NCBI GenBank assembly: GCA_900100325.1
Contig: LT629697.1
Coordinates: 62,001 to 126,000, forward strand
Length of the DNA: 64,000 nucleotides
Source of the DNA: Frankineae bacterium MT45
GTDB lineage: Bacteria; Actinomycetota; Actinomycetes; Mycobacteriales; Jatrophihabitantaceae
Direction: 5' to 3'
Part shown: positions 1-64,000 of the stretch, in pieces
Position numbering within the stretch: the first letter of the stretch is position 1
How the letters are laid out: every line of letters starts with the position of its first letter
Translations under genes and position numbers: made by a program
Notes under the pieces: generated by a model
Told to the model about the DNA's origin: nothing
Seen by the model: only the letters and a program-made list of their open reading frames with translations
Database searches by the model: none

Positions 1-158
1 AGATCGACGACGGCGCGGCACGGGCCGCCGATCGGGCGGTGGTCACCGCGCTGCGGCTGGCCGGGGTGGCGGCCGAGGTGCTCGACGACCTGGAGTCGGT
101 GCCGTTGCTGGGCGGCGGCGTCCCGGTCGGTGAGATCCGGGCGATCCCTCAGCACTGA
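1..158 (+). CDS. C-terminal fragment, possibly asparaginase (PF06089 type)
   Basis: An open frame enters from the left edge, with codons beginning at base 3, and ends at TGA 156-158. About 51 residues remain. The tail is Ala/Val/Leu rich and ends with LGGGVPVGEIRAIPQH. A glycine-rich stretch followed by VGEIR close to the C-terminus resembles actinobacterial proteins of the asparaginase II family, as far as I recall that family. The gene lies directly upstream of the tRNA-Glu/tRNA-Asp pair. With only the tail visible the family assignment is tentative, although the reading frame itself is convincing. Confidence 0.4.
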   Translation, partial: IDDGAARAADRAVVTALRLAGVAAEVLDDLESVPLLGGGVPVGEIRAIPQH

Positions 159-187
159 CACTCGGGAGCACGTCACACCGGCTCGCT

Positions 188-217
188 TTGGAGGTATGAC
201 CAGTTGTCCCCTATGCT
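188..217 (+). promoter_or_regulatory. Candidate promoter of the tRNA-Glu/tRNA-Asp pair
   Basis: TTGGAG (188-193) and TATGCT (212-217) are separated by 18 nt, a plausible sigma-70-type -35/-10 pair. It lies about 100 bp upstream of tRNA-Glu. No other gene begins between it and the tRNAs. A second weaker TTGTCA further downstream could serve instead. Confidence 0.35.
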
Positions 218-316
218 GAAGCAGCCTTCGAAGGGGGCTAGGATCGTAGGGTTGCTCCGGCCCAGTCTTGAATGTTTGTCACTCAAGGCCGAGTCACTGC
301 TACTGAGTAAGTCAGG

Positions 317-389
317 GCCCCCATCGTCTAGTGGCCCAGGACGCCGCCCTTTCACGGCGGTAGCACGGGTTCGAATCCCGTTGGGGGTA
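317..389 (+). tRNA. tRNA-Glu (anticodon TTC)
   Basis: A full cloverleaf can be folded. The acceptor GCCCCCA (317-323) pairs with TGGGGGT (382-388), with one G-U pair, and the discriminator is A389. The anticodon stem CCGCC/GGCGG encloses the loop CTTTCAC, with anticodon TTC at 351-353. The T-arm contains GGTTCGAATCC. The 3' CCA is not encoded. tRNA-Asp follows 90 bp downstream, and the two are probably cotranscribed. Confidence 0.95.
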
Positions 390-479
390 CGCAGTAGAGT
401 GTGCAAGGTTGCTTGCGCAATGTTGTTTGTAAGGTAGTTGCAAGAAGGTTTCGCGAGCCTGAGCAGTCAGGTTCCACGA

Positions 480-553
480 GGCCCCGTAGCGCAGTTGGTT
501 AGCGCGCCGCCCTGTCACGGCGGAGGTCGCGGGTTCGAGTCCCGTCGGGGTCG
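480..553 (+). tRNA. tRNA-Asp (anticodon GTC)
   Basis: The acceptor GGCCCCG (480-486) pairs with CGGGGTC (546-552), with one G-U pair, and the discriminator is G553. The anticodon stem CCGCC/GGCGG holds the loop CTGTCAC, with anticodon GTC at 514-516. The T-arm contains GGGTTCGAGTCCC. CCA is not encoded. It follows tRNA-Glu, an order common in actinobacteria. Confidence 0.95.
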
Positions 554-632
554 CACAGTTTTCACTGGCGGCAAGTTTCACTGGCGGCAAGTCATTCGTC
601 CGCACGCGCGCGAGTCGTAGAGTCGCCCTCAA

Positions 633-1781
633 ATGAGCTCATCACCCGCCCCCGCGCAGACAGCCGCCGGCCACTCCACCCGCCACCGGGCCGGTCGCGC
701 GCTGTTCGCCACGCTCATGCTCATCACGCTGACCGTGGTGCTCATCCTGCTGCGCAAGCAGGTCGCGCTCCCCAGCGACGTCACGCTCTACCTGCTCGTC
801 GTCGTCGTCACGAGCCTCATCGGCGGCTTCTGGACAGCCATCGGCAGCGCCGTCGCGGCCGTGCTGCTACTGAACTACTACTTCACCCCACCGCTGCACA
901 CCCTGACCGTTGTGGACGCCCAGGGGGTCGTCGGCCTGGTGGTCTTCCTCGTCGTCGCGATCCTGGTCTCCCGCGTTGTGGATCTCGCCGCCCACCGCTC
1001 GACGCTCGTCACGCGGGTCGAGCACCGCGCGGCGACCCTCTCGATGTACGACCAGCAGCGGACGGCCCTCCTCAACGCGGTCGGGCACGACCTGCGCGCC
1101 CCGCTGGCCCGGGCCAAGGCGGCCGTCTCGAGCCTGCAGGCCAGCGACGTGCAGTGGAGCGAGGCTGACCGCCACGAACTGCTCGCCTCGGCCGACCTGG
1201 CCCTCGATCAGCTCACCGACCTGGTCACCAACCTGCTCGACCTCTCCCGGCTGCAGGTCGGGGCCGTCGCTGTGCAGGCCGGCCCGGTCGGCCTGGACGA
1301 TGTCGTCTCCGGCGCCCTGGCTCACGTCGCAACCGGGCGGACGGTCGAATTGAGCCTCCCGGAGGACCTACCCGCCGTGCAGGCCGACGCGGCGTTGCTG
1401 GAGCGCGTCGTGGCGAACCTGCTGCAGAATGCACTGCGCTACGCACCCGACGAGCAGCCGCCACAGATCACCGGCGTGCCTGAGGGTGAGCACGTCCGGC
1501 TGAGCATCATCGACCACGGACCGGGACTGCCCGCCGAATCGCAGGAGGCGATCTTCGCGCCGTTCCAACGCATGGATGACGCCCCCGTCAACGGAGCCGG
1601 CGTCGGACTCGGACTGGCCATCGCCCGCGGGTTCACCGAGGCGATGGGCGGCAGCGTGGAGGTCGAGGCGACCCCGGGCGGCGGTGCGACCTTCGTCGTC
1701 ACCCTCAGCCGGGCCGACGAGATCACCAATGAAACCAGCCATGAGAAGGCCCCGGAACTGCATCAGGGAGATCGCAGGTGA
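633..1781 (+). CDS. KdpD-like sensor histidine kinase, short form
   Basis: This 382-aa membrane histidine kinase matches the C-terminal half of KdpD. Residues about 24-115 hold four hydrophobic segments of the DUF4118 type, including NYYFTPP. The H-box LLNAVGHDLRAPLA follows with phospho-acceptor His152, then the N-box NLLQNALRYA near 276 and GVGLGLAI. The N-terminal KdpD and Usp domains of full-length KdpD, roughly 400 residues, are absent, so its signal input must differ. TAGAGT (618-623) ends 9 nt before the ATG and could be a -10 box giving a very short leader. The gene overlaps the response regulator by 4 nt, so the pair is translationally coupled. No kdpABC genes are visible. The adjacent potassium-type permease is the likely target, by inference. 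Confidence 0.88.
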   Translation: MSSSPAPAQTAAGHSTRHRAGRALFATLMLITLTVVLILLRKQVALPSDVTLYLLVVVVTSLIGGFWTAIGSAVAAVLLLNYYFTPPLHTLTVVDAQGVVGLVVFLVVAILVSRVVDLAAHRSTLVTRVEHRAATLSMYDQQRTALLNAVGHDLRAPLARAKAAVSSLQASDVQWSEADRHELLASADLALDQLTDLVTNLLDLSRLQVGAVAVQAGPVGLDDVVSGALAHVATGRTVELSLPEDLPAVQADAALLERVVANLLQNALRYAPDEQPPQITGVPEGEHVRLSIIDHGPGLPAESQEAIFAPFQRMDDAPVNGAGVGLGLAIARGFTEAMGGSVEVEATPGGGATFVVTLSRADEITNETSHEKAPELHQGDRR

Positions 1782-2452
1782 CCGGCGTGCTGCTCGTCGA
1801 GGACGACGAATCCCTGCGCCGGGCGATGACGATGAACCTCACCGCACGGGAGTACCTCGTCACGGAGGCCGGTTCCGTCTCGGCCGGACTGGCCGCGGCC
1901 GGCGACGAGGCGCCGGACGTGGTGGTCCTTGATCTGGGGCTGCCGGATCGGGACGGCCTGGACTTCATCCGTGCCTTCCGGCAGCGTTCGGCGGCGCCGA
2001 TCATCGTCCTCTCTGGACGGCTGGGGAGCGCGGCCCGGGTAGAGGCCCTGGACCTCGGCGCCGACGACTACCTCACCAAACCCTTCAGCATGGCCGAGTT
2101 GCTGGCCCGCATCCGGGCCAGCATCCGCCGGCACGGCTCGGAGGAGCAGCAGTCGGCCCGCATCGGCGACGTCACCATCGACCTTTTGGCGACAACCGCG
2201 ACCCGCGACAACGGCGAGGCCGTTCACCTCACCCCGACCGAGTGGACGCTGCTGGAGGCGCTGCTGCGCCAGCCCGGGCGGCTGGTGAGCCGCCAGGCGC
2301 TGCTCACCGCCACCCGCGGTCCGGCCGGGCAGGCTGATGCCAGCTACCTGCGCATCTACATGGCCCAGCTGCGCCGCAAGCTCGAAGCCGACCCGCAGCG
2401 CCCACGCCACCTGCTCACCGAATCCGGGATGGGCTACCGCTACCAGCCCTAG
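1778..2452 (+). CDS. KdpE-like OmpR-family response regulator
   Basis: The product is a 224-aa two-domain response regulator. The receiver domain carries the acidic cluster VEDDE near the N-terminus, phospho-acceptor Asp52 in VVVLDLGLPDRDG, and the conserved lysine in DYLTKPF (about Lys101). A winged-helix DNA-binding domain covers residues about 130-224 and includes LTPTEWTLLEALLRQPG and the terminal GMGYRY. The GTG start overlaps the kinase stop codon by 4 nt, so the two form one operon. By analogy with KdpE it would activate potassium uptake genes, here probably the permease starting 168 bp downstream. Confidence 0.9.
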   Translation: MTGVLLVEDDESLRRAMTMNLTAREYLVTEAGSVSAGLAAAGDEAPDVVVLDLGLPDRDGLDFIRAFRQRSAAPIIVLSGRLGSAARVEALDLGADDYLTKPFSMAELLARIRASIRRHGSEEQQSARIGDVTIDLLATTATRDNGEAVHLTPTEWTLLEALLRQPGRLVSRQALLTATRGPAGQADASYLRIYMAQLRRKLEADPQRPRHLLTESGMGYRYQP

Positions 2453-2620
2453 ATTTTATTGCCGCTCAGGCACCCAAGCCGGGGCATCAGCTGGGCTCTC
2501 AATGAGGGTGATTGAGGTAACCAAGCTGGGCGTGAGGAGGCCGTGAGGATTGGGCCGATCGCGGTCGCAGCGGTTCTACCGTCGCAGGAGAAGTTCGCTG
2601 CGATTGAGGACGAAAGCTAC

Positions 2621-5032
2621 ATGACCGCCACACTCCCGGCCACCAGCGCCGGCCCCCGCCCGGATCTGGACGGCACCGGACTGCCCGAGCGCCTCGGCTA
2701 TAGGGTCAAACGCAAATTACTCGGTGCGCCCCTGGTCAGCGCCAGCCTGCACGAGGAGAAGCTCTCGAAGAAGGCGGCCCTCGGCGTCCTCTCCAGCGAC
2801 TGCATCTCCTCCTCGGCCTACGGAACCGAGGAGATGCTCCTCGTCCTCCTCGCCGCCTTCGGGCTCAGCGGCTTCCACATCCTGATGCCACTCACCGCGG
2901 CCGTCCTCGTCGTGCTGCTGCTGATGACCCTCTCCTACCGCGAAGTCGTGATGGTCTACACCAAAGCCGGCGGCTCGTACGTGGTCGCCCGGGAGAACTT
3001 CGGCCCGAAGATTGCCCAGATTGCCTCGGTAGCGCTGCTGATCGACTACATCGTGACGGTGGCCGTGCAGGCGGCGGCGGGAACAGCGGCCATCACCTCG
3101 CTCGTCCCGGCGCTAGGTGGCGAGCGGAAGAGTCTGGCCATCACCGCCGCCGTGATCCTGCTGCTGGCCTACGGAAATCTGCGTGGCATTCGCGAGGCCG
3201 GCAAGGCCTTCGCCGCCCCCACGTACCTCTTCATCGCCATGGCCGGGCTCGTCGTCGTCGTGGGCGTCGCGCGGGAGATCTTCGGCGATCTACCTAAATT
3301 TGCGACGGATGCGCACGGCATGATCCCGATCGCCGACCATCACAACGCAGTCCTCTCGGGTGCGGCGATCTTCGTGCTGCTGCGCGCCTTCGCCAACGGC
3401 GGTTCATCACTCACCGGCCTGGAGGCGATCTCGAACGGAGTGAGCGCCTTCAAGAAGCCGGAGGGGATCAACGCGCGGCGCACCCTGTCGATCATGAGCC
3501 TGCTCCTCGGCACGCTCGTGCTCGGCATCTCGTACCTCGCCTTCCAGACGCACGCGACGCCCTACGAATCGGGCTCCCCGACCGTCATCAGCCAGGTGGC
3601 GCGGGCGGCCTTCGGCACTTCCCTGCTCGGGCATGCCGGCTTCGTGGCGGTGCAGGTCACGACGGCCTTGATCCTCTACACCGGGGCGAACACACCGTTC
3701 ACCGGCTTCCCATTCCTGGCCAACTTCATCGCCGAGGACTCGTTCCTGCCCCGGCAGCTGACCCGGCGCGGGCACAGGCTGGCCTTCAGCAACGGGATCA
3801 TCGTCCTCACCGTCGTCTCCCTCGCCCTGCTGGTCGGCGTCGGCGCGAACGTCAACCGGCTGGTGCCCTTTTACGCGATCGGTGTCTTCACCGGCTTCAC
3901 GATGGCCGGGCTCGGCATGGCGAAGTATCACCGCACACACCGCGAGGAGAAGTGGCGGGTCAAGTTCGCGATCAACCTCTCCGGCGGGATCGTCTCGGCC
4001 TTCGTCGTCCTCATCTTCGCGGTCGTGAAGTTCACCGAGGGCGCCTGGCTGATCGTCATCCTCTTCCCGCTCATGTGGGTGGTGCTGATGCGGCTGAACC
4101 GCCGGTATCGGCGGGAGTCCCGGGCGCTGCAACTGGTGACATCCGCGGCGGCGAACCAGACGCTCTCCACCCACTACGCCCGGCACACCGTGCTAGTGAT
4201 GGTGGATCGCCTCGATCTCGCGGTGATGCGTGGCCTTCGCTACGCCGGCAGCCTGCGCCCCACCGACGTGCGGGCGGTGCACCTCTCCGTCGACGAGCAG
4301 GTCTCCACCCAGCTGCAGGCTGAGTGGCTGGAGCGGGGCATCCAGGTGCCGCTGCAGGTGATCGAGTGCTCCGATCGCCGACTGGTCCGTGGTGCCGTCG
4401 AGCTGGCCTACAGCAGTGTCGTCGACGATCGGGCCGAGGTGACGGTGCTGCTGCCCCGGCGCACTTTCCGCCGACTTTCGCAGCGACTTCTCCACGATCG
4501 CACCGCCGACCGGATCGCTGAGGCGGTCGGACGCCTGCCCCACGTGGCGGCGACCATCGTCCCCTTCGACACGACTCTGGACGCCCGGACGGAGCTGCGC
4601 CTGGAGACAGAGCAGCAGCAGGCTGAGCTCTCCGGTCAGCCGGTCATGGCCGACGTGGAGCAGCTGCGAGGAGTCTGCCTGCCCCGCGCGGACGGCACCA
4701 CCGCGATCGCCGACGCCGCGGTTCGGGACAAGGTGACGGTGCAGGGTCGGATCAAGATGGTGCAGCTGGGGACGTCAGCCGGCAAGACGCTGGAGGCTCA
4801 GCTCTTCGACGAGTCCGGGGGGATGCGGCTGCTCTTCCTGGGTCGCACTCAGATTCCCGGCATCGCTCCGGGGCAACTGGTCCGGGCCACCGGACGGGTC
4901 GGCGAGTTCAACGGCCATCTGGGGCTGGCCAACCCCCGCTACGAACTGCTCGGCGACGCCGCCACGGCGCCGGTCCGGCCCGAGTCCGGTGGCCGGCGGC
5001 ACCAGAGCGTGGGCGCCCCTACAGCTCGCTGA
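2621..5032 (+). CDS. KimA-like APC potassium/amino-acid permease with OB-fold tail
   Basis: From ATG 2621 the product is 803 aa. Residues about 50-490 form an APC-superfamily permease with roughly 12 membrane segments, opening with the conserved ISSSAYGTEEMLLVLL. Residues about 505-650 form a soluble region resembling a universal-stress or nucleotide-binding fold (HTVLVMVDRLDLAV). Residues about 690-780 look like an OB-fold (VTVQGRIKMVQLGTS, VRATGRVGEFNGH). ATG 2621 is preceded by GAGGA at a 10-nt gap. An in-frame GTG at 2543 has its GAGGAGG only 2 nt away, so it is less likely. KimA/YdaO-type proteins import potassium and bind c-di-AMP, so potassium is the favoured substrate. The KdpDE-like genes upstream support this. 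Amino-acid transport remains possible. Confidence 0.8.
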   Translation: MTATLPATSAGPRPDLDGTGLPERLGYRVKRKLLGAPLVSASLHEEKLSKKAALGVLSSDCISSSAYGTEEMLLVLLAAFGLSGFHILMPLTAAVLVVLLLMTLSYREVVMVYTKAGGSYVVARENFGPKIAQIASVALLIDYIVTVAVQAAAGTAAITSLVPALGGERKSLAITAAVILLLAYGNLRGIREAGKAFAAPTYLFIAMAGLVVVVGVAREIFGDLPKFATDAHGMIPIADHHNAVLSGAAIFVLLRAFANGGSSLTGLEAISNGVSAFKKPEGINARRTLSIMSLLLGTLVLGISYLAFQTHATPYESGSPTVISQVARAAFGTSLLGHAGFVAVQVTTALILYTGANTPFTGFPFLANFIAEDSFLPRQLTRRGHRLAFSNGIIVLTVVSLALLVGVGANVNRLVPFYAIGVFTGFTMAGLGMAKYHRTHREEKWRVKFAINLSGGIVSAFVVLIFAVVKFTEGAWLIVILFPLMWVVLMRLNRRYRRESRALQLVTSAAANQTLSTHYARHTVLVMVDRLDLAVMRGLRYAGSLRPTDVRAVHLSVDEQVSTQLQAEWLERGIQVPLQVIECSDRRLVRGAVELAYSSVVDDRAEVTVLLPRRTFRRLSQRLLHDRTADRIAEAVGRLPHVAATIVPFDTTLDARTELRLETEQQQAELSGQPVMADVEQLRGVCLPRADGTTAIADAAVRDKVTVQGRIKMVQLGTSAGKTLEAQLFDESGGMRLLFLGRTQIPGIAPGQLVRATGRVGEFNGHLGLANPRYELLGDAATAPVRPESGGRRHQSVGAPTAR

Positions 5033-6656
5033 GCAGGCCGTCCTCGACCTGCCAGCGCCGATTGGTGGCCACCGTCTCCAGCATCCGGCGATCATGGGTC
5101 ACCAGCAGTAATGTGCCATGAAAATCGGCCAATGCCTGCTCCAGCTGCTCGATGGCCGGCAGGTCGAGATGGTTCGTGGGCTCGTCCAGTACCAGCAGGT
5201 TGACGCCCCGGGCCTGCAGCAGGGCCAGCGAGGCACGGGTCCGCTCACCGGGCGAGAGGGTGGCCGCCGGGCGATTCACGTGGTCGGCCCGGAGACCGAA
5301 TTTGGCCAATAAAGTACGGAGGTCGGCGGTGTCGAGTTCCGGGAGCTCCCGCCCCACCACATCGAGGAGGGAGGCCGGCACGGTGAAGAGTTGCCGCACC
5401 TGGTCGATCTCGCCGACCAGCACACCGGAGCCGAGCGAAGCCGAGCCGCCGGCTGGCTGCAGCTGCCCGAGTAGCAGACTGAGCAGGGTTGACTTCCCGC
5501 CTCCGTTCGGCCCGGTGATGATGACCCGATCGGCCCAGTCGAGCTGCACCGAGACGGGGCCGAAGGTGAAGTCACCGCGACGGATCGTGGCCTGCTGCAG
5601 CGAGGCGACGACGGCTCCGGCCCGTGGAGCCTGCGCGATCTGCAACTGCAGCTGCCACTCCTTGCGAGGTTCGGCCACCTCCTCCATCCGCTCCAGCAGG
5701 CGCTCGGTCTGGCGTGCCTTGGCCGCCTGCTTCTCCGACGATTCGGCCCGGAAATTCTTGACGAATTTGTCAGGGTCGGTGGCCTTGCGCCGGGCGTTTC
5801 GAACGCCCTGCGCCATCCAGTTGCGCTGGGTCTGGGCCCGGTCCACCAGCGCGGATCGCTTGTCGGCGTACTCGTCGTAGGCCTCCCGGGCGTGCTGGCG
5901 CATCAGCTCTCGCTCGGCCAGGTACGCGTCGTAGCCACCGCCGAAGAGGTTCACCTGCTGCTGGGCCAGATCCAGTTCCAGCACCGAGGTCACAGTGCGG
6001 GCCAGGAATTCGCGATCATGGCTGACGATCATCGCCGCACCCCGCAGGCCCTGCACGAATCTCTCAAGGCGGGCCAGGCCGTCGAGGTCCAGGTCGTTGG
6101 TGGGTTCGTCCAGTAAAAATATGTCGAATCTGCTCAGCAGGAGGACGGCTAACCCGGCTCGCGCGGCCTGCCCGCCCGAGAGTGAGGCCATCGTGGCGTC
6201 CAGGTCGACCGCGAGCCCCACCTCAGCCGCCACGGCCGGGATGCGATCGTCCACGTCGGCCCCGCCCAGGGCCAGCCACCGCTCCATCGCCAGTGAATAG
6301 ATGTCGCCACTGGCATCGGTTCCGTCGGCCAGACCCTCCGCCGCGGCCTCCATCTCGGCGGTCGCCGCGGTGACTCCGACCCGACGGGTGAGGAATTGAC
6401 GGACAGTCTCGCCGTCAAGGCGCTCCTGCTCCTGGGTCAGGTAGCCGATGGTGGCCGTCGACGGGTTCAGCGCGACGCTCCCCTCCTCGGGCGCGGCGAG
6501 CCCGGCGAGGATGCGCAGCAGCGTCGACTTTCCCGCACCGTTCGCACCGACGAGGCCGATGACATCCCCCGGCGCGACGACCAGATCCAGTTCGGAGAAG
6601 AGTTGCCGGGCACCAAAGCCGGCCGCCAGGCCGCGGGCCACCAGGGTTGAACTCAC
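5019..6656 (-). CDS. ABC-F family ATPase (duplicated ABC domain protein)
   Basis: The product is about 545 aa with two ABC ATPase domains and no membrane segments. Domain 1 has Walker A GANGAGKS, signature LSGGQ and Walker B FLLDEPTNDLD. Domain 2 has GPNGGGKS, LSPGERTR and LVLDEPTNHLD. A charged linker near residues 240-330 matches the ABC-F interdomain region. ABC-F proteins act on ribosomes in translation or antibiotic protection; which role applies here cannot be told. GTG 6656 lies 7 nt after a TAGTTT -10 box (6669-6664), suggesting a leaderless transcript. GTG 6662 is an alternative. The 3' end overlaps the convergent permease gene by 14 bp. Confidence 0.9.
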   Translation of the reverse strand: MSSTLVARGLAAGFGARQLFSELDLVVAPGDVIGLVGANGAGKSTLLRILAGLAAPEEGSVALNPSTATIGYLTQEQERLDGETVRQFLTRRVGVTAATAEMEAAAEGLADGTDASGDIYSLAMERWLALGGADVDDRIPAVAAEVGLAVDLDATMASLSGGQAARAGLAVLLLSRFDIFLLDEPTNDLDLDGLARLERFVQGLRGAAMIVSHDREFLARTVTSVLELDLAQQQVNLFGGGYDAYLAERELMRQHAREAYDEYADKRSALVDRAQTQRNWMAQGVRNARRKATDPDKFVKNFRAESSEKQAAKARQTERLLERMEEVAEPRKEWQLQLQIAQAPRAGAVVASLQQATIRRGDFTFGPVSVQLDWADRVIITGPNGGGKSTLLSLLLGQLQPAGGSASLGSGVLVGEIDQVRQLFTVPASLLDVVGRELPELDTADLRTLLAKFGLRADHVNRPAATLSPGERTRASLALLQARGVNLLVLDEPTNHLDLPAIEQLEQALADFHGTLLLVTHDRRMLETVATNRRWQVEDGLLSEL

Positions 6657-6663
6657 AATCACG

Positions 6664-6669
6664 AAACTA
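6664..6669 (-). promoter_or_regulatory. -10 box of the ABC-F gene (leaderless)
   Basis: TAGTTT on the minus strand ends 7 nt before GTG 6656. No Shine-Dalgarno sequence is visible, which fits transcription starting at or near the start codon. Confidence 0.4.
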
Positions 6670-6817
6670 CCCGTCGCTGGGTAGCGATTTTCTCATGGCA
6701 CGGCGCGGTGCAGCAGCTTCGCAACGCTTCGACGAGGCTGCTAAGACAGGGAGAGACTCAGGACACAGTGGAGAGATATGCCATTCTTTCGCTCCCCACC
6801 GCCGGCGAGCCTCTCAG

Positions 6818-6823
6818 TACCCT
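6818..6823 (+). promoter_or_regulatory. -10 box of the CbiX-like gene (leaderless)
   Basis: TACCCT ends exactly 6 nt before GTG 6830, and no ribosome binding site is present. The same geometry recurs at several other genes in the window. Confidence 0.45.
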
Positions 6824-6829
6824 GGACGG

Positions 6830-7495
6830 GTGCCCGGCCCCCCTCTCGTCGCTGCCGCCCACGGCACAGCGTCGCTGGCCGGTCAGGCTACGATCCGGCG
6901 GCTGGTCGACCTCATCCGCAGTGAACGCCCGGAGCTGACGGTCTCACTCTGCTTCCTCGACGTGCTCCAGCCCGACCTCGAAGGCACCCTGACGCAGCAC
7001 CCGGACGCGATCGTCGTCCCGTTGCTCCTCTCCACCGGCTACCACGTCCGCACCGACATTCCGGCGATCGTGGCCAAGTACCCGCAGGTGCGCGTCACCC
7101 CGCAACTCGGGCCGGAGCGGGCTCTGAGCCAGGCTCTCCTCACCCGTCTTCAGCAGACGAAGCCGCCGGTGGCCCCACGCTCGATCGCGCTGGTCGCCGG
7201 TGGCTCCACGGTGGCCGAGGCGGCCGACGATCTCGCTGCCGCAGCGGCCGACCTGGCGGAGCTGACGGGCCTCCCGGTGCAGGGCCTCACCCTCGGTGAC
7301 GGGCTGACGGCGGCCGTCGCTGCCCTCGATCAGCCCGCCGTGGCCACGTATCTGCTGGCCGAGGGCTTCTTCTTCACCCGATTGCAGACGCTCTGCAGCG
7401 GCCTGGCCCCGGTAGCGCCGGTGATCGGCGCCCACCCTGAGGTGGCCTCGCTGGTCCTGCGGCGATATGACGACGAAGTCTCGGCTAGACTCTGA
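6830..7495 (+). CDS. CbiX/SirB-like chelatase family protein
   Basis: The product is 221 aa, starting at GTG 6830. The N-terminus LVAAAHGT matches the strand and metal-binding histidine of the sirohydrochlorin chelatase family. Later pieces such as VPLLLSTGYHVRTDIP, with a second conserved histidine, and YLLAEGFFFTR also fit two-domain CbiX proteins. These enzymes insert cobalt, nickel or iron into sirohydrochlorin or related tetrapyrroles. The longer open frame upstream (to 6647) has no ribosome binding site and unnatural composition, and a -10-like TACCCT sits 6 nt before the chosen GTG. The gene lies alone between the ABC-F gene and tRNA-Phe, so the metal and pathway are not set by context. 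Confidence 0.8.
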   Translation: MPGPPLVAAAHGTASLAGQATIRRLVDLIRSERPELTVSLCFLDVLQPDLEGTLTQHPDAIVVPLLLSTGYHVRTDIPAIVAKYPQVRVTPQLGPERALSQALLTRLQQTKPPVAPRSIALVAGGSTVAEAADDLAAAAADLAELTGLPVQGLTLGDGLTAAVAALDQPAVATYLLAEGFFFTRLQTLCSGLAPVAPVIGAHPEVASLVLRRYDDEVSARL

Positions 7496-7550
7496 CAGGT
7501 TCAACGCTCGCCCGCCTGCCAATCGCGGGGCGCCGGCAGCGTCGAGCACG

Positions 7551-7626
7551 GCCAGGTAGCTCAGATGGTACGAGCATCCGCCTGAAAAGCGGAGGGTCGG
7601 CGGTTCGATCCCGCCCCTGGCCACCA
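7551..7626 (+). tRNA. tRNA-Phe (anticodon GAA, CCA encoded)
   Basis: The acceptor GGCCAGG (7551-7557) pairs perfectly with CCTGGCC (7616-7622), followed by A7623 and an encoded CCA (7624-7626). The anticodon stem TCCGC/GCGGA encloses CTGAAAA, with GAA at 7584-7586. The D-arm GCTC/GAGC and T-arm GGTTCGATCC are normal. The encoded CCA contrasts with the two tRNAs at the left end. Confidence 0.95.
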
Positions 7627-7669
7627 GTCCAACCAAGCCCGGTGCGTCTCTGACGGGTGCTCGGGCGTC

Positions 7670-10600
7670 TCAGACGACCGAGACGACGCCCTGCACCAGC
7701 AGCACACCCAGCACCACAACGGCGATGCCGCCGATGCGGTGGGCCCAGTTGAGGTTCCAGGTCCGGCCGTCCCGCCCGAGGAATCCACCCAGGGTCAGCA
7801 GCAGGCCCGGCAGGCCGAGGAGTACGAACCCCAGCGGGACCATCTGCTGCGGGTTGCTCAAGTGCGATGCGAGCAGCGTCGCCGTCCACTTGCCGACGCA
7901 GAGCATCAGTACCGTCTTGATCACCCCGCCGGGGAGCCAACGCACCAGGCGGGGCAGGTTGGGAAGCCTCCCCTGGTACGTCCCGATGATGCTCGGAATC
8001 AGAAAGAGCGCCGCGCCGACCCAGAGTTCCCAGACGTTGCCGAGGTAGGCGATGGCGAAGAAGACGAAGACGGCCGTCTTGAGGATGTTGGAGATGTGCT
8101 GTTGACGGGTGGACGGGAATCCGACCTTCGGCGGAGCCACCTCGGCAAGTCGGAGCGGGTAGTAGGCGGCCGCCGCCGTCTCCCCCAACAGACGGACCAG
8201 GATCGCCACACCGACGACCAGCGCCAGTTCGTCGGCATGTCCGGCCAGCGGGAGGTCCAGGCCGGAGAGAGCGGGCAGCGCGCCGACCACCTTCGTCATG
8301 GCCCACATTCCGATCAGCGGCGCGATCACCAGGTCGGCACCCCGGTCGAAGATCTCGACCGCACTCCGCCCGGGAACCCGCCGCAGCGGACGCCCGGAAC
8401 AGGCGGCCAGCGTGACGGTGAAGAAGATGACGTCGACTCCAAGTACCGTCCGCACGGCCGCCACCGAGTCGATCCCGCCGAGGCAGAGGACGCCGGCGGT
8501 GAAGACGACGGCGGTGATGAACCCGGCGAAGACGTCGACCACTCCGAGCAGGACGATGGCGACGACGATTCCGAGCTCCGGAGGGACGGCGGCACCGTGC
8601 GTGTCGATCACCGCGAGAATGCCGAGAATGACTCCGGCGATCGGCGCAAAGAGGGCCACCGGTCCGACGGCCGCCCGCAGGTAGGCCGCGTCGGCTACGG
8701 CCCGAGCGGCGAGCGGCGAGAAGCGGTTGAGCCGTGTCGGCAAGCCGAGGCTGTGCCGGTCGATCCAGGCAACACCGGGCCAGGTCCAGGTGCGGGACTG
8801 GTCGCCCCGACGGGTGGCTTCGTGGCGGAACTTCAGATGCTTCACCTTGGCCGAGGCGAGGCTCCCGCCCTTGCGTGCGTGGTGCTCCTCCCGCTTCGAG
8901 CCAGTCTCTGACTCACCTGCCGAGCCCTCCTCCGCTCCGCCGGCCGAGCCAGCGCCCGAGCCCCCAGCCACGCCGCCGGCCGCGCCGCCGAGTGAGCCCA
9001 GCGCGCTCCCCGAACCGAGGGCCAGCAGCCCGGCCCCACCCAGCACGGCAACCAGCGTGAAGGTGGCGACCTGGGTGTCCAGCGCCGCCTTGGGATGGGC
9101 GGAGAGCAGGTACGGCTTGAAGGTGAAGTCACCGACGCGCACCAGTGACGGGTCCACCGGTCCCATACCCGGGGGCGGACCCCACTGCGGCGGCGACGAC
9201 GATGGGGCGCTAGCCAGCCGGGTCGCGACGCCCGACTTGTCGACCTGGAAGTACCAGGTCGACGAGAGCTCGGCGCCGTCGGCACCCTTCCCGTTGACGA
9301 TGAGGCGGTGCGTACCCGGCTCGATGCTGGCCGGCAGGTTGAGAGAAGTGCGCACGGTGCCGTCGGAGTCGGTGGTGACGGAGCCGAGGGAGACCGGCGT
9401 GGAGTGCATGACGACGTCGAGCACGCTGTTTGGGGCCAGTCCGGTGCCGGTGACGACCACCGTGGCCCCGTCCGCTTTCTGGCCAACCTTGAAGCCGAAG
9501 GCCACATCGGCCGTCGGTGGAGCGAGGTCTTGCGTCGACGTCTCGGCAGTCGGTGACTCGGCGACCGAGGGGCCCGGCGTCGGGGTGGGGGTCGGCGACG
9601 GGGTCGGCGACGGTTCCGGCGTTGGGGAGGCGTCGGGGGTGGGCTCCGACGCGGGCGTGGGGGCGGCCGTCGGTTCCGGGGTGGCGGCGACGACGGGAGC
9701 TTTGCTGGGCTTCGGAGTCGCCGGCCTCGGGGTCGTGACGGGGACGGGGGTCGGCGGCAGCTCCGGGGGCGGCGGGAAGATCGTCGCCCCGACGCCGAAC
9801 TGGCTGATCCCCGCGGCCGCGTCGTCATAGCCGGGCGACGAGTCATGCAGGTTGGTCAGGCCGCCGTACTCGGCGACGTAACCCTGCACCTCCTGCCCGC
9901 TTCCCGGGCGCAGGTCGAGCCAACTGCCGGGGATGCCGTCCCAGTTGGTGGCGGCGGCGTTCTCACCGAGGCCCGACGGGACTAGCCCGTCGCCCATGTC
10001 GCCGTAGTCGGCGTTGTTCGGCTCGCCGGCCGACCAGTCGTTGTAACCCTCGGCGCCGGCGTGCACGCAGGCCCCGGTGAGGTTGGTGCAGTTGGTCAGC
10101 GGGAGGCCGGCCGCCGGCCCGTCGAGCCAGCGCCAGATCCGGTGCAGTGACGGATCCGTCGGCGCGCCCGTGTCGTAGGCGGTGGCCTGGGCGCCGATCC
10201 AGAAGTTGGCCGCGGCGACTCCGGTTCCAGGATCGGGGACCTTGCTCGTGACGAAGTCGTTGATCTCGGGCGACGTCAGCTCGGCCAGATACCCGGGCTG
10301 GCCGGAGTAGCTCGTAGCCTTGGCGGCGACCCGGGCGTCCTCGAAGGTCATGTTCGGCGCCGAGATGAACCGGTAGAAGTGCCCGCTCGTCGGAGAGAAG
10401 GCCAGACCCGTCTCATCCGGGGCCACCATGACTGCCAGTGACGCGATCCCGTCGCCGTCGCCCGGATTCACCTGCAGCGACGCTAGTGCGGCGTTGACGT
10501 CGGCCGGCACACCGGTGAACGTGACACTTCCAGCCGAGAAAGTCGGGTACCCGAAGGCCAATGTGAGGCCGCTGGTCTGCCCGAAGGCCACCAGGCCGCG

Positions 10601-10846
10601 GTCCACCGAGACGGAGACGAGCAACTGCTGCGCGCTAGTGAACCCCGAGACCGAGACGCCATTCACCGGGGAGAAGGTGCCGGGATCGAGATGTGTGGTG
10701 GAGGCGCTGGTGACGGTCGTCGTCGAGGCCTGGGCCGGGCCGAAGAGCAGCAGTTCGCCACCGCCGGCTCCGATCAGCAGGGCCGCGATCGCGACCACCC
10801 GCCGATAGCGGCGAAATTTCAGACGCCGCGTCACGCGCGTGCTCAT
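7670..10846 (-). CDS. Large C-type-lectin domain / polytopic membrane protein
   Basis: The product is 1058 aa with a mosaic layout. Residues about 10-40 are a signal peptide or anchor after an Arg-rich start. Residues 45-140 resemble a beta-rich repeat. Residues about 150-330 resemble a C-type lectin fold, with WIGAQ, the sugar-type motif EPN, GENAAATNWDGIPGSW and a terminal YVAEYGG. A Pro/Thr-rich linker follows (about 355-440), then an Ig/IPT-like domain (VVVTGTGLAPNSVLDVV). A single hydrophobic segment and an Arg/Lys region lead to a C-terminal domain of about 8-9 membrane helices (residues 700-1058). ATG 10846 follows GAAGGAGAG at good spacing and is preferred over TTG 10852. The protein probably displays a calcium-dependent sugar-binding head outside the cell. 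Function unknown. Confidence 0.75.
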   Translation of the reverse strand: MSTRVTRRLKFRRYRRVVAIAALLIGAGGGELLLFGPAQASTTTVTSASTTHLDPGTFSPVNGVSVSGFTSAQQLLVSVSVDRGLVAFGQTSGLTLAFGYPTFSAGSVTFTGVPADVNAALASLQVNPGDGDGIASLAVMVAPDETGLAFSPTSGHFYRFISAPNMTFEDARVAAKATSYSGQPGYLAELTSPEINDFVTSKVPDPGTGVAAANFWIGAQATAYDTGAPTDPSLHRIWRWLDGPAAGLPLTNCTNLTGACVHAGAEGYNDWSAGEPNNADYGDMGDGLVPSGLGENAAATNWDGIPGSWLDLRPGSGQEVQGYVAEYGGLTNLHDSSPGYDDAAAGISQFGVGATIFPPPPELPPTPVPVTTPRPATPKPSKAPVVAATPEPTAAPTPASEPTPDASPTPEPSPTPSPTPTPTPGPSVAESPTAETSTQDLAPPTADVAFGFKVGQKADGATVVVTGTGLAPNSVLDVVMHSTPVSLGSVTTDSDGTVRTSLNLPASIEPGTHRLIVNGKGADGAELSSTWYFQVDKSGVATRLASAPSSSPPQWGPPPGMGPVDPSLVRVGDFTFKPYLLSAHPKAALDTQVATFTLVAVLGGAGLLALGSGSALGSLGGAAGGVAGGSGAGSAGGAEEGSAGESETGSKREEHHARKGGSLASAKVKHLKFRHEATRRGDQSRTWTWPGVAWIDRHSLGLPTRLNRFSPLAARAVADAAYLRAAVGPVALFAPIAGVILGILAVIDTHGAAVPPELGIVVAIVLLGVVDVFAGFITAVVFTAGVLCLGGIDSVAAVRTVLGVDVIFFTVTLAACSGRPLRRVPGRSAVEIFDRGADLVIAPLIGMWAMTKVVGALPALSGLDLPLAGHADELALVVGVAILVRLLGETAAAAYYPLRLAEVAPPKVGFPSTRQQHISNILKTAVFVFFAIAYLGNVWELWVGAALFLIPSIIGTYQGRLPNLPRLVRWLPGGVIKTVLMLCVGKWTATLLASHLSNPQQMVPLGFVLLGLPGLLLTLGGFLGRDGRTWNLNWAHRIGGIAVVVLGVLLVQGVVSVV

Positions 10847-10954
10847 TGCCAACTCTCCTTCGCCGCAACGTCGACAATCTCGCTGGGGATCACTACCGAT
10901 CTCCAGTGCCTGATCGGCTTCTTTGCCCAGTTCCTGAGCAAGACCGGGCTACGG

Positions 10955-11887
10955 TCAGGGGCGCCGAAGGTTGAGCAGCGCCTGTGCCGCGCGCCGCCAG
11001 GCCGGGTTGGTGCACGACGTGTAGTCCGTCCAGGTGGCCCCTTCGAGGCGAGCCACGCAGTCGGCGGCGTACTCGATGGTGCGCTCGCCGGCGTTGCCGA
11101 ACTGAGGCCGCAGGCCGGCGATGGCACCGGCCATGTTGCCGTAGAGACGCCCTTGAATTACATGGGCATACTCGTGTACGACGATCGAGTAGAGGTCGGC
11201 GACCGGCGCCCGCGGCGCGATGTAGACGGTGCCCGTGCTGAGATTCGTGGCGCCCCAGGCTCCCTTGTCGGCCACGATGAAGTGGACCCACTGCGGATGC
11301 AGGTTCGGGATGCGGGCGATGGCGGCGTTGAGGGCCGGCCAGGAGGTGTATGCCGGCACGGCAGGCTTCCGGGCAACAGGCTTCTTCACTGCCTTCTTGA
11401 CGGGTTTCACCACCTTTTTAACCGGTTTCTTGACCGTCGGCTTCTTCACCGCAGGCTTGACGGCCTTCTTGACCACTGGCTTGGCGGCGGGTTTCGCGGC
11501 CTGCTTCGCGGTGGGCGCGATCTCGGGAAGGACCGCGGGGAGGACGGCAGTCGCTGGCTGCGCCGCTGCAGCGGCGGGCCGGGGTGCCATCACGGAAGGA
11601 GCGGGTGAGGGCGCTGGAAGGGCTGGGGTGAAGGGGGCAGTGGATGCACTGAATGGCAGCAATACATTGGCCGTCGGGCTCGCCGACGGGCTCGTCGAGG
11701 CCGGTGCAGTAGCGGCCTGCCGGGCGCTGCGTGCGGCGACCGGTTGCGTCACCACACCGCCCGACGGGCCACTACTTGCTAGCACCAACAGGTCGCCCAC
11801 ACCCAGCCCCGCGACGAGCGAGAGCAGGCCGAGACGCCGAAGCGTCCAGGACGGTTTCCCGTTCGGTCTCGTGGCATGCGTGTACAC
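10955..11887 (-). CDS. Secreted HExxH zinc-protease-like protein with Lys/Ala/Pro-rich linker
   Basis: The product is 310 aa from GTG 11887, which has AAGGAG 8-9 nt upstream; the longer frame from TTG 11917 contains that site internally. Residues about 15-35 form a signal peptide or membrane anchor. Then come an Ala/Ser/Pro-rich stretch and, around residues 135-190, a run of KKP/KKA/KKVV repeats like a histone-H1 tail. The C-terminal 120 residues hold VVHEYAH, a HExxH zinc-metallopeptidase motif, followed by an RTIEYAADCVA segment that may supply the third ligand. Three cysteines lie in the last 60 residues. It probably acts at the cell wall. Catalysis and substrate are not shown. It follows the lectin-type gene on the same strand but is transcribed before it. 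Confidence 0.7.
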   Translation of the reverse strand: MYTHATRPNGKPSWTLRRLGLLSLVAGLGVGDLLVLASSGPSGGVVTQPVAARSARQAATAPASTSPSASPTANVLLPFSASTAPFTPALPAPSPAPSVMAPRPAAAAAQPATAVLPAVLPEIAPTAKQAAKPAAKPVVKKAVKPAVKKPTVKKPVKKVVKPVKKAVKKPVARKPAVPAYTSWPALNAAIARIPNLHPQWVHFIVADKGAWGATNLSTGTVYIAPRAPVADLYSIVVHEYAHVIQGRLYGNMAGAIAGLRPQFGNAGERTIEYAADCVARLEGATWTDYTSCTNPAWRRAAQALLNLRRP

Positions 11888-11975
11888 AACTAGGCTCTCC
11901 TTGCCTATCTCGACCAAGATCCGTCTCGGTCACATGATGTGTATCGGCGCGCTGCTAGAGATCCTTAGAGAGGCG

Positions 11976-12027
11976 TACGGTTTTGGCAGATTTGTGTCGC
12001 CCGTGACGCAAATCTGCCAAAACCGTA
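11976..12027. terminator. Very strong intergenic hairpin
   Basis: The arms at 11976-11994 and 12009-12027 are a perfect 19-bp inverted repeat. The interior continues with a G-U pair and three more pairs around a 6-nt loop. It lies between the stop of the MarR gene (12089) and the start of the protease-like gene (11887), both on the minus strand. No T-run follows, as is usual for actinobacterial hairpin terminators. A regulatory role is also possible because it sits about 90 bp upstream of a start codon. Confidence 0.6.
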
Positions 12028-12088
12028 AGGGTTTACGGTGGCGCGGCGCTGCCAGGGTGACATGGGTGGCCGGGCCAGCAACACCCGA

Positions 12089-12523
12089 CTACCCCGGTTG
12101 AATACGGCGCAGGATCCGGTTCAACTCGATCAGTTCCTCGTCCGGGAGCGAGGTCAGGCTCGTCGGCGGAGTGCTCAGGATCTCCTCGGCCCGGGACGCA
12201 ACCGCGGCGCCGGCCGCCGTCACGCTCACCAGGCGGCAGCGTCGATCGGCCGGGTCAACCCGTCGTTCGACCAGCCCGCGCTCCTCCAGGTCGTCGATGA
12301 TGACCGTTGCGTACGGCGCGTCGATGGCCAGCGCTTGGGCCAGCTCCCGCAGCCGCTGCGACTGCTGGGCCAGGTGACGCAGCGCCTTGGCCCGCACGAA
12401 GCTCATGCCCAGTTCCTCGGCGACGGCGGCCCGGCTGTCGTTGTCGAGCACCACGCTGCGCATCATCATGAAGGCGGCGCGAGCGCTCGCGTCGCCCGGG
12501 CCGGAGGAGGTCATCGCCGTCAC
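12089..12523 (-). CDS. MarR-family regulator, partner of the downstream-named MFS exporter
   Basis: The product is 144 aa, starting at GTG 12523, whose GTGA overlaps the exporter stop codon by 4 nt. Helices and wing of a winged-helix MarR protein are clear: AIDAPYATVIIDDLEERGLV followed by the wing motif RRVDPADRRCRLVSVT. The exporter gene comes first and the regulator second in one transcript. By analogy with EmrR-type systems it should repress this operon and be released by drug-like ligands. The candidate operator is the palindrome over the exporter promoter at 14011-14028. An extended upstream frame into the exporter gene is a shadow. Confidence 0.85.
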   Translation of the reverse strand: MTAMTSSGPGDASARAAFMMMRSVVLDNDSRAAVAEELGMSFVRAKALRHLAQQSQRLRELAQALAIDAPYATVIIDDLEERGLVERRVDPADRRCRLVSVTAAGAAVASRAEEILSTPPTSLTSLPDEELIELNRILRRIQPG

Positions 12524-13968
12524 CGCGGCGCGCCGGCTGCGGCGAGCGCGTTCTCCCGCCGTTCCTCTTCGGCGAGCCTGGTCGCGGTGCCGCGGGCCCA
12601 CCCGCTGGAGCTGACAGCACCGATGAGCAGCACGCCCATTCCACCGGCGACGACGATCCACCAGGCAGCGTGGCTGGCCTGGACGAAATCGCCCTGCATG
12701 GAGGCGTGCACCCCGGCGGCCACCACCGCACCGACGATGGCCACACCGAGCGTCGCCCCGACCTGCCGACTGGTGGAGGCGATGCCGGCCGCGACTCCGG
12801 CCTGCTCACGCGGCATCCCGGAGACGGCGGTGTTGGTGATCGGCGCGTTGAGCCAGCCGAACCCGAAGGAGAAGACGAAGTAGCTGGCGACGAGCCACCA
12901 GAGCGGGGTGGTGACGGTGATCCCGGTGAGCATCAATGCCCCGAGAATCATTGCCACTCCGGCGATCAGCAATGACGGCCGCGGACCCCGGGAACCGACG
13001 ACCCGTCCGGAGATGGGGGCGAAGATGGTCGCCATCAGCGCCATCGGCAGCGTGCAGAGTCCGGCCTGGAAGGCTGAGTATCCGCGGACGTCCTGCAGAT
13101 ACAGGGTATTCAGAAAGAGGAATCCACTGAAGGCGCCGAAGCCGCAGACCGCGATGATGGTGGCGCCGCTGAAGGGGGCGCTCCGGAAGAAGCGCAGCTC
13201 GATGAGCGGGTCGACCCGTCTCGGCTCGTAGGCCAGCAGGCCGAGCAGCGACACCAGCGCGAGCAGCAGGAAGCCGATGATCTCGGCCGAGGCGAGGCCG
13301 GCTCGCGGTGCCTCGATGATGGCGTACGTGACGCTGGCCAGCAGCACGATCACCAGCACCTGCCCGACCACGTCGACGCGGCGCGGTCGCAGCGCCCGCG
13401 ACTCCGGGATGAAGATGGCGGCAAGGACGAAGGCGGCCACGCCGATCGGGACGTTTACCCAGAAGATTGCTCGCCAATCGATGACCTGGATCAGGAAGCC
13501 GCCGACGAGCGGCCCGAGCCCCAGACTGATGCCGACGACTCCACCCCAGACGCCGATCGCCCGTGCTCGCTCGCGGGGGTCGGTGAAGACGTTGGTGATG
13601 ATGGACATCGCGACCGGGTTGAGCATCGATCCGCCGGCGGCCTGCACCATCCGGAACGCGATGAGCCAGCCCAGTCCGGGGGCGATGCTGCAGAGCAGCG
13701 ATCCGAGCGTGAAGAGCACCAGCCCGGCTTGGAAGACGCGGCGACGCCCGAGGCGGTCGGCGGTGGAGCCGGCGAGGATGAGCAGGCTGGCCAGCACCAC
13801 GGTGTACGCGTCGATGGTCCACTGCAGACCGGCCACCGAGGCGTGCAGGTCGGTGCGGATGGAGGGCAGCGCCACGTTCACGATGGTGGCGTCCATACCG
13901 ACGATGAGCAGGCTCATGCAGCAGATCGCCAGCACGAGACGGCGTCGAGCAGCCGTCAGTTCAGTCAT
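12520..13968 (-). CDS. MFS multidrug exporter, DHA2 (14-helix) family
   Basis: The product is 482 aa from ATG 13968 (MTELTAARRR). Fourteen hydrophobic segments are expected from its length and spacing. The first helix carries GMDATIVNVALPSIRTDL, motif D1 of the DHA2 drug:H+ antiporters. The loop motif AGSTADRLGRRRVF is motif A, and GVVGISLGLGPLVGGFL is motif C. The in-frame extension to 14028 lies over the promoter and is rejected. It is probably a proton-driven efflux pump for hydrophobic compounds; the substrate is unknown. It is cotranscribed with the MarR gene (4-nt overlap). Confidence 0.9.
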   Translation of the reverse strand: MTELTAARRRLVLAICCMSLLIVGMDATIVNVALPSIRTDLHASVAGLQWTIDAYTVVLASLLILAGSTADRLGRRRVFQAGLVLFTLGSLLCSIAPGLGWLIAFRMVQAAGGSMLNPVAMSIITNVFTDPRERARAIGVWGGVVGISLGLGPLVGGFLIQVIDWRAIFWVNVPIGVAAFVLAAIFIPESRALRPRRVDVVGQVLVIVLLASVTYAIIEAPRAGLASAEIIGFLLLALVSLLGLLAYEPRRVDPLIELRFFRSAPFSGATIIAVCGFGAFSGFLFLNTLYLQDVRGYSAFQAGLCTLPMALMATIFAPISGRVVGSRGPRPSLLIAGVAMILGALMLTGITVTTPLWWLVASYFVFSFGFGWLNAPITNTAVSGMPREQAGVAAGIASTSRQVGATLGVAIVGAVVAAGVHASMQGDFVQASHAAWWIVVAGGMGVLLIGAVSSSGWARGTATRLAEEERRENALAAAGAPR

Positions 13969-14010
13969 CGACGTACCCACTTCGCGGCCACAGGACTCGT
14001 CATCACAGAA

Positions 14011-14043
14011 TCGATTGTATCGACACAACTATTAGCCAGGCAA
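14011..14043 (-). promoter_or_regulatory. Promoter and overlapping operator of the MFS/marR operon
   Basis: On the minus strand TTGCCT (14043-14038) and TACAAT (14019-14014) are 18 nt apart, a near-consensus pair. The palindrome TCGAT-TGT-ATCGA (14011-14023) and the arms TTGT/ACAA (14015-14028) cover the -10 box. This is the expected position for a repressor such as the MarR protein of the operon. The start codon lies about 40 nt downstream of the predicted start point. Confidence 0.55.
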
Positions 14044-14062
14044 ACCAATTTCGCGCAGAACG

Positions 14063-14112
14063 AAGTGTGGGGTGCCGTCCCCCTGGTCCCAGGAAGAAGA
14101 CACCCCACACTT
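14063..14112. terminator. Hairpin terminator between the two exporter modules
   Basis: A perfect 12-bp inverted repeat, AAGTGTGGGGTG (14063-14074) and CACCCCACACTT (14101-14112), encloses a 26-nt interior that has its own CCTGG/CCAGG stem. It lies 21 bp after the stop codon of the second exporter gene (14134, minus strand) and before the promoter of the first. Confidence 0.65.
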
Positions 14113-14133
14113 TTCAGCAGGTGTTACGAGGTA

Positions 14134-15903
14134 CTACTGGTGCGTGGCCCCGCCGGGGTCAGCCCCGGTGGTGGCGGCCAGCGCTTCGAGCTGCTCCTCC
14201 TCGGCCTCCAGTGCCGCGTCAATGACGGCGACCCGATCGGTGGCGGGCACGCTGTCACCCAGCTTCGCCTCGAGTTCGGCCTCAGCCTTGGCGGCCTGGT
14301 TGCCGGACATCGTCCGCAGCGGGACCTCCTTCAGGAAGGAGACCAGGATGATCGACAGGACGAGCACGAAGGCACCGACCAGGAAGACCAGGTCCATGGC
14401 GTTGGAGAAGCCGACCAGGAACGGGTGGGCCAGCGCCGGGTCGAGGTGGTTGAGGAACGCGGTGTCCGAGAGACTGCCGGCGCCGGACTTGATGGCGGCG
14501 ACCTGATCCGGGTGCGCCTTCGCCGCGGCCTGGAAGGCCGGGTCGCTGGCGGCACTCTGGTACTGCTCGGCGATCTTGGTCGGGGCCGAGCTGAAGAGGA
14601 TCGACAGGAAGACCGCCGCACCGAGCGTTCCACCGACCTGGCGGAAGAACGTGCTGGAGGAGGTCGTCACACCGATGTCGCGCGGCGGCACCGAGTTCTG
14701 CATAGCCAGCACGATCGTCTGCATGTTCAGTCCGAGACCCACACCGAAGAGCAGCATGTACACGTCGGTGATCGACAGGTTGGTGTCGGCACCGACGGTG
14801 TGCAGCAGCAGCATGGCGGCGACGAGGGCAACCGAACCGACCACCGGGAAGATCTTGTAGCGACCGGTCTTGGCGGTGATGCGGCCGGCGATGAGCGCCG
14901 ACGCCATGATGCCGACGACCAGCGGCAGGATTAGCAGGCCGGCCCGCGTCGGCGAGGCGCCCTTGACGATCTGCAGGTACAGCGGGATGGCGGCGATGCC
15001 ACCGAACATGCCGACACCGAGGACGGTCGACTGCGCGGCACCGATCGAGAAGGTACGTCCCTTGAAGAGGCGCATCGGGATGAGCGCGTCCTCACCCATC
15101 TTGAACTCGGCGAAGACGAAGGCGATCAGACCAGCCAGGCCGACGATGTAGCAGGAGAGCGAGGCAGGCGATCCCCAGCCCCACTGACGACCCTGCTCGG
15201 CAACGATGAGCAGCGGAACCAATCCGACGACGATGGTGCTCGCGCCCCACCAGTCGATCCGGGAGTCGCGGCGAACGTGCGGCATCCGCAGCACCTTGGC
15301 GACGACGACGAGGGCGACGATGCCGATCGGCACGTTGACGTAGAAGATCCAGCGCCAGCCGGCGATGCCGAAGATCGAGCTCTGTCCGGAGAGGAATCCG
15401 CCGACGACCGGGCCGAGGACGCTCGAGGTGGCGAAGGTGGCCATGAAGTAACCCATGTACTTCGGGCGGTCCTTGGGGGCCACGATGTCGGCCAGAATGG
15501 CCAGTGCCAGCGAGAAGAGGCCACCGGCACCGAGGCCCTGGAAGGCCCGGAACGCGGCGAGCATGTACATCGAGGTGGCCAGACCACAGAGCGCGGAACC
15601 GGTGACGAAGATCGTGATCGCGATCATGAAGAGGGGCTTGCGCCCGTAGATGTCACTCAGCTTGCCGTACAGCAGCGTCGAGATCGTCGACGTGATGAGG
15701 AAGGCAGTGGTGACCCAGGCCTGGACGTTGAGCCCATGCAGGTCGTCACCGATGGTGCGGATCGCCGTCGACACGATGTTCTGATCGAGCGCGGCGAGGA
15801 ACATGCCCAGCAGCAGCCCGCTGAGGATGGTCATCACCTGCCGATGCGAGAGTTCACCGGAGTTCGGCGCTGCCACCTCGGGGGTAGCGGTAGCGGATGA
15901 CAT
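14134..15903 (-). CDS. MFS multidrug exporter, DHA2 family, with long C-terminal tail
   Basis: The product is 589 aa, starting at ATG 15903 with GAGGAG upstream inside the preceding MarR gene. The first helix has FLAALDQNIVSTAIRTIG, and LLYGKLSDIYGRKPLF is motif A. GAGGLFSLALAILADIV and SSVLGPVVGGFLSG match motif C regions of 14-helix transporters. A periplasmic loop of about 60 residues precedes the last helix, and a Glu-rich cytoplasmic tail of about 75 residues ends the protein. The start overlaps the stop of the MarR gene (TAATG), so the pair is coupled. The substrate cannot be deduced. Confidence 0.9.
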   Translation of the reverse strand: MSSATATPEVAAPNSGELSHRQVMTILSGLLLGMFLAALDQNIVSTAIRTIGDDLHGLNVQAWVTTAFLITSTISTLLYGKLSDIYGRKPLFMIAITIFVTGSALCGLATSMYMLAAFRAFQGLGAGGLFSLALAILADIVAPKDRPKYMGYFMATFATSSVLGPVVGGFLSGQSSIFGIAGWRWIFYVNVPIGIVALVVVAKVLRMPHVRRDSRIDWWGASTIVVGLVPLLIVAEQGRQWGWGSPASLSCYIVGLAGLIAFVFAEFKMGEDALIPMRLFKGRTFSIGAAQSTVLGVGMFGGIAAIPLYLQIVKGASPTRAGLLILPLVVGIMASALIAGRITAKTGRYKIFPVVGSVALVAAMLLLHTVGADTNLSITDVYMLLFGVGLGLNMQTIVLAMQNSVPPRDIGVTTSSSTFFRQVGGTLGAAVFLSILFSSAPTKIAEQYQSAASDPAFQAAAKAHPDQVAAIKSGAGSLSDTAFLNHLDPALAHPFLVGFSNAMDLVFLVGAFVLVLSIILVSFLKEVPLRTMSGNQAAKAEAELEAKLGDSVPATDRVAVIDAALEAEEEQLEALAATTGADPGGATHQ

Positions 15904-16514
15904 TAGTTCTCCTCGAGTTCCGACGGGCGCGCTGTTGTCGCGTCGTCTTGTTGCGGTGCCGAACTCGCCGATCTGGCGGCTTCGGCAACAAATGTGGGGC
16001 CACAGAGTTCAAAGGCGGCCGAGAGGCGATCGAGATACTCGCTGAACTGCAGGCACTCCTCGTCGCTCCAGTCGTTCAACATGGCTTGAAAGCGGACGGT
16101 GCGAATGCGGGCATGCTCGTCACAGACGCCGCGGCCGCGCTGGGTGGCGGCCAGCAGGCTGGCCCGCCCGTCCCGGGGGTCGATCTGGCGCTCGACCATG
16201 CCGTCCTTGATCAGGGTCGCGATCTGTCGGCTGACCGTGGACGGGTCGGAGTGGACCAGTTCAGCCAGCGCACCGGCGCGCATCGGACCCTCGTTCATCA
16301 GGGTGGCGATCAGGACGTAGGCCGAGAACTCGACCTCGGAGCGGGCGGCCGTCATGATCTGGTGCTTCATCCGGCTCGCACTGCGCATCACATGGCTGAA
16401 GCTGCGGGTCAGCGGCTCGATCGCGTCGATCGATGGACCCGCCGCTGGGGCCGCCGAGCCCGGTGCTGGGGTAGGAGCCGGGGTCAGAGCCGGCGCCGTC
16501 ATCGATTCGGTCAT
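15903..16514 (-). CDS. MarR-family regulator, first gene of the second exporter operon
   Basis: The product is 203 aa with a 25-residue Ala/Pro-rich start and a Ser/Glu-rich tail. The central winged-helix domain includes VHSDPSTVSRQIATLIKDGM and the wing motif QIDPRDGRASLL. In contrast to the first module, the regulator gene precedes its exporter here. Upstream at 16549-16562 the palindrome CATGCA-AC-TGCATG is a plausible binding site, placing the operon under autorepression. Confidence 0.88.
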   Translation of the reverse strand: MTESMTAPALTPAPTPAPGSAAPAAGPSIDAIEPLTRSFSHVMRSASRMKHQIMTAARSEVEFSAYVLIATLMNEGPMRAGALAELVHSDPSTVSRQIATLIKDGMVERQIDPRDGRASLLAATQRGRGVCDEHARIRTVRFQAMLNDWSDEECLQFSEYLDRLSAAFELCGPTFVAEAARSASSAPQQDDATTARPSELEEN

Positions 16515-16548
16515 TGGGCACCTCGCCTCGGTAGAAAATTGCTTGACG

Positions 16549-16562
16549 CATGCAACTGCATG
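16549..16562. promoter_or_regulatory. Candidate MarR operator
   Basis: CATGCA-AC-TGCATG is a 14-bp palindrome 35 bp upstream of the MarR start codon. A partial repeat ATGCAAC follows at 16564-16570. The 16515-16822 gap also holds the hairpin at 16696-16732, and I see no further gene in it. Confidence 0.4.
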
Positions 16563-16695
16563 TATGCAACAAGCATCTACCTCGCGCGGTTATTCCGCAA
16601 ACGGGTTTTCAACAATGATTCAGGTGTGATCTGAGTCTCGCAGCGGCGCCGGACGCGCTGGGCAAGCGGCGAGGGGCGACGGGAACGAGACAGAA

Positions 16696-16732
16696 CGATG
16701 CCGCCAGGCCCGCGGGCGACCTGACGGCATCG
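16696..16732. terminator. Hairpin, probable bldC terminator
   Basis: CGATGCCGCCAGG (16696-16708) and CCTGACGGCATCG (16720-16732) pair over 13 bp with one mismatch and an 11-nt loop. It lies about 90 bp beyond the bldC stop codon in the direction of bldC transcription. Confidence 0.55.
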
Positions 16733-16822
16733 AGAAACCTGTAGCGATTGAGCGTTTTGTGCAGAACCTGCAGCTACCGCAAAGAGCTGCTGATCGTTTA
16801 CAGCCGGACCGATAGACCTGGA

Positions 16823-17032
16823 CTAGCCAAGGGTGTGGTTGGTGTTCCCCTCAAGCAACGAGCGAACCTCGGACTCGCGGTAGCGCCGGTGCCCACCGAG
16901 CGTGCGAATCGAGGTCAGCTTGCCGGCCTTGGCCCACCGCGTCACGGTCTTCGGGTCAACCCGGAAGAGTGTGGCAACTTCGGACGGCGTGAGGAGTTGT
17001 TCGTTGTCGGTGCGGTGACGAGGATTTGTCAT
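16823..17032 (-). CDS. bldC: BldC developmental regulator (MerR-like DNA-binding protein)
   Basis: The product is 69 aa from ATG 17032, with AAAGGGG at 8-nt spacing. The core LLTPSEVATLFRVDPKTVT, RWAKAGKLTSIRTLGGHRRY and RESEVRSLL is almost identical to Streptomyces BldC as I know it. BldC is a small winged-helix protein that binds head-to-tail on direct repeats and delays entry into development in Streptomyces; it is widespread in actinobacteria. The longer open frame to 17116 covers the promoter and leader. The DUF3073 gene and purM downstream on the other side give the same neighbourhood as in Streptomyces. Confidence 0.95.
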   Translation of the reverse strand: MTNPRHRTDNEQLLTPSEVATLFRVDPKTVTRWAKAGKLTSIRTLGGHRRYRESEVRSLLEGNTNHTLG

Positions 17033-17059
17033 CCTGTCGACCCCTTTCTGAGCAACAGA

Positions 17060-17084
17060 TGACACAGGTCCTGTTCCTGTGTCA
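17060..17084. promoter_or_regulatory. Inverted repeat in the bldC leader
   Basis: TGACACAGG (17060-17068) and CCTGTGTCA (17076-17084) are perfect 9-bp arms around 7 nt, 28 nt upstream of the bldC ATG. A minus-strand GATACT -10-like box lies just upstream, so the hairpin would be at the very 5' end of the bldC mRNA or act as an operator. Confidence 0.45.
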
Positions 17085-17118
17085 CGGACCAGTATCTCGG
17101 AGAACGAGGAAATCACCT

Positions 17119-17152
17119 ATGGCAAAAGTCCCACGTGTCCACTTTTTGCCAT
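17119..17152. promoter_or_regulatory. Second inverted repeat upstream of bldC
   Basis: ATGGCAAAAGT (17119-17129) and ACTTTTTGCCAT (17141-17152) pair with one bulged T around 11 nt. It lies in the 512-bp gap (17033-17544) between bldC and the DUF3073 gene. Apart from these two palindromes I see no gene or RNA in that gap. Confidence 0.4.
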
Positions 17153-17544
17153 GCGTACTACCCGTGCCACGCTACCGTTCCGCCAGGAATATCGCTACAT
17201 ATACGGACACATCACCACTTGCGGTTCTCATCACTCAAACCGCGTCGCAAGCGGAGCATCCGGACCCGGCGGCTCCGGCCACCGCGCGGCCGACGTCCTC
17301 GGTCACGCTTGAGCCGATACCTTGGCTGCGCGTGGGTCGACGCGACCGACGCGACTCACACCGCCACGACCCTCCTCCGATGTGCGTCTTTGGGGCCGGA
17401 CGGAGTACGCTGTGTTCACGACGATGACAACATTCCCGGCGCAGGTATGCACCGCCCACACTTTGGTTCGCTCAGCAATCGCAGCCAAATAGGGGCAAGG
17501 TGCCATCGCAGCCCGGCTGACCGTGTGAGCGAGGGGGTCGAGCC

Positions 17545-17742
17545 ATGGGGCGCGGCCGTGCAAAAGCCAAGCAGCAAAAAGTGGCGCGCGATCTGAAGTA
17601 CAACACTTCACAATTCACCGACCTGGACGCTCTGCGTCGTGAATTGGGATCGACGACGCCCTCTGCACCGGAGCGGGAGTCCACACGCGCGTCGTGGGAA
17701 GACGACGAAGACGACGAGGGTTGGGCCAGCGCCACCCGCTGA
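17545..17742 (+). CDS. DUF3073 family protein
   Basis: The product is 65 aa, MGRGRAKAKQQKVARDLKY followed by an Asp/Glu-rich, low-complexity tail (DDEDDEG). The basic N-terminus and TDLDALRREL are typical of DUF3073, a short actinobacterial family of unknown function. A GAGGGGG ribosome site lies 7 nt before the ATG. In Streptomyces a gene of this family also sits between bldC and purM, so the neighbourhood is conserved. Nothing in the sequence shows what it does. Confidence 0.88.
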   Translation: MGRGRAKAKQQKVARDLKYNTSQFTDLDALRRELGSTTPSAPERESTRASWEDDEDDEGWASATR

Positions 17743-17820
17743 TCCGCTCGTCTCACCCGTCATCCAAGATGCGCTGACGGATTCCCAGGGAATGTCGGCC
17801 GTAGGTTCGCTTCGGCCTGT

Positions 17821-17969
17821 CTAGGCTCCCAGCCATCTAGGTGCTCGGCCATCTAGGCGCTCAGCCCATCTAGGCGCTCAGCCCATCTAGGCGCTCAGCC
17901 CATCTCGGTGCTCCGCCGGTCCTAGGTACTCAGCTGTCTAGATACTCAGCTGTCTAGGTGCGCTCAGCG
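17821..17969. repeat. CTAG-rich tandem repeat array between DUF3073 and purM
   Basis: About eight units of 16-18 bp run head to tail; the consensus is near GCGCTCAGCCCATCTAG. Units 3 and 4 are identical and unit 5 differs from them only in its last tetramer. Units 7 and 8 (TACTCAGCTGTCTAG) form a second subtype. CTAG occurs eight times in 137 bp. The array ends inside purM: the partial last unit supplies the TCA that is the purM stop codon. It lies in a convergent intergenic space. Confidence 0.85.
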
Positions 17970-19109
17970 CCACGCGGCCGCTGGGCCTGCGTAGTCGCCG
18001 GTCATCTGCACCACGCCGCTGCCTTCGATGACCTCGCCGACCCGCCAGGACGGCACGCCCCGCTGAGCCAGCAGCGCCAGCGCGGCGTCGGCCTGCGCCG
18101 CCGGTACCAGGGCGATCATGCCGACACCGAGGTTGAAGGTCAGCTCCAACTGCTCGCGCGCGATCGAACCAGCCGAGGCCAGCAGCGTGAAGATCGGCTG
18201 CGGGCTCCAGGTCGAGCGGTCGACGACGGCGTCCAGGTGCGGCGGAAGGACACGCACCAGATTGCCGGCCAGCCCGCCGCCGGTGATGTGCGAGAAGGCA
18301 TGCGCACCGGCCTCGCCGGCCAGCGCCAGGCAGTCCTTGGCGTAGATGCGGGTGGGCGTCAGCAACACGTCGCCGAGGCTCGCCCCCTCCAGCTCGTCGT
18401 ACTTGGCATCCAGCTGCAGCCCGGCGGTGGCGATGACGTGACGCACCAGCGAGTACCCGTTCGAGTGCACCCCGCTGGAGCCCATCGCGATGAGGGCGTC
18501 ACCGGCCTCAACCCGCTCCGAGCCGAGAATCGAGTCAGCGTTCACCACACCGACGCCGGTTCCGGAGATGTCGTACTCCTCCGGGCGCATCACCCCGGGG
18601 TGCTCGGCCGTCTCGCCGCCGATGAGCGCACAGCCGGCCTGAACGCAGCCCTCGGCGATGCCGCCGACGATGGCCGCGATGCGCTCCGGCACGACCTTGC
18701 CGGTGGCGATGTAGTCGCTCAGAAAGAGCGGTTCCGCCCCGACAACGACCAGATCGTCGACCACCATCGCGACCAGGTCGATGCCGATGGTGTCGTGCCG
18801 CCCCAGCTCCTGGGCGATGGCGATCTTGGTGCCGACGCCGTCGGTCGAGCTGGCCATGATGGGCTGCGGGTACTTCTGCAGGTCCATCGAGAAGAGGCCG
18901 GCGAAGCCACCGAGGCCACCGATCACCTCGGGGCGATTGGTCCGCGCCACCTGAGACTTCATCAACTCGACGGCGCGATCACCGGCTTCGATGTCAACGC
19001 CCGCGGCAGCGTAGGAACTGCCCGCGGCAGCGTAGGAGCTGCCCGCGGCAGCGTTCGAACTGCCCGCCGGGTCGGAACTTACCGGCGAGGCGGCTGGGGT
19101 GGAGGTCAC
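17964..19109 (-). CDS. purM: Phosphoribosylformylglycinamidine cyclo-ligase (AIR synthetase)
   Basis: The product is 381 aa. PurM closes the imidazole ring, making AIR from FGAM with ATP. The usual start motif YxxAGVDIEAG is present, then MASSTDGVGTK, GGETAEHPGVM and the glycine-rich ITGGGLAGN. The N-terminus is unusual: about 37 residues precede VDIEAG, and part of this is a triplicated SS(Y/N)AAAG segment coded by three 21-bp repeats (19000-19062). The GTG start overlaps the purF stop by 4 nt, so purF and purM are coupled. The stop codon lies inside the CTAG repeat array. Confidence 0.95.
   Translation of the reverse strand: MTSTPAASPVSSDPAGSSNAAAGSSYAAAGSSYAAAGVDIEAGDRAVELMKSQVARTNRPEVIGGLGGFAGLFSMDLQKYPQPIMASSTDGVGTKIAIAQELGRHDTIGIDLVAMVVDDLVVVGAEPLFLSDYIATGKVVPERIAAIVGGIAEGCVQAGCALIGGETAEHPGVMRPEEYDISGTGVGVVNADSILGSERVEAGDALIAMGSSGVHSNGYSLVRHVIATAGLQLDAKYDELEGASLGDVLLTPTRIYAKDCLALAGEAGAHAFSHITGGGLAGNLVRVLPPHLDAVVDRSTWSPQPIFTLLASAGSIAREQLELTFNLGVGMIALVPAAQADAALALLAQRGVPSWRVGEVIEGSGVVQMTGDYAGPAAAWR
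19000..19062. repeat. Three in-frame 21-bp tandem repeats in purM
   Basis: Units 19000-19020, 19021-19041 and 19042-19062 share the opening CCCGCGGCAGCGT. They encode, on the minus strand, successive seven-residue copies of the conserved SSYAAAG start segment of PurM; the first-translated copy has Asn in place of Tyr. Confidence 0.85.
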
Positions 19110-20692
19110 TGAAGCGACACGCTCTCTGGGGTCAGGTCTTCGTCGATGAAGCTTCCGACGGCGGCGGCCGAAACCTCGTCCGGCGTTGCCTCCTCGGCCG
19201 CCTGGGCACTGGCGTCGGTGATCGACAGGTTGACGTTGCGTTCGATGCCTTCGAGGACATGCTTGCCGATCATGTCCGACAGCGGGATCGGGTACTCCCC
19301 GGTGAAGCAGGCGTGGCAGAGCCGCGTCTTCGGCTGCTCACTGGCACCGATGAGTGCGCCGAGCGAGACATAGCCCAGCGAATCGGCGCCGATCGACTGA
19401 CGAATCCCCTCGACGTCCAGGCCGTTGGCCACCAGTTCGGCCTTGGAGGCGAAGTCGATGCCGTAGAAGCACGGCCACTTCACCGGCGGGGAGGAGATGC
19501 GGACGTGCACCTCCAGCGCCCCGGCCTCGCGCAGCATGCGCACCAGCGCGCGCTGGGTGTTGCCCCGCACGATCGAGTCGTCGACCACGACCAATCGCTT
19601 GCCCCGCACCACATCCCGGAGCGGGTTCAGCTTGAGGCGGATGCCCAACTGGCGGATCGTCTGCGAGGGCTGGATGAAGGTGCGTCCGACGTAGGCGTTC
19701 TTCACGAGGCCGGTGCCGTAGGGAATGCCGGACTCCTGGGCGTAGCCGATGGCCGCCGGCGTTCCGGACTCCGGCGTCGGCATGACCAGATCAGCCTCGA
19801 CCGGGTGTTCACGGGCCAGCCGGCGACCGATCTCGACCCGGGTCGAGTGCACGCCACGGCCGGAGATGGTGGTGTCCGGACGGGCCAGGTACACGTACTC
19901 GAAGAGGCACCCCTTGGGATCGGGGTTGGCGAAGCGCTGCGAGCGCAGACCCTCCTCGTCGATGGTGATGAGCTCGCCGGGCTCGATCTCACGCACGAAT
20001 GAGGCGCCGACGATGTCCAGAGCCGCGGTCTCGCTGGTGACCACCCAGCCGCGCTCCAAGCGACCGAGCACGAGCGGGCGGACGCCTTGCGGGTCGCGCG
20101 CGGCGTAGAGGGTGTGCTCGTCCATGAAGACCAGCGAGAAGGCGCCCCGCAGCTTCGGGAGCACGTCCATCGCGGCCTGCTCGACCGAGACGTCGGGGCG
20201 CGAGGCGAGGAGCGCGGTGAGCAGGTCGGAGTCGGTGGTGGCGCCGTAGCGGCCCAGATTGCCCAGGCCAGCCGCCTCCGCCTCAGCCACCAACTCGAGG
20301 GTGTTGACCAGGTTTCCGTTGTGGCCGAGCGCCAGCCCGCTACCGGTCGGAGTGGTGCGGAAGCTGGGCTGCGCGTTCTCCCAGGTGGTGGAGCCGGTGG
20401 TCGAGTAGCGCGTGTGGCCGACGGCGATGTGCCCCTGCAGGGTGTTCAGGGTGGCCTCGTCGAAGACCTGTGAGACCAGCCCGAGGTCCTTGTAGACCAG
20501 CAGGGAGGAGCCGTCGCTGACCGCGATGCCGGCCGCCTCCTGGCCCCGGTGCTGCAGGGCGTAGAGGGCGAAGAACGCGAGTTTCGCTACCTCTTCACCG
20601 GTGGCCCAGACGCCGAAGACTCCGCAAGCGTCCTGCGGGCCCTTCTCGCCGGGCATGAGGTCATGTGAGAGTCGTCCGTCGCCGCGCGCCAC
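19106..20692 (-). CDS. purF: Amidophosphoribosyltransferase
   Basis: The product is 528 aa and catalyses the first committed purine step, PRPP + glutamine to phosphoribosylamine. A 22-residue propeptide precedes the nucleophile Cys23 in QDACGVFGVW, which is exposed after cleavage. GHTRYSTTG and GHNGNLVN belong to the class II glutamine amidotransferase domain. LVVVDDSIVRGNT is the PRPP site. CFYGID and CHACF supply cysteines for the Fe-S cluster, as in the Bacillus-type enzyme. The GTG start at 20692 has no clear ribosome site. It heads a purF-purM pair downstream of the lipid operon. Confidence 0.96.
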   Translation of the reverse strand: MARGDGRLSHDLMPGEKGPQDACGVFGVWATGEEVAKLAFFALYALQHRGQEAAGIAVSDGSSLLVYKDLGLVSQVFDEATLNTLQGHIAVGHTRYSTTGSTTWENAQPSFRTTPTGSGLALGHNGNLVNTLELVAEAEAAGLGNLGRYGATTDSDLLTALLASRPDVSVEQAAMDVLPKLRGAFSLVFMDEHTLYAARDPQGVRPLVLGRLERGWVVTSETAALDIVGASFVREIEPGELITIDEEGLRSQRFANPDPKGCLFEYVYLARPDTTISGRGVHSTRVEIGRRLAREHPVEADLVMPTPESGTPAAIGYAQESGIPYGTGLVKNAYVGRTFIQPSQTIRQLGIRLKLNPLRDVVRGKRLVVVDDSIVRGNTQRALVRMLREAGALEVHVRISSPPVKWPCFYGIDFASKAELVANGLDVEGIRQSIGADSLGYVSLGALIGASEQPKTRLCHACFTGEYPIPLSDMIGKHVLEGIERNVNLSITDASAQAAEEATPDEVSAAAVGSFIDEDLTPESVSLQ

Positions 20693-20740
20693 GCCTTGAA
20701 GTGTACGGACCGATTCCGGTGCCGGTAACCCGAACGGTGG

Positions 20741-21547
20741 CTACGCGCCGGTGATTCGCGTCGCGAATCCACTCCGACTCTCGATCAGCACCCGCTCCGA
20801 GGTGAGCGTCGTGGCCGCTGCGACGTACCCCGGCGGGGCCTCCAGCCGCTGCACCACGGCCGCCGTTTCGGGACGGAAACCCAGTCGCGCCCGGCCCCAA
20901 CTCTGCGCGAGTGGCATCACGGAGACCGCCTTCATGGGCTCACCCAGGCCGTCACCGGTCGCCTTCAGCACGGACTCCTTGGCCACCCAGTAGTCGAAGA
21001 AGCGGCGCACGTCGAACTGGTCGGATTTGCCATCGGCCCCGCGGCGCACGTCGGCCAGTTCCTCATCGGTGAGGACGTTCTGGGCCACCGACGGCAGATC
21101 GGCGGCGTCGGCCAGCTCCTCCACATCGACGCCGACCTGCATTCCGCGCCCGACGAGCAGCGCGATCCAGTCGCCGGAGTGCGACAGCGAGAAGTCCAGC
21201 CGCTGCTCGGGGTCGGCCTCGGCGTCGAAGCGTTCGCCCAGACGCTCGGCGTCCAGCCGCGGCCGTCCGTGCGGGCGGGCACAGTCGGCGCACTCACGAT
21301 CCAGGGGCACGTCAGCCGCCGGGATGCGCAGGATTCCGGCGAGCACCCGGCGCGTCATCGCCACGCCCAGGATGAAGCGGCGGCGGTCGGCGTCGCGGAC
21401 AAATCGATCAGCCCGGTCCCGCTCGACGTCGTCGAGGAGCATCACGTGGGCTGGCTGCAGATCGGCCAGCGAGGCCCACCAGACGTCGGCCCGGCCCGAG
21501 TCCGGACCGCGGGCATCGACCGTGGAATCAAAGAGGGATATTGCCAT
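20741..21547 (-). CDS. 4'-phosphopantetheinyl transferase, Sfp type
   Basis: The product is 268 aa. The family motifs are clear: FSLSHSGDWIALLV, the Mg-binding GVDVE, and WVAKESVLKATGDGLG. A CADCARPHGRPRL segment, usual in actinobacterial members, precedes them. The enzyme transfers phosphopantetheine from CoA to serine residues of carrier domains. The gene begins 20 bp inside the end of the carboxyltransferase gene and is the last of the four-gene operon, so its natural client should be the PKS two genes upstream. It ends 48 bp before the purF start. Confidence 0.93.
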   Translation of the reverse strand: MAISLFDSTVDARGPDSGRADVWWASLADLQPAHVMLLDDVERDRADRFVRDADRRRFILGVAMTRRVLAGILRIPAADVPLDRECADCARPHGRPRLDAERLGERFDAEADPEQRLDFSLSHSGDWIALLVGRGMQVGVDVEELADAADLPSVAQNVLTDEELADVRRGADGKSDQFDVRRFFDYWVAKESVLKATGDGLGEPMKAVSVMPLAQSWGRARLGFRPETAAVVQRLEAPPGYVAAATTLTSERVLIESRSGFATRITGA

Positions 21548-23162
21548 GCTTCTTCGCTGGAAGGTGGTCGACCTTGGTCCGCAGCGTCCGGAGTGCGCGG
21601 GTCACGTAGCTGCGGGTGGACGACGGACGGATCACCGCGTCGATGAAGCCGCGCTCGGCCGCGATGTAGGGCGTGGCCAATGTATCGCGGTACTCGGCGA
21701 TGAGCTTGGCCCGTACCTCCTTCAGGTTGCCGTCCGCCTCGGCGCGGGCCAGCTCGGCCCGGTACAGCACACTCACCGCGCCCTCGCCGCCCATGACGGC
21801 GACCTCGGCCGTCGGCCAGGCGAAGTTGAGGTCGGCCCCGAGATGCTTGGAGCCCATCGTGGCGTAACCGCCTCCGTAGGCCTTGCGGACCACCACAGTC
21901 ACCATCGGGACGGTGGCCTCGCTGTAGGCGTAGAGCAGCTTCGCGCCGCGACGGATGATGCCGTTGCGCTCCTGCTCCAGGCCCGGCATGTACCCCGGAA
22001 CGTCGACGAAGGTCAGGATCGGCAGGTTGAAGGCGTCGCAGAAACGGATGAAGCGGGCGGCCTTCTCGGAGGCGTTGATGTCGATGGTGCCGGCCATATG
22101 CCGGGGCTGGTTGCCGACCATCCCGACGGTGCGCCCCTCGACGCGGGCGAAGGCGCAGAGCATCTGTGGGGCGAATCGTGGGGAAATCTCGAGGTAATCC
22201 CCGTCGTCGGCGACAGCGGCGAAGACCTCAAGCATGTCGTAGCTGGCGTTCGCCGCGTCCGGGACCAGCTCGTCCAGGGCCCGATCCTGCGCAGTCAGAT
22301 CGAGGTCAGCCGCCTGGTCGACGTTCATCGAGTCGTCCAGGTTATTGCTGGGCAGGAAGGCCAGCAGCGCCCGGACCCACTCGAAGGCGTCCTCCTCGTC
22401 GGCCGCGACATAGTGCGTGTTTCCGCTGACTTCGGCGTGCATCTCAGCGCCACCGAGCTCGGCGAAACTGGTGCGTTCACCGGTCACCGCGTAGACGACG
22501 TCCGGGCCGGTGACGAACATCTGCGAGGTCTCAGCCGTCATGACGGTGAAGTCGGTCATCGCCGGTGAGTAGACCGCACCGCCGGCACATGGCCCGAGAA
22601 TCATGGAGATCTGGGGGATCACGCCCGAGAGGCGAGCGTTGCGGCGCCCGATCTGGGCGTAGTAGGCCAGCGCCGACACACCCTCCTGGATGCGCGCTCC
22701 GCCCGAGTCGTTGATGCCGACGATGGGGCAGCCGATCTTCGCCGCCAGGTCCATGATCTTGACGATCTTCTCGCCGTAGGTCTGGCCGAGGCTGCCACCG
22801 AAGACGGTGAAGTCCTGAGAAAACAGGCAGATTGTTCGACCGTCGACCGTCCCCTGCCCGGTGACCACACCGTCACCGAGCGGGCGGTTGGCCTCCATCC
22901 CGAAGTCGGTGGACTGGTGGCGGGCCATTGCGTCGAACTCAATGAAGGAGCCCGGGTCGACCAGCAGGTCGATCCGCTCCCGCGCGGTGAGCTTCCCCTT
23001 CGCGTGCTGGCGTTCGATCGCCCGGGCCGAACCGACGTTGCGCGTCTGCTCCTCGAGCTTGTCGAAGTGGGCGAGTTTGAGCGCCGTCGTGCTCAGGCCA
23101 GGGTCGGGCGCCTCGTCCGCCGATGCGGACGAGGCGTCTGCCGAGATGAACTCGGCGCTCAC
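21528..23162 (-). CDS. Acyl-CoA carboxylase carboxyltransferase subunit, AccD4-like
   Basis: The product is 544 aa, close to the usual 520-550 for AccD/PccB beta subunits. INDSGGARIQEGVSALAYY and GPCAGGAVYSPAMTDF are the two oxyanion-hole regions, and SQDFTVFGGSLGQTYGEKI is a signature of the N-terminal half. It transfers carboxyl from a biotin subunit, which is not in this window, to an acyl-CoA. The GTG start overlaps the PKS stop by 4 nt. In mycobacteria accD4 follows pks13 in the same way and supplies the carboxylated long-chain extender unit. The same role is inferred here; propionyl- or acetyl-CoA carboxylation remains possible. Confidence 0.9.
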   Translation of the reverse strand: MSAEFISADASSASADEAPDPGLSTTALKLAHFDKLEEQTRNVGSARAIERQHAKGKLTARERIDLLVDPGSFIEFDAMARHQSTDFGMEANRPLGDGVVTGQGTVDGRTICLFSQDFTVFGGSLGQTYGEKIVKIMDLAAKIGCPIVGINDSGGARIQEGVSALAYYAQIGRRNARLSGVIPQISMILGPCAGGAVYSPAMTDFTVMTAETSQMFVTGPDVVYAVTGERTSFAELGGAEMHAEVSGNTHYVAADEEDAFEWVRALLAFLPSNNLDDSMNVDQAADLDLTAQDRALDELVPDAANASYDMLEVFAAVADDGDYLEISPRFAPQMLCAFARVEGRTVGMVGNQPRHMAGTIDINASEKAARFIRFCDAFNLPILTFVDVPGYMPGLEQERNGIIRRGAKLLYAYSEATVPMVTVVVRKAYGGGYATMGSKHLGADLNFAWPTAEVAVMGGEGAVSVLYRAELARAEADGNLKEVRAKLIAEYRDTLATPYIAAERGFIDAVIRPSSTRSYVTRALRTLRTKVDHLPAKKHGNIPL

Positions 23163-26100
23163 AACACCCGCGCAGCGAGATCGGCCAGGACGCCGTCGAA
23201 GTGAGCGGCGATGGCATCGACGTTCGGGCGGTCGATCATCGAGATGTGGTCGCCGGGAACCCGGATCACCTCGATGTTCGTGCTGTATTCGTCCCAGCCG
23301 AGCTTCTCGTCGGTACGGCGGTAGCGAGGGTCGATCGTCGCGGCGATCGCCTCGTGCAGGGAGGCGCGGTAGAGAATCATCCGGCCGTGGAAGAGCTTCG
23401 GCTGGTACCGCTCGGCGATGCGCGCATCGACGTAGGAGGTGTACTGGTGCTCCAGCACGCCCGGCGGCATCCCGACCCCGACGCTGGTGAGAGCGTCGCG
23501 GAAGATCGCGATGTGCTCCTGCTCGCTCATGTTGGGCAGGTCGTCGTACGGGATCTCCAGGACCTTGTCGTAGGTCTCCAGGATGTACTCGGCGAAGCGC
23601 TGGTAGCGCCCCACGAGCAACTCGTGCAGCTCCTGATCCGGATCGACGAGCGGGATGATCGTGTCGATACGGGCCAGCACGTCCACCTCTTCGCCGGCCT
23701 CGACGAGCTGGTGGGCCGTCTCCCCGGCCAGCACCCCACCGAAGGACCAGCCCATCAGGCGGTACGGCCCGTGCGGCTGGATCTCGCGGATCAGCGGGAT
23801 GTAGCGGGCGACCTTGGCCTCGATCGTGTCGGCGTCGTCGATCCGCTCGAACCCGTACACGGGCTGATCGGGGTCGAGCATCGACACCAGTGGCTGGTAC
23901 ACGCTGGTCGGTCCACCGGCCGGGTGGAACATGAAGACCGGGGTCCGGGAGCCGGTGCCCCGCAGGACGCGGACCGGCGAACCGCCGTTGCCCTCGAGCT
24001 GCTCCCGGATCAGGTCGGACATCTCGGCGATGGTCGGCCCGGCGAAGAGCTCCGCCGTCGTCGGTGCGCTGCCCAGGCGTTCGGTGATGAGGCGGGCGAC
24101 CTCGTCGGCCGACTCCGTGGTGCCGCCGAGCTCGTAGAAGTTCTCGTTCACACCGACGGGCTTGCGATCCAGCACCTCTTGCCAGAGCAGCACCAGGAAG
24201 CGCTCGGTCGGGTCACGCGGCGGCATGTAGGCCGTGCTCGCCCCGTCCGGACGCAGCTGCAGCGGGTTGTTGTTCCCGGGCATCGACGCGTTGGCCGAGG
24301 CGAAGGACTGGCCGCCATCGGTGACGGCCGACATGTCCACGCCCAGCTCGTTGCCGATGTGCACCGCCAGTTCGAGCAGGGTGGCCCCCTGCAGCACCAG
24401 GCGGATAGGCAGGGTCAGTCCGAGGTCGTGCTCGACGGCGTTCTTGGCCCGGGTGGCCATCAGCGAGTCGAAGCCCATGTCGATCAACGGCGTGTTGACG
24501 TCGAGGTTCTCCGGCTGCGACCCCATCACCGCGGCGACCCGCTCCCGCAGCCGCGCGGTGAGCATGGTGGCGGCCACAGTCGGTTCCGCGGCGCGGATGG
24601 CGGCCACTCCCGGCCACTCGCTCTCGATCTCGCTCTCCAGCTCGTAGTCCCGCATCAGGGTCGAGAAGAACGGCATATCCAGCAGGCCGGGTAGCAGCGA
24701 GATGGCCCGCGGCGGGTCGAGCAGGGCGATGGTGGCCCGGGTCTGCCCGCTGCTGAGCACGACGTTGAGTGCCTGCAGGGCCTCAGTCGGGGTGATCGGG
24801 TCGAGGAGGACGTTCTTGTTCGACGCCGCCCCGCCCACCTTCAGCCAGGCACCCCAGTTGATCGAGTAACCCTGAACGCCGTGGGCGTTCTGCCAGGCCG
24901 AGAAGGCGTCCAGCCAGGCATTTGCGGTCGCGTAGCTGACCTGGCCGGGCGAGCCGACGACGGCGGCCATCGAGGAGAAGGAGATGAACCAGTCGAGGTC
25001 ATGCCCGACTGCTGCAGTGTGCAGGTTCCAGGCGCCGACGATCTTCGTCTGCCAGATCGAAGCGAGCACCTCACTGGTGAGGTCGCCGTAGAGCTGGTCG
25101 TTGAGCCGGGCGGCGGCCAGGTGGGCCACGCCACGCAGCGCGACCCCATCTGCGGTCGCCGCGGCCACGGCAGCGGTCGAGACGTCCGGATCGGTGATGT
25201 CGCCCGGCACGAAGACGACCTCGGCCCGCCAACCCTCGAGTTCGGCGAGCGTCTCCTCGCTCGGCGTGCGGCGGGAGGTGAGCACGATGCGCCGCGCCCC
25301 GTGGTCAGAGAGCCACCGGGCGAAGACGAGACCGATCCCGCCGGTGCCACCGCTGAGCACGTAGCCGCCGTCGCGCACCGGCGTCTCGCCGGCCGGGGTC
25401 GGCGGGGCCTCCTCCAGACGCGAGCTGAACCGCTCGCCACCACGCCAGACCACCTCGTCGTCGACGTGGTTGGCCAGCAGTTCGCGCAGCAGATCGCTGC
25501 CATTCTCCGCCGGGTCGACGTCGACCAGGGTGGCCCGGGCGCCCGGCTGCTCCAGCGCGAGCACGCGCACGGCGGCTCGCAGCGCGGCCTGACCGGGTCG
25601 TCCCGACTCACCCGGAGCCAGACCGGCCGCGCCGGAGGTGGCGATCCAGAGACGGGTCCGCTTGGTCGAGACCTCGTCGGTGAGGGTCGCCGCGACCTGC
25701 CCGACCGTGAGTACGAAGCGCTCGTCGCGCTCCAGCGAGTTCATCGGGGCCGAGAGGTCCTGGGGCACGGCCTGCGCGGCGAAGACGACCACCGACGCGG
25801 GCTCACTCCCCTCCTCGCGCAGGCCCGCCGCGGTGGCGTCGAAGTCGGCCGCCGGGGCGAGTCGCACGTCATGGCCGAGCTCACGCAGACCGTCGGCCAC
25901 CTGGGCCGAGAGCTGCGGTGCCGCATCGGCGTCGAGAAGCAGCCAGGTCGAGGCCTCGCTCAAGCCGGTCAGGGCCGGCAACGGGGTCGGCACGAAGCGG
26001 GTGCGGTAGAGCAGCCGAGACGGTGGCACCACGATCTCGTCGCGATCGATCGCGCGGGACGTGAGGCCGCGCAGCGTGGCGACGACCTCTCCGGAGCCAT

Positions 26101-29100
26101 CCAGGAGCCACGCGCAGCGGGATCCGTCGACCTCGGCGGTGACCAGTCGGCCGCCCTCGCCGATCTCGCCGTTTACTCGCACGGACGCGATTGCCCCGAC
26201 AATTACTGACGATTCCTCGGCGTCGTCGTCGGACTCGACACTCTCCGCGGCGATCAGTCGCAGCAGTTCATCTAGCACCGCGGCCCGCGGGCTGAAGATC
26301 GGAGCGTGCGACGGGTTCTCCGGCGCCGCGACGGGGACGCCCGCGCTCCCCTCCACCGGCACGGCGATAGAGGCCATGGCCGAGGCGGCCGGCGACGAGC
26401 TGACCCGGCCGCTGGCGTTGAGGACCCACGGACCTTGGCCGTCGTTGCGGCTGAAGACCTGAACTGCGCCGGTGACGCTACTGAAGGACGTGGTGATCTC
26501 GGTGTTTTCGCTACGGGTCAGCATCGCGTCGAGGGCGAAGTCGGTGACGACGACCTGGTCGGTGCTCACGTTCAGGCCGACGCCCGCCGCGTTGAGGATT
26601 GCCTCCAGGAAGAAGGCCGCCGGCACCACGGTGACGGCAAAGGCCTTCGCTTCGACGACTCCGGCGATCTCCTGCGTACCGAGCGGGCTGCTCCACAGGT
26701 GTCGTCCGCCCTCGGGGAGTTCGACGTGTGCACCCAGGAAGGGATCACCCAACGGCGCCGCGACCCGGGGCGCCGAGGTGAACCAGAAGCGCTCATTGCG
26801 CCAGACGGTGCGCGGCAGGTCGACGAAGTTGCCGGCAATCCCGACCGGGAGCAGTCCGACCGTGTGGCCGTGCACGTGCAGCTTGGCCAGGTTGGCGGCG
26901 AAGGCCAGCGCGTCGTCGTTGTCCCGCCGCAGGCTGCCGGCGATCACAGCGTCGTTGACGTTGACGCCTTGCAGGGACTTGCTGATCGCGGCCGACGCGA
27001 TCGGATGCGGCGAGACCTCGATGAAGGTGGTGTAACCGTCGGCCGCCGCGGCCGCTACGGCCTGGGTGAAGCGCACCGCCTGACGGGCGTTGGCGACCCA
27101 GTAGGCACTGTCGAAGGCCGGCGTCTCGCGCGGGTCGGCGAGGACCGAGCTGTAGACGCTGACCGTGGCCGGACGGGGCGTGATGCCGGCCAGGCTCTGG
27201 GCGAGATCCTCCAGGATCGGGTCGACGGCCGCCGAGTGTCCGGCACCGGTGACCTTCAACGGCCAGGCGTCGCGGCCGAGTGACTCGACGCGGGCCACCA
27301 GCGCGGCTACCCCGTCCTTCGGGCCGGCCACCGTGCACTGGGTCGGCGCGCCGTACACGGCGATGGTGACGCCGGCCAGCTCGTCGGCGAACTCGGCACT
27401 CCAGCGGGAGAATTCGTCGGCCGTCATGTCGACCACGGCCATCGCCCCGGCACCGGCCGAGTCGATGCTGGAGAGCAGCGCCGAACGCACCGCCATCACC
27501 CGTACGCCATCGGCCAGGGAGAGGGCGCCACTGACGACCGCAGCCGACACCTCGCCCATCGAATGGCCGATAATTGCGGCAGGTTCGACCCCACGCGAGC
27601 GCCAGAGGGCGGCGAGGGCGATCTGCACACAGAAGATCGCGACCTGGTTCTGGGCCACCGTCTCGAAGGCGGCGCCACTCTGCAGCGCGGCCATCACATC
27701 GAGGCCGGCCGCCGCGTCGACCAGGAAGGAGACCTCCTCCATGGCGGCGGCGAAGACGGGCTCGTCGGCGATCAACCGGGCCGACATGCCCGCCCACTGC
27801 GAGCCGTAGCCGGAGAAGACCCAGACCGGTCCCTTGGGACGGACGGCACTCTCGACACGACCGGTGATGACCCGGGCATCGTCGCTGCCGACCACGCGCA
27901 GCGCGGCGATGAGCTCACTGCGGCTGCGCCCGACGACCGCGGCCCGCTGGGCACCATGCCCGCGGTGAGCGGTCAGGCTGGCCGAGACATCGGCCAGCGC
28001 GTCGTCGGAGGTGTTGAGCCAGTCGGCCAGTCGGGACGCGGTGTCGCTCAGCCGGGAGGTCGAGATGGCCGAGATGCCGAGCACGACGACGGCATCGTCG
28101 TTGATCTCGGTCGGGACCGTCACCTGCTCAGGAGCCTCGGTGAAGACGACGTGGGCATTGGTGCCGCCGAAACCGAAGCCGGAGACGCCGGCCACCGCGC
28201 GACCGGAGTAGCGCGGCCACTCGGCACCGGAGCTGGCGACCTGCAGGCGATCGCGCTCGAAACGGATGTGCGGGTTCGTCTGCTCCGCGTGCAGGCTGGC
28301 CGGGATGCGGCCATTGGCCAGCGAGAGAACCACCTTGATAATGCCGGCAATTCCCGCCGCCGCCTCCAAGTGGCCGAGGTTCGACTTGGCCGATCCGATG
28401 AGCAGCGGGCGCGCCGGGTCACGGTCTCGTCCGAGCACCGCGCCGAGCGCGCCGGCCTCGATCGGGTCGCCGAGCAGCGTGCCGGTGCCGTGCGCCTCGA
28501 CGTAGTCGACCTCGGTCGGGTTGACGCCGGCACGGGCGTAGGCCGTCCGCAGCAGCGCCTCCTGGGCGTGCGGGTTCGGGGCCATCAGGCCGTTGCTGCG
28601 ACCATCGGAGTTGACGGCCGAGCCGCGGATGACGGCGAGCACGCGGTCACCGTCGCGGCGGGCGTCGGCCAGCCGCTTGATGACGACCGCGCCGCAGCCC
28701 TCACCGCGGACGATGCCGTCGGCGTCAGCACCGAAGGACTTGCAGCGTCCATCGGCGGCCAGTACGCCACCGAGGTCGAAGTTGGCGGTGATCGTCGGGG
28801 CGAGAAGCAGGTTGACGCCGCCGACGATGGCGGTGTTGCTCTCGCGGGTCCGCAGGCTGGTGCAGGCGTTGTGCAGGGCAACCAGCGATGAGGAGCAGGC
28901 GGTGTCGATGGCCATGCTCGGGCCGCGCAGGTCGAGCAGGTACGAGAGCCGGTTGGCCGCGATGCTGAGGGCCGAACCGGTGGAGGTCCAGGCGTCGATC
29001 GCGGTGATGTCGCGGGCCGTGAGGTGGCTGTACTCGCTGACGCTGATGCCGACGAAGACGCCGGTGGCGCTGCCGCGCAGCGTGTCCGGGTTGACCCCGG

Positions 29101-29770
29101 CGTGCTCCAGCGCCTCCCAGGCGACCTCGAGGAGCAGGCGCTGCTGCGGGTCGGTGACCTCGGCCTCGCGGGGCGAGATCCCGAAGAATTCGGCGTCGAA
29201 TCCGGCCACATCGTCGAGGAATCCGCCCCAGCGCGTGGTGCGGGCCAGCACGGCGTCGTTTGCCGGGGTGGAGTCGATGAACTGACCCCAGCGCCCCTCC
29301 GGGACGGTGCTGATCGCGTCGCGGCCGTGCGTGAGGAGGTCCCAGTAGCTGTCGGGACCGTCGACGCCACCCGGCAGGCGGCAGCCGACACCGATGACGG
29401 CGATGAGATCGTCGTCGGCCTCCTCGCCGGCGGCGTGCCCGGCTACGTGAGCGCCGCCCTGAGCGGCCGTCGTGTCAGCCGTCGCGTCGACCGGCTCCCC
29501 GGCGGCACTCGAAGCACCCGGTTCAACCAGCAGAGCGCTGACGATCTTGTTGATCGTCGGGACTTCCCAGGCCAGCGTCGGCGAGATGTTCTCGTCGAGG
29601 AGATCTTCGAGGTCACCGACGAGCGAGACCGCATCTCGGGACGAGAGGCCGAGCTCCTCGAGCGGGCGATCGGGGTCCGCCCCGCCCAGTTCGGCGACGG
29701 AGGCGATGTTGTTGTTCACCCAATCGACGAGCCAGTCACGCAGCTGTTCAGGTGTGAGGTCTGAGCTCAT
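23159..29770 (-). CDS. Pks13-like type I polyketide synthase with built-in ketoreductase
   Basis: The product is 2203 aa. The order is: carrier domain (1-80, probable phosphopantetheine Ser44 in LGLSSRDAV); ketosynthase (121-545, Cys292 in DTACSSS, His427, His467); acyltransferase (648-945, GHSMGE Ser737); dehydratase-like region (1005-1260) lacking the catalytic HxxxG histidine; ketoreductase (about 1465-1690, GGTGGIG, Lys1576, Ser1599/1600, Tyr1613, Asn1617); carrier (Ser1769 in GFDSLMA); a second carrier-like segment (1853-1925) with LGGTT in place of the serine motif; and thioesterase (1942-2203, GWSFGG Ser2009). The start overlaps the acyl-AMP ligase stop by 4 nt. The mycobacterial Pks13 layout is carrier-KS-AT-carrier-TE. 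The reductase here implies a beta-hydroxy rather than beta-keto product. Substrate lengths are unknown. Confidence 0.92.
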
Positions 29771-31554
29771 TCCGTGGAACCGGCGAGAACGAGCTGTCCG
29801 TCGAGGTAGCGCTGGCGCGTCGCGGCCCGGGCGATCTTTCCGCTCGAGGTGCGCGGGACGTCATTCGGGACGACCAGCACGACGTCGAGGGCGGAGACAC
29901 TGTGGCGCTGCGAGAGCGACTTGCGGATCGCCCGCGACACCGTCTCGGAGTCCCAGGCGTCGGCGCTGGCGTGGCGGGAGATCTCGGCGACGACGACGAC
30001 GCCCTCACCATCACTGGACGGGACCGAGAAGGCCGCCGTGCGGTGCCGGCCGATCGTCTCGTGCGCACCTTCGACGGTGGCCTCGAGGTCCTGCGGGTAG
30101 TGGTTGCGCCCGGCGACGATGATGAGGTCCTTCATGCGGCCGGTGATGTAGAGCTCGCCGTCGACGATGACCCCGAGGTCACCGGTGCGCAGCCACGGCC
30201 CAGCGGGCACAGCGGTGCGCGGGTTGACCAGCGTCTGTCCGAAGACCTCGGCGCTGAGTTCAGGCTTGTTCCAGTAACCGGTGCTGACGTTCGGCCCGTG
30301 AATCCAGATCTCGCCGATGAGCCCGTCTTCGAGGTGCTCGCCATTCTCCGGGTTGGCGATGACGGCGAGCTGGTCGAAGGGCGCTCCGACGGAGACCATC
30401 CGGACCGTGTTCTCGGCGTCGGCGACCGACGTGGTGGCGATGCCCTGCGAGAGCTTTCCGAAGTCGAAGACGGTCTCGGTGGCCGGCTCCGGCTTGGTGC
30501 TGCCGGCGACGTAGACGGTCGCCTCGGCCAGGCCGTAGGAGGGACGGATGACGTTGTCGCGCAGGCCGCAGCTGGCGAAGGCGGCGTTGAACTTGGCCAG
30601 CGTGTCCGGACGGACCGGCTCGGCGCCGTTGGCCAGGGCACGGACGTTCTGCAGGCTGAGCGTCTCCTTCTCGGCGTCGGTGACCTTGGCCGAGCAGTAG
30701 TCGAACGCGAAGTTCGGGGCCGGGCTGATCGTGTTCGGGTACGAGGAGAGCGCCCGCAGCCAGCGCAGCGGCTTGATCAGGAAGGCGATCGGGTCCATGA
30801 AGATCGAGTGGAGCCCACCGACGACACAGCCACCGACCACGAAGACCAGTCCCATGTCGTGGAAGAGGGGCAGCCAGCTGACCAGGTTCACCGGGTCGCC
30901 CTCGCCCTGCAGGGCGAGAATGGCCTGGCTGGCGTTGGCGACCACGTTGCCCTGCGAGATGAGCACGCCGGCCGGGAGGCGGGTCGAGCCCGAGGTGTAC
31001 TGCAGGTAGGCCAGGTCGGTGGCCTTCAGCGGCACCGGCTGGAACTGCGCCGCGAGGTCCAGGTCGAGCTCGTCGATGTTGACGACCGGAATGTCGCCGC
31101 CGGGCTGCGAGGTCAGGAAGTCGTTGACGACCTGCAGGTTGACGTTGCTGGCCAGGGCGGCCACCGGCGCGCAGTCTCCGAAGATCGAAGCGAGGCGGTC
31201 GGAGTGGCCGGGCAGGTCGGGTGAGAAGAGCGGCACGGCAACGATGCCGGCGCGCAGCGCACCGAGGAAGAAGACCAAGTACTGCATCCCCTGCGGGGCG
31301 AGAATGGTTACTCTCTCACCCTGCTTGGCTACAGCCTGTAGGCGAGCGGCGGCGGCGGTGACGCGCCGGTCCAACTCGACGTAGGTGAGGGTCTCGTTGA
31401 CGCCGGCTCGTTCGACTGAATAGTCGATGAAGGTTAAGGCTTCGCGGTCAGGCGCCTCCTGCGCCCAGTGAGTCAAATGCTCACTGACCAGACTGCGTTG
31501 CATGGCCTGTCCGGCCTCACTTACCTGGAAGTAAGTTTCCGATGTGCTGGACAT
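29767..31554 (-). CDS. Long-chain fatty acyl-AMP ligase, FadD32-like
   Basis: The product is 595 aa from ATG 31554. It belongs to the ANL adenylating enzymes: YLQYTSGSTRLPAGVLIS is the phosphate loop, SYGLAEATVYV a core motif, WLRTGDLG the ATP-binding Asp, and GRMKDLIIVAGRNHYPQDLE the hinge. PRTSSGKIAR holds the catalytic lysine. Length, LAPQGMQYLVFFLGAL and the NHYPQDLE region match the fatty acyl-AMP ligase subgroup, which loads fatty acids onto PKS carrier domains rather than onto CoA. The gene is first in the operon, immediately ahead of the PKS, as fadD32 is ahead of pks13 in mycobacteria. GTG 31569 is an alternative start with no ribosome site. Confidence 0.92.
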   Translation of the reverse strand: MSSTSETYFQVSEAGQAMQRSLVSEHLTHWAQEAPDREALTFIDYSVERAGVNETLTYVELDRRVTAAAARLQAVAKQGERVTILAPQGMQYLVFFLGALRAGIVAVPLFSPDLPGHSDRLASIFGDCAPVAALASNVNLQVVNDFLTSQPGGDIPVVNIDELDLDLAAQFQPVPLKATDLAYLQYTSGSTRLPAGVLISQGNVVANASQAILALQGEGDPVNLVSWLPLFHDMGLVFVVGGCVVGGLHSIFMDPIAFLIKPLRWLRALSSYPNTISPAPNFAFDYCSAKVTDAEKETLSLQNVRALANGAEPVRPDTLAKFNAAFASCGLRDNVIRPSYGLAEATVYVAGSTKPEPATETVFDFGKLSQGIATTSVADAENTVRMVSVGAPFDQLAVIANPENGEHLEDGLIGEIWIHGPNVSTGYWNKPELSAEVFGQTLVNPRTAVPAGPWLRTGDLGVIVDGELYITGRMKDLIIVAGRNHYPQDLEATVEGAHETIGRHRTAAFSVPSSDGEGVVVVAEISRHASADAWDSETVSRAIRKSLSQRHSVSALDVVLVVPNDVPRTSSGKIARAATRQRYLDGQLVLAGSTE

Positions 31555-31584
31555 GGAACCCCCGTTCACGATTTTTCAGTTGCC

Positions 31585-31604
31585 GTCGGTACTTAGTAAC
31601 CGAC
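31585..31604. promoter_or_regulatory. Inverted repeat in the leader of the lipid operon
   Basis: GTCGGT (31585-31590) and ACCGAC (31599-31604) flank an 8-nt AT-rich centre ACTTAGTA. It lies between the predicted transcription start near 31625 and the acyl-AMP ligase start codon, so it could be an operator or an mRNA hairpin. Confidence 0.35.
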
Positions 31605-31631
31605 GTCACGCAATTTGAGCTACTCGGCAGT

Positions 31632-31660
31632 AAACTACGGCGCTACGACAAACCTGTCAA
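31632..31660 (-). promoter_or_regulatory. Promoter of the FadD32/PKS/AccD/PPTase operon
   Basis: On the minus strand, perfect -35 TTGACA (31660-31655), 17-nt spacer, and -10 TAGTTT (31637-31632). It is the best sigma-70-type promoter I found in the window. The 31555-31856 gap that holds it is clearly more AT-rich than its surroundings and contains no gene. Confidence 0.65.
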
Positions 31661-31856
31661 TCGCTGACGAGTCGGCTGTTTCGGCGTCTTCACATCGGAC
31701 ACCTGATGGCGCAAATCGCTCACCCAGGGTGCACTGAAGGCCATCAAACACGGACAAAACCTGCAGGCCGGTTCGAGTTAGATACGTGCTAGTTTTTATC
31801 GGCGCTAAGTGACAATGGCGCTTATCAGTTCGTAACTGTAAGTAAGTTATAGTTAA

Positions 31857-32660
31857 TTACCAAAATAGCGGCAGGTACTCGGCGAGAGACGCTCTCGAAC
31901 CACTGGCGCGTACGGCACCGGAGTTGGCGACGGTATCCCACTCGACGCGCCCGGCGGCCAATCGAATCCATACTTCAGGTGACATCTCAACTACGTTCGG
32001 TGGCGTGCCGCGGGTATGCCGGGGTCCGCTGATCGCCTGCACCGCGACGAACGGCGGCACGCGCACCTCGACCGATCGCCCCGGTGCCTCCCGAACCAGA
32101 ATCTCGGCGAGCGCGCGCGTCACCGTGGCCAGGGCGTTTCGCTGCAGTGGAGCCGGCGCGAACTGCGGCAGCGACCGGGAGAGGTCGTCCGTATGCACCA
32201 CCAGCTCGATGAGCCGGGTGAGCAGCCAATCGTCGGCCCGGATCGGTCCCCGTCCACCCCGCAGAACCTCGGTGGGCCCGACCTTCGCCAGTTCCTCCCG
32301 GGGGTCTGGGGCCGAGCGCAGTTCAGCGATCAGATCCTCCGGAGAGCGGTCGTCGGCTACCGTCTCGGTGCGGTCGGCAATCTGGGCCGCCGCCTCCTGA
32401 TACCGGCGCAGATACGCCCCGAGAGGGATCGCCGTCTCGTCGCTTCGGGAGCCCAACCGCTCGATCAACCCCCGGCGCACCAGGATCAGGTGCGCGGTGA
32501 GCATCCGGACGTCCCACCCCGGCAGTACCGAGGGGGCCGAGAAAGCGGCGGCGGGAAGATTCTGCAGCCACTGCAGGGTCAGCTCAGACTGCCCGACGAA
32601 CGCGTCCGCGGCGACCGCGAAGGCCGAACCCGGGCGTCCCTGCCCATCCTTGCGACTCAC
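31857..32660 (-). CDS. Mycothiol-dependent maleylpyruvate isomerase family / sterol-carrier-like protein
   Basis: The product is 267 aa. The N-terminal half is DinB/MDMPI-like: VLPGWDVRMLTAHLILV and LIELVVHTDDLSRSL carry the histidines that bind metal in this family. The C-terminal 90 residues fit the family's sterol-carrier-like domain (VWIRLAAGRVEWD). These proteins use or handle mycothiol, the actinobacterial thiol. The real substrate is not known. The gene follows purL by 46 bp and shares its direction. From memory, genes annotated as sterol-carrier-family occur near purL/purF in other actinomycetes, so this gene probably belongs to the old purine block and not to the lipid operon. Confidence 0.75.
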   Translation of the reverse strand: MSRKDGQGRPGSAFAVAADAFVGQSELTLQWLQNLPAAAFSAPSVLPGWDVRMLTAHLILVRRGLIERLGSRSDETAIPLGAYLRRYQEAAAQIADRTETVADDRSPEDLIAELRSAPDPREELAKVGPTEVLRGGRGPIRADDWLLTRLIELVVHTDDLSRSLPQFAPAPLQRNALATVTRALAEILVREAPGRSVEVRVPPFVAVQAISGPRHTRGTPPNVVEMSPEVWIRLAAGRVEWDTVANSGAVRASGSRASLAEYLPLFW

Positions 32661-32706
32661 TCAGCGCTCACGCCTGTTCACCTTGGACTCACAGAAATGT
32701 GATGGC

Positions 32707-34971
32707 CTACTCAAAGAGCGCTGGGAGCGTGCGGGTCCAGCTCTCACGAAGCTCCCGAAGCGAGACCGAGAACTGGTCCTGCACCTCGAGTTCGCCGGCG
32801 AGTACGTCGATCACGCCAATCCGCGCCGCGGGAAGCCCGCGAGCGGTGCACATGTCGGTGAAACGGATCTCCTCGCTACGCGGAACGGAGACGATCGCCC
32901 GGCCGGCCGACTCGGAGAAGAGGAAGACGAACGGGTCGACCCCCTCCGGGACCACCACCCGCACGCCGTAGTCATTGGCGATCGCCGACTCGACCAGGGC
33001 CTGAGCCAGGCCGCCGTCGGAGAGGTCGTGGGCGGAGTCGATGAGACCGTCCCGTGAGGAGTTGATCAGGATGTCGGCCAGCAGCCGTTCCCGTTCCAGG
33101 TCGACCGCCGGCGGCTTGCCACCGAGGAAGCCGTGCACGACCGCCATCCACTCTGAGCCACCGAACTCGTCACGGGTGTCGCCGAGCAGGTAGACCAGCG
33201 CGCCGTCGCTGTCGAACTCGGCCTTGGTCCGCCGGGTGACGTCGTCGATCACGCCGAGCACGCCGATGACCGGCGTCGGCAGGATCGCGGTGGAGCCCGT
33301 CTGGTTGTAGAAGCTGACGTTCCCACCGGTGACCGGGATGCCGAGCTGCTGACAGCCGTCGGCCAGCCCGCGGACCGCCTCGCTGAACTGCCACATGACG
33401 GCTGGGTCCTCCGGCGAACCGAAGTTGAGGCAGTTAGTGACCGCCAGCGGGCGGGCGCCGGTGGTGGCCACGTTGCGGTAGGCCTCAGAGAGCGCGAGCT
33501 GCGCGCCGGCGTACGGGTCGAGGCGGGTGAAGCGCCCGTTGCCGTCGGTGGCCAGGGCGATGCCCCGCAGGGTGTCGTCGCTCAGGCGCACCATCCCGGA
33601 GTCCTGCGGCTGGGCCAGCACGGTGTTGCCCCGGACGTAGCGGTCGTACTGATCGGTGACCCACGAACGGTCGGCCAGGTTCGGCGACCCGACCATCCGC
33701 AGCAGCGTTGCCCGCAGCTCGTCACCGTTGCGCGGCCGGCGCAGGTCGTCGCCGTGGTGCTCGGTGAGGATGTCCTGGTCGTAGGGACGCTCGATCGGCC
33801 GGCTGTAGACCGGGCCGTCGTGGGCTGCGGTGCGCGGCGGGATGTCGACGATCAGGTCGCCGTGCCACTTCATCCGCAGCCGGCCGGTGTCGGTCACCGT
33901 GCCGATGACGGTGGCCAGCACGTCCCACTTCTCGCAGATCGTCAGGAACTCATCGAGCTTCTCGGGCGTGACGACGGCCATCATCCGCTCCTGCGACTCG
34001 CTCATCAGAATCTCTTCCGGAGCGAGGGTGTAGTCACGCAGTGGGGCCAGGTCGAGGTCGACGTCCATACCGCCGGTGCCGCCGGCGGCCAGCTCGGTCG
34101 TGGCACAGGAGAGGCCGGCCGCGCCGAGATCCTGGATTCCGACGACCAGGTCGGCGGCGAAGATCTCCAGGCAGCACTCGATCAACACCTTCTCGGCGAA
34201 GGGGTCACCGACCTGCACCGACGGGCGCTTGGTGACGCCCTCGGTGTCGAAGGTCGCGCTGGCCAGCACCGAGGCGCCGCCGATCCCGTCGCCACCGGTG
34301 CGAGCGCCGAAGAGCACCACCCGGTTGCCGACCCCGTCGGCCTTGGCCAACTTGATGCCACTGGCCGGGAGAACCCCGACGCAGAGCGCGTTCACCAGAG
34401 GATTGCCCAGGTAGGAGTCGTCGAAGACGACCTCGCCGCCGATATTCGGAAGCCCCAGGCAGTTGCCGTAGCTGCCGACACCGCTGACCACGCCGGGGAG
34501 CACCCGGGCGGTGTCGGGGGCGTCGGCTCGGCCGAAGCGCAGCGAGTCCATCACCGCGATGGGACGGGCGCCCATGGTCAGGATGTCGCGCACGATGCCG
34601 CCGACGCCGGTGGCCGCGCCCTGGTGCGGTTCGACGTAGCTCGGGTGGTTGTGCGACTCGATCTTGAAGGTGACCGCCCAGCCATCGCCGACGTCGACCA
34701 CGCCGGCGTTCTCGCCCATGCCGACGAGCAGCACGTCGGTCTCGGGCGCCTTGTCACCGAACTGGCGCAGGTGCACCTTGGAGGACTTGTAGCTGCAGTG
34801 CTCCGACCACATCACCGAGTAGATGGCCAGCTCGCAGCTGGTGGGACGGCGGCCCAGGATCTCGCGGATGCGCGCGTACTCGTCGTCCTTCAAGCCGAGT
34901 TCGGCGTACGGCTGCGGATGCTTCGGGTTCTTCTTGGCGTTCTTGACCGTGTCGATGCGATCCTCACTCAT
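32707..34971 (-). CDS. purL: Phosphoribosylformylglycinamidine synthase, large subunit
   Basis: The product is 754 aa, the normal size of the small-type PurL that works with PurQ and PurS to make FGAM from FGAR, ATP and glutamine. [31 protein letters not shown] and NCLNFGSP are conserved. ATG 34971 is preferred; it sits in an ATGA overlap with a 28-codon mini-frame that links it to purQ. TTG 34995 is a weaker alternative. The order purC-purS-purQ-purL reads as one operon. Confidence 0.96.
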
Positions 34972-35071
34972 GCTGATACCCCGCTCTTCGCGCAAGCGCT
35001 CATCGACGCACGAGCTCCGGTCCTCGCTCGTACCTCGCTGCGATCCTCACTCATGCTGAAACTCCGCTCTC
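34957..35071. repeat. Direct repeat pair spanning the purQ/purL junction
   Basis: The 32-bp copies 34957-34988 and 35040-35071 match at 29 positions, including 20 in a row. Their spacing is 83 bp. Each copy contains the same ATGA stop/start overlap. The sequence looks like a tandem duplication of an original purQ-purL junction. Confidence 0.85.
34968..35054 (-). CDS. 28-codon mini-ORF linking purQ and purL
   Basis: ATG 35054 overlaps the purQ stop as ATGA, and the TGA (34970-34968) overlaps the purL start as ATGA. The 28-residue product begins [10 protein letters not shown], nearly the same as the PurL start MSEDRIDTV. It ends SGVSA, the same as the PurQ end. It is explained by tandem duplication of the junction. 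It probably serves to keep ribosomes coupled from purQ to purL; a function for the peptide is not indicated. Confidence 0.5.
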
Positions 35072-35758
35072 AACCGCCGATTCGGCGGGCACCTCGACGC
35101 CGATCATCGATAGGAAGAAGCCGAGCCCGTCAGTAGTCGGTCCGGTGAGCGCCTCGACCGCGTGCTCCGGGTGCGGCATCAGCCCGACGACGTTCCCGGC
35201 CTCGTTGCTGATACCGGCGATGTCGCGGTAGCTGCCGTTGGGATTGTCCTGCAAATAGCGGGCGATTACGCGTCCGCTCCCCTCCAGCTCGTCGAGGGTG
35301 TGCTGGTCGGCGACGTATCCGCCCTCGCCGTTCTTCAGCGGGACGACTATCTCCTGCCCCGGCTCGTAGTGCGAGGTCCAGGCGCTGGTCGTGTTCTCGA
35401 TGCGCAGGCGCTGGTCGCGGCAGACGAACTTGCGGCTGTCATTGCGGATGAGTGCCCCCGGGAGCAGGTGCGACTCGCAGAGGACCTGGAACCCGTTGCA
35501 GATGCCCAGCACGGGGAGGCCGTCGCGGGCGCCGGCGATGATCGCCTCCATCACCGGCGAGAAGCGGGCGATGGCGCCGCAGCGCAGGTAGTCGCCGTAG
35601 GAGAAGCCGCCGGGCAGGACGACCGCCTCGACGTCATGCAGGCTCGGGTCGGCGTGCCAGAGCGGGATGGCCTCACCGCCGGCAATCCGGATCGCGCGCA
35701 ATGCGTCGGTATCGTCGAGACTGCCGGGGAACGTAACAACACCTACGCGCTGAGCCAC
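35051..35758 (-). CDS. purQ: Phosphoribosylformylglycinamidine synthase, glutaminase subunit
   Basis: The product is 235 aa, a class I glutamine amidotransferase that supplies ammonia to PurL. The nucleophile is the cysteine in [10 protein letters not shown], and [10 protein letters not shown] carries the His/Glu of the triad. [10 protein letters not shown] and [12 protein letters not shown] are family motifs. The GTG start lies 6 nt after a TAATCT -10 box, suggesting its own leaderless transcript in addition to any read-through from purS. Confidence 0.96.
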
Positions 35759-35764
35759 TCGTCC

Positions 35765-35770
35765 AGATTA
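35765..35770 (-). promoter_or_regulatory. -10 box of purQ (leaderless)
   Basis: TAATCT on the minus strand ends 6 nt before the purQ GTG. No Shine-Dalgarno sequence is present in the 83-bp gap to purS. Confidence 0.45.
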
Positions 35771-35841
35771 CCTGTTCCACACACCACCCCGTGCCGCCCT
35801 GGCGGTCACGTGCCCGGGCGGGAGGAGCGGCAGCTACCCGC

Positions 35842-36072
35842 TCAGCGGCGGATGGTGAAGTCCTCGATGACCGGGTTGGCCAGCAGGGTCTGGCTCAGGT
35901 GGGCGATCGTCTCGTCGTCGACGTGATCCTCCACATCGAGCTCGAAGTGCTTCCCCTGGCGGACCGCGACCACACCCTCGACGCCCAGACGTCCGAGCGC
36001 ACCGACGATCGCCTGCCCCTGCGGATCAAGGATCTCGGGCTTGAGAACGACGTCGACAATCACGGTGGGCAC
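35842..36072 (-). CDS. purS: Phosphoribosylformylglycinamidine synthase subunit PurS
   Basis: The product is 76 aa, the usual length for PurS, the small bridging subunit of the PurLQS complex. VVLKPEILDPQGQAI and GVVAVRQGKHFELDVE are typical. AAGGAG lies 6 nt before the GTG start. It sits between purC and purQ in the expected order. Confidence 0.95.
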   Translation of the reverse strand: MPTVIVDVVLKPEILDPQGQAIVGALGRLGVEGVVAVRQGKHFELDVEDHVDDETIAHLSQTLLANPVIEDFTIRR

Positions 36073-36130
36073 TAGCTACTCCTTGGTCTGCGGGTGGGTT
36101 CAGCTTATCTGCCCGGGCAGGGCCGACGAG

Positions 36131-37015
36131 CTACCCGTGGGCCGCCGTCCAGTCCGCGAAGCTGCGGCCGGTGAGGCGTTCGTAGGCCTGCAGATAGCGC
36201 TCCCGGGTGGCGAGGGCGATCTCTTCGGGCAGCGGAGGCGGTTCGACTCCACTACTCCGGTCCCAGTTGGCGGCCGGCGAGGTGAGCCAGTCACGGACGA
36301 ACTGCTTGTCGTAGGAGGGCTGCCGGTGCCCCGGCTGCCACTCCTGCGCCGGCCAGAATCGCGACGAATCCGGGGTGAGGACCTCATCGGCGATCACCAG
36401 GCGGCCGGCGGTGTCGCGACCGAACTCGATCTTGGTGTCGGCCAGAATCACCCCGGCCTCGGCCGCGATTCCAGCGGCCCGCGAGTACACGGCGAGCGTC
36501 AGCGCCCGCAGTTCCTGCGCCTCTTCAGCACCGACGAGCGCCTCGACCTCCGCGAACGACATCGGCTCGTCGTGCTCGCCGACATCAGCCTTCGTCGAGG
36601 GGGTGAAGATCGGCTCGGGCAGCCGGGAGCCGTCCAGCAGGCCGGAAGGGAGGGCGATGCCGCTCACCAAACCCGACGCCTCGTACTCGCTCAGACCGCC
36701 GCCGGTGAGGTAGCCGCGAGCCACACATTCGACCTTCACCATGTCCAGGGATTGGCAGAGCATGGCCCGTCCGCGCCACTGCGCTGGAATCACCGGCGAG
36801 TCGACGCTGATGAGGTGATTGGGGGCGAGGTCGGCCAGTTGCTCGAACCACCAGACCGAGAGCGCGGTGAGGATGGCCCCCTTGTCCGGGATCGGCGTCG
36901 AGAGGATGAAGTCGTAGGCCGAGATCCGGTCGCTGGCCACCATCACCAGGGATCCGTCGGGGGCGCGGTAGAGATCGCGCACCTTTCCGCTGTGCAGGTG
37001 CGTCAGTTCGGTCAC
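36131..37015 (-). CDS. purC: SAICAR synthase
   Basis: The product is 294 aa from GTG 37015 (VTELTHLHSGKVRDLY), with GGGAG upstream. PurC joins aspartate to CAIR using ATP. HSGKVRDLY, SDRISAYDFI, VECVARGYLTG and LADTKIEFG are conserved. The N-terminal extension to 37099 is an artefact of an open upstream frame. The gene is first of the purC-S-Q-L group and is divergent from the DivIVA-like gene. Confidence 0.95.
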   Translation of the reverse strand: MTELTHLHSGKVRDLYRAPDGSLVMVASDRISAYDFILSTPIPDKGAILTALSVWWFEQLADLAPNHLISVDSPVIPAQWRGRAMLCQSLDMVKVECVARGYLTGGGLSEYEASGLVSGIALPSGLLDGSRLPEPIFTPSTKADVGEHDEPMSFAEVEALVGAEEAQELRALTLAVYSRAAGIAAEAGVILADTKIEFGRDTAGRLVIADEVLTPDSSRFWPAQEWQPGHRQPSYDKQFVRDWLTSPAANWDRSSGVEPPPLPEEIALATRERYLQAYERLTGRSFADWTAAHG

Positions 37016-37183
37016 GCCGTCATTCTCCCATCCGCCGATTCGCCGGTGTCGCGAGTGCGTCGAGGTGGCGGCGACGACCGTGAACCACGCATGGCACACA
37101 GACGCTCACAGAACGAATCGTTACATTCAAGATTCAGGTGTTTCGACGTGCGTATCGGAATCTTTCCGGGAATGATTGAGGGT

Positions 37184-37480
37184 ATGACGCCTAGCGAGAT
37201 CCACTACATCGCATTCCGCAAGCCGCCCCTGGGCAAGCGTGGATACGACGAAGATGACGTCGACGACCTGCTCGAACGACTCGAGCGCTTCTTCCGCGAC
37301 CCGGCCGGCGCATCGATGACCGCCGACGACGTCCGCAAGGCACAGTTCCGCAAGCCGCCGATCGGCAAGCGCGGCTACGACACCGGTGACGTCGACGACT
37401 TCCTGGATCAGGTCGTGAACGAGTGGCCGCAGGTCAAGACCGACCAGTCGTTTCCAGGATCGCACCGCTCGGCCAGCTGA
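37184..37480 (+). CDS. Small tandem DivIVA-motif protein
   Basis: The product is 98 aa from ATG 37184; ATG 37172 is an alternative. Two copies of the DivIVA N-terminal motif are present: AFRKPPLGKRGYDEDDVDDL (about residues 9-28) and QFRKPPIGKRGYDTGDVDDF (about 58-77). In DivIVA/Wag31 this segment binds the membrane at curved poles and is followed by a long coiled coil, which is missing here. It may attach to membranes or interact with DivIVA. Both long open frames that cover the region to the left are shadows of purC. Confidence 0.75.
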   Translation: MTPSEIHYIAFRKPPLGKRGYDEDDVDDLLERLERFFRDPAGASMTADDVRKAQFRKPPIGKRGYDTGDVDDFLDQVVNEWPQVKTDQSFPGSHRSAS

Positions 37481-37548
37481 GGGCGCAGACTGAAGTTCCG
37501 GCCGGTCAGCCCGTTGACTTGCCGAGCACAAAGATTAGAGAGTGACTC

Positions 37549-37704
37549 ATGGGCAATATTGGTCGTAAGAAGCGCCGAATCGAGGTGCTGCCCACCAGCG
37601 ACCCGAGCCGCAGCGAGCCGCGCCAGACCCCGGCCACCAGCCCGTCCGAGCAGCCGGCGCCGCCGGTTCGCGAGCCGGCGGCACCTGCGTCGACCCCTAG
37701 CTAG
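37549..37704 (+). CDS. Small basic-start, proline-rich protein, unknown
   Basis: The product is 51 aa, MGNIGRKKRRIEVLPTSDP, then a Pro/Ala/Ser/Glu-rich tail. Proteins with a similar IGRKKRRIEVLP opening occur in actinobacteria as hypothetical proteins, as far as I recall. It is 68 bp after the DivIVA-motif gene and 15 bp before the next gene, all on the plus strand. A purine-rich AGAGAG precedes the ATG. No function can be given. Confidence 0.6.
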   Translation: MGNIGRKKRRIEVLPTSDPSRSEPRQTPATSPSEQPAPPVREPAAPASTPS

Positions 37705-37719
37705 CGACAGCGCACCACC

Positions 37720-38955
37720 ATGCGAGGCTTCGCCGCCGACGTCGTCGAGCCGATGGTCGGTGAGATCAGTGCGGTCCGATCCTTCGGCCTCAGCGACGAC
37801 GGAAATCTCTTCCCGGTCGGAGGTTCGGATGCCCCCTGGACGCCGGGGAAGAACACCGCGCGCTGCATCCGCGGCAACTCCCATGACGCACCGGCGACAG
37901 ACTGCACCTGCGGCTTCTACGCCTACCTCGACCCGGCCTGGATCACCCAGCGTCATGGCATCACCGGCACCATCACCGCGGTGGTCTCCTGCTGGGGCCA
38001 GCTGATCGCCGGCTCCCGCGGAGTCCGGGCCGAGTTCGCCCGAATCGCGGCCCTGCACCTACCGGCGGATGTCCCGCGCGAGGTGGTCGCCGAGGTCACC
38101 GCCCTGCACCCCGAGGTGGAGATCTACCGGGACATCCAGCAGATGTACGCGGCCCACCCGCTCACCGAGCTGGAGGGCGTGAAGCACCCACGGCTTCTGG
38201 CCAAGCGGCCGCCCACGCTTCGCATGATCGCAGTGACCCGCTCGCTCTACTGGCTGCTCCTCGGGCTGATCCTCATCGCCAACCCCCCGCCGCCCACGCA
38301 CGCCGGCGCGGTGGCGCTCGGCACGCTGCTGGCGGCCGGCCTCGCGCTGCGCCTCATTCCGATGGACGGGCCTGGGCGGGCCTGGCGGGCGTTCCTGCTG
38401 CCGAGCCTGCCCCTGCTGCTCTGCGCGACACTGCTGCTGATCACCTCGATCACCATCGGGCTGCCTCAAGTCTTCGGCGTGAGCGTCCTGTTGCTGGCCT
38501 GGCTGACCATGGGCGCCGGTTGGCGGCGCAGCCAGGAGGCGACGCTCATCAGCCCAAATCGGCGGGCCCGCGAACTCCTCGCCACCCGGCACTCGCAGAC
38601 CTGGCGCGTCACCCCGGTGCAGCGTGACGACTGGCGCGAGGTGCGCTCCGTCGGCAAGGACGACATCGTGGTGACGTACTTCGCCATCGCCCTGATCCCC
38701 TCGATGCTGGCCGGAATCGCGCAGCTTCCCAGCCTGGTCCGAATCGGGCTGGCCGACATCCGCCCGCTTTACCGCAAGACGGGCCTGGTCAGTTTCATCG
38801 AGAACGTGCCGTCGGCCGACTGGGTGCACGTCTTCCCCGGACGCCAACTCGAAGTCGACCAGCGGGCACCGATCCGGATGAGCGTTGAGCAGGTCATCAC
38901 CGCCCTCGGCCTGCCGCGCCCGGCCCTAGACCGTCCCACCGAATGGACGCTCTGA
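37720..38955 (+). CDS. Membrane protein with Cys/His-rich N-terminal domain, unknown
   Basis: The product is 411 aa. Residues 15-115 form a compact domain with Cys49, His55, Cys62 and Cys64 (CTCGFYAYL), which might bind a metal, and a later VVSCWGQLIAGSRG segment. Such C-x-CG(F/I)YA domains are seen in actinobacterial hypothetical proteins. Residues about 170-270 contain four membrane segments. The C-terminal 140 residues are mostly soluble, with one further hydrophobic stretch. It ends 10 bp from the convergent purB gene. I do not recognise a function. Confidence 0.65.
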   Translation: MRGFAADVVEPMVGEISAVRSFGLSDDGNLFPVGGSDAPWTPGKNTARCIRGNSHDAPATDCTCGFYAYLDPAWITQRHGITGTITAVVSCWGQLIAGSRGVRAEFARIAALHLPADVPREVVAEVTALHPEVEIYRDIQQMYAAHPLTELEGVKHPRLLAKRPPTLRMIAVTRSLYWLLLGLILIANPPPPTHAGAVALGTLLAAGLALRLIPMDGPGRAWRAFLLPSLPLLLCATLLLITSITIGLPQVFGVSVLLLAWLTMGAGWRRSQEATLISPNRRARELLATRHSQTWRVTPVQRDDWREVRSVGKDDIVVTYFAIALIPSMLAGIAQLPSLVRIGLADIRPLYRKTGLVSFIENVPSADWVHVFPGRQLEVDQRAPIRMSVEQVITALGLPRPALDRPTEWTL

Positions 38956-38965
38956 ACCGGCCGAC

Positions 38966-40411
38966 TCAGAAGATCGGCTCCGGCGTGTACTTGGCTGCCG
39001 CCGGGTCGCTGGCCAGCACGTCGTCGACCGCGGCGACCACCTCAGCCACCTGGGTCTGGGCGGCACCGGTGAAGGAGAGCGGCTCGGCCAGCAGTGCCTG
39101 CAACTCGTCGGTGCCGAGCCCCAGACGCGGATCGGCGGCCAGCCGGGCGAAGAGATCATTCTCGGCCGAACCCTGCTCGCGCATCCCCAGAGCCACCGCC
39201 ACCGCGTGCTCCTTGATCGCCTCGTGGGCCGCCTCCCGTCCAACCCCGGCCCGCACCGCCGCGATCAGTACCTTGGTAGTGGCCAGGAACGGCAGGTACC
39301 GGTCCAGTTCCCGCTCGATGACCGCCGGGTAGGCACCGAAGTCGTCGAGAACGGTCAGCGTGGTCTCCAGGAGGCCGTCGATGGCGAAGAACGCATCCGG
39401 CAGCGCCACCCGGCGCACCACCGAGCAGCTGACGTCTCCCTCATTCCACTGGTCGCCGGCGAGTTCGCCCACCATCGAGGCGTATCCCCTGATAATCACG
39501 GCGAATCCGTTGATGCGCTCCGCCGAGCGGGTGTTCATCTTGTGCGGCATCGCGCTTGAGCCGACCTGCCCCGGACGGAACCCCTCGGTGACCAGCTCGA
39601 GGCCGGCCATCAGCCTGATCGTCTTGGCCAGCGACGAGGGCCCGGCCGCTAGCTGCACTAGTGCCGAGACGACGTCGTAGTCGAGCGAGCGCGGGTAGAC
39701 CTGCCCGACACTGATGAAGACCGAGGTAAATCCGAGGTGTTCGGCCACCCGCTGCTCCAGGGTGGCCAGCTTCTCCAGGTCGCCATCGAGCAGGTCGAGC
39801 ATGTCCTGAGCGGTGCCGACCGGACCCTTGATGCCCCGCAGCGGGTACCGACCGAGGAGGTCGTCCAGACGCTCGACCGCGATCATCATCTCCTCCGCCG
39901 CGGATGCGAAGCGCTTCCCGAGGGTCGTCGCCTGCGCCGCGACGTTGTGGGATCGGCCGGCCATCACGAGTGCGTCGTACTCGGCAGCGCGGCGGGCCAG
40001 CCGGGCGAGAACAGCCAGTGTTTTACTGCGGATAACCTGCAACGAGGAGAGGACCTGGAGCTGCTCCACGTTCTCGGTGAGGTCGCGGCTGGTCATTCCC
40101 TTGTGGATCTGCTCATGTCCGGCCAGCGCCGCGAACTCCTCGATGCGGGCCTTCACGTCGTGCTTGGTGACCCGCTCGCGCGCATTGATCGACGCGGTGT
40201 CGACGGCGGCCACACCCTGGTCGATGACTCGCTGGTAGTCCTCGATGGCCCCGGCCGGAACCTCGATGCCGAGATCCTTCTGGGCCCGCAGCACAGCCAG
40301 CCAGAGCTGCCGCTCGAGGACGATCTTCTGCTCCGGCGACCAGATCGTCGCGATCGGGGTCGCGGCGTAGCGGCCGGCGAGCACATTGGAGATAGCGGGT
40401 TTCGAGGTCAC
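38966..40411 (-). CDS. purB: Adenylosuccinate lyase
   Basis: The product is 481 aa from GTG 40411, which has GGGAG at about 10 nt; TTG 40420 is too close to that site. PurB cleaves SAICAR and adenylosuccinate, releasing fumarate. GSSAMPHKMNTRSAERI is the family signature loop with the catalytic serine, TSRDLTENVEQLQV and AGRSHNVAAQATT line the active site, and KGPVGTAQDML is conserved. Downstream on the same strand there is no other purine gene; upstream lie three related membrane genes and purD. Confidence 0.96.
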   Translation of the reverse strand: MTSKPAISNVLAGRYAATPIATIWSPEQKIVLERQLWLAVLRAQKDLGIEVPAGAIEDYQRVIDQGVAAVDTASINARERVTKHDVKARIEEFAALAGHEQIHKGMTSRDLTENVEQLQVLSSLQVIRSKTLAVLARLARRAAEYDALVMAGRSHNVAAQATTLGKRFASAAEEMMIAVERLDDLLGRYPLRGIKGPVGTAQDMLDLLDGDLEKLATLEQRVAEHLGFTSVFISVGQVYPRSLDYDVVSALVQLAAGPSSLAKTIRLMAGLELVTEGFRPGQVGSSAMPHKMNTRSAERINGFAVIIRGYASMVGELAGDQWNEGDVSCSVVRRVALPDAFFAIDGLLETTLTVLDDFGAYPAVIERELDRYLPFLATTKVLIAAVRAGVGREAAHEAIKEHAVAVALGMREQGSAENDLFARLAADPRLGLGTDELQALLAEPLSFTGAAQTQVAEVVAAVDDVLASDPAAAKYTPEPIF

Positions 40412-40435
40412 GGTGCTCAATTCTCCCGCATGGCG

Positions 40436-41161
40436 CTACCAGGTGAGTCCCGGGTCGGCTGCGATCGCCGCCAGCTGGGTCCGCGAGGGCAGGTTCTCCC
40501 GTGTTGCGACGGCGCCGACGCCGATCCGCCAGCCGTCGGTAGAGGTGCGGCTCAGCGCCCGAAGCTGGCCACCGCTCTGGCTGCGGGTCGCGAAAACGTC
40601 GCCGGCTGGCTTGTTGAGCGGCGTCTCGATCGTCACCACCAGCACTGCACCGGCCGGGCCGTGGAGCCGGACCGTGGCCGCGCAGAGCGAGCTGCCCGCC
40701 TCGTAGATCTCGCTCTGGTCGAAGACGGCGTAGCTGGGCAGCCGGGGCAGGACGGCCCGCGCCACCCGCGCGCTCATCGAATCTCCGGAGACGGGACGGC
40801 AGGAGGAGTCGGCGACGCCGCGGGCGATCACCGGCGGCAGGGCGGCCGGGGCCAGGGCGCCGTCGATCCGGTTGACGAGCTCCTGCTGCTGGGCGAGCTC
40901 AGCCGTCGACGGACGCTCTTCGATGCGCCGCCACTGGACCGCCGCGCCAACCAGCAGGGCAACCAGCAGCAGAGCGACACCCCAGCGCACCCGCTTCAGC
41001 GCCACCGGTGAGAGCGGTCGGCGCCGTGATCCGGCCGCGATCGTCTCGTCGTTCGCCGACCCGACCGGATCGATCGTGGCCAATGCCACCTCGCCCGGTC
41101 CGGCGCGGGCACGGCCGACGACATCCGCCGCTAGCCACTCGACCCCGTCCTCGTCCGGCAT
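40436..41161 (-). CDS. Single-helix membrane protein, tandem paralogue 1
   Basis: The product is 241 aa: a 55-residue acidic cytoplasmic start, one membrane helix (about 60-77, GVALLLVALLVGAAVQW) and an outer domain with two cysteines, Cys121 and Cys160. It ends NLPSRTQLAAIAADPGLTW. The same layout, cysteine pair and terminal LP-x(3)-(Q/R)L-x(5)-DP motif occur in the next two genes. The cysteines probably form a disulphide outside the cell. Function unknown. Confidence 0.65.
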   Translation of the reverse strand: MPDEDGVEWLAADVVGRARAGPGEVALATIDPVGSANDETIAAGSRRRPLSPVALKRVRWGVALLLVALLVGAAVQWRRIEERPSTAELAQQQELVNRIDGALAPAALPPVIARGVADSSCRPVSGDSMSARVARAVLPRLPSYAVFDQSEIYEAGSSLCAATVRLHGPAGAVLVVTIETPLNKPAGDVFATRSQSGGQLRALSRTSTDGWRIGVGAVATRENLPSRTQLAAIAADPGLTW

Positions 41162-41203
41162 GTCTCCACAGTGCCACCGGGTGCCTCAGTTCGCCACAGA
41201 GCG

Positions 41204-41944
41204 TCAGTTGCCGTAGAGCAGCGGGTCTTTCGAGAAGGCAGCGAGACGGGCCGCCGACGGCAGAATCGCCTTGTTCAGGCTGCTCATCGAGACCGTCACC
41301 TCGTAGTTGTGCGCCGTGCTGGAGTAGTCATACGACTGCTGGTACTGCCCCTGGAAGTTGCTCGCCCCAGACGACACGGAGTCCTGATCCACGCCGCTGT
41401 AGGAGATATCGACGGTGGCCGTGACCCCCGACGAGTCGACGCCCTGCAGCGAGATATGGCACACCTGGTCGTTGTCGTCGTAGCGCGAGGTACTGAGGGA
41501 ACTGACTTGAAAGGTGGGAAAGTGGCGGTGCATGGCCCGCATCGCCGGCGAAGTCGCCACTATCTCGTCGGTGGTCGCGGCTAGTCGGTCACAGGGGCCC
41601 TGGTCCTGCTGGGCGAACACGATGGACGGATCCGGAGTCGGCGTCACTTCGGCGGAGGGGTTGATTGAGGTGTAACTGGCCATCGGATGCTGCGTGTGCC
41701 GCCCGACCGCGAAGCCGGCCAGCGAGCAGGCCACTGCCGTCAACAGCACCGCGGCCACGACAGCCCAACGGATTCCGGAAAGTCCGGGCCGACGCCGCGG
41801 CTCAGTACCGACGTCGACCGAATCCGCGGTCCCCTCGGCCGGGGGGTCAGTGGGAGGGGCGGCCGGAGCGGCGAAGGCACGGTAGACGTCCTCCTCGCCG
41901 AAGGTCTCGATTATCTCGAGGTTCTCCCACTCCCGGTCGCTCAC
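41204..41944 (-). CDS. Single-helix membrane protein, tandem paralogue 2
   Basis: The product is 246 aa. One helix at about 60-79 (AVVAAVLLTAVACSLAGFAV) follows an acidic start MSDREWENLEIIETFGEEDV. The outer domain has Cys118 and Cys162 and a Ser/Tyr/Gln-rich stretch near 185-205. It ends ILPSAARLAAFSKDPLLYGN, matching the neighbours. Starts at GTG 41944. Function unknown. Confidence 0.65.
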   Translation of the reverse strand: MSDREWENLEIIETFGEEDVYRAFAAPAAPPTDPPAEGTADSVDVGTEPRRRPGLSGIRWAVVAAVLLTAVACSLAGFAVGRHTQHPMASYTSINPSAEVTPTPDPSIVFAQQDQGPCDRLAATTDEIVATSPAMRAMHRHFPTFQVSSLSTSRYDDNDQVCHISLQGVDSSGVTATVDISYSGVDQDSVSSGASNFQGQYQQSYDYSSTAHNYEVTVSMSSLNKAILPSAARLAAFSKDPLLYGN

Positions 41945-41985
41945 CAGTCCAGTCTGTCAGGCCGGCGGCCCCGCGCAATCCTGGC

Positions 41986-42666
41986 TCAGGCGGCCAGCAC
42001 CGGGTCGGCCACGAAGCGCTCCAACTGGGCGACCGGCGGCAGTTTCGCCGCGGCCGGCCCCGCGATCTCGATCGACACCACGAACCCGTCGTCCGACATG
42101 TGGGAGAGCACGATGACGTGCTGGCCGGTGAGGATCCGGTTGGCCATTTCGTCGTAGGCGTTGTCGGGTCCGGTGTGAGCCTGCAGCCGCAGCGACACCC
42201 CGGACTTGTCGCTTGCGGTGAGCTCGACCCGGCAGAGTTTGAGCGTGTCGGCATAGACGAACCGGTGCGCCGACTGCAGGACGAAGCCGGGGAAGTAGGC
42301 GGCGACGGCGGCCATCGCATCTTCGGTGCCGGCGCGGGCAATGACGGTGAGCTCGTAGGCCGGCCGGTCACAGATCGAATTCGTCTGCGGTGAGGAGGCA
42401 AGGTTTACCGCACTGGCCGATGGGCTCGCGAGATGCGCGGAGGCCAACGGTGCGTGCGCGGGCCAGGCCCGTCCGGCCATGAAGGCGCCGGCCATCAGGC
42501 CCAGGGCCACGGCGACGACGATCCAATTGGCGCGACGCTGCTGTGGACCGAACTCCGGATCGCGCGGAGTACGGGGCCGCGCAAAACTGGCGCCACCATC
42601 AAGTTCGTCTGCGTAGAGTTCGACGACATCGAGGAAGCGTTCGCTCTCCTCCGGCCCGCTGGGCAC
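41986..42666 (-). CDS. Single-helix membrane protein, tandem paralogue 3
   Basis: The product is 226 aa. One helix lies at about 48-64 after an acidic start (FLDVVELYADELDG). The outer domain has Cys99 and Cys145. It ends KLPPVAQLERFVADPVLAA, matching the two genes downstream. It is the first of the three on the minus strand and begins 47 bp after the purD stop, so the trio may be cotranscribed with purD. Function unknown. Confidence 0.65.
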   Translation of the reverse strand: MPSGPEESERFLDVVELYADELDGGASFARPRTPRDPEFGPQQRRANWIVVAVALGLMAGAFMAGRAWPAHAPLASAHLASPSASAVNLASSPQTNSICDRPAYELTVIARAGTEDAMAAVAAYFPGFVLQSAHRFVYADTLKLCRVELTASDKSGVSLRLQAHTGPDNAYDEMANRILTGQHVIVLSHMSDDGFVVSIEIAGPAAAKLPPVAQLERFVADPVLAA

Positions 42667-42713
42667 AGCTACAGTGTGCGCCCGCCCAACCGGCCGGGCA
42701 AGGAGCCCAACTG

Positions 42714-43961
42714 CTACTGCGGGATCTCGATCTCCTTGTAGATGGCCCGCTGGGCGATGTCGGTGCGGAACTGCCCGCCAGCCAAGTCGACGCCGGATAG
42801 CACCGAGTACGCCCGATCTCGCGCGCCGGCCAGGCTGGTGGCCGTCGCCGTCACCGAGAGCACCCGTCCCCCGGCACTGACGATCGCCCCATCCTCGCGC
42901 CGGCGGGTACCGGCGTGGATGATCCCGGCGGCCTCGGAGCCGGTGATGACGTCACCCAGTCGAGGTGTGCCCGGGTAGTTGGCGGCGGCGATCACGACCG
43001 TCACCGCCGATTCGTCGCGCCAGACCGGCGGCGGGACCTCGGCCAGCGTCCCGGTTGCGGCGGCGTACAGCAACTGCAGCAGCGACGACTCGAGCAGCGC
43101 GAGCACCACCTGCGTCTCCGGATCGCCGAAGCGCGCGTTGAATTCGATAACCCGCGGTCCGGCGGAGGTCATCGCCAGGCCGACGTAGAGGAGCCCGGCG
43201 AAGGGGACGCCCCGGTCGGCCAGCTCGTCGACGGTCGGTTGGGCGACCTCGCGCAGCACCTGATCGACGGTCTCCGGCGGCAGCCAGGGCAGCGGCGCGT
43301 AGGCCCCCATGCCGCCGGTGTTCGGCCCGGAGTCGCCGTCGCCGATCCGCTTGAAGTCCTGTGCCGGTAGCAGCGGGACCACCGTGCGGCCGTCCGTGAC
43401 ACAGAAGAGCGACACCTCCGGCCCGTCCAGGTACTCCTCGATGACGACCCGCCCGCACTCGGCGGCGTGGGCCAGTGCCTCGGCGCGATCGGAGGTGACG
43501 ACCACGCCCTTGCCGGCGGCCAGCCCGTCATCCTTCACCACGTAGGGCGCGCCGAACTCATCGAGCGCGGCGGCGGCCTCAGCGGCATCCAGGCAGAGCC
43601 GGGCCCGGGCGGTCGGCACCCCGGCCGCCGCCATGACGTCCTTGGCGAAGGCCTTGCTCCCCTCCAGCTGCGCCGCAGCCTGCGACGGCCCGAAGCAGGG
43701 GATTCCGGCGGCGCGGACCGCGTCGGCCACGCCCGCGACCAGGGGTGCCTCGGGGCCGATGACGACGAACTCAGCGCCGATCTCGACGGCCAGCGCCGCC
43801 ACCGCCGCCGGGTCGAGGATGTCCAATGGGCGCTGCTCGGCGATCGCTGCCGTACCCGCGTTCCCCGGCGCGCAGACGAGCGAGGAGACTCGGGAATCAC
43901 CCGATAAACTAAGGCAAATCGCGTGCTCACGGGCACCGGAGCCGACAACCAGGACGCGCAC
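42714..43961 (-). CDS. purD: Phosphoribosylamine-glycine ligase (GAR synthetase)
   Basis: The product is 415 aa, an ATP-grasp enzyme joining glycine to phosphoribosylamine. MRVLVVGSGAREHAIC is the N-terminal motif, APYVVKDDGLAAGKGVVV the ATP-grasp core, and NARFGDPETQ the metal-binding segment. The GTG start lies 2 bp after the stop of a TetR gene, suggesting cotranscription and possible control by that regulator. Confidence 0.96.
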   Translation of the reverse strand: MRVLVVGSGAREHAICLSLSGDSRVSSLVCAPGNAGTAAIAEQRPLDILDPAAVAALAVEIGAEFVVIGPEAPLVAGVADAVRAAGIPCFGPSQAAAQLEGSKAFAKDVMAAAGVPTARARLCLDAAEAAAALDEFGAPYVVKDDGLAAGKGVVVTSDRAEALAHAAECGRVVIEEYLDGPEVSLFCVTDGRTVVPLLPAQDFKRIGDGDSGPNTGGMGAYAPLPWLPPETVDQVLREVAQPTVDELADRGVPFAGLLYVGLAMTSAGPRVIEFNARFGDPETQVVLALLESSLLQLLYAAATGTLAEVPPPVWRDESAVTVVIAAANYPGTPRLGDVITGSEAAGIIHAGTRRREDGAIVSAGGRVLSVTATATSLAGARDRAYSVLSGVDLAGGQFRTDIAQRAIYKEIEIPQ

Positions 43962-43963
43962 GT

Positions 43964-44590
43964 TCAGCGCCCCGGGATCGGTAGCGCCGGAAGGCCCGGC
44001 AGACGGAATCCGCCCCGGCGGGGGGCAGCGGCGCCGGGGCCGGCCAGCCCGCGGTCGAAGAGTGCGATCATCGCGTAGAAGCTGGCCTCGGTGTCATCGT
44101 CGGCGTCGAAGGCCTGCAGGGACTCCAGTGAGGCGAAGCCGGTGAGGGCGCTGCGAGCCGAGCGGACCGCATGGGTCGCCTCGGCCCCACGGACGCCGTA
44201 GTCGTCCATGATCTTGCGCAGGATCTCATCGATCCCCCGGCCGAACTCGCCGCGCTGCTCGCTCGACAGCGGGGCCCGCACCAGCGCCTGGAACTGTCCG
44301 GGGTGCGACGTTGCGAAGCGACGGTGCGCGGTGAAGGCGGCGAGAAGCGCGTCACGTCCGGACTTGCCGGCGACCGCATGGCTGAGGCTGGCCAGCAGCG
44401 AGTCGGCGCCGTGGAGCGCGATACGGATCTGCAGATCGTCCAGACCGTCGACGTGCTTGTAGAGGCTCGGCACCCGCACACCGAGCACGGCGGCGACATT
44501 GGAGAGGGACGCCTCGTCAAGGCCGTCGGCGTCGGCGATCTCTGCGGCAGCAATGACCACTTTCTCGGGTGTCAGTCCCATACGTGGCAT
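43964..44590 (-). CDS. TetR-family regulator upstream of purD
   Basis: The product is 208 aa. The N-terminal HTH includes ADGLDEASLSNVAAVLGVRV and PSLYKHVDG, typical TetR helix-turn-helix and the YKHV/YxHF element. The C-terminal ligand domain resembles the WHG/TetR_C_33 type. GGAAGG lies 7 nt before ATG 44590. It runs into purD with a 2-bp gap. Whether it controls purine genes, itself or something remote is not shown. The 222-bp space to purA holds the short near-palindrome GTCACACGTGAC (about 44752-44763) that could be its site. Confidence 0.85.
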   Translation of the reverse strand: MPRMGLTPEKVVIAAAEIADADGLDEASLSNVAAVLGVRVPSLYKHVDGLDDLQIRIALHGADSLLASLSHAVAGKSGRDALLAAFTAHRRFATSHPGQFQALVRAPLSSEQRGEFGRGIDEILRKIMDDYGVRGAEATHAVRSARSALTGFASLESLQAFDADDDTEASFYAMIALFDRGLAGPGAAAPRRGGFRLPGLPALPIPGR

Positions 44591-44812
44591 CCGAAGGCCT
44601 TCCGGTCGTGATCGGCGGGTCAGGATCGGCTCGTGATCGGCATTGATCAGCTCTGACCAACTTCATCGGCGAACCGCAACCGCCATGTCTCGCGAACGGC
44701 TCACGCTACTCGCAGCGTAGGGCACCCCCGGTGGAGAGTGGGTCGGATGTGTCACACGTGACTTCAACCTTTAGCCAACCCACCGCCGGCGACCGGGCCG
44801 GAGCGACGTTCT

Positions 44813-46114
<1,302 letters not shown>

Positions 46115-46249
46115 TCACCTTTCACAAGCCAGGCAGCGCCGAGCAATCCGAGAATCTGCTTTGCGTGGCGTCTGCTTCGTCCGTGCATCCGATGTTGAGC
46201 GCCACAGGCGGGGGTGCCCAGACACCTTACGTGCATGAATCCTAGGAGG

Positions 46250-46277
46250 CGGCGGGCCGAAACGCGGAATCCCGCCG
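46250..46277. terminator. Short hairpin after the DUF3151 gene
   Basis: CGGCGGG (46250-46256) and CCCGCCG (46271-46277) are 7-bp arms around 14 nt, located 26 bp past the DUF3151 stop codon in its reading direction. Confidence 0.35.
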
Positions 46278-46302
46278 TTATTGAGGTCTCTTGACCAGCG
46301 AT

Positions 46303-46716
46303 TCAGCCCTGCTGCGCGAGTGCCTGTTCGGCGGCTGGATCGCTGTCTTTGAGGAAGGTGCTGCAGCGGGTCGCCTCGTCCGTCTCACCGATCGCCGCGG
46401 CGGCTTCGGCGAGTGCGTGCAGCGCCCGCAGGAACCCCTGATTGGGGACGTGTGACCAGGGAATCGAACCGCTGCCCTTCCACCCGGCGCGGCGCAAGGC
46501 GTCCAGGCCGCGGTGGTAGCCGGTGCGGGCGTAGGCGTAGGCGGCGACCGGCTCGTTGGCCGCCAGCGCCGCCTCGGCCAGGGTTGCCCAGGCGGCCGAG
46601 GAGGCCGGGTACTTCGCCGCCACCTCGACGGCCGGTACGCCGTTGGCCAGCATTGCGACCGCCGGGTCTTCGCCAAGGCGGGTCGGCGAGGAGAGCAGGT
46701 CTCCGAGTTTCGTCAT
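46303..46716 (-). CDS. DUF3151 family protein
   Basis: The product is 137 aa from ATG 46716 (MTKLGDLLSSPTRLG). It is helical and Ala-rich; YAYARTGYHRGLDALRRAGW and IPWSHVPNQGFLRALHAL are characteristic of DUF3151 as I know it. The function is unknown. In many actinobacteria the gene lies between fba and purA, as here. A longer upstream frame across the hairpin repeat is rejected. Confidence 0.85.
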   Translation of the reverse strand: MTKLGDLLSSPTRLGEDPAVAMLANGVPAVEVAAKYPASSAAWATLAEAALAANEPVAAYAYARTGYHRGLDALRRAGWKGSGSIPWSHVPNQGFLRALHALAEAAAAIGETDEATRCSTFLKDSDPAAEQALAQQG

Positions 46717-46757
46717 GCGGTCATTCTGCCCCGAGCATCGCCGGTCCCGGCAACCCT

Positions 46758-46815
46758 CCTGCCGTTTCGACGTCCTGGCATCGAAATGGCAGGCGCGTTC
46801 AGCAGGAGCGTCGCG
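46758..46815. repeat. Left flanking hairpin repeat of the nuclease-like gene
   Basis: A 36-bp core (46758-46793) has arms CCTGCCGTTTCGA and TCGAAATGGCAGG around 10 nt, pairing over 13 bp with one G-T pair. The core matches the copy at 47833-47868 at 32 of 36 positions. The following 22 bp match at 16 positions in the same direction, so the two are direct repeats. Confidence 0.8.
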
Positions 46816-46901
46816 CCGTCGTCCTCCACAGCACATCTGCCTCGTCCACAAGGCCTCGGAATTGCTGGGGCGCCGACCAACGACGACCGAAGCTTGGGCA
46901 C

Positions 46902-47813
46902 ATGTTCACTGAACCGGCGGTCCGATCGCTGAACGAGACCTACGAACCCACGGTCGTCACTACTCGCGAATTGCAGCGGCAGGGATGGAGCGCGCCTGAG
47001 ATCCGGGCACAACTCGCCGCGCATCGATGGCAGCGCGTCGGCAACATCGTGATTCGACACAACGGCGAACTGACTCGTGACGAGCTGATTCGAGCCGTCG
47101 TGTTGCACCACGGAAAGCGGTCGATCGCGACTTCGTTCACGGCCCTGGAGCTGCGCGGGCTGCAAGGCTGGCACCGGGACGACATTCATGTCCTAGTTCC
47201 AAAGGGTGCCAGCGTTCGACGGCTGCAGGGACGCCCGATACGAATTCACTACGTCACCGATTGGGAGAGCCAGCCGCAGCATCGGCAGGCCAGACTGCAC
47301 GCGGTGGCCCCATCACTGGTCCGGGCCGCGGGTGCATTCGACTCGCCTCGTCCCGCCTGCGGAATCTTCGCCGCTGCCGTCCAACAGCGCCTTACTGACG
47401 TGGCGGCCCTCCGACGGGCGCTCGACGCCGCGCCACGGGCAAAACATCGAGCAGCGCTGCGGGCGGCGGTCGATGACATCGCGCAGGGCGCTCAGGCGCT
47501 GAGCGAGATCGACTTCGTCCGTCTCTGCCGGCGTTACCGTCTGCCGCCGCCGACCCTTCAGGCGATCCGCAGGGACGGATCGGGTCGCCGACGCTATCTC
47601 GACGCGGAATGGATGCGCGCAGACGGCCAACGGGTGATCGCCGAAGTGGATGGCGCGATCCACCTCCGGGTTGATCGCTGGGTAGCCGATCAGCGGCGCC
47701 AGAATTCCCTGGCGCTCACCGGCTCGCTGATATTGCGATTCCCGAGCATCGTCGTGCGCACCGACCCCGAGTACGTTGCCCAGCAGTTGCGTACCGCGCT
47801 GAACCTGGGTTGA
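46902..47813 (+). CDS. AbiEi-like N-terminus / DUF559-like nuclease fold protein
   Basis: The product is 303 aa from ATG 46902. The first 80 residues look like the winged-helix domain of AbiEi-type antitoxins (VVTTRELQRQGWSAPEIRAQ, then WQRVGNIVI). The C-terminal 100 residues resemble a DUF559/Vsr-like PD-(D/E)xK fold: RRRYLDAEWMRADGQRVIAEVDG has spaced acidic residues and a lysine-poor core. Such genes are common, scattered and of uncertain function in actinobacteria. It is opposite in strand to its neighbours and flanked by hairpin repeats, interrupting the fba-DUF3151-purA order. No cognate AbiEii toxin gene is next to it. Confidence 0.7.
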   Translation: MFTEPAVRSLNETYEPTVVTTRELQRQGWSAPEIRAQLAAHRWQRVGNIVIRHNGELTRDELIRAVVLHHGKRSIATSFTALELRGLQGWHRDDIHVLVPKGASVRRLQGRPIRIHYVTDWESQPQHRQARLHAVAPSLVRAAGAFDSPRPACGIFAAAVQQRLTDVAALRRALDAAPRAKHRAALRAAVDDIAQGAQALSEIDFVRLCRRYRLPPPTLQAIRRDGSGRRRYLDAEWMRADGQRVIAEVDGAIHLRVDRWVADQRRQNSLALTGSLILRFPSIVVRTDPEYVAQQLRTALNLG

Positions 47814-47832
47814 GTTTCGTTCGGGCAAACGT

Positions 47833-47890
47833 CCTGCCATTTCGATGTCCAGGCGTCGAAATGGCAGGACCGTTCCGCAGAAGCAGCGCG
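47833..47890. repeat. Right flanking hairpin repeat of the nuclease-like gene
   Basis: The core 47833-47868 has perfect 13-bp arms, CCTGCCATTTCGA and TCGAAATGGCAGG, around 10 nt. It lies between the convergent stop codons of the nuclease-like gene and fba, so it can also act as a two-way terminator. See the copy at 46758. Confidence 0.8.
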
Positions 47891-47896
47891 AAGTGG

Positions 47897-48934
47897 CTAG
47901 GCGCCGAGCGACTTGCCGGCCGAGAGGAGGTCCTCGCAGGCGACGCCGACGCGGGCGGCCATGCCGACCTCGGCCAGCTTGAGGTACGAGCGCGGGTCGT
48001 ACGCCTTCTTGTTCCCGACCTCACCGTCGACCTTCAGCACGCCGTCGTAGTTGGTAAACATGTGCCCGGCGATCTCGCGGGTGAAGGCGTACTGGGTGTC
48101 GGTATCGACGTTCATCTTCACCACGCCGTAGGAGAGCGCGTGACGAATGTCGCTCAGGTCGGAACCCGATCCGCCGTGGAAGACGAGGTCGAAGGGCTTC
48201 GACCCGGCAGGAAGGCCGAGCTTCGCGGCGGCCGCGGCCTGGCCATCCTGCAGCACCGACGGGCGCAGCTTGACGTTCCCCGGCTTGTAGACGCCGTGCA
48301 CGTTGCCGAAGGTGGCCGCGAGCAGATAACGCGCACCCTGGTCACCGGCGCCCAACGCGTCCAGCGTCTGCAGGAAGTCCTGGTCGGTGGTGTACAGCTT
48401 CTCGTTGATCTCGGCCTCGACGCCGTCCTCTTCGCCACCGACGACGCCGACCTCGATCTCGAGGATGATCTTGGCCGCCGACGCCGCGGCCAGCAGCTCC
48501 TTGGCGATCTCCAGGTTCTCCTCCAGCGGCACCGCCGAGCCATCCCACATGTGCGACTGGAAGAGCGGGGCGTGGCCGGACTCGACACGTCCACGGGAGA
48601 TGGCGATCAGCGGACGGACGTAGGTGTCGAGCTTGTCCTTGGGGCAGTGATCGGTGTGCAGCGCGACGGTGATGGGGTACTTCGCGGCGACGACGTGCGC
48701 GAACTCGGCCAGCCCGACCGCGCCGGTGACCATGTCCTTCACGCCCGTGCCGCTGCCGAACTCGGCCCCACCGGTGGAGAACTGGATGATGCCGTCACTG
48801 CCGGCGTCGGCGAAACCGCGCAGGGCCGCGTTGATGCTCTCCGACGACGTGCAGTTGATGGCCGGGTAGGCGAAGCCACCCTCCTTGGCACGGTCGAGCA
48901 TGTCGGCGTAGGCGTCCGGGGTTGCGATCGGCAT
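47897..48934 (-). CDS. fba: Fructose-bisphosphate aldolase, class II
   Basis: The product is 345 aa. It splits fructose-1,6-bisphosphate in glycolysis using zinc. ALHTDHCPKD holds the catalytic Asp95 and zinc ligand His96. The glycine loop VFHGGSGSDLSDI and NVDTDTQYAF are conserved. GGAGAGCCAT precedes the ATG. It is divergent from the DUF427 gene across 244 bp, in which TTGACA-like -35 elements occur on the minus strand (for example 48978-48973). Confidence 0.96.
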   Translation of the reverse strand: MPIATPDAYADMLDRAKEGGFAYPAINCTSSESINAALRGFADAGSDGIIQFSTGGAEFGSGTGVKDMVTGAVGLAEFAHVVAAKYPITVALHTDHCPKDKLDTYVRPLIAISRGRVESGHAPLFQSHMWDGSAVPLEENLEIAKELLAAASAAKIILEIEVGVVGGEEDGVEAEINEKLYTTDQDFLQTLDALGAGDQGARYLLAATFGNVHGVYKPGNVKLRPSVLQDGQAAAAAKLGLPAGSKPFDLVFHGGSGSDLSDIRHALSYGVVKMNVDTDTQYAFTREIAGHMFTNYDGVLKVDGEVGNKKAYDPRSYLKLAEVGMAARVGVACEDLLSAGKSLGA

Positions 48935-49178
48935 ATGGCTCTCCAGAGAACTTCACGAAGGGTCAAGGAAGGTGTCAAGCAGGCACTGAGCAAAGCAGAG
49001 GCGAACGGTCAAGCCACCGGCGATGACCGTACTGACGCAATTATCACCTGCCACCGGCGCGCCACTCACAGCCGGTCGTCCGGCGCAACTCGAAACGCCG
49101 TGGAATGAACCTCGCCACACTCGGCGTTCTCCCCACTGGGGCCGGTCGGTCCCAGGGGATGCGTCGATTGGGGCAGAG

Positions 49179-49469
49179 ATGACGGTTCGAGCCACGCTCA
49201 ACGGAACGGTGATCGCAGAGAGCGACAACACCGTGATCGTCGAAGGCAACCACTACTTTCCGAAGGACGACGTCAGCGCGGATGTCCTTACGGATTCGGA
49301 TACTCATACGGTCTGCCCGTGGAAGGGGACGGCCTCCTACTACTCGGTAACCGTCGGCGACGAGACCTCGGCCGACGCCGCCTGGTACTACCCGACGCCC
49401 AAGGAGGCCGCGATCGAGATCACCGATCGCATCGCGTTCTGGAAGGACGTCAAGGTCACCAGCGACTGA
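49179..49469 (+). CDS. DUF427 family protein
   Basis: The product is 96 aa from ATG 49179. The fold signature is clear: ATLNGTVIAESDNTVIVEGN, YFPKDDV, then TVCPWKGTASYYSV with a conserved Cys-Pro-Trp-Lys-Gly, and a terminal DRIAFWKDVKV. DUF427 is a small single-domain family with no firmly known function. The gene stands alone between fba and dedA on the plus strand. Confidence 0.88.
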   Translation: MTVRATLNGTVIAESDNTVIVEGNHYFPKDDVSADVLTDSDTHTVCPWKGTASYYSVTVGDETSADAAWYYPTPKEAAIEITDRIAFWKDVKVTSD

Positions 49470-49543
49470 CGGGGAACCCCCAGCTGGCCGGCCCCGACCG
49501 GAGACAGCACCCGAGAGTGGCCGGAGACTCCACAGATCTTTCG

Positions 49544-49549
49544 TAGACT
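49544..49549 (+). promoter_or_regulatory. -10 box of the DedA gene (leaderless)
   Basis: TAGACT ends 6 nt before ATG 49556, and there is no Shine-Dalgarno sequence. Confidence 0.45.
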
Positions 49550-49555
49550 TGCAGC

Positions 49556-50248
49556 ATGCTTGCTATCGCCGCGCCCTTGGCCGCGCACGCCGTGACCGGG
49601 CCGACGGTGTTGGCGAACCCGATCGATCCGAGCACGCTGCTCAGCAAGTTCGGCCTTATCGGGCTGGCGATTGTCCTCTTCGCCGAGACAGGGCTACTCG
49701 TCGGTTTCTTCCTCCCCGGCGATACCCTGCTGCTCTCAGCCGGCATCTCCCTGGCGATCGGCACGCTGCACGACCCGCTCTGGAAGTTCCTGGTCGTCGC
49801 CCCGATCGCTGCGCTGATCGGGAATCTTGTCGGCTACTGGATCGGATACCGAGCCGGCCCGAAGGTCTTCCATCGACCGGACTCGAAGTTCTTCAGCCCC
49901 GATTATGTAGTGAAAGCCGAGCGGTTCTTCGAGCGGTTCGGCAGTTGGACCATCGTGTTGGCCCGCTTTGTCCCCATCGTGCGCACGATAGCCAGCGTGA
50001 TGGCCGGTGTCGGGAAGATGCGCTTCAGCCTGTACCTGCTGTATTCGCTGATCGGCGGCATCCTCTGGACCGACTCGATGCTCCTCATCGGCCACCAGTT
50101 GGGGAAGATCCAGTTCGTCCAGGACAACAAGCAGTATCTCGACTACGTGATTATGTTCGTGGTCGTGCTCTCACTGCTCCCGACGCTGATCCACTACCTG
50201 CGCAACCGCAACAAGGACGGCGTACAGGTTGGATCGGATGTGCAGTAG
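49556..50248 (+). CDS. DedA-family membrane protein
   Basis: The product is 230 aa with about five membrane segments. The family motifs are LVGFFLPGDTLLLSAG and RFVPIVRTIASVMAGVG, the latter with the conserved arginines. NLVGYWIGYRAG lies between them. DedA/VTT proteins are lipid scramblases or transporters that recycle undecaprenyl-phosphate or phospholipids and need the proton motive force. The exact substrate here is unknown. It could help the glycosyltransferase genes downstream, but nothing proves it. Confidence 0.9.
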   Translation: MLAIAAPLAAHAVTGPTVLANPIDPSTLLSKFGLIGLAIVLFAETGLLVGFFLPGDTLLLSAGISLAIGTLHDPLWKFLVVAPIAALIGNLVGYWIGYRAGPKVFHRPDSKFFSPDYVVKAERFFERFGSWTIVLARFVPIVRTIASVMAGVGKMRFSLYLLYSLIGGILWTDSMLLIGHQLGKIQFVQDNKQYLDYVIMFVVVLSLLPTLIHYLRNRNKDGVQVGSDVQ

Positions 50249-50275
50249 TCGAATTATTGGGACGGAGCCCCATAA

Positions 50276-50518
50276 CTACGGCAGCTTCAGCCCGGAGTGA
50301 TCTTGTGTGGTTTCTGTTCGATTGACCTGCTGCGTCGACTGTGTTGGGATCGGAGATGAGTTACGGACCAACCAGGCGAAGAGTCGCCTCAGGTAACTCT
50401 GGCGGCGAAACCGCAGGCACGCGCCCGTTGGGCAACTGCCGCAGTCGGTTCCTCGGCGGTAGTGATCGTGGCTCGTTCGGACATGGCCACAGCTACATAT
50501 CGCGATCGCCTTGCCCAT
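50276..50518 (-). CDS. Cys/His-rich mini-protein, copy 1
   Basis: The product is 80 aa from ATG 50518 with GGGAG at 6 nt. The first 40 residues hold CSCGHVRTSHDHYRRGTDCG, then SCPTGACLRFRR: five cysteines and three histidines in a zinc-ribbon-like pattern, followed by a basic region. The same pattern CxCGHxRxxHxHxRxGxDCGxC-x(4)-CxRFRR recurs at 55074-55304. It is convergent with dedA and sits upstream of a glycosyltransferase gene on the other strand. Function unknown. Confidence 0.65.
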   Translation of the reverse strand: MGKAIAICSCGHVRTSHDHYRRGTDCGSCPTGACLRFRRQSYLRRLFAWLVRNSSPIPTQSTQQVNRTETTQDHSGLKLP

Positions 50519-50797
50519 GTTGATCTCCCGAGCAGACAGGTTGGATGAACCAATAAATTCTTGCCACTACCAGACGCGGCCTCAGTTTGCAGTTTCGCGG
50601 ACGGACGCTACAGGACGTGGTGCGTATCACGCGAGTATCCGCCCAAAACTTGTTGTTTCACCGTAAGCGCGACTGCAGTTCAAGTACTCGCAATCAAACC
50701 GAAACCGATAGGCTCTAGATTCTGTGTCAAGACGCTCTGACCACGAAGAGAATGCCGCCTGCTTTCAGCGCATGCGATCGAAGTCTAAGGGGAACGA

Positions 50798-51649
50798 ATG
50801 AGCACGCAGCTCCGGGTAGCTAAGCCGAATCCGACGATCTCTATCGTGATCCCGGCCCGCAACGAGGCCCGCAACCTGGAGATGGTGCTCCCTGAGCTGC
50901 CAGAGGTCCACGAGGTCATCCTGGTCGACGGCAACTCGACCGATGGCACCGTGGAGACGGCCCAGCGCGTGATGCCGAACATTCGGATCGTCCACCAGAC
51001 CCGCAAAGGTAAGGGCAACGCGCTGGTCTGCGGCTTCCGGGCCGCCACCGGCGATGTGATCGTCATGTTCGATGCCGACGGTTCAGCCGACCCGGCCGAG
51101 ATCCCGGCCTACATCGAGGCGCTGGTCCGCGGGGCCGACTTTGCCAAGGGCAGCCGATTCTGCGACGGCGGCGGAAGCCACGACATCACCCGCTACCGCA
51201 GCGGTGGCAACAAGGGCCTGAACATCCTGACCAACCTGCTCCTGAAGACCAAGTACACCGATCTCTGCTACGGGTACAACGCCTTCTGGAGCGACATTCT
51301 CGACGCGGTCGACCTGCCGGATCCCGACATCGCCGTCACCAACGCCTCCGGGATGCTGTGGGGCGACGGGTTCGAGATCGAGACGGTACTCAACTGCCGG
51401 ATCGCCGCCGCCAAGCTCGCCGTTCACGAGGTGCCGAGCGTGGAGCGCAGCCGAATTCACGGCGAGAGCAACCTCAACGCGATCCGCGACGGGCTGCGCG
51501 TCCTCAAGACCATCCTCGAGGAGAAGGGCAGCGCTCGACGCCTCTCGCGCGAAGTTGCCGCGATCCGCAAGCTGGAGACCGCCCGCCGCCGCTCCGTCGG
51601 AGCCGAGAACGAGAAGGCGACGATCGAAGAGGCCGAAGAGATCGCCTGA
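50798..51649 (+). CDS. Family 2 glycosyltransferase, dolichyl/polyprenyl-P type
   Basis: The product is 283 aa with AAGGGG before the ATG. SIVIPARNEARNLEMVLPEL is the nucleotide-sugar fold, VILVDGNSTDGT and MFDADGSADP contain the DxD-type metal site. AKGSRFCDGGGSHDITRYR and LCYGYNAFW match polyprenyl-phosphate-sugar synthases. No membrane segments are present. The C-terminal 60 residues are a charged helix. The 279-bp space upstream holds no gene and is relatively AT-rich, so it likely carries the promoter. Confidence 0.85.
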   Translation: MSTQLRVAKPNPTISIVIPARNEARNLEMVLPELPEVHEVILVDGNSTDGTVETAQRVMPNIRIVHQTRKGKGNALVCGFRAATGDVIVMFDADGSADPAEIPAYIEALVRGADFAKGSRFCDGGGSHDITRYRSGGNKGLNILTNLLLKTKYTDLCYGYNAFWSDILDAVDLPDPDIAVTNASGMLWGDGFEIETVLNCRIAAAKLAVHEVPSVERSRIHGESNLNAIRDGLRVLKTILEEKGSARRLSREVAAIRKLETARRRSVGAENEKATIEEAEEIA

Positions 51650-51752
51650 CGCGCAGTCCGCTGACGTCCAGTTCGTGACGTCCAGTTCGTGACGTTCGGA
51701 TTGCCGGTCGTTCTGGTCAGCTAACGCGTGTCAGCGCGTTAGTGAATGCCGC

Positions 51753-52031
51753 TCAGGGATTGGCGACTTTGACGCATTCTGCTTTTACCTGCGGGTCACT
51801 CGGCGTCAGATGAACGCCGAGAAATGTCGCGTCGCATTTGCGCGCGGCGGCGGAGATCTCGTCACGCTGATGCCAGATGAACAATCCGGCGCCGATCACG
51901 ATCGCCAGGATGATGACCCGCCCGACCACAGCCGTCACGACGAAGCTGAGGAGCAGGCCCAGAAGAATCACGCCGACGATTACTCCGATGCCGAGCTTCT
52001 GGGCTTCACTGGTGTCCAGGGCGACGTTCAA
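51753..52031 (-). CDS. Small membrane protein, unknown
   Basis: The product is 92 aa from TTG 52031 with GAGGAG 4 nt upstream. Two membrane segments occupy residues 13-37 and 38-53. The outer part has two cysteines and ends AECVKVANP. Longer frames on this strand would run through the divergent RNase J start and are rejected. The start choice is uncertain. Confidence 0.5.
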   Translation of the reverse strand: MNVALDTSEAQKLGIGVIVGVILLGLLLSFVVTAVVGRVIILAIVIGAGLFIWHQRDEISAAARKCDATFLGVHLTPSDPQVKAECVKVANP

Positions 52032-52088
52032 AGGGCTCCTCAGGTCGGTGCGGATCGGGGTAACGCTAGCCGCTCGAGGCCCAGAAGA

Positions 52089-52094
52089 TAGCCT
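52089..52094 (+). promoter_or_regulatory. -10 box of the RNase J gene (leaderless)
   Basis: TAGCCT ends 6 nt before GTG 52101. No Shine-Dalgarno sequence is visible. Confidence 0.45.
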
Positions 52095-52100
52095 CGACAT

Positions 52101-53807
52101 GTGCCCACCGATCGTAAGCGCGACAAAGATGCTCTCCCGCCATTGAAACCAGGCGCCCTGCGCATCGTCGCCTTGGGCGGCATCGGCGAGGTCGGCCGCA
52201 ACATGACCATGTTCGAGTACCAGCCGGAGCAGGGCCCGAGCCGGCTGCTGGTCGTCGACTGCGGCATGCTGCTCGGCAAGACGAACTCGCCCGGCATCGA
52301 CGTCACGCTGCCGGACTGGTCGTACTTCCGGCAGCGTCTGAACGACATCGACGCGATCGTGCTCACCCACGGCCACGAGGACCACATCGGCGCCCTGCCT
52401 TATCTACTGCGCGAGCGCAAGGACATCCCGATCATCGGTTCGCGCCTCACGCTGGCCCTGGTGGCCGCCAAACTCGAGCAGCACCGGATCCGACCGGAGC
52501 TGCAGCAGGTCCGGGAGACCGACCGCGAGCAGGTCGGTGACTGGGGCCTGGAGTTCTTCGCGGTCAACCACTCGATCCCGGACGCGCTGGCCGTGGCGAT
52601 TCACGTCGGCGGTCAGGTCGTGCTGCACACCGGCGACTTCAAGATGGACCAGACGCCGCTGGACGGACGTCTCACCGACCTTCCCGGCTTCTCCCGGCTC
52701 GGGGACCAGGGAGTCGACCTGCTGCTGGCCGACTCCACCAACGCCGAGGTCCCCGGCTTCATCCCATCCGAGCTCGACGTCGGCAAGGTGGTCACCGACG
52801 TAATCACCAAGGCCCGGGGCCGGATCATCGTGGCCTGCTTCGCGTCGCACGTGCACCGGGTTCAGCAGGTCCTCGACGCGGCGGTCGCCTCCAACCGCAA
52901 GGTTGCCCTGGTCGGGCGTTCGATGGTGCGCAACATGGGCATCGCGCGGGAGCTCGGCCTGCTGAAGGTGCCCGACGGCGTGCTCATCGACATCAAGCAC
53001 ATCGGCGACCTCCCGGCCTCGAAGACGCTGCTCATCTCCACCGGATCGCAGGGTGAACCGCTCTCGGCCCTCTCCCGAATGGCCAACAACGAGCACCCGC
53101 TCATCACCGTGGTCGCCGACGACACGATCCTGCTCGCCTCCTCCTTGATCCCCGGGAACGAGAACTCGGTCGGACAGGTGATCAACGGCCTCTCCCGGTT
53201 GGGCGCGGCCGTCGTGCACAAGTCGATGGCGCTGGTTCACGTCTCCGGCCACGCCCCGGCCGGCGAGCTGCGGTACCTGCTCAATGCGGTGCGCCCGAAG
53301 AATCTGATGCCGGTGCACGGCGAGTGGCGTCACCTGCGCGCGCACGCCGCGATCGGTCGCTCCACGGGCATGACCGACGAGCACATCATGATCGCCCCGG
53401 ACGGCACGGTGATCGACCTCGTCGAGGGCGTCGCCTCCGTGGTCGGCACGGTGCCGGTCGGTTACGTGTACGTGGATGGGTTGGCCGTCGGAGACATCAC
53501 CGACGCGGCCCTGAAGGACCGCCTCATCCTCGGTGAGGAGGGGTTCATCTCGATCCTTGTCGCGGTGGACATGCTCGCTGGAAAGGTCGTCTTCGGACCG
53601 GAGATCTCTGCGCGCGGGTTCACCGACGACCCTGCCGGTCTCGACCCGATCCGGGCCGAGCTGGTGGAGGTCGTCGAACGGGCGGTGGCCGACGGAACCC
53701 GCGACTCCGAAGCCCTGCAGCGGGCGATCCGCCGCACGGTGGGGCGCTGGGTCGACCGGACCTACCGGCGCCGCCCGATGCTGGTGCCGACCGTCATCGA
53801 GGTCTGA
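52101..53807 (+). CDS. rnj: Ribonuclease J
   Basis: The product is 568 aa, a metallo-beta-lactamase/beta-CASP nuclease acting on mRNA and rRNA. LTHGHEDHIGALPYLL carries zinc ligands His90, His92, Asp94 and His95. VVLHTGDFKMDQTP, LLADSTNAEVPG and the beta-CASP SHVHRVQQV are conserved, and the C-terminal 110 residues fit the RNase J tail domain. GTG 52101 directly follows a -10-like TAGCCT by 6 nt, so the transcript is probably leaderless. Confidence 0.95.
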   Translation: MPTDRKRDKDALPPLKPGALRIVALGGIGEVGRNMTMFEYQPEQGPSRLLVVDCGMLLGKTNSPGIDVTLPDWSYFRQRLNDIDAIVLTHGHEDHIGALPYLLRERKDIPIIGSRLTLALVAAKLEQHRIRPELQQVRETDREQVGDWGLEFFAVNHSIPDALAVAIHVGGQVVLHTGDFKMDQTPLDGRLTDLPGFSRLGDQGVDLLLADSTNAEVPGFIPSELDVGKVVTDVITKARGRIIVACFASHVHRVQQVLDAAVASNRKVALVGRSMVRNMGIARELGLLKVPDGVLIDIKHIGDLPASKTLLISTGSQGEPLSALSRMANNEHPLITVVADDTILLASSLIPGNENSVGQVINGLSRLGAAVVHKSMALVHVSGHAPAGELRYLLNAVRPKNLMPVHGEWRHLRAHAAIGRSTGMTDEHIMIAPDGTVIDLVEGVASVVGTVPVGYVYVDGLAVGDITDAALKDRLILGEEGFISILVAVDMLAGKVVFGPEISARGFTDDPAGLDPIRAELVEVVERAVADGTRDSEALQRAIRRTVGRWVDRTYRRRPMLVPTVIEV

Positions 53808-53830
53808 CCCGCAGGCAGATCAGCGCCGGC

Positions 53831-53989
53831 TCAGCACTGCTGTTCCTGGTCGAGCAGCCAGTCGCTGTGCTCGACCACCGGGTAGCAGGCCGGTCCGCTG
53901 TTGCCGTAGTGAGCGGCGACGATGACTCCGCTCAGCACGCCGAAGAGCATCACCAGGATCATGATTGAGGCCACGATGGTGCGACTCAT
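53831..53989 (-). CDS. 52-residue membrane mini-protein
   Basis: The ATG at 53989 has GGAG at 6 nt. The product MSRTIVASIMILVMLFGVLS begins with one hydrophobic helix, then a short polar part with Cys35 and a C-terminal Cys52 (QEQQC end). It could be a secreted or anchored micro-protein. It lies convergent to RNase J and divergent to the methionine aminopeptidase gene. Function unknown. Confidence 0.55.
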   Translation of the reverse strand: MSRTIVASIMILVMLFGVLSGVIVAAHYGNSGPACYPVVEHSDWLLDQEQQC

Positions 53990-54063
53990 ATGCGTCTCCG
54001 GGTTGGTAGCAACTCAGCGGATCGTCGAGTTCGGGCGCCGACACCTAAGCCTATCCGCGCTGG

Positions 54064-54069
54064 CAGAAT
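54064..54069 (+). promoter_or_regulatory. -10-like box of the methionine aminopeptidase gene
   Basis: CAGAAT ends 6 nt before ATG 54076, the same geometry as the other proposed leaderless genes, although the first base departs from TANNNT. Confidence 0.3.
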
Positions 54070-54075
54070 GAGCCC

Positions 54076-54954
54076 ATGTCTGTGAGCACACCGATCCAGC
54101 CGGCCCGGGTCTCGCCCCGGCGCTCGGTCCCGGCCTCGATCGTGCGTCCGCACTACGTCGACCAGCTCGGACGCACCACAGCCGCGCCGCCGGACTACGA
54201 CGACCCGATGGTCAAGGACGCCGAGACGATCGCGGCGATGCGGGTCGCCGGACGGATCGCCGCCGACGCGCTGGCCGAAGTAGGTCGCCACGTCGCACCC
54301 GGAGTCAGCACCGACGAGCTCGACCGGATCGGGCATGAGTTCGTCCTCGACCACGGCGCTTACCCCTCGACGCTCGGGTACAAGCACTTCCCCAAGTCCC
54401 TCTGCACCAGCGTGAATGAGGTCATCTGCCACGGCATCCCCGATTCGCGGGAGCTCAACGACGGCGACGTGGTGAAGGTGGACATCACCGCCTTCATCGG
54501 CGGCGTCCACGGCGACAACTGCGCCACCTTCTTCGCCGGGACCCCGACGGAGGAGGTGCGCCTCCTCGGCGAGCGCACCTACGAAGCAATGATGCGTGGC
54601 GTCAAGGCGGTGGCCCCGGGACGTCCGGTGAGCGTCATCGGCCGCGTCATCGAGGCCTACGCGAAGCGATTCGGCTACGGGGTGGTGCGCGACTACACCG
54701 GCCATGGTGTTGGCCCGAGCTTCCACACCAAGCCGACGATCCTGCACTACGACGAGCCGCGCGCCACCACCCAGCTCGAACCGGGGATGACTTTCACGAT
54801 CGAACCGATGCTTACTCTCGGTGGCGGCGACTGGATTATCTGGGACGACGACTGGACAGTTCTCACCAAGGACGGTTCCTGGGCGGCCCAGTGGGAACAC
54901 ACTCTCGTGGTCACGGAGTCCGGGGCGGAGATCCTCACCCTGCCGACGCCTTGA
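54076..54954 (+). CDS. map: Methionine aminopeptidase, type I with N-terminal extension
   Basis: The product is 292 aa and removes the initiator methionine. An extension of about 45 residues with Pro/Arg-rich sequence precedes the catalytic domain, as in the second methionine aminopeptidase of mycobacteria. Metal ligands are visible: two aspartates in [20 protein letters not shown], the histidine in GHGVGPSFH, and glutamates in FTIEPML and WEHTLVV. The extension often carries a ribosome-docking motif in this family. Confidence 0.94.
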
Positions 54955-55073
54955 GAGGCGCCTGAGACGTGTGGACAGCGTAAAGTCACCCCACTACTAT
55001 GGTGATGAGGGCGGTTCTGGGGGGCCGCCTGCTTGCGCGGAGACTGACCGCACCGATCCAGAGGAGCCCCCCG

Positions 55074-55304
55074 ATGAGAGCAACCGCAGACCAGACCTGC
55101 AAGTGCGGCCACGGACGTGACGCCCACGAGCATTTCCGGGCCGGCTCCGACTGCGGCGAGTGCTCCGCTACGGTCTGTAACCGATTCCGCCGGGCCCGTT
55201 TCGCACACCGCACGCACCTCTCCCCGATGGCCGCACTCATCCAGCTGCGCCACTCGGGCACCGATCACGACAGCCATCACGGCGCCAGCCGCGACGCCGC
55301 CTGA
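55074..55304 (+). CDS. Cys/His-rich mini-protein, copy 2
   Basis: The product is 76 aa from ATG 55074 with GAGGAG at 7 nt. CKCGHGRDAHEHFRAGSDCG then ECSATVCNRFRR repeats the pattern of the 50276-50518 protein; the tail is His-rich (HDSHHG). A zinc-binding ribbon is likely. It lies between map and an endonuclease-like membrane gene. The two copies differ in strand and context, so this is not a local duplication. Function unknown. Confidence 0.65.
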   Translation: MRATADQTCKCGHGRDAHEHFRAGSDCGECSATVCNRFRRARFAHRTHLSPMAALIQLRHSGTDHDSHHGASRDAA

Positions 55305-55482
55305 ACTCAGCCGTACCGCCGCACGACCCCGATCGTGCCACCCCAGCTCCACCCTGGCTGAGCCCGAGCTGGCTCTGAGTTCTTCTGCGAAATCTCGGCC
55401 CACTATCGTCTCTCTCAGCCGCTGCACGCTGACCCGAGCCGCGTCCGCTGCATAAGCCCAGCCCGCTGCCTGAGGAGCGTCC

Positions 55483-56493
55483 TTGACCTTGACGACCGAG
55501 CCTGAGCCGACCGCCACCGGTTCCCGGCGGGCGCGCCTGCTGACTCACCTCGTCAGCTACTGCTTCGTCGCCATTGGGGTCATTGGCCTGCTGCTGCACA
55601 CGGTCAGCTTTCGAATCAGCGCGCTGCTCGCGATGGCCGCCTTCTCCGGTTACCTGATCGCGCTCACTCCGCTCGGGCTGGTCGTCAACGGCCTGCGCCG
55701 GCAGTGGCGCGCCTTCGCGGTCACCGCAGTCGTAACCCTGGTCGGGGCGACGGTGCTGGTCCCGCGCTTCGTGGCCAGTGACGCCACCAAACTCCACGGA
55801 CCGTCGGTCATCGTGATGACCGGCAACCTGCGGCTGGGTAGCGCCGACCCGTCAACCGTCGTGCACCTGGTCCGCGAACACCACGTCAACGTCCTGATGC
55901 TGGAGGAGCTCACCAAAGAGGAGCGGGCCCGTCTCAAGACGGCGGGGCTGGACGCGGCGCTCCCCTACAGCGTGGTCGACCCGCGGCCGGATGCCCGCGG
56001 CACCGGCCTCTGGAGCGCCTACCCGCTGGCCGACCAGGAGAAGTACTCGACCTTCACCTTCGCGCTGGTCTCGGCCCGCCTCCTCATCCCCGGAGCGACG
56101 GCGAGCCCGACCGTCGCGGCGACCCACATGCCGGGGCCCTACCCGCAGTCACCCGACGACTGGCTGAAGGACATCACCCGGCTCCCGAAGCTGCTGTCGC
56201 TGCTCGAGAACTCGGCCACCCCTCACGGTGGCGGGGTTCTGGTGGGTGGGGACTTCAACGCCACCATGGACACCGCGCAGTTCCGTCGCTTGCTCACCGA
56301 TGGCTACAACGACGCCGGCGAGCAGGCTGGGGCCGGGCTCGCCCGCACCTACCCGGCCGACACCTGGTACCCGCCGTTGATCGGTATCGACCACGTTCTG
56401 ACGAACAAGGCGACGGCGCGGTCGCTGGTCACGGTGAGCCTCCCTGGCTCCGACCACCGCGGCATCATCACCACGGTGCGACTCGATCAGTAG
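55483..56493 (+). CDS. Membrane-anchored endonuclease/exonuclease/phosphatase family protein
   Basis: The product is 336 aa from TTG 55483, with GAGGAG at 5 nt. Three membrane segments occupy residues about 20-105. The C-terminal 220 residues are an EEP domain facing outward: VIVMTGNLRLG, NVLMLEELTKEE, ATHMPGPYPQ, VGGDFNATMD and GSDHRGIITTV carry the expected metal and catalytic residues. Family members act on nucleic acids, phosphoinositides or lipids. The substrate is not known. Confidence 0.85.
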   Translation: MTLTTEPEPTATGSRRARLLTHLVSYCFVAIGVIGLLLHTVSFRISALLAMAAFSGYLIALTPLGLVVNGLRRQWRAFAVTAVVTLVGATVLVPRFVASDATKLHGPSVIVMTGNLRLGSADPSTVVHLVREHHVNVLMLEELTKEERARLKTAGLDAALPYSVVDPRPDARGTGLWSAYPLADQEKYSTFTFALVSARLLIPGATASPTVAATHMPGPYPQSPDDWLKDITRLPKLLSLLENSATPHGGGVLVGGDFNATMDTAQFRRLLTDGYNDAGEQAGAGLARTYPADTWYPPLIGIDHVLTNKATARSLVTVSLPGSDHRGIITTVRLDQ

Positions 56494-56544
56494 GCCGCTC
56501 GATCAGTAGGCGGCTGAAACGGTAGAGGTGCGCAGAGGCGGCGG

Positions 56545-57063
56545 TCAGCTGTTCGGCGCGGCGGAGCCGAGGGAGCCGCAGTTGTTGCCGACCCAGGCCG
56601 CGAAGGCACTCAGATTCTTGCCGACCGTGCTGGAGTCCGCGCTGGTGATGGTGCCGTCGGAGAACTTGTGGACCACGGCGGCCAGGGCCAGGGCCGTCGG
56701 CTTGATCGCCGCCGGCGACTCCCGCCCGATCGTGTCCCAGACGGATGAGACATCCGCCGCCTGCTGCGAGGTGGTCGGGAACTTGCCGAGGAAGTTCTGA
56801 TTCACCGAGACGTCCGAGCAGAACTGCGTCAACGGCGTGATGACCAGGCCGCTGGAGGGGGCGGCGGTGGTCGGGACGAGCGAGAGCGTTCCGGAGGCGA
56901 CCGGCGCACCGGCCCAACCGCTGGAGCCCGACGGCACCCCCGGGTTGAGGACGGAGGAGCTACAGGCCGAGAGCAGTACACCGATCACCGATAGCGAAGC
57001 GGCCAGCGCGAATAGCCTGCGTGGGCTGGTTCCGACGTTTCGTGAACTCAATGACCTTCTCAT
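56545..57063 (-). CDS. Lipoprotein, unknown
   Basis: The product is 172 aa with a signal peptide (AASLSVIGVLLSAC) and a lipobox cysteine, followed by a Ser/Gly/Pro linker and a helical C-terminal domain with two cysteines (QFCSDVSVN and NNCGSLG) that may pair. It is anchored on the outer face of the membrane. I recognise no family. Confidence 0.7.
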   Translation of the reverse strand: MRRSLSSRNVGTSPRRLFALAASLSVIGVLLSACSSSVLNPGVPSGSSGWAGAPVASGTLSLVPTTAAPSSGLVITPLTQFCSDVSVNQNFLGKFPTTSQQAADVSSVWDTIGRESPAAIKPTALALAAVVHKFSDGTITSADSSTVGKNLSAFAAWVGNNCGSLGSAAPNS

Positions 57064-57099
57064 CCAATCCGGTAGCTTCGTCTCCCACTCTATCGACTG

Positions 57100-57708
57100 C
57101 TACCGAGCGCTACGTATTCGTCCAATGCTGTTTACAACCAACATGACAACCCCTATGAGAAGCATGAGAAGCGCGACCGAGATGCCCACCCTGGGGTAGC
57201 CACCGACCTGCCGGGGGTCAAGGAAATAGTAGGGATACCAGCCGGCGCCCGGTCCGCGGAGCAGGGTGAAGATCACATAGACGACCGGAAAGATGTACCA
57301 GTAACGGATGTCGGCCCAGGCCACCCGTCGCGGCGGATAGGCGAACCAGAGCCAGAGCACACCCAGCGGAGCGATCACGTGCAGCACCGTGTCCGGGATA
57401 TTGCTGGTGAAGTCGAACGGGGTGGAGGTGAGGAACACCCGATTGATCAGACTGGTGAAGACCATGTAGCTGGTGATCGCCCCGCGGATGAGATTCCAGT
57501 ACAGCGGGCGGCTGTCGCCCAGCATGATGGCCAGCATGATGATGGCGAATAGGTTGCTCAGGATCGTGAAATAGCTGAAGAAATCGAGGAAAGCCGCGGT
57601 TCCGCCTAGAGCCTGGGCATACATCTCGTAGAGCAGAGCCAGGCTGTCGAGCACCAGCAGCACGGCGGCGATGGGACGCTCAGCCGACCTCGACGTTGAC
57701 TGGGGCAC
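57100..57708 (-). CDS. Pr6Pr-family membrane protein
   Basis: The product is 202 aa with six membrane segments. SYFTILSNLFAIIMLA, LHVIAPLGVLWLWF and YPYYFLDPRQVGGYPRV are typical of the Pr6Pr/FAR-17a-like family in actinobacteria. Related eukaryotic proteins are lipid hydrolases, but a function for the bacterial group is not established. Confidence 0.8.
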   Translation of the reverse strand: MPQSTSRSAERPIAAVLLVLDSLALLYEMYAQALGGTAAFLDFFSYFTILSNLFAIIMLAIMLGDSRPLYWNLIRGAITSYMVFTSLINRVFLTSTPFDFTSNIPDTVLHVIAPLGVLWLWFAYPPRRVAWADIRYWYIFPVVYVIFTLLRGPGAGWYPYYFLDPRQVGGYPRVGISVALLMLLIGVVMLVVNSIGRIRSAR

Positions 57709-58014
57709 CTGAAGATCATGTCCGGATCCGGCTGAGACCGCACATCCGTGAGAACGATGTCACAGGGATTCCTCAAAGAAGCCGACTTCGCACGGCTGAG
57801 TGATCGCCGCGACACCCGCAGTGCAGAAACTGCCGAAATCCGGCGGTCGTCGACGAGGCTCCAGCCTGGCTCAAGGCGACAGGTTGAGGCCCGGAAAGCT
57901 ATCGTGTGGCGGTAGGCGCGGCGCAGAATGCGCAGCCGCGCTGAACACGAACCAGGTCCCGCCGACGTGGTTCTGCTGCCGGGGGGCAACTGGTGAGGTC
58001 ATGAGGAGGGCGCG
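57709..58014. other. Intergenic region before the polysaccharide operon
   Basis: The 306-bp divergent space holds no coding sequence or RNA that I can support. It must contain the promoter of the glycosyltransferase operon, but no -35/-10 pair stands out. Confidence 0.5.
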
Positions 58015-58998
58015 ATGAGCACGCTCGGGCCCGACCGTGCCACCAATGCCGTCAGCGTGGTCATTCCCTGCTACAGCGACGAGCGCTGGTCCAGCATCCT
58101 GGACGCCGTCGTCTCGGTGCAGAAGCAGCTGACACCGGCCGAGAAGATCGTCGTCGCCGTCGACCACAACCCGTCGCTGGCGGTGCGGCTGCGCGAGGCG
58201 CTCCCCGAGGTCACAGTGGTCGACAACAACGGCGGCATCCGCGGTGCGTCGGCGACCCGCAACGCCGGCGCGGCAGACACGACGACACCACTCATCGCCT
58301 TCCTCGACGACGATGAGGTGGCCATGCCGGAGTGGCTCGGCACCCTCATCGCCCCCTTCAGCGATCCGGAGGTCGTCGGCACCGGCGGCCGCTACGAGCC
58401 GATCTGGGAGACGGAGAAGCCGAACTGGTTCCCCGACGTCTTCGCCTGGGTGATCGGCGGCCACTACGAGGGCATGCCCGAGACGGTCTCGCGGGTTCGC
58501 AACGTCTGGGCCGGCAACATGGCCGTCCGAGCCACCGAGTTCCGTGCTGTCGGCGGATTCCTCGCCTCCTTCGGCAAGCTGGCCGCCTCGTCTCAGCCCG
58601 AGGACACCAGCCTCTGCATCAGCATGCACCGCTACTCCGGTGGGCATTGGATGTACGTGCCGGACGCGGTGATCCACCACGCGGTGCCCCGCGAGCGCAG
58701 TACGTTCAGTTTCTTCGTACGTCGTTGCTACTCCGAAGGTCACGGTAAACTCCTACTGCGGGCGAATCTCCCGACGCAGGATGACGACGAGACTCTCTCC
58801 GAGGAGCGTCTGTACCTGATACGGGTCCTACCCCGTGGGGTGCTGCACGAGCTCCGGGACACCAGCCGGGCCTTCTCCAGGGTCTGCGCAATGCTGGCCG
58901 GCGTTACGGCGGCCGCCCTGGGAGCGTCGGTGGCGATCGGCCAGCGAGCCTTCAGGGTACGTAAGAACCGCCGTGAAACTAGTCACAAAATCCTGTGA
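58015..58998 (+). CDS. Family 2 glycosyltransferase A
   Basis: The product is 327 aa with GAGGAGG before the ATG. SVVIPCYSDERW starts the nucleotide-sugar fold, IAFLDDDEVAMPEW holds the metal site, and MYVPDAVIHHAVP ends the catalytic domain. A hydrophobic stretch near 290-315 may touch the membrane. It is the first gene of a plus-strand operon with two or three more transferases and a flippase, so it likely builds a surface glycan repeat. Confidence 0.85.
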   Translation: MSTLGPDRATNAVSVVIPCYSDERWSSILDAVVSVQKQLTPAEKIVVAVDHNPSLAVRLREALPEVTVVDNNGGIRGASATRNAGAADTTTPLIAFLDDDEVAMPEWLGTLIAPFSDPEVVGTGGRYEPIWETEKPNWFPDVFAWVIGGHYEGMPETVSRVRNVWAGNMAVRATEFRAVGGFLASFGKLAASSQPEDTSLCISMHRYSGGHWMYVPDAVIHHAVPRERSTFSFFVRRCYSEGHGKLLLRANLPTQDDDETLSEERLYLIRVLPRGVLHELRDTSRAFSRVCAMLAGVTAAALGASVAIGQRAFRVRKNRRETSHKIL

Positions 58999-59029
58999 AT
59001 AGTCTGGTCGACGATCTAACGGGACGCCA

Positions 59030-60379
59030 ATGACTTCTGCCGCCACTGACGAAAACCTCGCCGACAAGCCCGAAGAGTCAAGCTCCACTGCCGTGCCCCG
59101 GCCGGCCCTGATCCTCGACTGCGAAATCTCCGAACCGATCAGCGACATCAGGCCGGTCGGCGAGTCCTATCTCGAGGCGTGGATCCTGCTGCGCCTCTTC
59201 ACCGAACCGGTCGGCTTCGTACGGCTGCCGTTCCTCGACGGCGCCGTCAGCACCGCGGCCATCGTCGACGCGGTTCAGGCCGAGTGCGGAGAGACCGTCA
59301 ACGATCTAGTCTCCAGCAACGGCGGCGACCCGACGGCCGTCCTGGCCGGTCGCGGTACGTCGATCGAGAATGCCCCTAAATTCATTGCTGATCAGCAGCG
59401 ACTGATCGAGTCCGGCCCGAAGGTCACCGTCGTCATCTGCACCCGCGACCGCCCCGACGACCTTGACCGGGCGATTGACTCCCTGCGGCAGCAGCGGTAC
59501 CGGAACTTCGACGTGCTGGTCGTCGACAACGCACCGCCCAACGACTCCACGCGCACCCGCATCGCGGCGCGCCCGGCCAGTGACAACATCACCTACACGG
59601 TCGAGCCCCGCAAGGGACTCTCCTGGGCCCGCAACTGCGCGATCGCCATGGTCACCAGCCCCTACGTCGCCTGGATGGACGACGACGAGACGGCCGACCC
59701 GCACTGGCTCGTCGAGATCATGGCCGGCTTCGACCGCCTGCCCGACGCAGCCGCGGTCAGTGGCATCGTCGTCCCGGCCGAGGTGCGCACCCAGCCGCAG
59801 CTGTGGTTCGAGCAGTACGGCGGGCACAGCAAGGGACGCGGCTTCGTCCAGGACGTCTTCGACGCGAAGGCCCCCGGTGCCCAGAGCCCGCTCTTCCCGG
59901 TCCCGCCGTTCGGGGTGGGGGCGAACATGGCCTTCAACACCGCGAAGATGCGGGCAATGGGCTTCGACAACGCGATGGGGGCCGGCACCCTCACCTGCGG
60001 CTGCGAGGACACCCTCATCTTCAGCCGGCTGCTGCTGGCCGGGGAGAAGGTGGTCTACCAGCCGACCGCGCTGATGCGGCACTACCACCGTGAGGACTGG
60101 GACGCCCTCACCAAGCAGATGTACGGCTACGGCGCCGGGCTCACCGCCTTCTACACCGCACTGCTGCGCTACGAGCCGAAGCAACTCCTCGCCCTCTTTG
60201 CGCTGATCCCGGCCGCCGCGCGGACTGCCTTCGGCAAGGGCGAGGTGAGCATGCGCGGGGTTCCGGAGGACTTCCCGACCGAACTGCTCCGCTACAAGAC
60301 CCGCGGCATGATCGCCGGTCCCGTGCTGTACCTGCGCGCGGCCGCCCGCGCCCGTCGGGCCCGTCGATCATCGCCATGA
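59030..60379 (+). CDS. Family 2 glycosyltransferase B with N-terminal accessory domain
   Basis: The product is 449 aa. The first 125 residues form an accessory domain (ILLRLFTEPVGFVRLPFLDG) shared with glycosyltransferase C. The catalytic part has TVVICTRDRPDDLDRAI, VAWMDDDETADPHW and GANMAFNTAKMRAMG. The C-terminus is Arg-rich. The stop overlaps the flippase start by 4 nt. Sugar donor and acceptor are unknown. Confidence 0.85.
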   Translation: MTSAATDENLADKPEESSSTAVPRPALILDCEISEPISDIRPVGESYLEAWILLRLFTEPVGFVRLPFLDGAVSTAAIVDAVQAECGETVNDLVSSNGGDPTAVLAGRGTSIENAPKFIADQQRLIESGPKVTVVICTRDRPDDLDRAIDSLRQQRYRNFDVLVVDNAPPNDSTRTRIAARPASDNITYTVEPRKGLSWARNCAIAMVTSPYVAWMDDDETADPHWLVEIMAGFDRLPDAAAVSGIVVPAEVRTQPQLWFEQYGGHSKGRGFVQDVFDAKAPGAQSPLFPVPPFGVGANMAFNTAKMRAMGFDNAMGAGTLTCGCEDTLIFSRLLLAGEKVVYQPTALMRHYHREDWDALTKQMYGYGAGLTAFYTALLRYEPKQLLALFALIPAAARTAFGKGEVSMRGVPEDFPTELLRYKTRGMIAGPVLYLRAAARARRARRSSP

Positions 60380-61806
60380 CCGTTCCGAGCGCCGCGGTGG
60401 GAGTGGCCGCGGTCGACGATGCCCCGCCGACCGGCCGGCTCTACCGCGATGCCACCTCACTGGTCGCCTCATCGCTGGTCGCCGCCGCCACCGGGATCGT
60501 CTTCTGGGCGTTGGCCGCCCGGCTGCTCTCGCCCGACCGCCTCGGCGTCCAGACCGCGCTCCTGTCGGCTATCTCCGGCCCGGCGCTGATCATCGCGGCC
60601 GGCATCGGTGATGCGCTGAACGCGATGATCCCTTCGCATCGGGGTGCCGAAGGCGCGATCGTTCGCTTGGGTTACCGCTTGGCCTTCATCTACGGGCTCC
60701 CGGTCGCCATAGTCGCCGCCGTCGCGTCGGCGACCTTCCTGCCGGCCGTCCGCGGGTCGGCGCTGGCCGCTGGGTCGGTCTTCGTGGGGATCGTCGTCTG
60801 GACGCTCTTCGCGATCCAGGACTCAGCCCTCACCAGCCTCGGTCGCGCGCGCTGGCTGCCGCTGGAGAACGGCTTCGCCGGGCTGGCCAAGCTCGCGATC
60901 CTCCCGTTCATCACGGCGACACTCCTCTCCGTCGTCTGGGCCTCGATCATCCCGGCGGCGATCGCCGTTGCTTTCTTCGCGCCCATCCTGCGCCGGATCA
61001 CCCGTCGCGACGACGCCGAACTGGCCAGCGCCAAGCTGAGCGCGGTCGCCAGCCAGCGACTACGGCGGCTATCGGTGCGCACCACGGCGTCGGTGGCACT
61101 CACCCTGGGGGCGCTCACCCTGCTCCCGTTCATGGTGACGGCCCTCGGCGGTGCCCGTCAGGGTGCGGTCTTCTCGCTGTCGCTGAGCATGACCGCGGTA
61201 CTCGACTTCGTGACGGCCGGCGTCGGCATCTCACTCGTGGTGCAGGCTTCGTCGAAACGGGATCACGAGTGGGCGCTGGTCCGCTCGGCGCTGACCCGCA
61301 CCGTCCCGATCGTGGCCTTCGGCGCCGTCTGCCTGGTCGTGATCAGCCCGCACGTGTACCGCCTGCTGAACGCCAGTTACCTCGACCTGCACGGAGTGGA
61401 GATCGTGGCGATCCTCGCCACCGCCTCCGTGCTGCGGACCGTCTACCTGCTCTGGTCATCGCTGCAGCAGGCCCGTCAGCAGCTGACCTTCGTCCTGATG
61501 ATCAATTCGATCGCCGCCGTCGGCGGTTATCTGGCCGTCGCCCTGAGCGTGCCCAAGTACGGGGCGCTGGCCGCCGCCTTCACGGTGCTGGGGATCCAGG
61601 TCTTCCTCAGCACCGCGGCCGCCGGCCACATGGTGTGGAGTTGGCGCACCCGAGACGTCAAGCCCGGCCGCCACGCCCGGGGCGATCAGCCGGCGCTGGC
61701 CCAACTGGCGCCCGACCAGCCGGAGCTCACCGAGGCTCTGCTCACGGAGGCTCCGCCGGCGCTCGACGAGTCGGCCCGCACCGAGGATCAGCATGCCGGA
61801 ACCTGA
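60376..61806 (+). CDS. Wzx-like oligosaccharide flippase
   Basis: The product is 476 aa with 12-14 membrane segments, resembling polysaccharide-export flippases of the MOP superfamily (FWALAARLLSPDRLGVQTAL near the start). The last 45 residues are a charged cytoplasmic tail. It would move lipid-linked glycan units across the membrane. It overlaps both neighbours (4 nt upstream, 14 nt downstream), a sign of one operon. Confidence 0.82.
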   Translation: MTVPSAAVGVAAVDDAPPTGRLYRDATSLVASSLVAAATGIVFWALAARLLSPDRLGVQTALLSAISGPALIIAAGIGDALNAMIPSHRGAEGAIVRLGYRLAFIYGLPVAIVAAVASATFLPAVRGSALAAGSVFVGIVVWTLFAIQDSALTSLGRARWLPLENGFAGLAKLAILPFITATLLSVVWASIIPAAIAVAFFAPILRRITRRDDAELASAKLSAVASQRLRRLSVRTTASVALTLGALTLLPFMVTALGGARQGAVFSLSLSMTAVLDFVTAGVGISLVVQASSKRDHEWALVRSALTRTVPIVAFGAVCLVVISPHVYRLLNASYLDLHGVEIVAILATASVLRTVYLLWSSLQQARQQLTFVLMINSIAAVGGYLAVALSVPKYGALAAAFTVLGIQVFLSTAAAGHMVWSWRTRDVKPGRHARGDQPALAQLAPDQPELTEALLTEAPPALDESARTEDQHAGT

Positions 61807-63091
61807 CGCCCTGCCGCTGAACCTGCAACCGATCTCCAGCAGCGGCGAGGCATCCTGGGCATCCGCGATCTGGATCGGCGAGATCGACGATCAGTCCGAA
61901 CTCCGCGGGCTGCTGCGCTTGGACCGGTCCAAGGGGTACTCCCGGGCCCGCTTCCTGGTCCGCCACGGTCGTTTCACACGGGGATTCGTCGAGGTTCCGC
62001 TGGTCGACGAGTTGATCGACGGTGACGACCTGGCCCGCCGCATCGCTGCGCTGGCGCCCCCGGCGCCGCCGCCGACCCGACCGAGCGACCCGCCGATCAG
62101 CCTGCTGATCTGCACCCGCTCCCGCCCGGACGCGCTCCGCGCGGCTCTCACCGACGCGCTCGCCCTGGAGTACTCCGACTACGAGGTGCTGGTCGTCGAC
62201 AACGGCCCCGAGGACGCGTCGACGCGCCGGGTCGTCGAGGAGTTCGACGACCCCCGCCTGCGCCGGGTCGAGGCACCGATCCAGGGCCTGGCCCGGGCCC
62301 GCAACGTCGGCCTCCTCGCCGCGGCCCACGACATCGTCGCCTTCACCGACGACGACGTGCTGGTCGACCGCTGGTGGCTGGCCGCGATCGCCGACGGGTT
62401 CGCCCGCGGCGGCAAGGTGGCCTGCGTCAGCGGAATCGTCCCCACCGTCGAGATCGGCTCGCCGGCCGAGTGGTACTTCGACAGCCGCTTCAACTGGGCC
62501 GACAGCTGCACCCAGGACGTCTTCGAGGTCGGGCAGAAGCGGTCGGGCGAGCCACTCTTCCCCTTCCGGGTCGGCCGCTACGGCACCGGGGCGAACTTCG
62601 CGGTGAGCCGGTCAGCGATCATCCAGCTCGGCGGCTTCGACGAGGGATTCGGGGTCGGCTCACCCACCGGCGGCGGCGAGGACATCGACATGTTCGTCCG
62701 GGTGCTGCTGGACGGCTTTGAGCTGGCCTTCGAGCCGGCGGCGGTGATCTGGCACCGGCACCGGTCGGGTGCGGCGGACTTGAAGCGACAGATCTCCGAC
62801 TACGGCCTCGGCCTCGGTGCCTGGCTGACGAAGCTCGTCACCCAGCCGAAGACCCTGCTCATGATCCTGCGCCGGCTTCTGCCGGCGCTGCTCCACCTGC
62901 TCCGGCTGACCCGGGTCGACGCTCCGGAGCCGGATGCGGTGCAGCATGAACTCTTCGCCGACGTCGGAAAGATCGAGCGTTCGGGCATCATCCGGGGACC
63001 ATTCGCCCTCTGGCGAGCCCGGCGCAGCGGCGGCCGGGCCCGTCCGCTGCAGGGCAGGCAGCACGAGATCAAGGAGTCGAAGCAGAGTTGA
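61793..63091 (+). CDS. Family 2 glycosyltransferase C with N-terminal accessory domain
   Basis: The product is 432 aa. The first 95 residues match the accessory domain of transferase B in style (RFLVRHGRFTRGFVEVPLVD). The catalytic part has SLLICTRSRPDALRAAL, VLVVDNGPED, VAFTDDDVLVDRWW and GTGANFAVSRSAI. The C-terminal 90 residues are basic. The start lies 14 nt inside the flippase gene. Confidence 0.85.
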   Translation: MPEPDALPLNLQPISSSGEASWASAIWIGEIDDQSELRGLLRLDRSKGYSRARFLVRHGRFTRGFVEVPLVDELIDGDDLARRIAALAPPAPPPTRPSDPPISLLICTRSRPDALRAALTDALALEYSDYEVLVVDNGPEDASTRRVVEEFDDPRLRRVEAPIQGLARARNVGLLAAAHDIVAFTDDDVLVDRWWLAAIADGFARGGKVACVSGIVPTVEIGSPAEWYFDSRFNWADSCTQDVFEVGQKRSGEPLFPFRVGRYGTGANFAVSRSAIIQLGGFDEGFGVGSPTGGGEDIDMFVRVLLDGFELAFEPAAVIWHRHRSGAADLKRQISDYGLGLGAWLTKLVTQPKTLLMILRRLLPALLHLLRLTRVDAPEPDAVQHELFADVGKIERSGIIRGPFALWRARRSGGRARPLQGRQHEIKESKQS

Positions 63092-63993
63092 GCACGGCGA
63101 ACCCGACGATCGAGATCATCATCCCGGTCAAGAACATGGCAACTCATCTTCGCGCCTGCCTGGCCACTCTCATGCCGCAGCTCGCGCCGGGGGACGTGCT
63201 CACCGTCGTCGATGACGGCTCCACCGACGAGACGGCGGCGGTGGCCACCGCCGCCGGTGCGCGGGTAATGACGCCGACCGTCGGCTCCGGCCCGTACGCC
63301 GCTCGCCACAGCGCCGCGAGCGCGTCTGCGGCCGACATCCTGCTCTTCGTGGACGGACGCTGCCGCGCCCGTCCGGGGCTGGTCGAGAGCCACCGAACGA
63401 TGCTGAGCCGCCCCGGCGCCGTCCTCTCCTGCACCGACATGCTGACCGAGTCCGGGCCGACGCTGGCCGCGAAGATCGCGTCGACCCTGAATCCATTCAA
63501 CATCGACGGTTACATCGGGGTGCCCGGCCGTCGCGACTACTACCCGACGGCCAACCTCGGCATCACCCGTGCCGCGTACCTGGCCGTCGGTGGGTTCCGG
63601 CGGATGCGCAGCGCCGGCGACGCCGACCTCTGCTGGCGGGTGCTCGATGAGACCGGGGGCAGCTTCGCCACCGACCGTCGCGTGCTGATGTCGTGGGTTC
63701 CGCGGGACAAGATGGCCGACCTCTTCGAGCAGTGGTACCGCTACGGGCAGAGTTCGGTGGCCCTCAACGAGCTGCACCCGCCGGCCGAGGTGGGGCGCAG
63801 CACCGGCGCCGCCACCACCGGCCGGATGGCGTCGCTTCTGCAGGGGATACGCCGAGAGCCCAAGAAATTGCTGGTGCTGCTGCTGCGAACGGCGCTGCAC
63901 GTGGTGTACCTCGCCGGCCGCCTGCGGGTGAAGCTAAGTCGGGAAGCCTTCACCGACCCCGGCCTCTACGGTGAACCCGAATCGGTCGTATGA
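63088..63993 (+). CDS. Family 2 glycosyltransferase D
   Basis: The product is 301 aa, starting at TTG 63088 in a TTGA overlap with transferase C. IEIIIPVKNMATHLRACL and VLTVVDDGSTDET are typical. The usual DxD is replaced by LLFVDGRCRARPG, a known variation among these enzymes. It ends in an ATGA overlap with a gene that leaves the window. Confidence 0.82.
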   Translation: MSTANPTIEIIIPVKNMATHLRACLATLMPQLAPGDVLTVVDDGSTDETAAVATAAGARVMTPTVGSGPYAARHSAASASAADILLFVDGRCRARPGLVESHRTMLSRPGAVLSCTDMLTESGPTLAAKIASTLNPFNIDGYIGVPGRRDYYPTANLGITRAAYLAVGGFRRMRSAGDADLCWRVLDETGGSFATDRRVLMSWVPRDKMADLFEQWYRYGQSSVALNELHPPAEVGRSTGAATTGRMASLLQGIRREPKKLLVLLLRTALHVVYLAGRLRVKLSREAFTDPGLYGEPESVV

Positions 63994-64000
63994 CGCTTCG
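63990..64000 (+). CDS. Start of a gene cut by the window edge
   Basis: ATGACGCTTCG begins in a 4-nt overlap with the preceding stop codon, so a further operon gene probably starts here (Met-Thr-Leu-). Nothing more can be said. Confidence 0.35.

Follow-up and report, generated by a model that had tools for sequence, protein, structure and literature searches.

An operon of Frankineae bacterium MT45 resembles the mycobacterial fadD32-pks13-accD4 set, with a ketoreductase (KR) inside its synthase, and raises the question of which lipid such a system makes and in what kind of host. We analysed it within a window of 64,000 nucleotides (contig LT629697.1, positions 62,001 to 126,000). The operon probably performs a mycolate-type condensation with built-in ketoreduction, which would give an alpha-alkyl beta-hydroxy acyl product. 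The first-pass annotation had proposed such a lipid from one protein, and the comparisons below support this interpretation of the predicted product.

Genes and domains of the operon

The operon consists of four genes on the minus strand, with open frames and overlapping starts and stops, for a fatty acyl-AMP ligase (FAAL), a polyketide synthase (PKS), an AccD-type carboxyltransferase and a phosphopantetheinyl transferase (PPTase) (Table 1). Frames and Pfam domains agreed with the four overlapping genes annotated at first; the end then given, 31660, lies past 31569, where the FAAL frame has its first start codon. The operon is flanked by SCP_3/purL on one side and purF on the other, and purM, already named as a neighbour, was found beyond purF. 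The best NCBIfam model for the FAAL was the fatty-acid--AMP ligase PRK05850 (590 bits, below the cut-off of 775), and on the FadD32 equivalog NF038339 it reached 539.9 bits (cut-off 975). Among the loci read, a linked PPTase match was found besides the window only in the congener G018.

Table 1 Features of the operon, in window coordinates.
Feature	Positions	Strand	Size or residues	Motifs and state	Evidence
Fatty acyl-AMP ligase (FAAL), operon gene 1	29767..31569	-	600 aa		frame, Pfam, NCBIfam
Synthase	23159..29770	-	2203 aa	ACP1-KS-AT-pseudoDH-KR-ACP2-psiACP-TE	frame, Pfam, NCBIfam
ACP1, N-terminal	29531..29749	-	about 8-80	Ser44 present	domain order, motif
Ketosynthase (KS)	28130..29410	-	about 121-547	Cys292 in DTACSSS	Pfam, motif
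Acyltransferase (AT)	26777..28078	-	about 565-998	GHSMG and GAGH (GAGH as in Pks13)	motifs
Degenerate dehydratase (DH)-like region	25871..26749	-	about 1008-1300	His and YGP segment lost, Asp kept	Pfam, alignment
Ketoreductase (KR), structural and catalytic half	24707..25726	-	about 1349-1688		Pfam, tetrad, model
ACP2	24359..24568	-	about 1735-1804	GFDSL serine present	motif
Inactive carrier domain (psiACP)	23996..24232	-	about 1847-1925	GGTTES replacing GGxS	motif
Thioesterase (TE)	23186..23956	-	about 1939-2195	Ser-Asp-His present	Pfam, motif
AccD-type acyl-CoA carboxyltransferase	21528..23162	-	544 aa		frame, Pfam, pocket residues
Sfp-type phosphopantetheinyl transferase (PPTase)	20741..21547	-	268 aa		frame, Pfam

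In the synthase, Pfam recognized KS, AT, thioesterase and three PP-binding stretches; the KR match was strong (167 bits), that to PKS_DH_N weak (27.6 bits, cut-off 27). The third, inactive carrier domain was absent from the earlier domain list; it corresponds to the cryptic ACP that the available text of PMC9210659 describes in Pks13. Judged by presence or absence of the serine, two active-type ACPs, one of them N-terminal, are combined with an inactive ACP before the TE, as in Pks13.

The KR tetrad (K1576/S1600/Y1613/N1617) and a GGTGGIG motif are present, and the tetrad columns were invariant across 17 aligned rows, window included. The KR was 87% identical to that of the congener; five further KR-bearing relatives, also compared, shared 40-51% identity with it. 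The KR score and the invariant tetrad led us to reject chance domain hits, and they uphold the intact-looking KR noted before between AT and carrier. The aligned DH-histidine column holds Ala in the window, in line with the catalytic histidine reported missing, and Val in the congener; the YGP segment is deleted in both.

An AlphaFold2 model of the DH-KR part (pLDDT 79.8, pTM 0.80) matched MAS, CalA3 and KR structures in Foldseek, the best match being MAS 5bp4 (E 1.8e-41) and those to CalA3 being 8i4y and 7wvz. MAS-type PKSs share the KS-AT-DH-(ER)-KR order; mycocerosic acid synthase (MAS) itself is iterative, has an ER and lacks a TE, unlike the window synthase. The CalA3 PKS (KS-AT-DH-KR) has the same domain order and fold as the window, and to our knowledge it has neither a FAAL-loaded N-terminal ACP nor an AccD operon. 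The CalA3 parallel is also drawn for Pks13, in the accessible text of the Pks13 cryo-EM paper (PMC11649247).

Relationship to Pks13

In the KS-AT tree the window synthase fell within a 44-row family (100/97) and, inside it, grouped with 11 true Pks13 in a clade of 26 rows (95/98), outside the 11-row Pks13 clade itself. Nine redundant family rows, three of them Pks13, had been removed from this tree, and two intended outgroup rows were missing. With KS alone, the grouping of window and true Pks13 was supported at 85. The KS phylogeny that the first-pass annotation had set as a check thus places the KS with Pks13 and not with unrelated PKSs; the position of the window within the 26-row clade was not settled by the KS-AT trees. 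The tree program flagged 10 of the 11 Pks13 rows for unusual residue make-up. AU tests gave a borderline p of 0.048 against placing Pks13 outside the whole rest of the family, and p 0.013 against one KR-bearing clade.

The window locus and the Pks13-FadD32-AccD4 system share KS kinship, the ACP-KS-AT...ACP-psiACP-TE layout, the AT motif and AccD pocket described below, and gene order: FAAL, synthase and long-chain-type AccD are adjacent and in the order of fadD32-pks13-accD4. This FAAL-PKS-AccD order was found in 14/14 Pks13 loci; FAAL and AccD both lay beside the PKS in 9/17 KR-bearing loci of one set and 8/9 of another. On the curated Pks13 equivalog NF040607, however, the synthase scored 1414 bits against a cut-off of 2100, and its intact KR departs from the reducing-domain-free make-up of Pks13. 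Whereas Pks13 lacks a KR and has only half a DH, the window synthase is equipped with a full KR and its dead DH is longer; a PPTase gene is linked to it as well.

The half DH of Pks13 sits at the position of the window's DH-like region. In the available part of PMC11649247, the pseudo-dehydratase DH* of M. tuberculosis Pks13 spans residues 1074-1172. The AT-ACP linker holding DH* was homologous to the window's DH-like region in a profile-profile comparison, the only method that connected the two; DH* comprises the N-terminal half only, with no KR after it. Even with E values up to 10 allowed, Pfam PKS_DH_N missed all eight Pks13 linkers, while in the same search it gave two DH-intact relatives 77-78 bits. 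Pks13 was not among the 58 PDB sequences (E up to 1) listed for a DH profile built from KR-bearing family members, and a search with the Pks13-linker profile returned three Pks13 sequences and one weak unrelated match. The Parafrankia row L072 was excluded from the linker and DH alignments.

Extender unit, host and predicted product

The window AT carries GAGH, as in Pks13. The motif GA[GS]H occurred in 14/14 Pks13, in all 19 KR-bearing ATs counted and in none of 23 other ATs; in a wider set, including rows outside that count, four f12 relatives had GAAH and one f14 relative VAAH, which speaks against the mycolate-type reading. According to the available text of PMC6164871, YASH marks methylmalonyl and HAFH malonyl ATs. 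In the window AccD, the 161-equivalent is Gly and the 421/422-equivalent is Ala, by residues alone the AccD4-type Gly161/Ala422 pocket for long acyl-CoA. Five of six AccD4 had the same Gly/Ala and the sixth Ser/Ala; the other AccDs (9/9, four being the host's own) had Phe161 with Asp, Ile or Tyr. A short-chain AccD, with Phe and Asp/Ile at these positions, was therefore rejected. MccB-type acyl-CoA carboxylases, which feed modular PKSs and not a FAAL-loaded condensase, also have Gly161, with Ala where PccB has Asp421. In the accessible portion of PMC5187497, these enzymes make unusual alkylmalonyl-CoA extenders, and the two residues admit longer chains per published structures. A long-chain alkylmalonyl extender agrees with the signatures of both AccD and AT. 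The AccD tree did not place the window AccD with AccD4, which counts against this: operon AccDs, AccD4 and the host paralogue L151, which its Asp marks as PccB-like, formed one 32-row clade without inner resolution.

A separate pks13 scoring above the curated cut-off is absent from the host genome. PF00109 matched the present synthase there, a KS frame of 417 aa and, partially, three frames of 400-415 aa. Of 121 genomes, 14 had a match to the Pks13 model above cut-off, every one from family f7; the Corynebacterium glutamicum control had one too. The Emb arabinosyltransferase (PF04602) had no match in the host, C. glutamicum being the sole match among 14 controls. No mycolyltransferase was among the NCBIfam matches of the host's two PF00756 proteins, a set of models that perhaps lacks one. 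On these three results a mycolate-producing host was rejected; as suspected at first, MT45 probably stands outside the classic mycolate producers and seems, from its genome, to lack a mycobacterial (mycolic-acid) cell wall.

Gene set, domain order, active-site residues, extender signatures and Pks13 kinship are evident in the sequence, and from them we infer substrates, chain lengths, order of events, acceptor and product as follows. The PPTase would arm ACP1 and ACP2. One fatty acid would be activated by the FAAL to acyl-AMP and passed via ACP1 to the KS, while AccD, together with a biotin carboxylase from another locus, would carboxylate a second acyl-CoA (>C4) at its alpha carbon, and the AT would load this alkylmalonyl unit onto ACP2. 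The KS could then join both chains to an alpha-alkyl beta-ketoacyl-ACP2, whose ketone the KR would reduce with NADPH. The hydroxyl should stay because the DH-like region is dead. Finally, with water or an alcohol as acceptor, the TE may release or transfer a "mycolate-like" lipid, the 2-alkyl-3-hydroxy acyl chain.

Many FAAL-PKS systems employ small extenders, and the AccD tree keeps PccB-like L151 in the clade of the window AccD. Both would suit an ordinary single-module PKS that extends the FAAL-loaded fatty acid with malonyl- or methylmalonyl-CoA from AccD to a linear or 2-methyl 3-hydroxy acid. We regard this as unlikely, given GAGH instead of HAFH/YASH, Gly/Ala where short-chain enzymes carry Phe and Asp/Ile, and a KS-AT akin to Pks13. 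A KR silent or unused in the main product, with the beta-keto product released and then decarboxylated to a ketone or cyclised, would recall Pks13, which itself yields a beta-keto product (PMC9900942, available part), and relatives without KR exist. The intact, invariant tetrad and the KR identities to congener and relatives make this quite improbable.

For a working DH-like region, and thus an alpha-alkyl alpha,beta-unsaturated acid, one can point to the 15/27 aligned KR-bearing rows that retain His, YGP-type motif and Asp; with the His replaced and the YGP segment deleted in window and congener, it is very improbable for this operon. Taxonomy puts the host in the same order as family f7, whose Pks13 is true, but a true Pks13 orthologue with an extra KR in a mycolate-producing host appears the least credible, against the Pks13 score, a host without an Emb match (C. 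glutamicum alone of the 14 controls had one), and PF00756 proteins without a mycolyltransferase match (the model perhaps being absent).

Relatives and the origin of Pks13

KR-bearing relatives were found in Amycolatopsis, Saccharopolyspora, Parafrankia, Streptosporangiaceae and others, and a KR-less short form of the family in Streptomyces; the search may omit records of the window's own or very near genome. With relatives in several actinobacterial families, a host-specific oddity was rejected. The pathway had been called unusual or undescribed: its architecture recurs in several of these families, and the second part stands insofar as the available text of the open-licence literature yielded no account of a Pks13-like operon with a KR. 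By residues, DH-KR is intact in Pseudonocardiaceae and in families f12 and f14, while the window genus combines a dead DH with a live-looking KR. Since the DH residues are retained in 15 of the 27 KR-bearing rows, an alpha-alkyl alpha,beta-unsaturated acid is likely the product of those enzymes.

According to the available parts of PMC9900942 and PMC2568869, the product of Pks13 is beta-keto and is reduced by the separate CmrA. Pks13 is nested in the family and keeps half a DH between AT and ACP; therefore an ancestral KR was most likely lost, its role passing to CmrA, with a tree test that is borderline to moderate. It is rather likely that mycolate-type condensation predates mycolates. An ancestral FAAL-PKS-AccD system with full DH and KR would then survive in actinobacteria outside the Pks13 family. 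DH* of Pks13 would be the scar of a deletion that removed the KR together with one half of the DH, and the Streptomyces short forms would have lost the region independently. Undescribed alpha-alkyl beta-hydroxy or enoyl lipids would be expected, and mycolate-like lipids made by a one-protein route are predicted in bacteria not known as makers of such lipids, among them Amycolatopsis, Saccharopolyspora and perhaps Streptosporangiaceae. This would offer an explanation for the odd pseudo-dehydratase of Pks13, a drug target in tuberculosis, and for the separate enzyme of mycolate reduction, and would give Pks13 an origin that can be tested.

Operon and genomic setting

The four overlapping genes on the minus strand proved to be real, and Pfam recovered the fatty acyl-AMP ligase (FAAL), the carboxyltransferase (AccD) and the phosphopantetheinyl transferase (PPTase) as named in the first-pass annotation. 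In the synthase (PKS), Pfam recognized a KS, an AT, a weak PKS_DH_N, a KR, three carrier stretches and a TE. It is inserted among purine biosynthesis genes, splitting their cluster in two. Its base composition was not outstanding. The G + C content dipped upstream of FAAL (0.595 for positions 31000-31999), where the gap at 31570-31856 is possibly a promoter region.

Purine genes surrounding the operon
Feature	Position in the window	Remark
purF	19106-20692	one flank of the operon
SCP_3/purL	31857-34995	other flank of the operon
Purine gene cluster	17964-20692 (purM, purF) and 31857-35758 (SCP_3, purL, purQ)	interrupted by the operon

The operon was found at the same place in G018, a congener of the host, with identities of 94% (FAAL), 86% (PKS), 96% (AccD) and 77% (PPTase). 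Among 21 other host-family genomes with a purF locus, SCP_3 was the immediate neighbor of purF, with purL beyond, in nine; an SCP_3 piece lay 1.1-1.3 kb from purF in three; and neither arrangement was present in nine, some loci ending at contig ends. No full-length synthase match was seen in the other 22 host-family genomes, many of them incomplete. Their best matches were pieces of other PKSs (at most 49% identity among the strong matches listed), and the DH-KR-ACP piece had no match at E 1e-60 in the 18 of them that its search covered.

Active sites, extender unit and proposed cycle

Catalytic residues were present in ACP1 (Ser44), KS (Cys292), AT (GHSMG), ACP2 (serine) and TE (Ser/Asp/His). 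The KR, described at first as intact-looking, kept GGTGGIG and the tetrad K1576, S1600, Y1613 and N1617, whose columns were invariant in a 17-row alignment (A1). The Trp of A-type KRs was absent, and the LDD motif (here LND) kept its Asp; by sequence rules for KRs this would predict a D-hydroxyl, the form found in mycolic acids. The DH-like region had indeed lost its catalytic His, together with the YGP segment, and retained the Asp. Structure prediction of both regions, proposed as a check, gave an AlphaFold2 model of residues 989-1740 (pLDDT 79.8, pTM 0.80). It matched CalA3, a number of KRs and the DH-ER-KR part of a MAS-like PKS.

The His, YGP-type motif and Asp were all kept in 15 of 27 aligned KR-bearing rows (named Pseudonocardiaceae and families f12 and f14). 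The set was incomplete in the other 12: window, congener, eight Streptosporangiaceae, Wenjunlia and Actinacidiphila. The Parafrankia locus L072, outside this alignment, showed the DH His in a separate comparison. An intact-looking DH beside an intact KR was seen in L141-L145, L147-L150 and the named Pseudonocardiaceae loci; if these have no ER, their expected product would be an alpha-alkyl alpha,beta-unsaturated acid.

The AT motif was GAGH in 19/19 KR-bearing ATs and in 29 of 30 short forms (KR-less relatives; the remaining one had VAGH), and GASH or GAGH in 14/14 Pks13. Neither occurred in 23 other ATs, one of which had TAGH. Eight loci that duplicate the window, its congener or L142 were excluded from this count, as were 17 that carry incomplete copies of family members or pieces of other PKSs. 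Further rows had GAAH (four f12 synthases) and VAAH (one f14 row). The window AccD had Gly and Ala at two positions which, according to the account of the solved MccB and PccB structures in PMC5187497, bear on chain length. The pair was Gly/Ala in 16, Ser/Ala in one and Val/Gly in two of 19 FAAL-PKS(KR) operons; Gly/Ala in five and Ser/Ala in one of six AccD4; Val/Ala in 6/6 from Streptomyces; and Phe with Asp, Ile or Tyr in 9/9 other AccDs. The alignment did not include L156, one of six carboxyltransferases found in the host. An AccD-only tree did not resolve the placement of the window AccD.

Most likely, FAAL would load ACP1, AccD would carboxylate a second acyl-CoA and the AT would load ACP2; after condensation the KR would reduce the ketone, and the TE would release or transfer the product, with no dehydration step. 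In Pks13 systems, a separate reductase, CmrA, is described as acting after condensation (PMC9900942, PMC2568869). The host had 12 matches to MMPL-type proteins. For its two PF00756 proteins, the matches in NCBIfam included no mycolyltransferase. The KS family search, which should catch a type I FAS, gave only one other full-length match in the host, which therefore seems to have no type I FAS. We thus guess that the chains are of the ordinary C14-C18 lengths and that the product has about C30-C36.

Distribution of relatives

Scanning named genomes with the synthase gave 46 loci: 17 KR-bearing (Saccharopolyspora, Amycolatopsis, Bailinhaonella, Planobispora, Planomonospora, Streptosporangium, Wenjunlia, Actinacidiphila and Parafrankia) and 29 from Streptomyces, with frames of 1320-1800 aa. 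DH and KR were absent from all 10 Streptomyces loci put through domain search. This compact KR-less ACP-KS-AT-ACP-TE form was seen in L042-L046, L048, L049, L051, L055, L057, L059-L068, L071, L073 and L075-L081, in most with adjacent genes in the order AccD-FAAL-PKS. Its expected product would be either a ketone or a 2-alkyl-3-keto acid.

Eight Streptosporangiaceae loci (L041, L050, L052, L053, L054, L056, L058, L069) were KR-bearing with a dead DH and had no FAAL or AccD directly adjacent to the PKS; two of them, L041 and L056, had a FAAL piece ~9 kb away. Genome G127 carried KR-less and KR-bearing members together (L146, L147). In L072, FAAL and AccD flanked the synthase, yet the frame showed no N-terminal ACP.

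Within the host's order, the DH-KR-ACP piece matched at E 1e-60 in 20 of 150 genomes, host and congener counted, some matches being other PKSs. The curated Pks13 model was matched above its cut-off in 14 of 121 genomes, all in family f7 (true Pks13); the host genome stayed below it. The mechanism first proposed, a mycolate-type condensation with built-in ketoreduction, stands at the sequence level, for a whole family of cases and not a single one.

Relationship to Pks13

The suggested ketosynthase phylogeny placed the window and Pks13 in one 26-row clade (support 85, first KS tree). A KS-AT tree of 49 rows, built in a quick and a careful run, contained a single 44-row family (100/97). Inside it, a 26-row clade (95/98) comprised 15 KR-bearing synthases, including the window, and 11 true Pks13. 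KR presence required three changes among the 44 rows. Constraining all 25 KR-bearing rows to one group was rejected (p 0.013), and constraining all 33 non-Pks13 rows was borderline (p 0.048). The earliest branches were all KR-bearing (order of the first two weak, 88/43), making it the simpler reading that Pks13 would have arisen by KR loss.

The AT-to-ACP2 stretch of true Pks13 (142-167 residues) matched the DH-N region of the KR-bearing family collinearly in a profile-profile comparison (score 71, probability 96; score 67 without the post-AT motif). As controls, the best of 100 column shuffles scored 26.3 and the reversed alignment 17.6. A repeat with the tool's own alignments gave E 7.7e-10 for one pair of profiles; single-profile searches did not detect this relation. 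The match agrees with DH*, a pseudo-dehydratase that earlier work with AlphaFold2 and cryo-EM had proposed in M. tuberculosis Pks13 (residues 1074-1172; PMC11649247); the sections of that paper on DH* do not mention a lost KR. Pks13 is also described as having an inactive ACP before the TE (PMC9210659), and the window synthase has a counterpart. The window's domain detected the inactive ACP in 14/14 Pks13 when the profile was made from the same sequences, but in only one of three by BLAST (31% over 81 residues, E 5e-4). The origin of Pks13 would be the most interesting consequence of the mechanism holding as a family.
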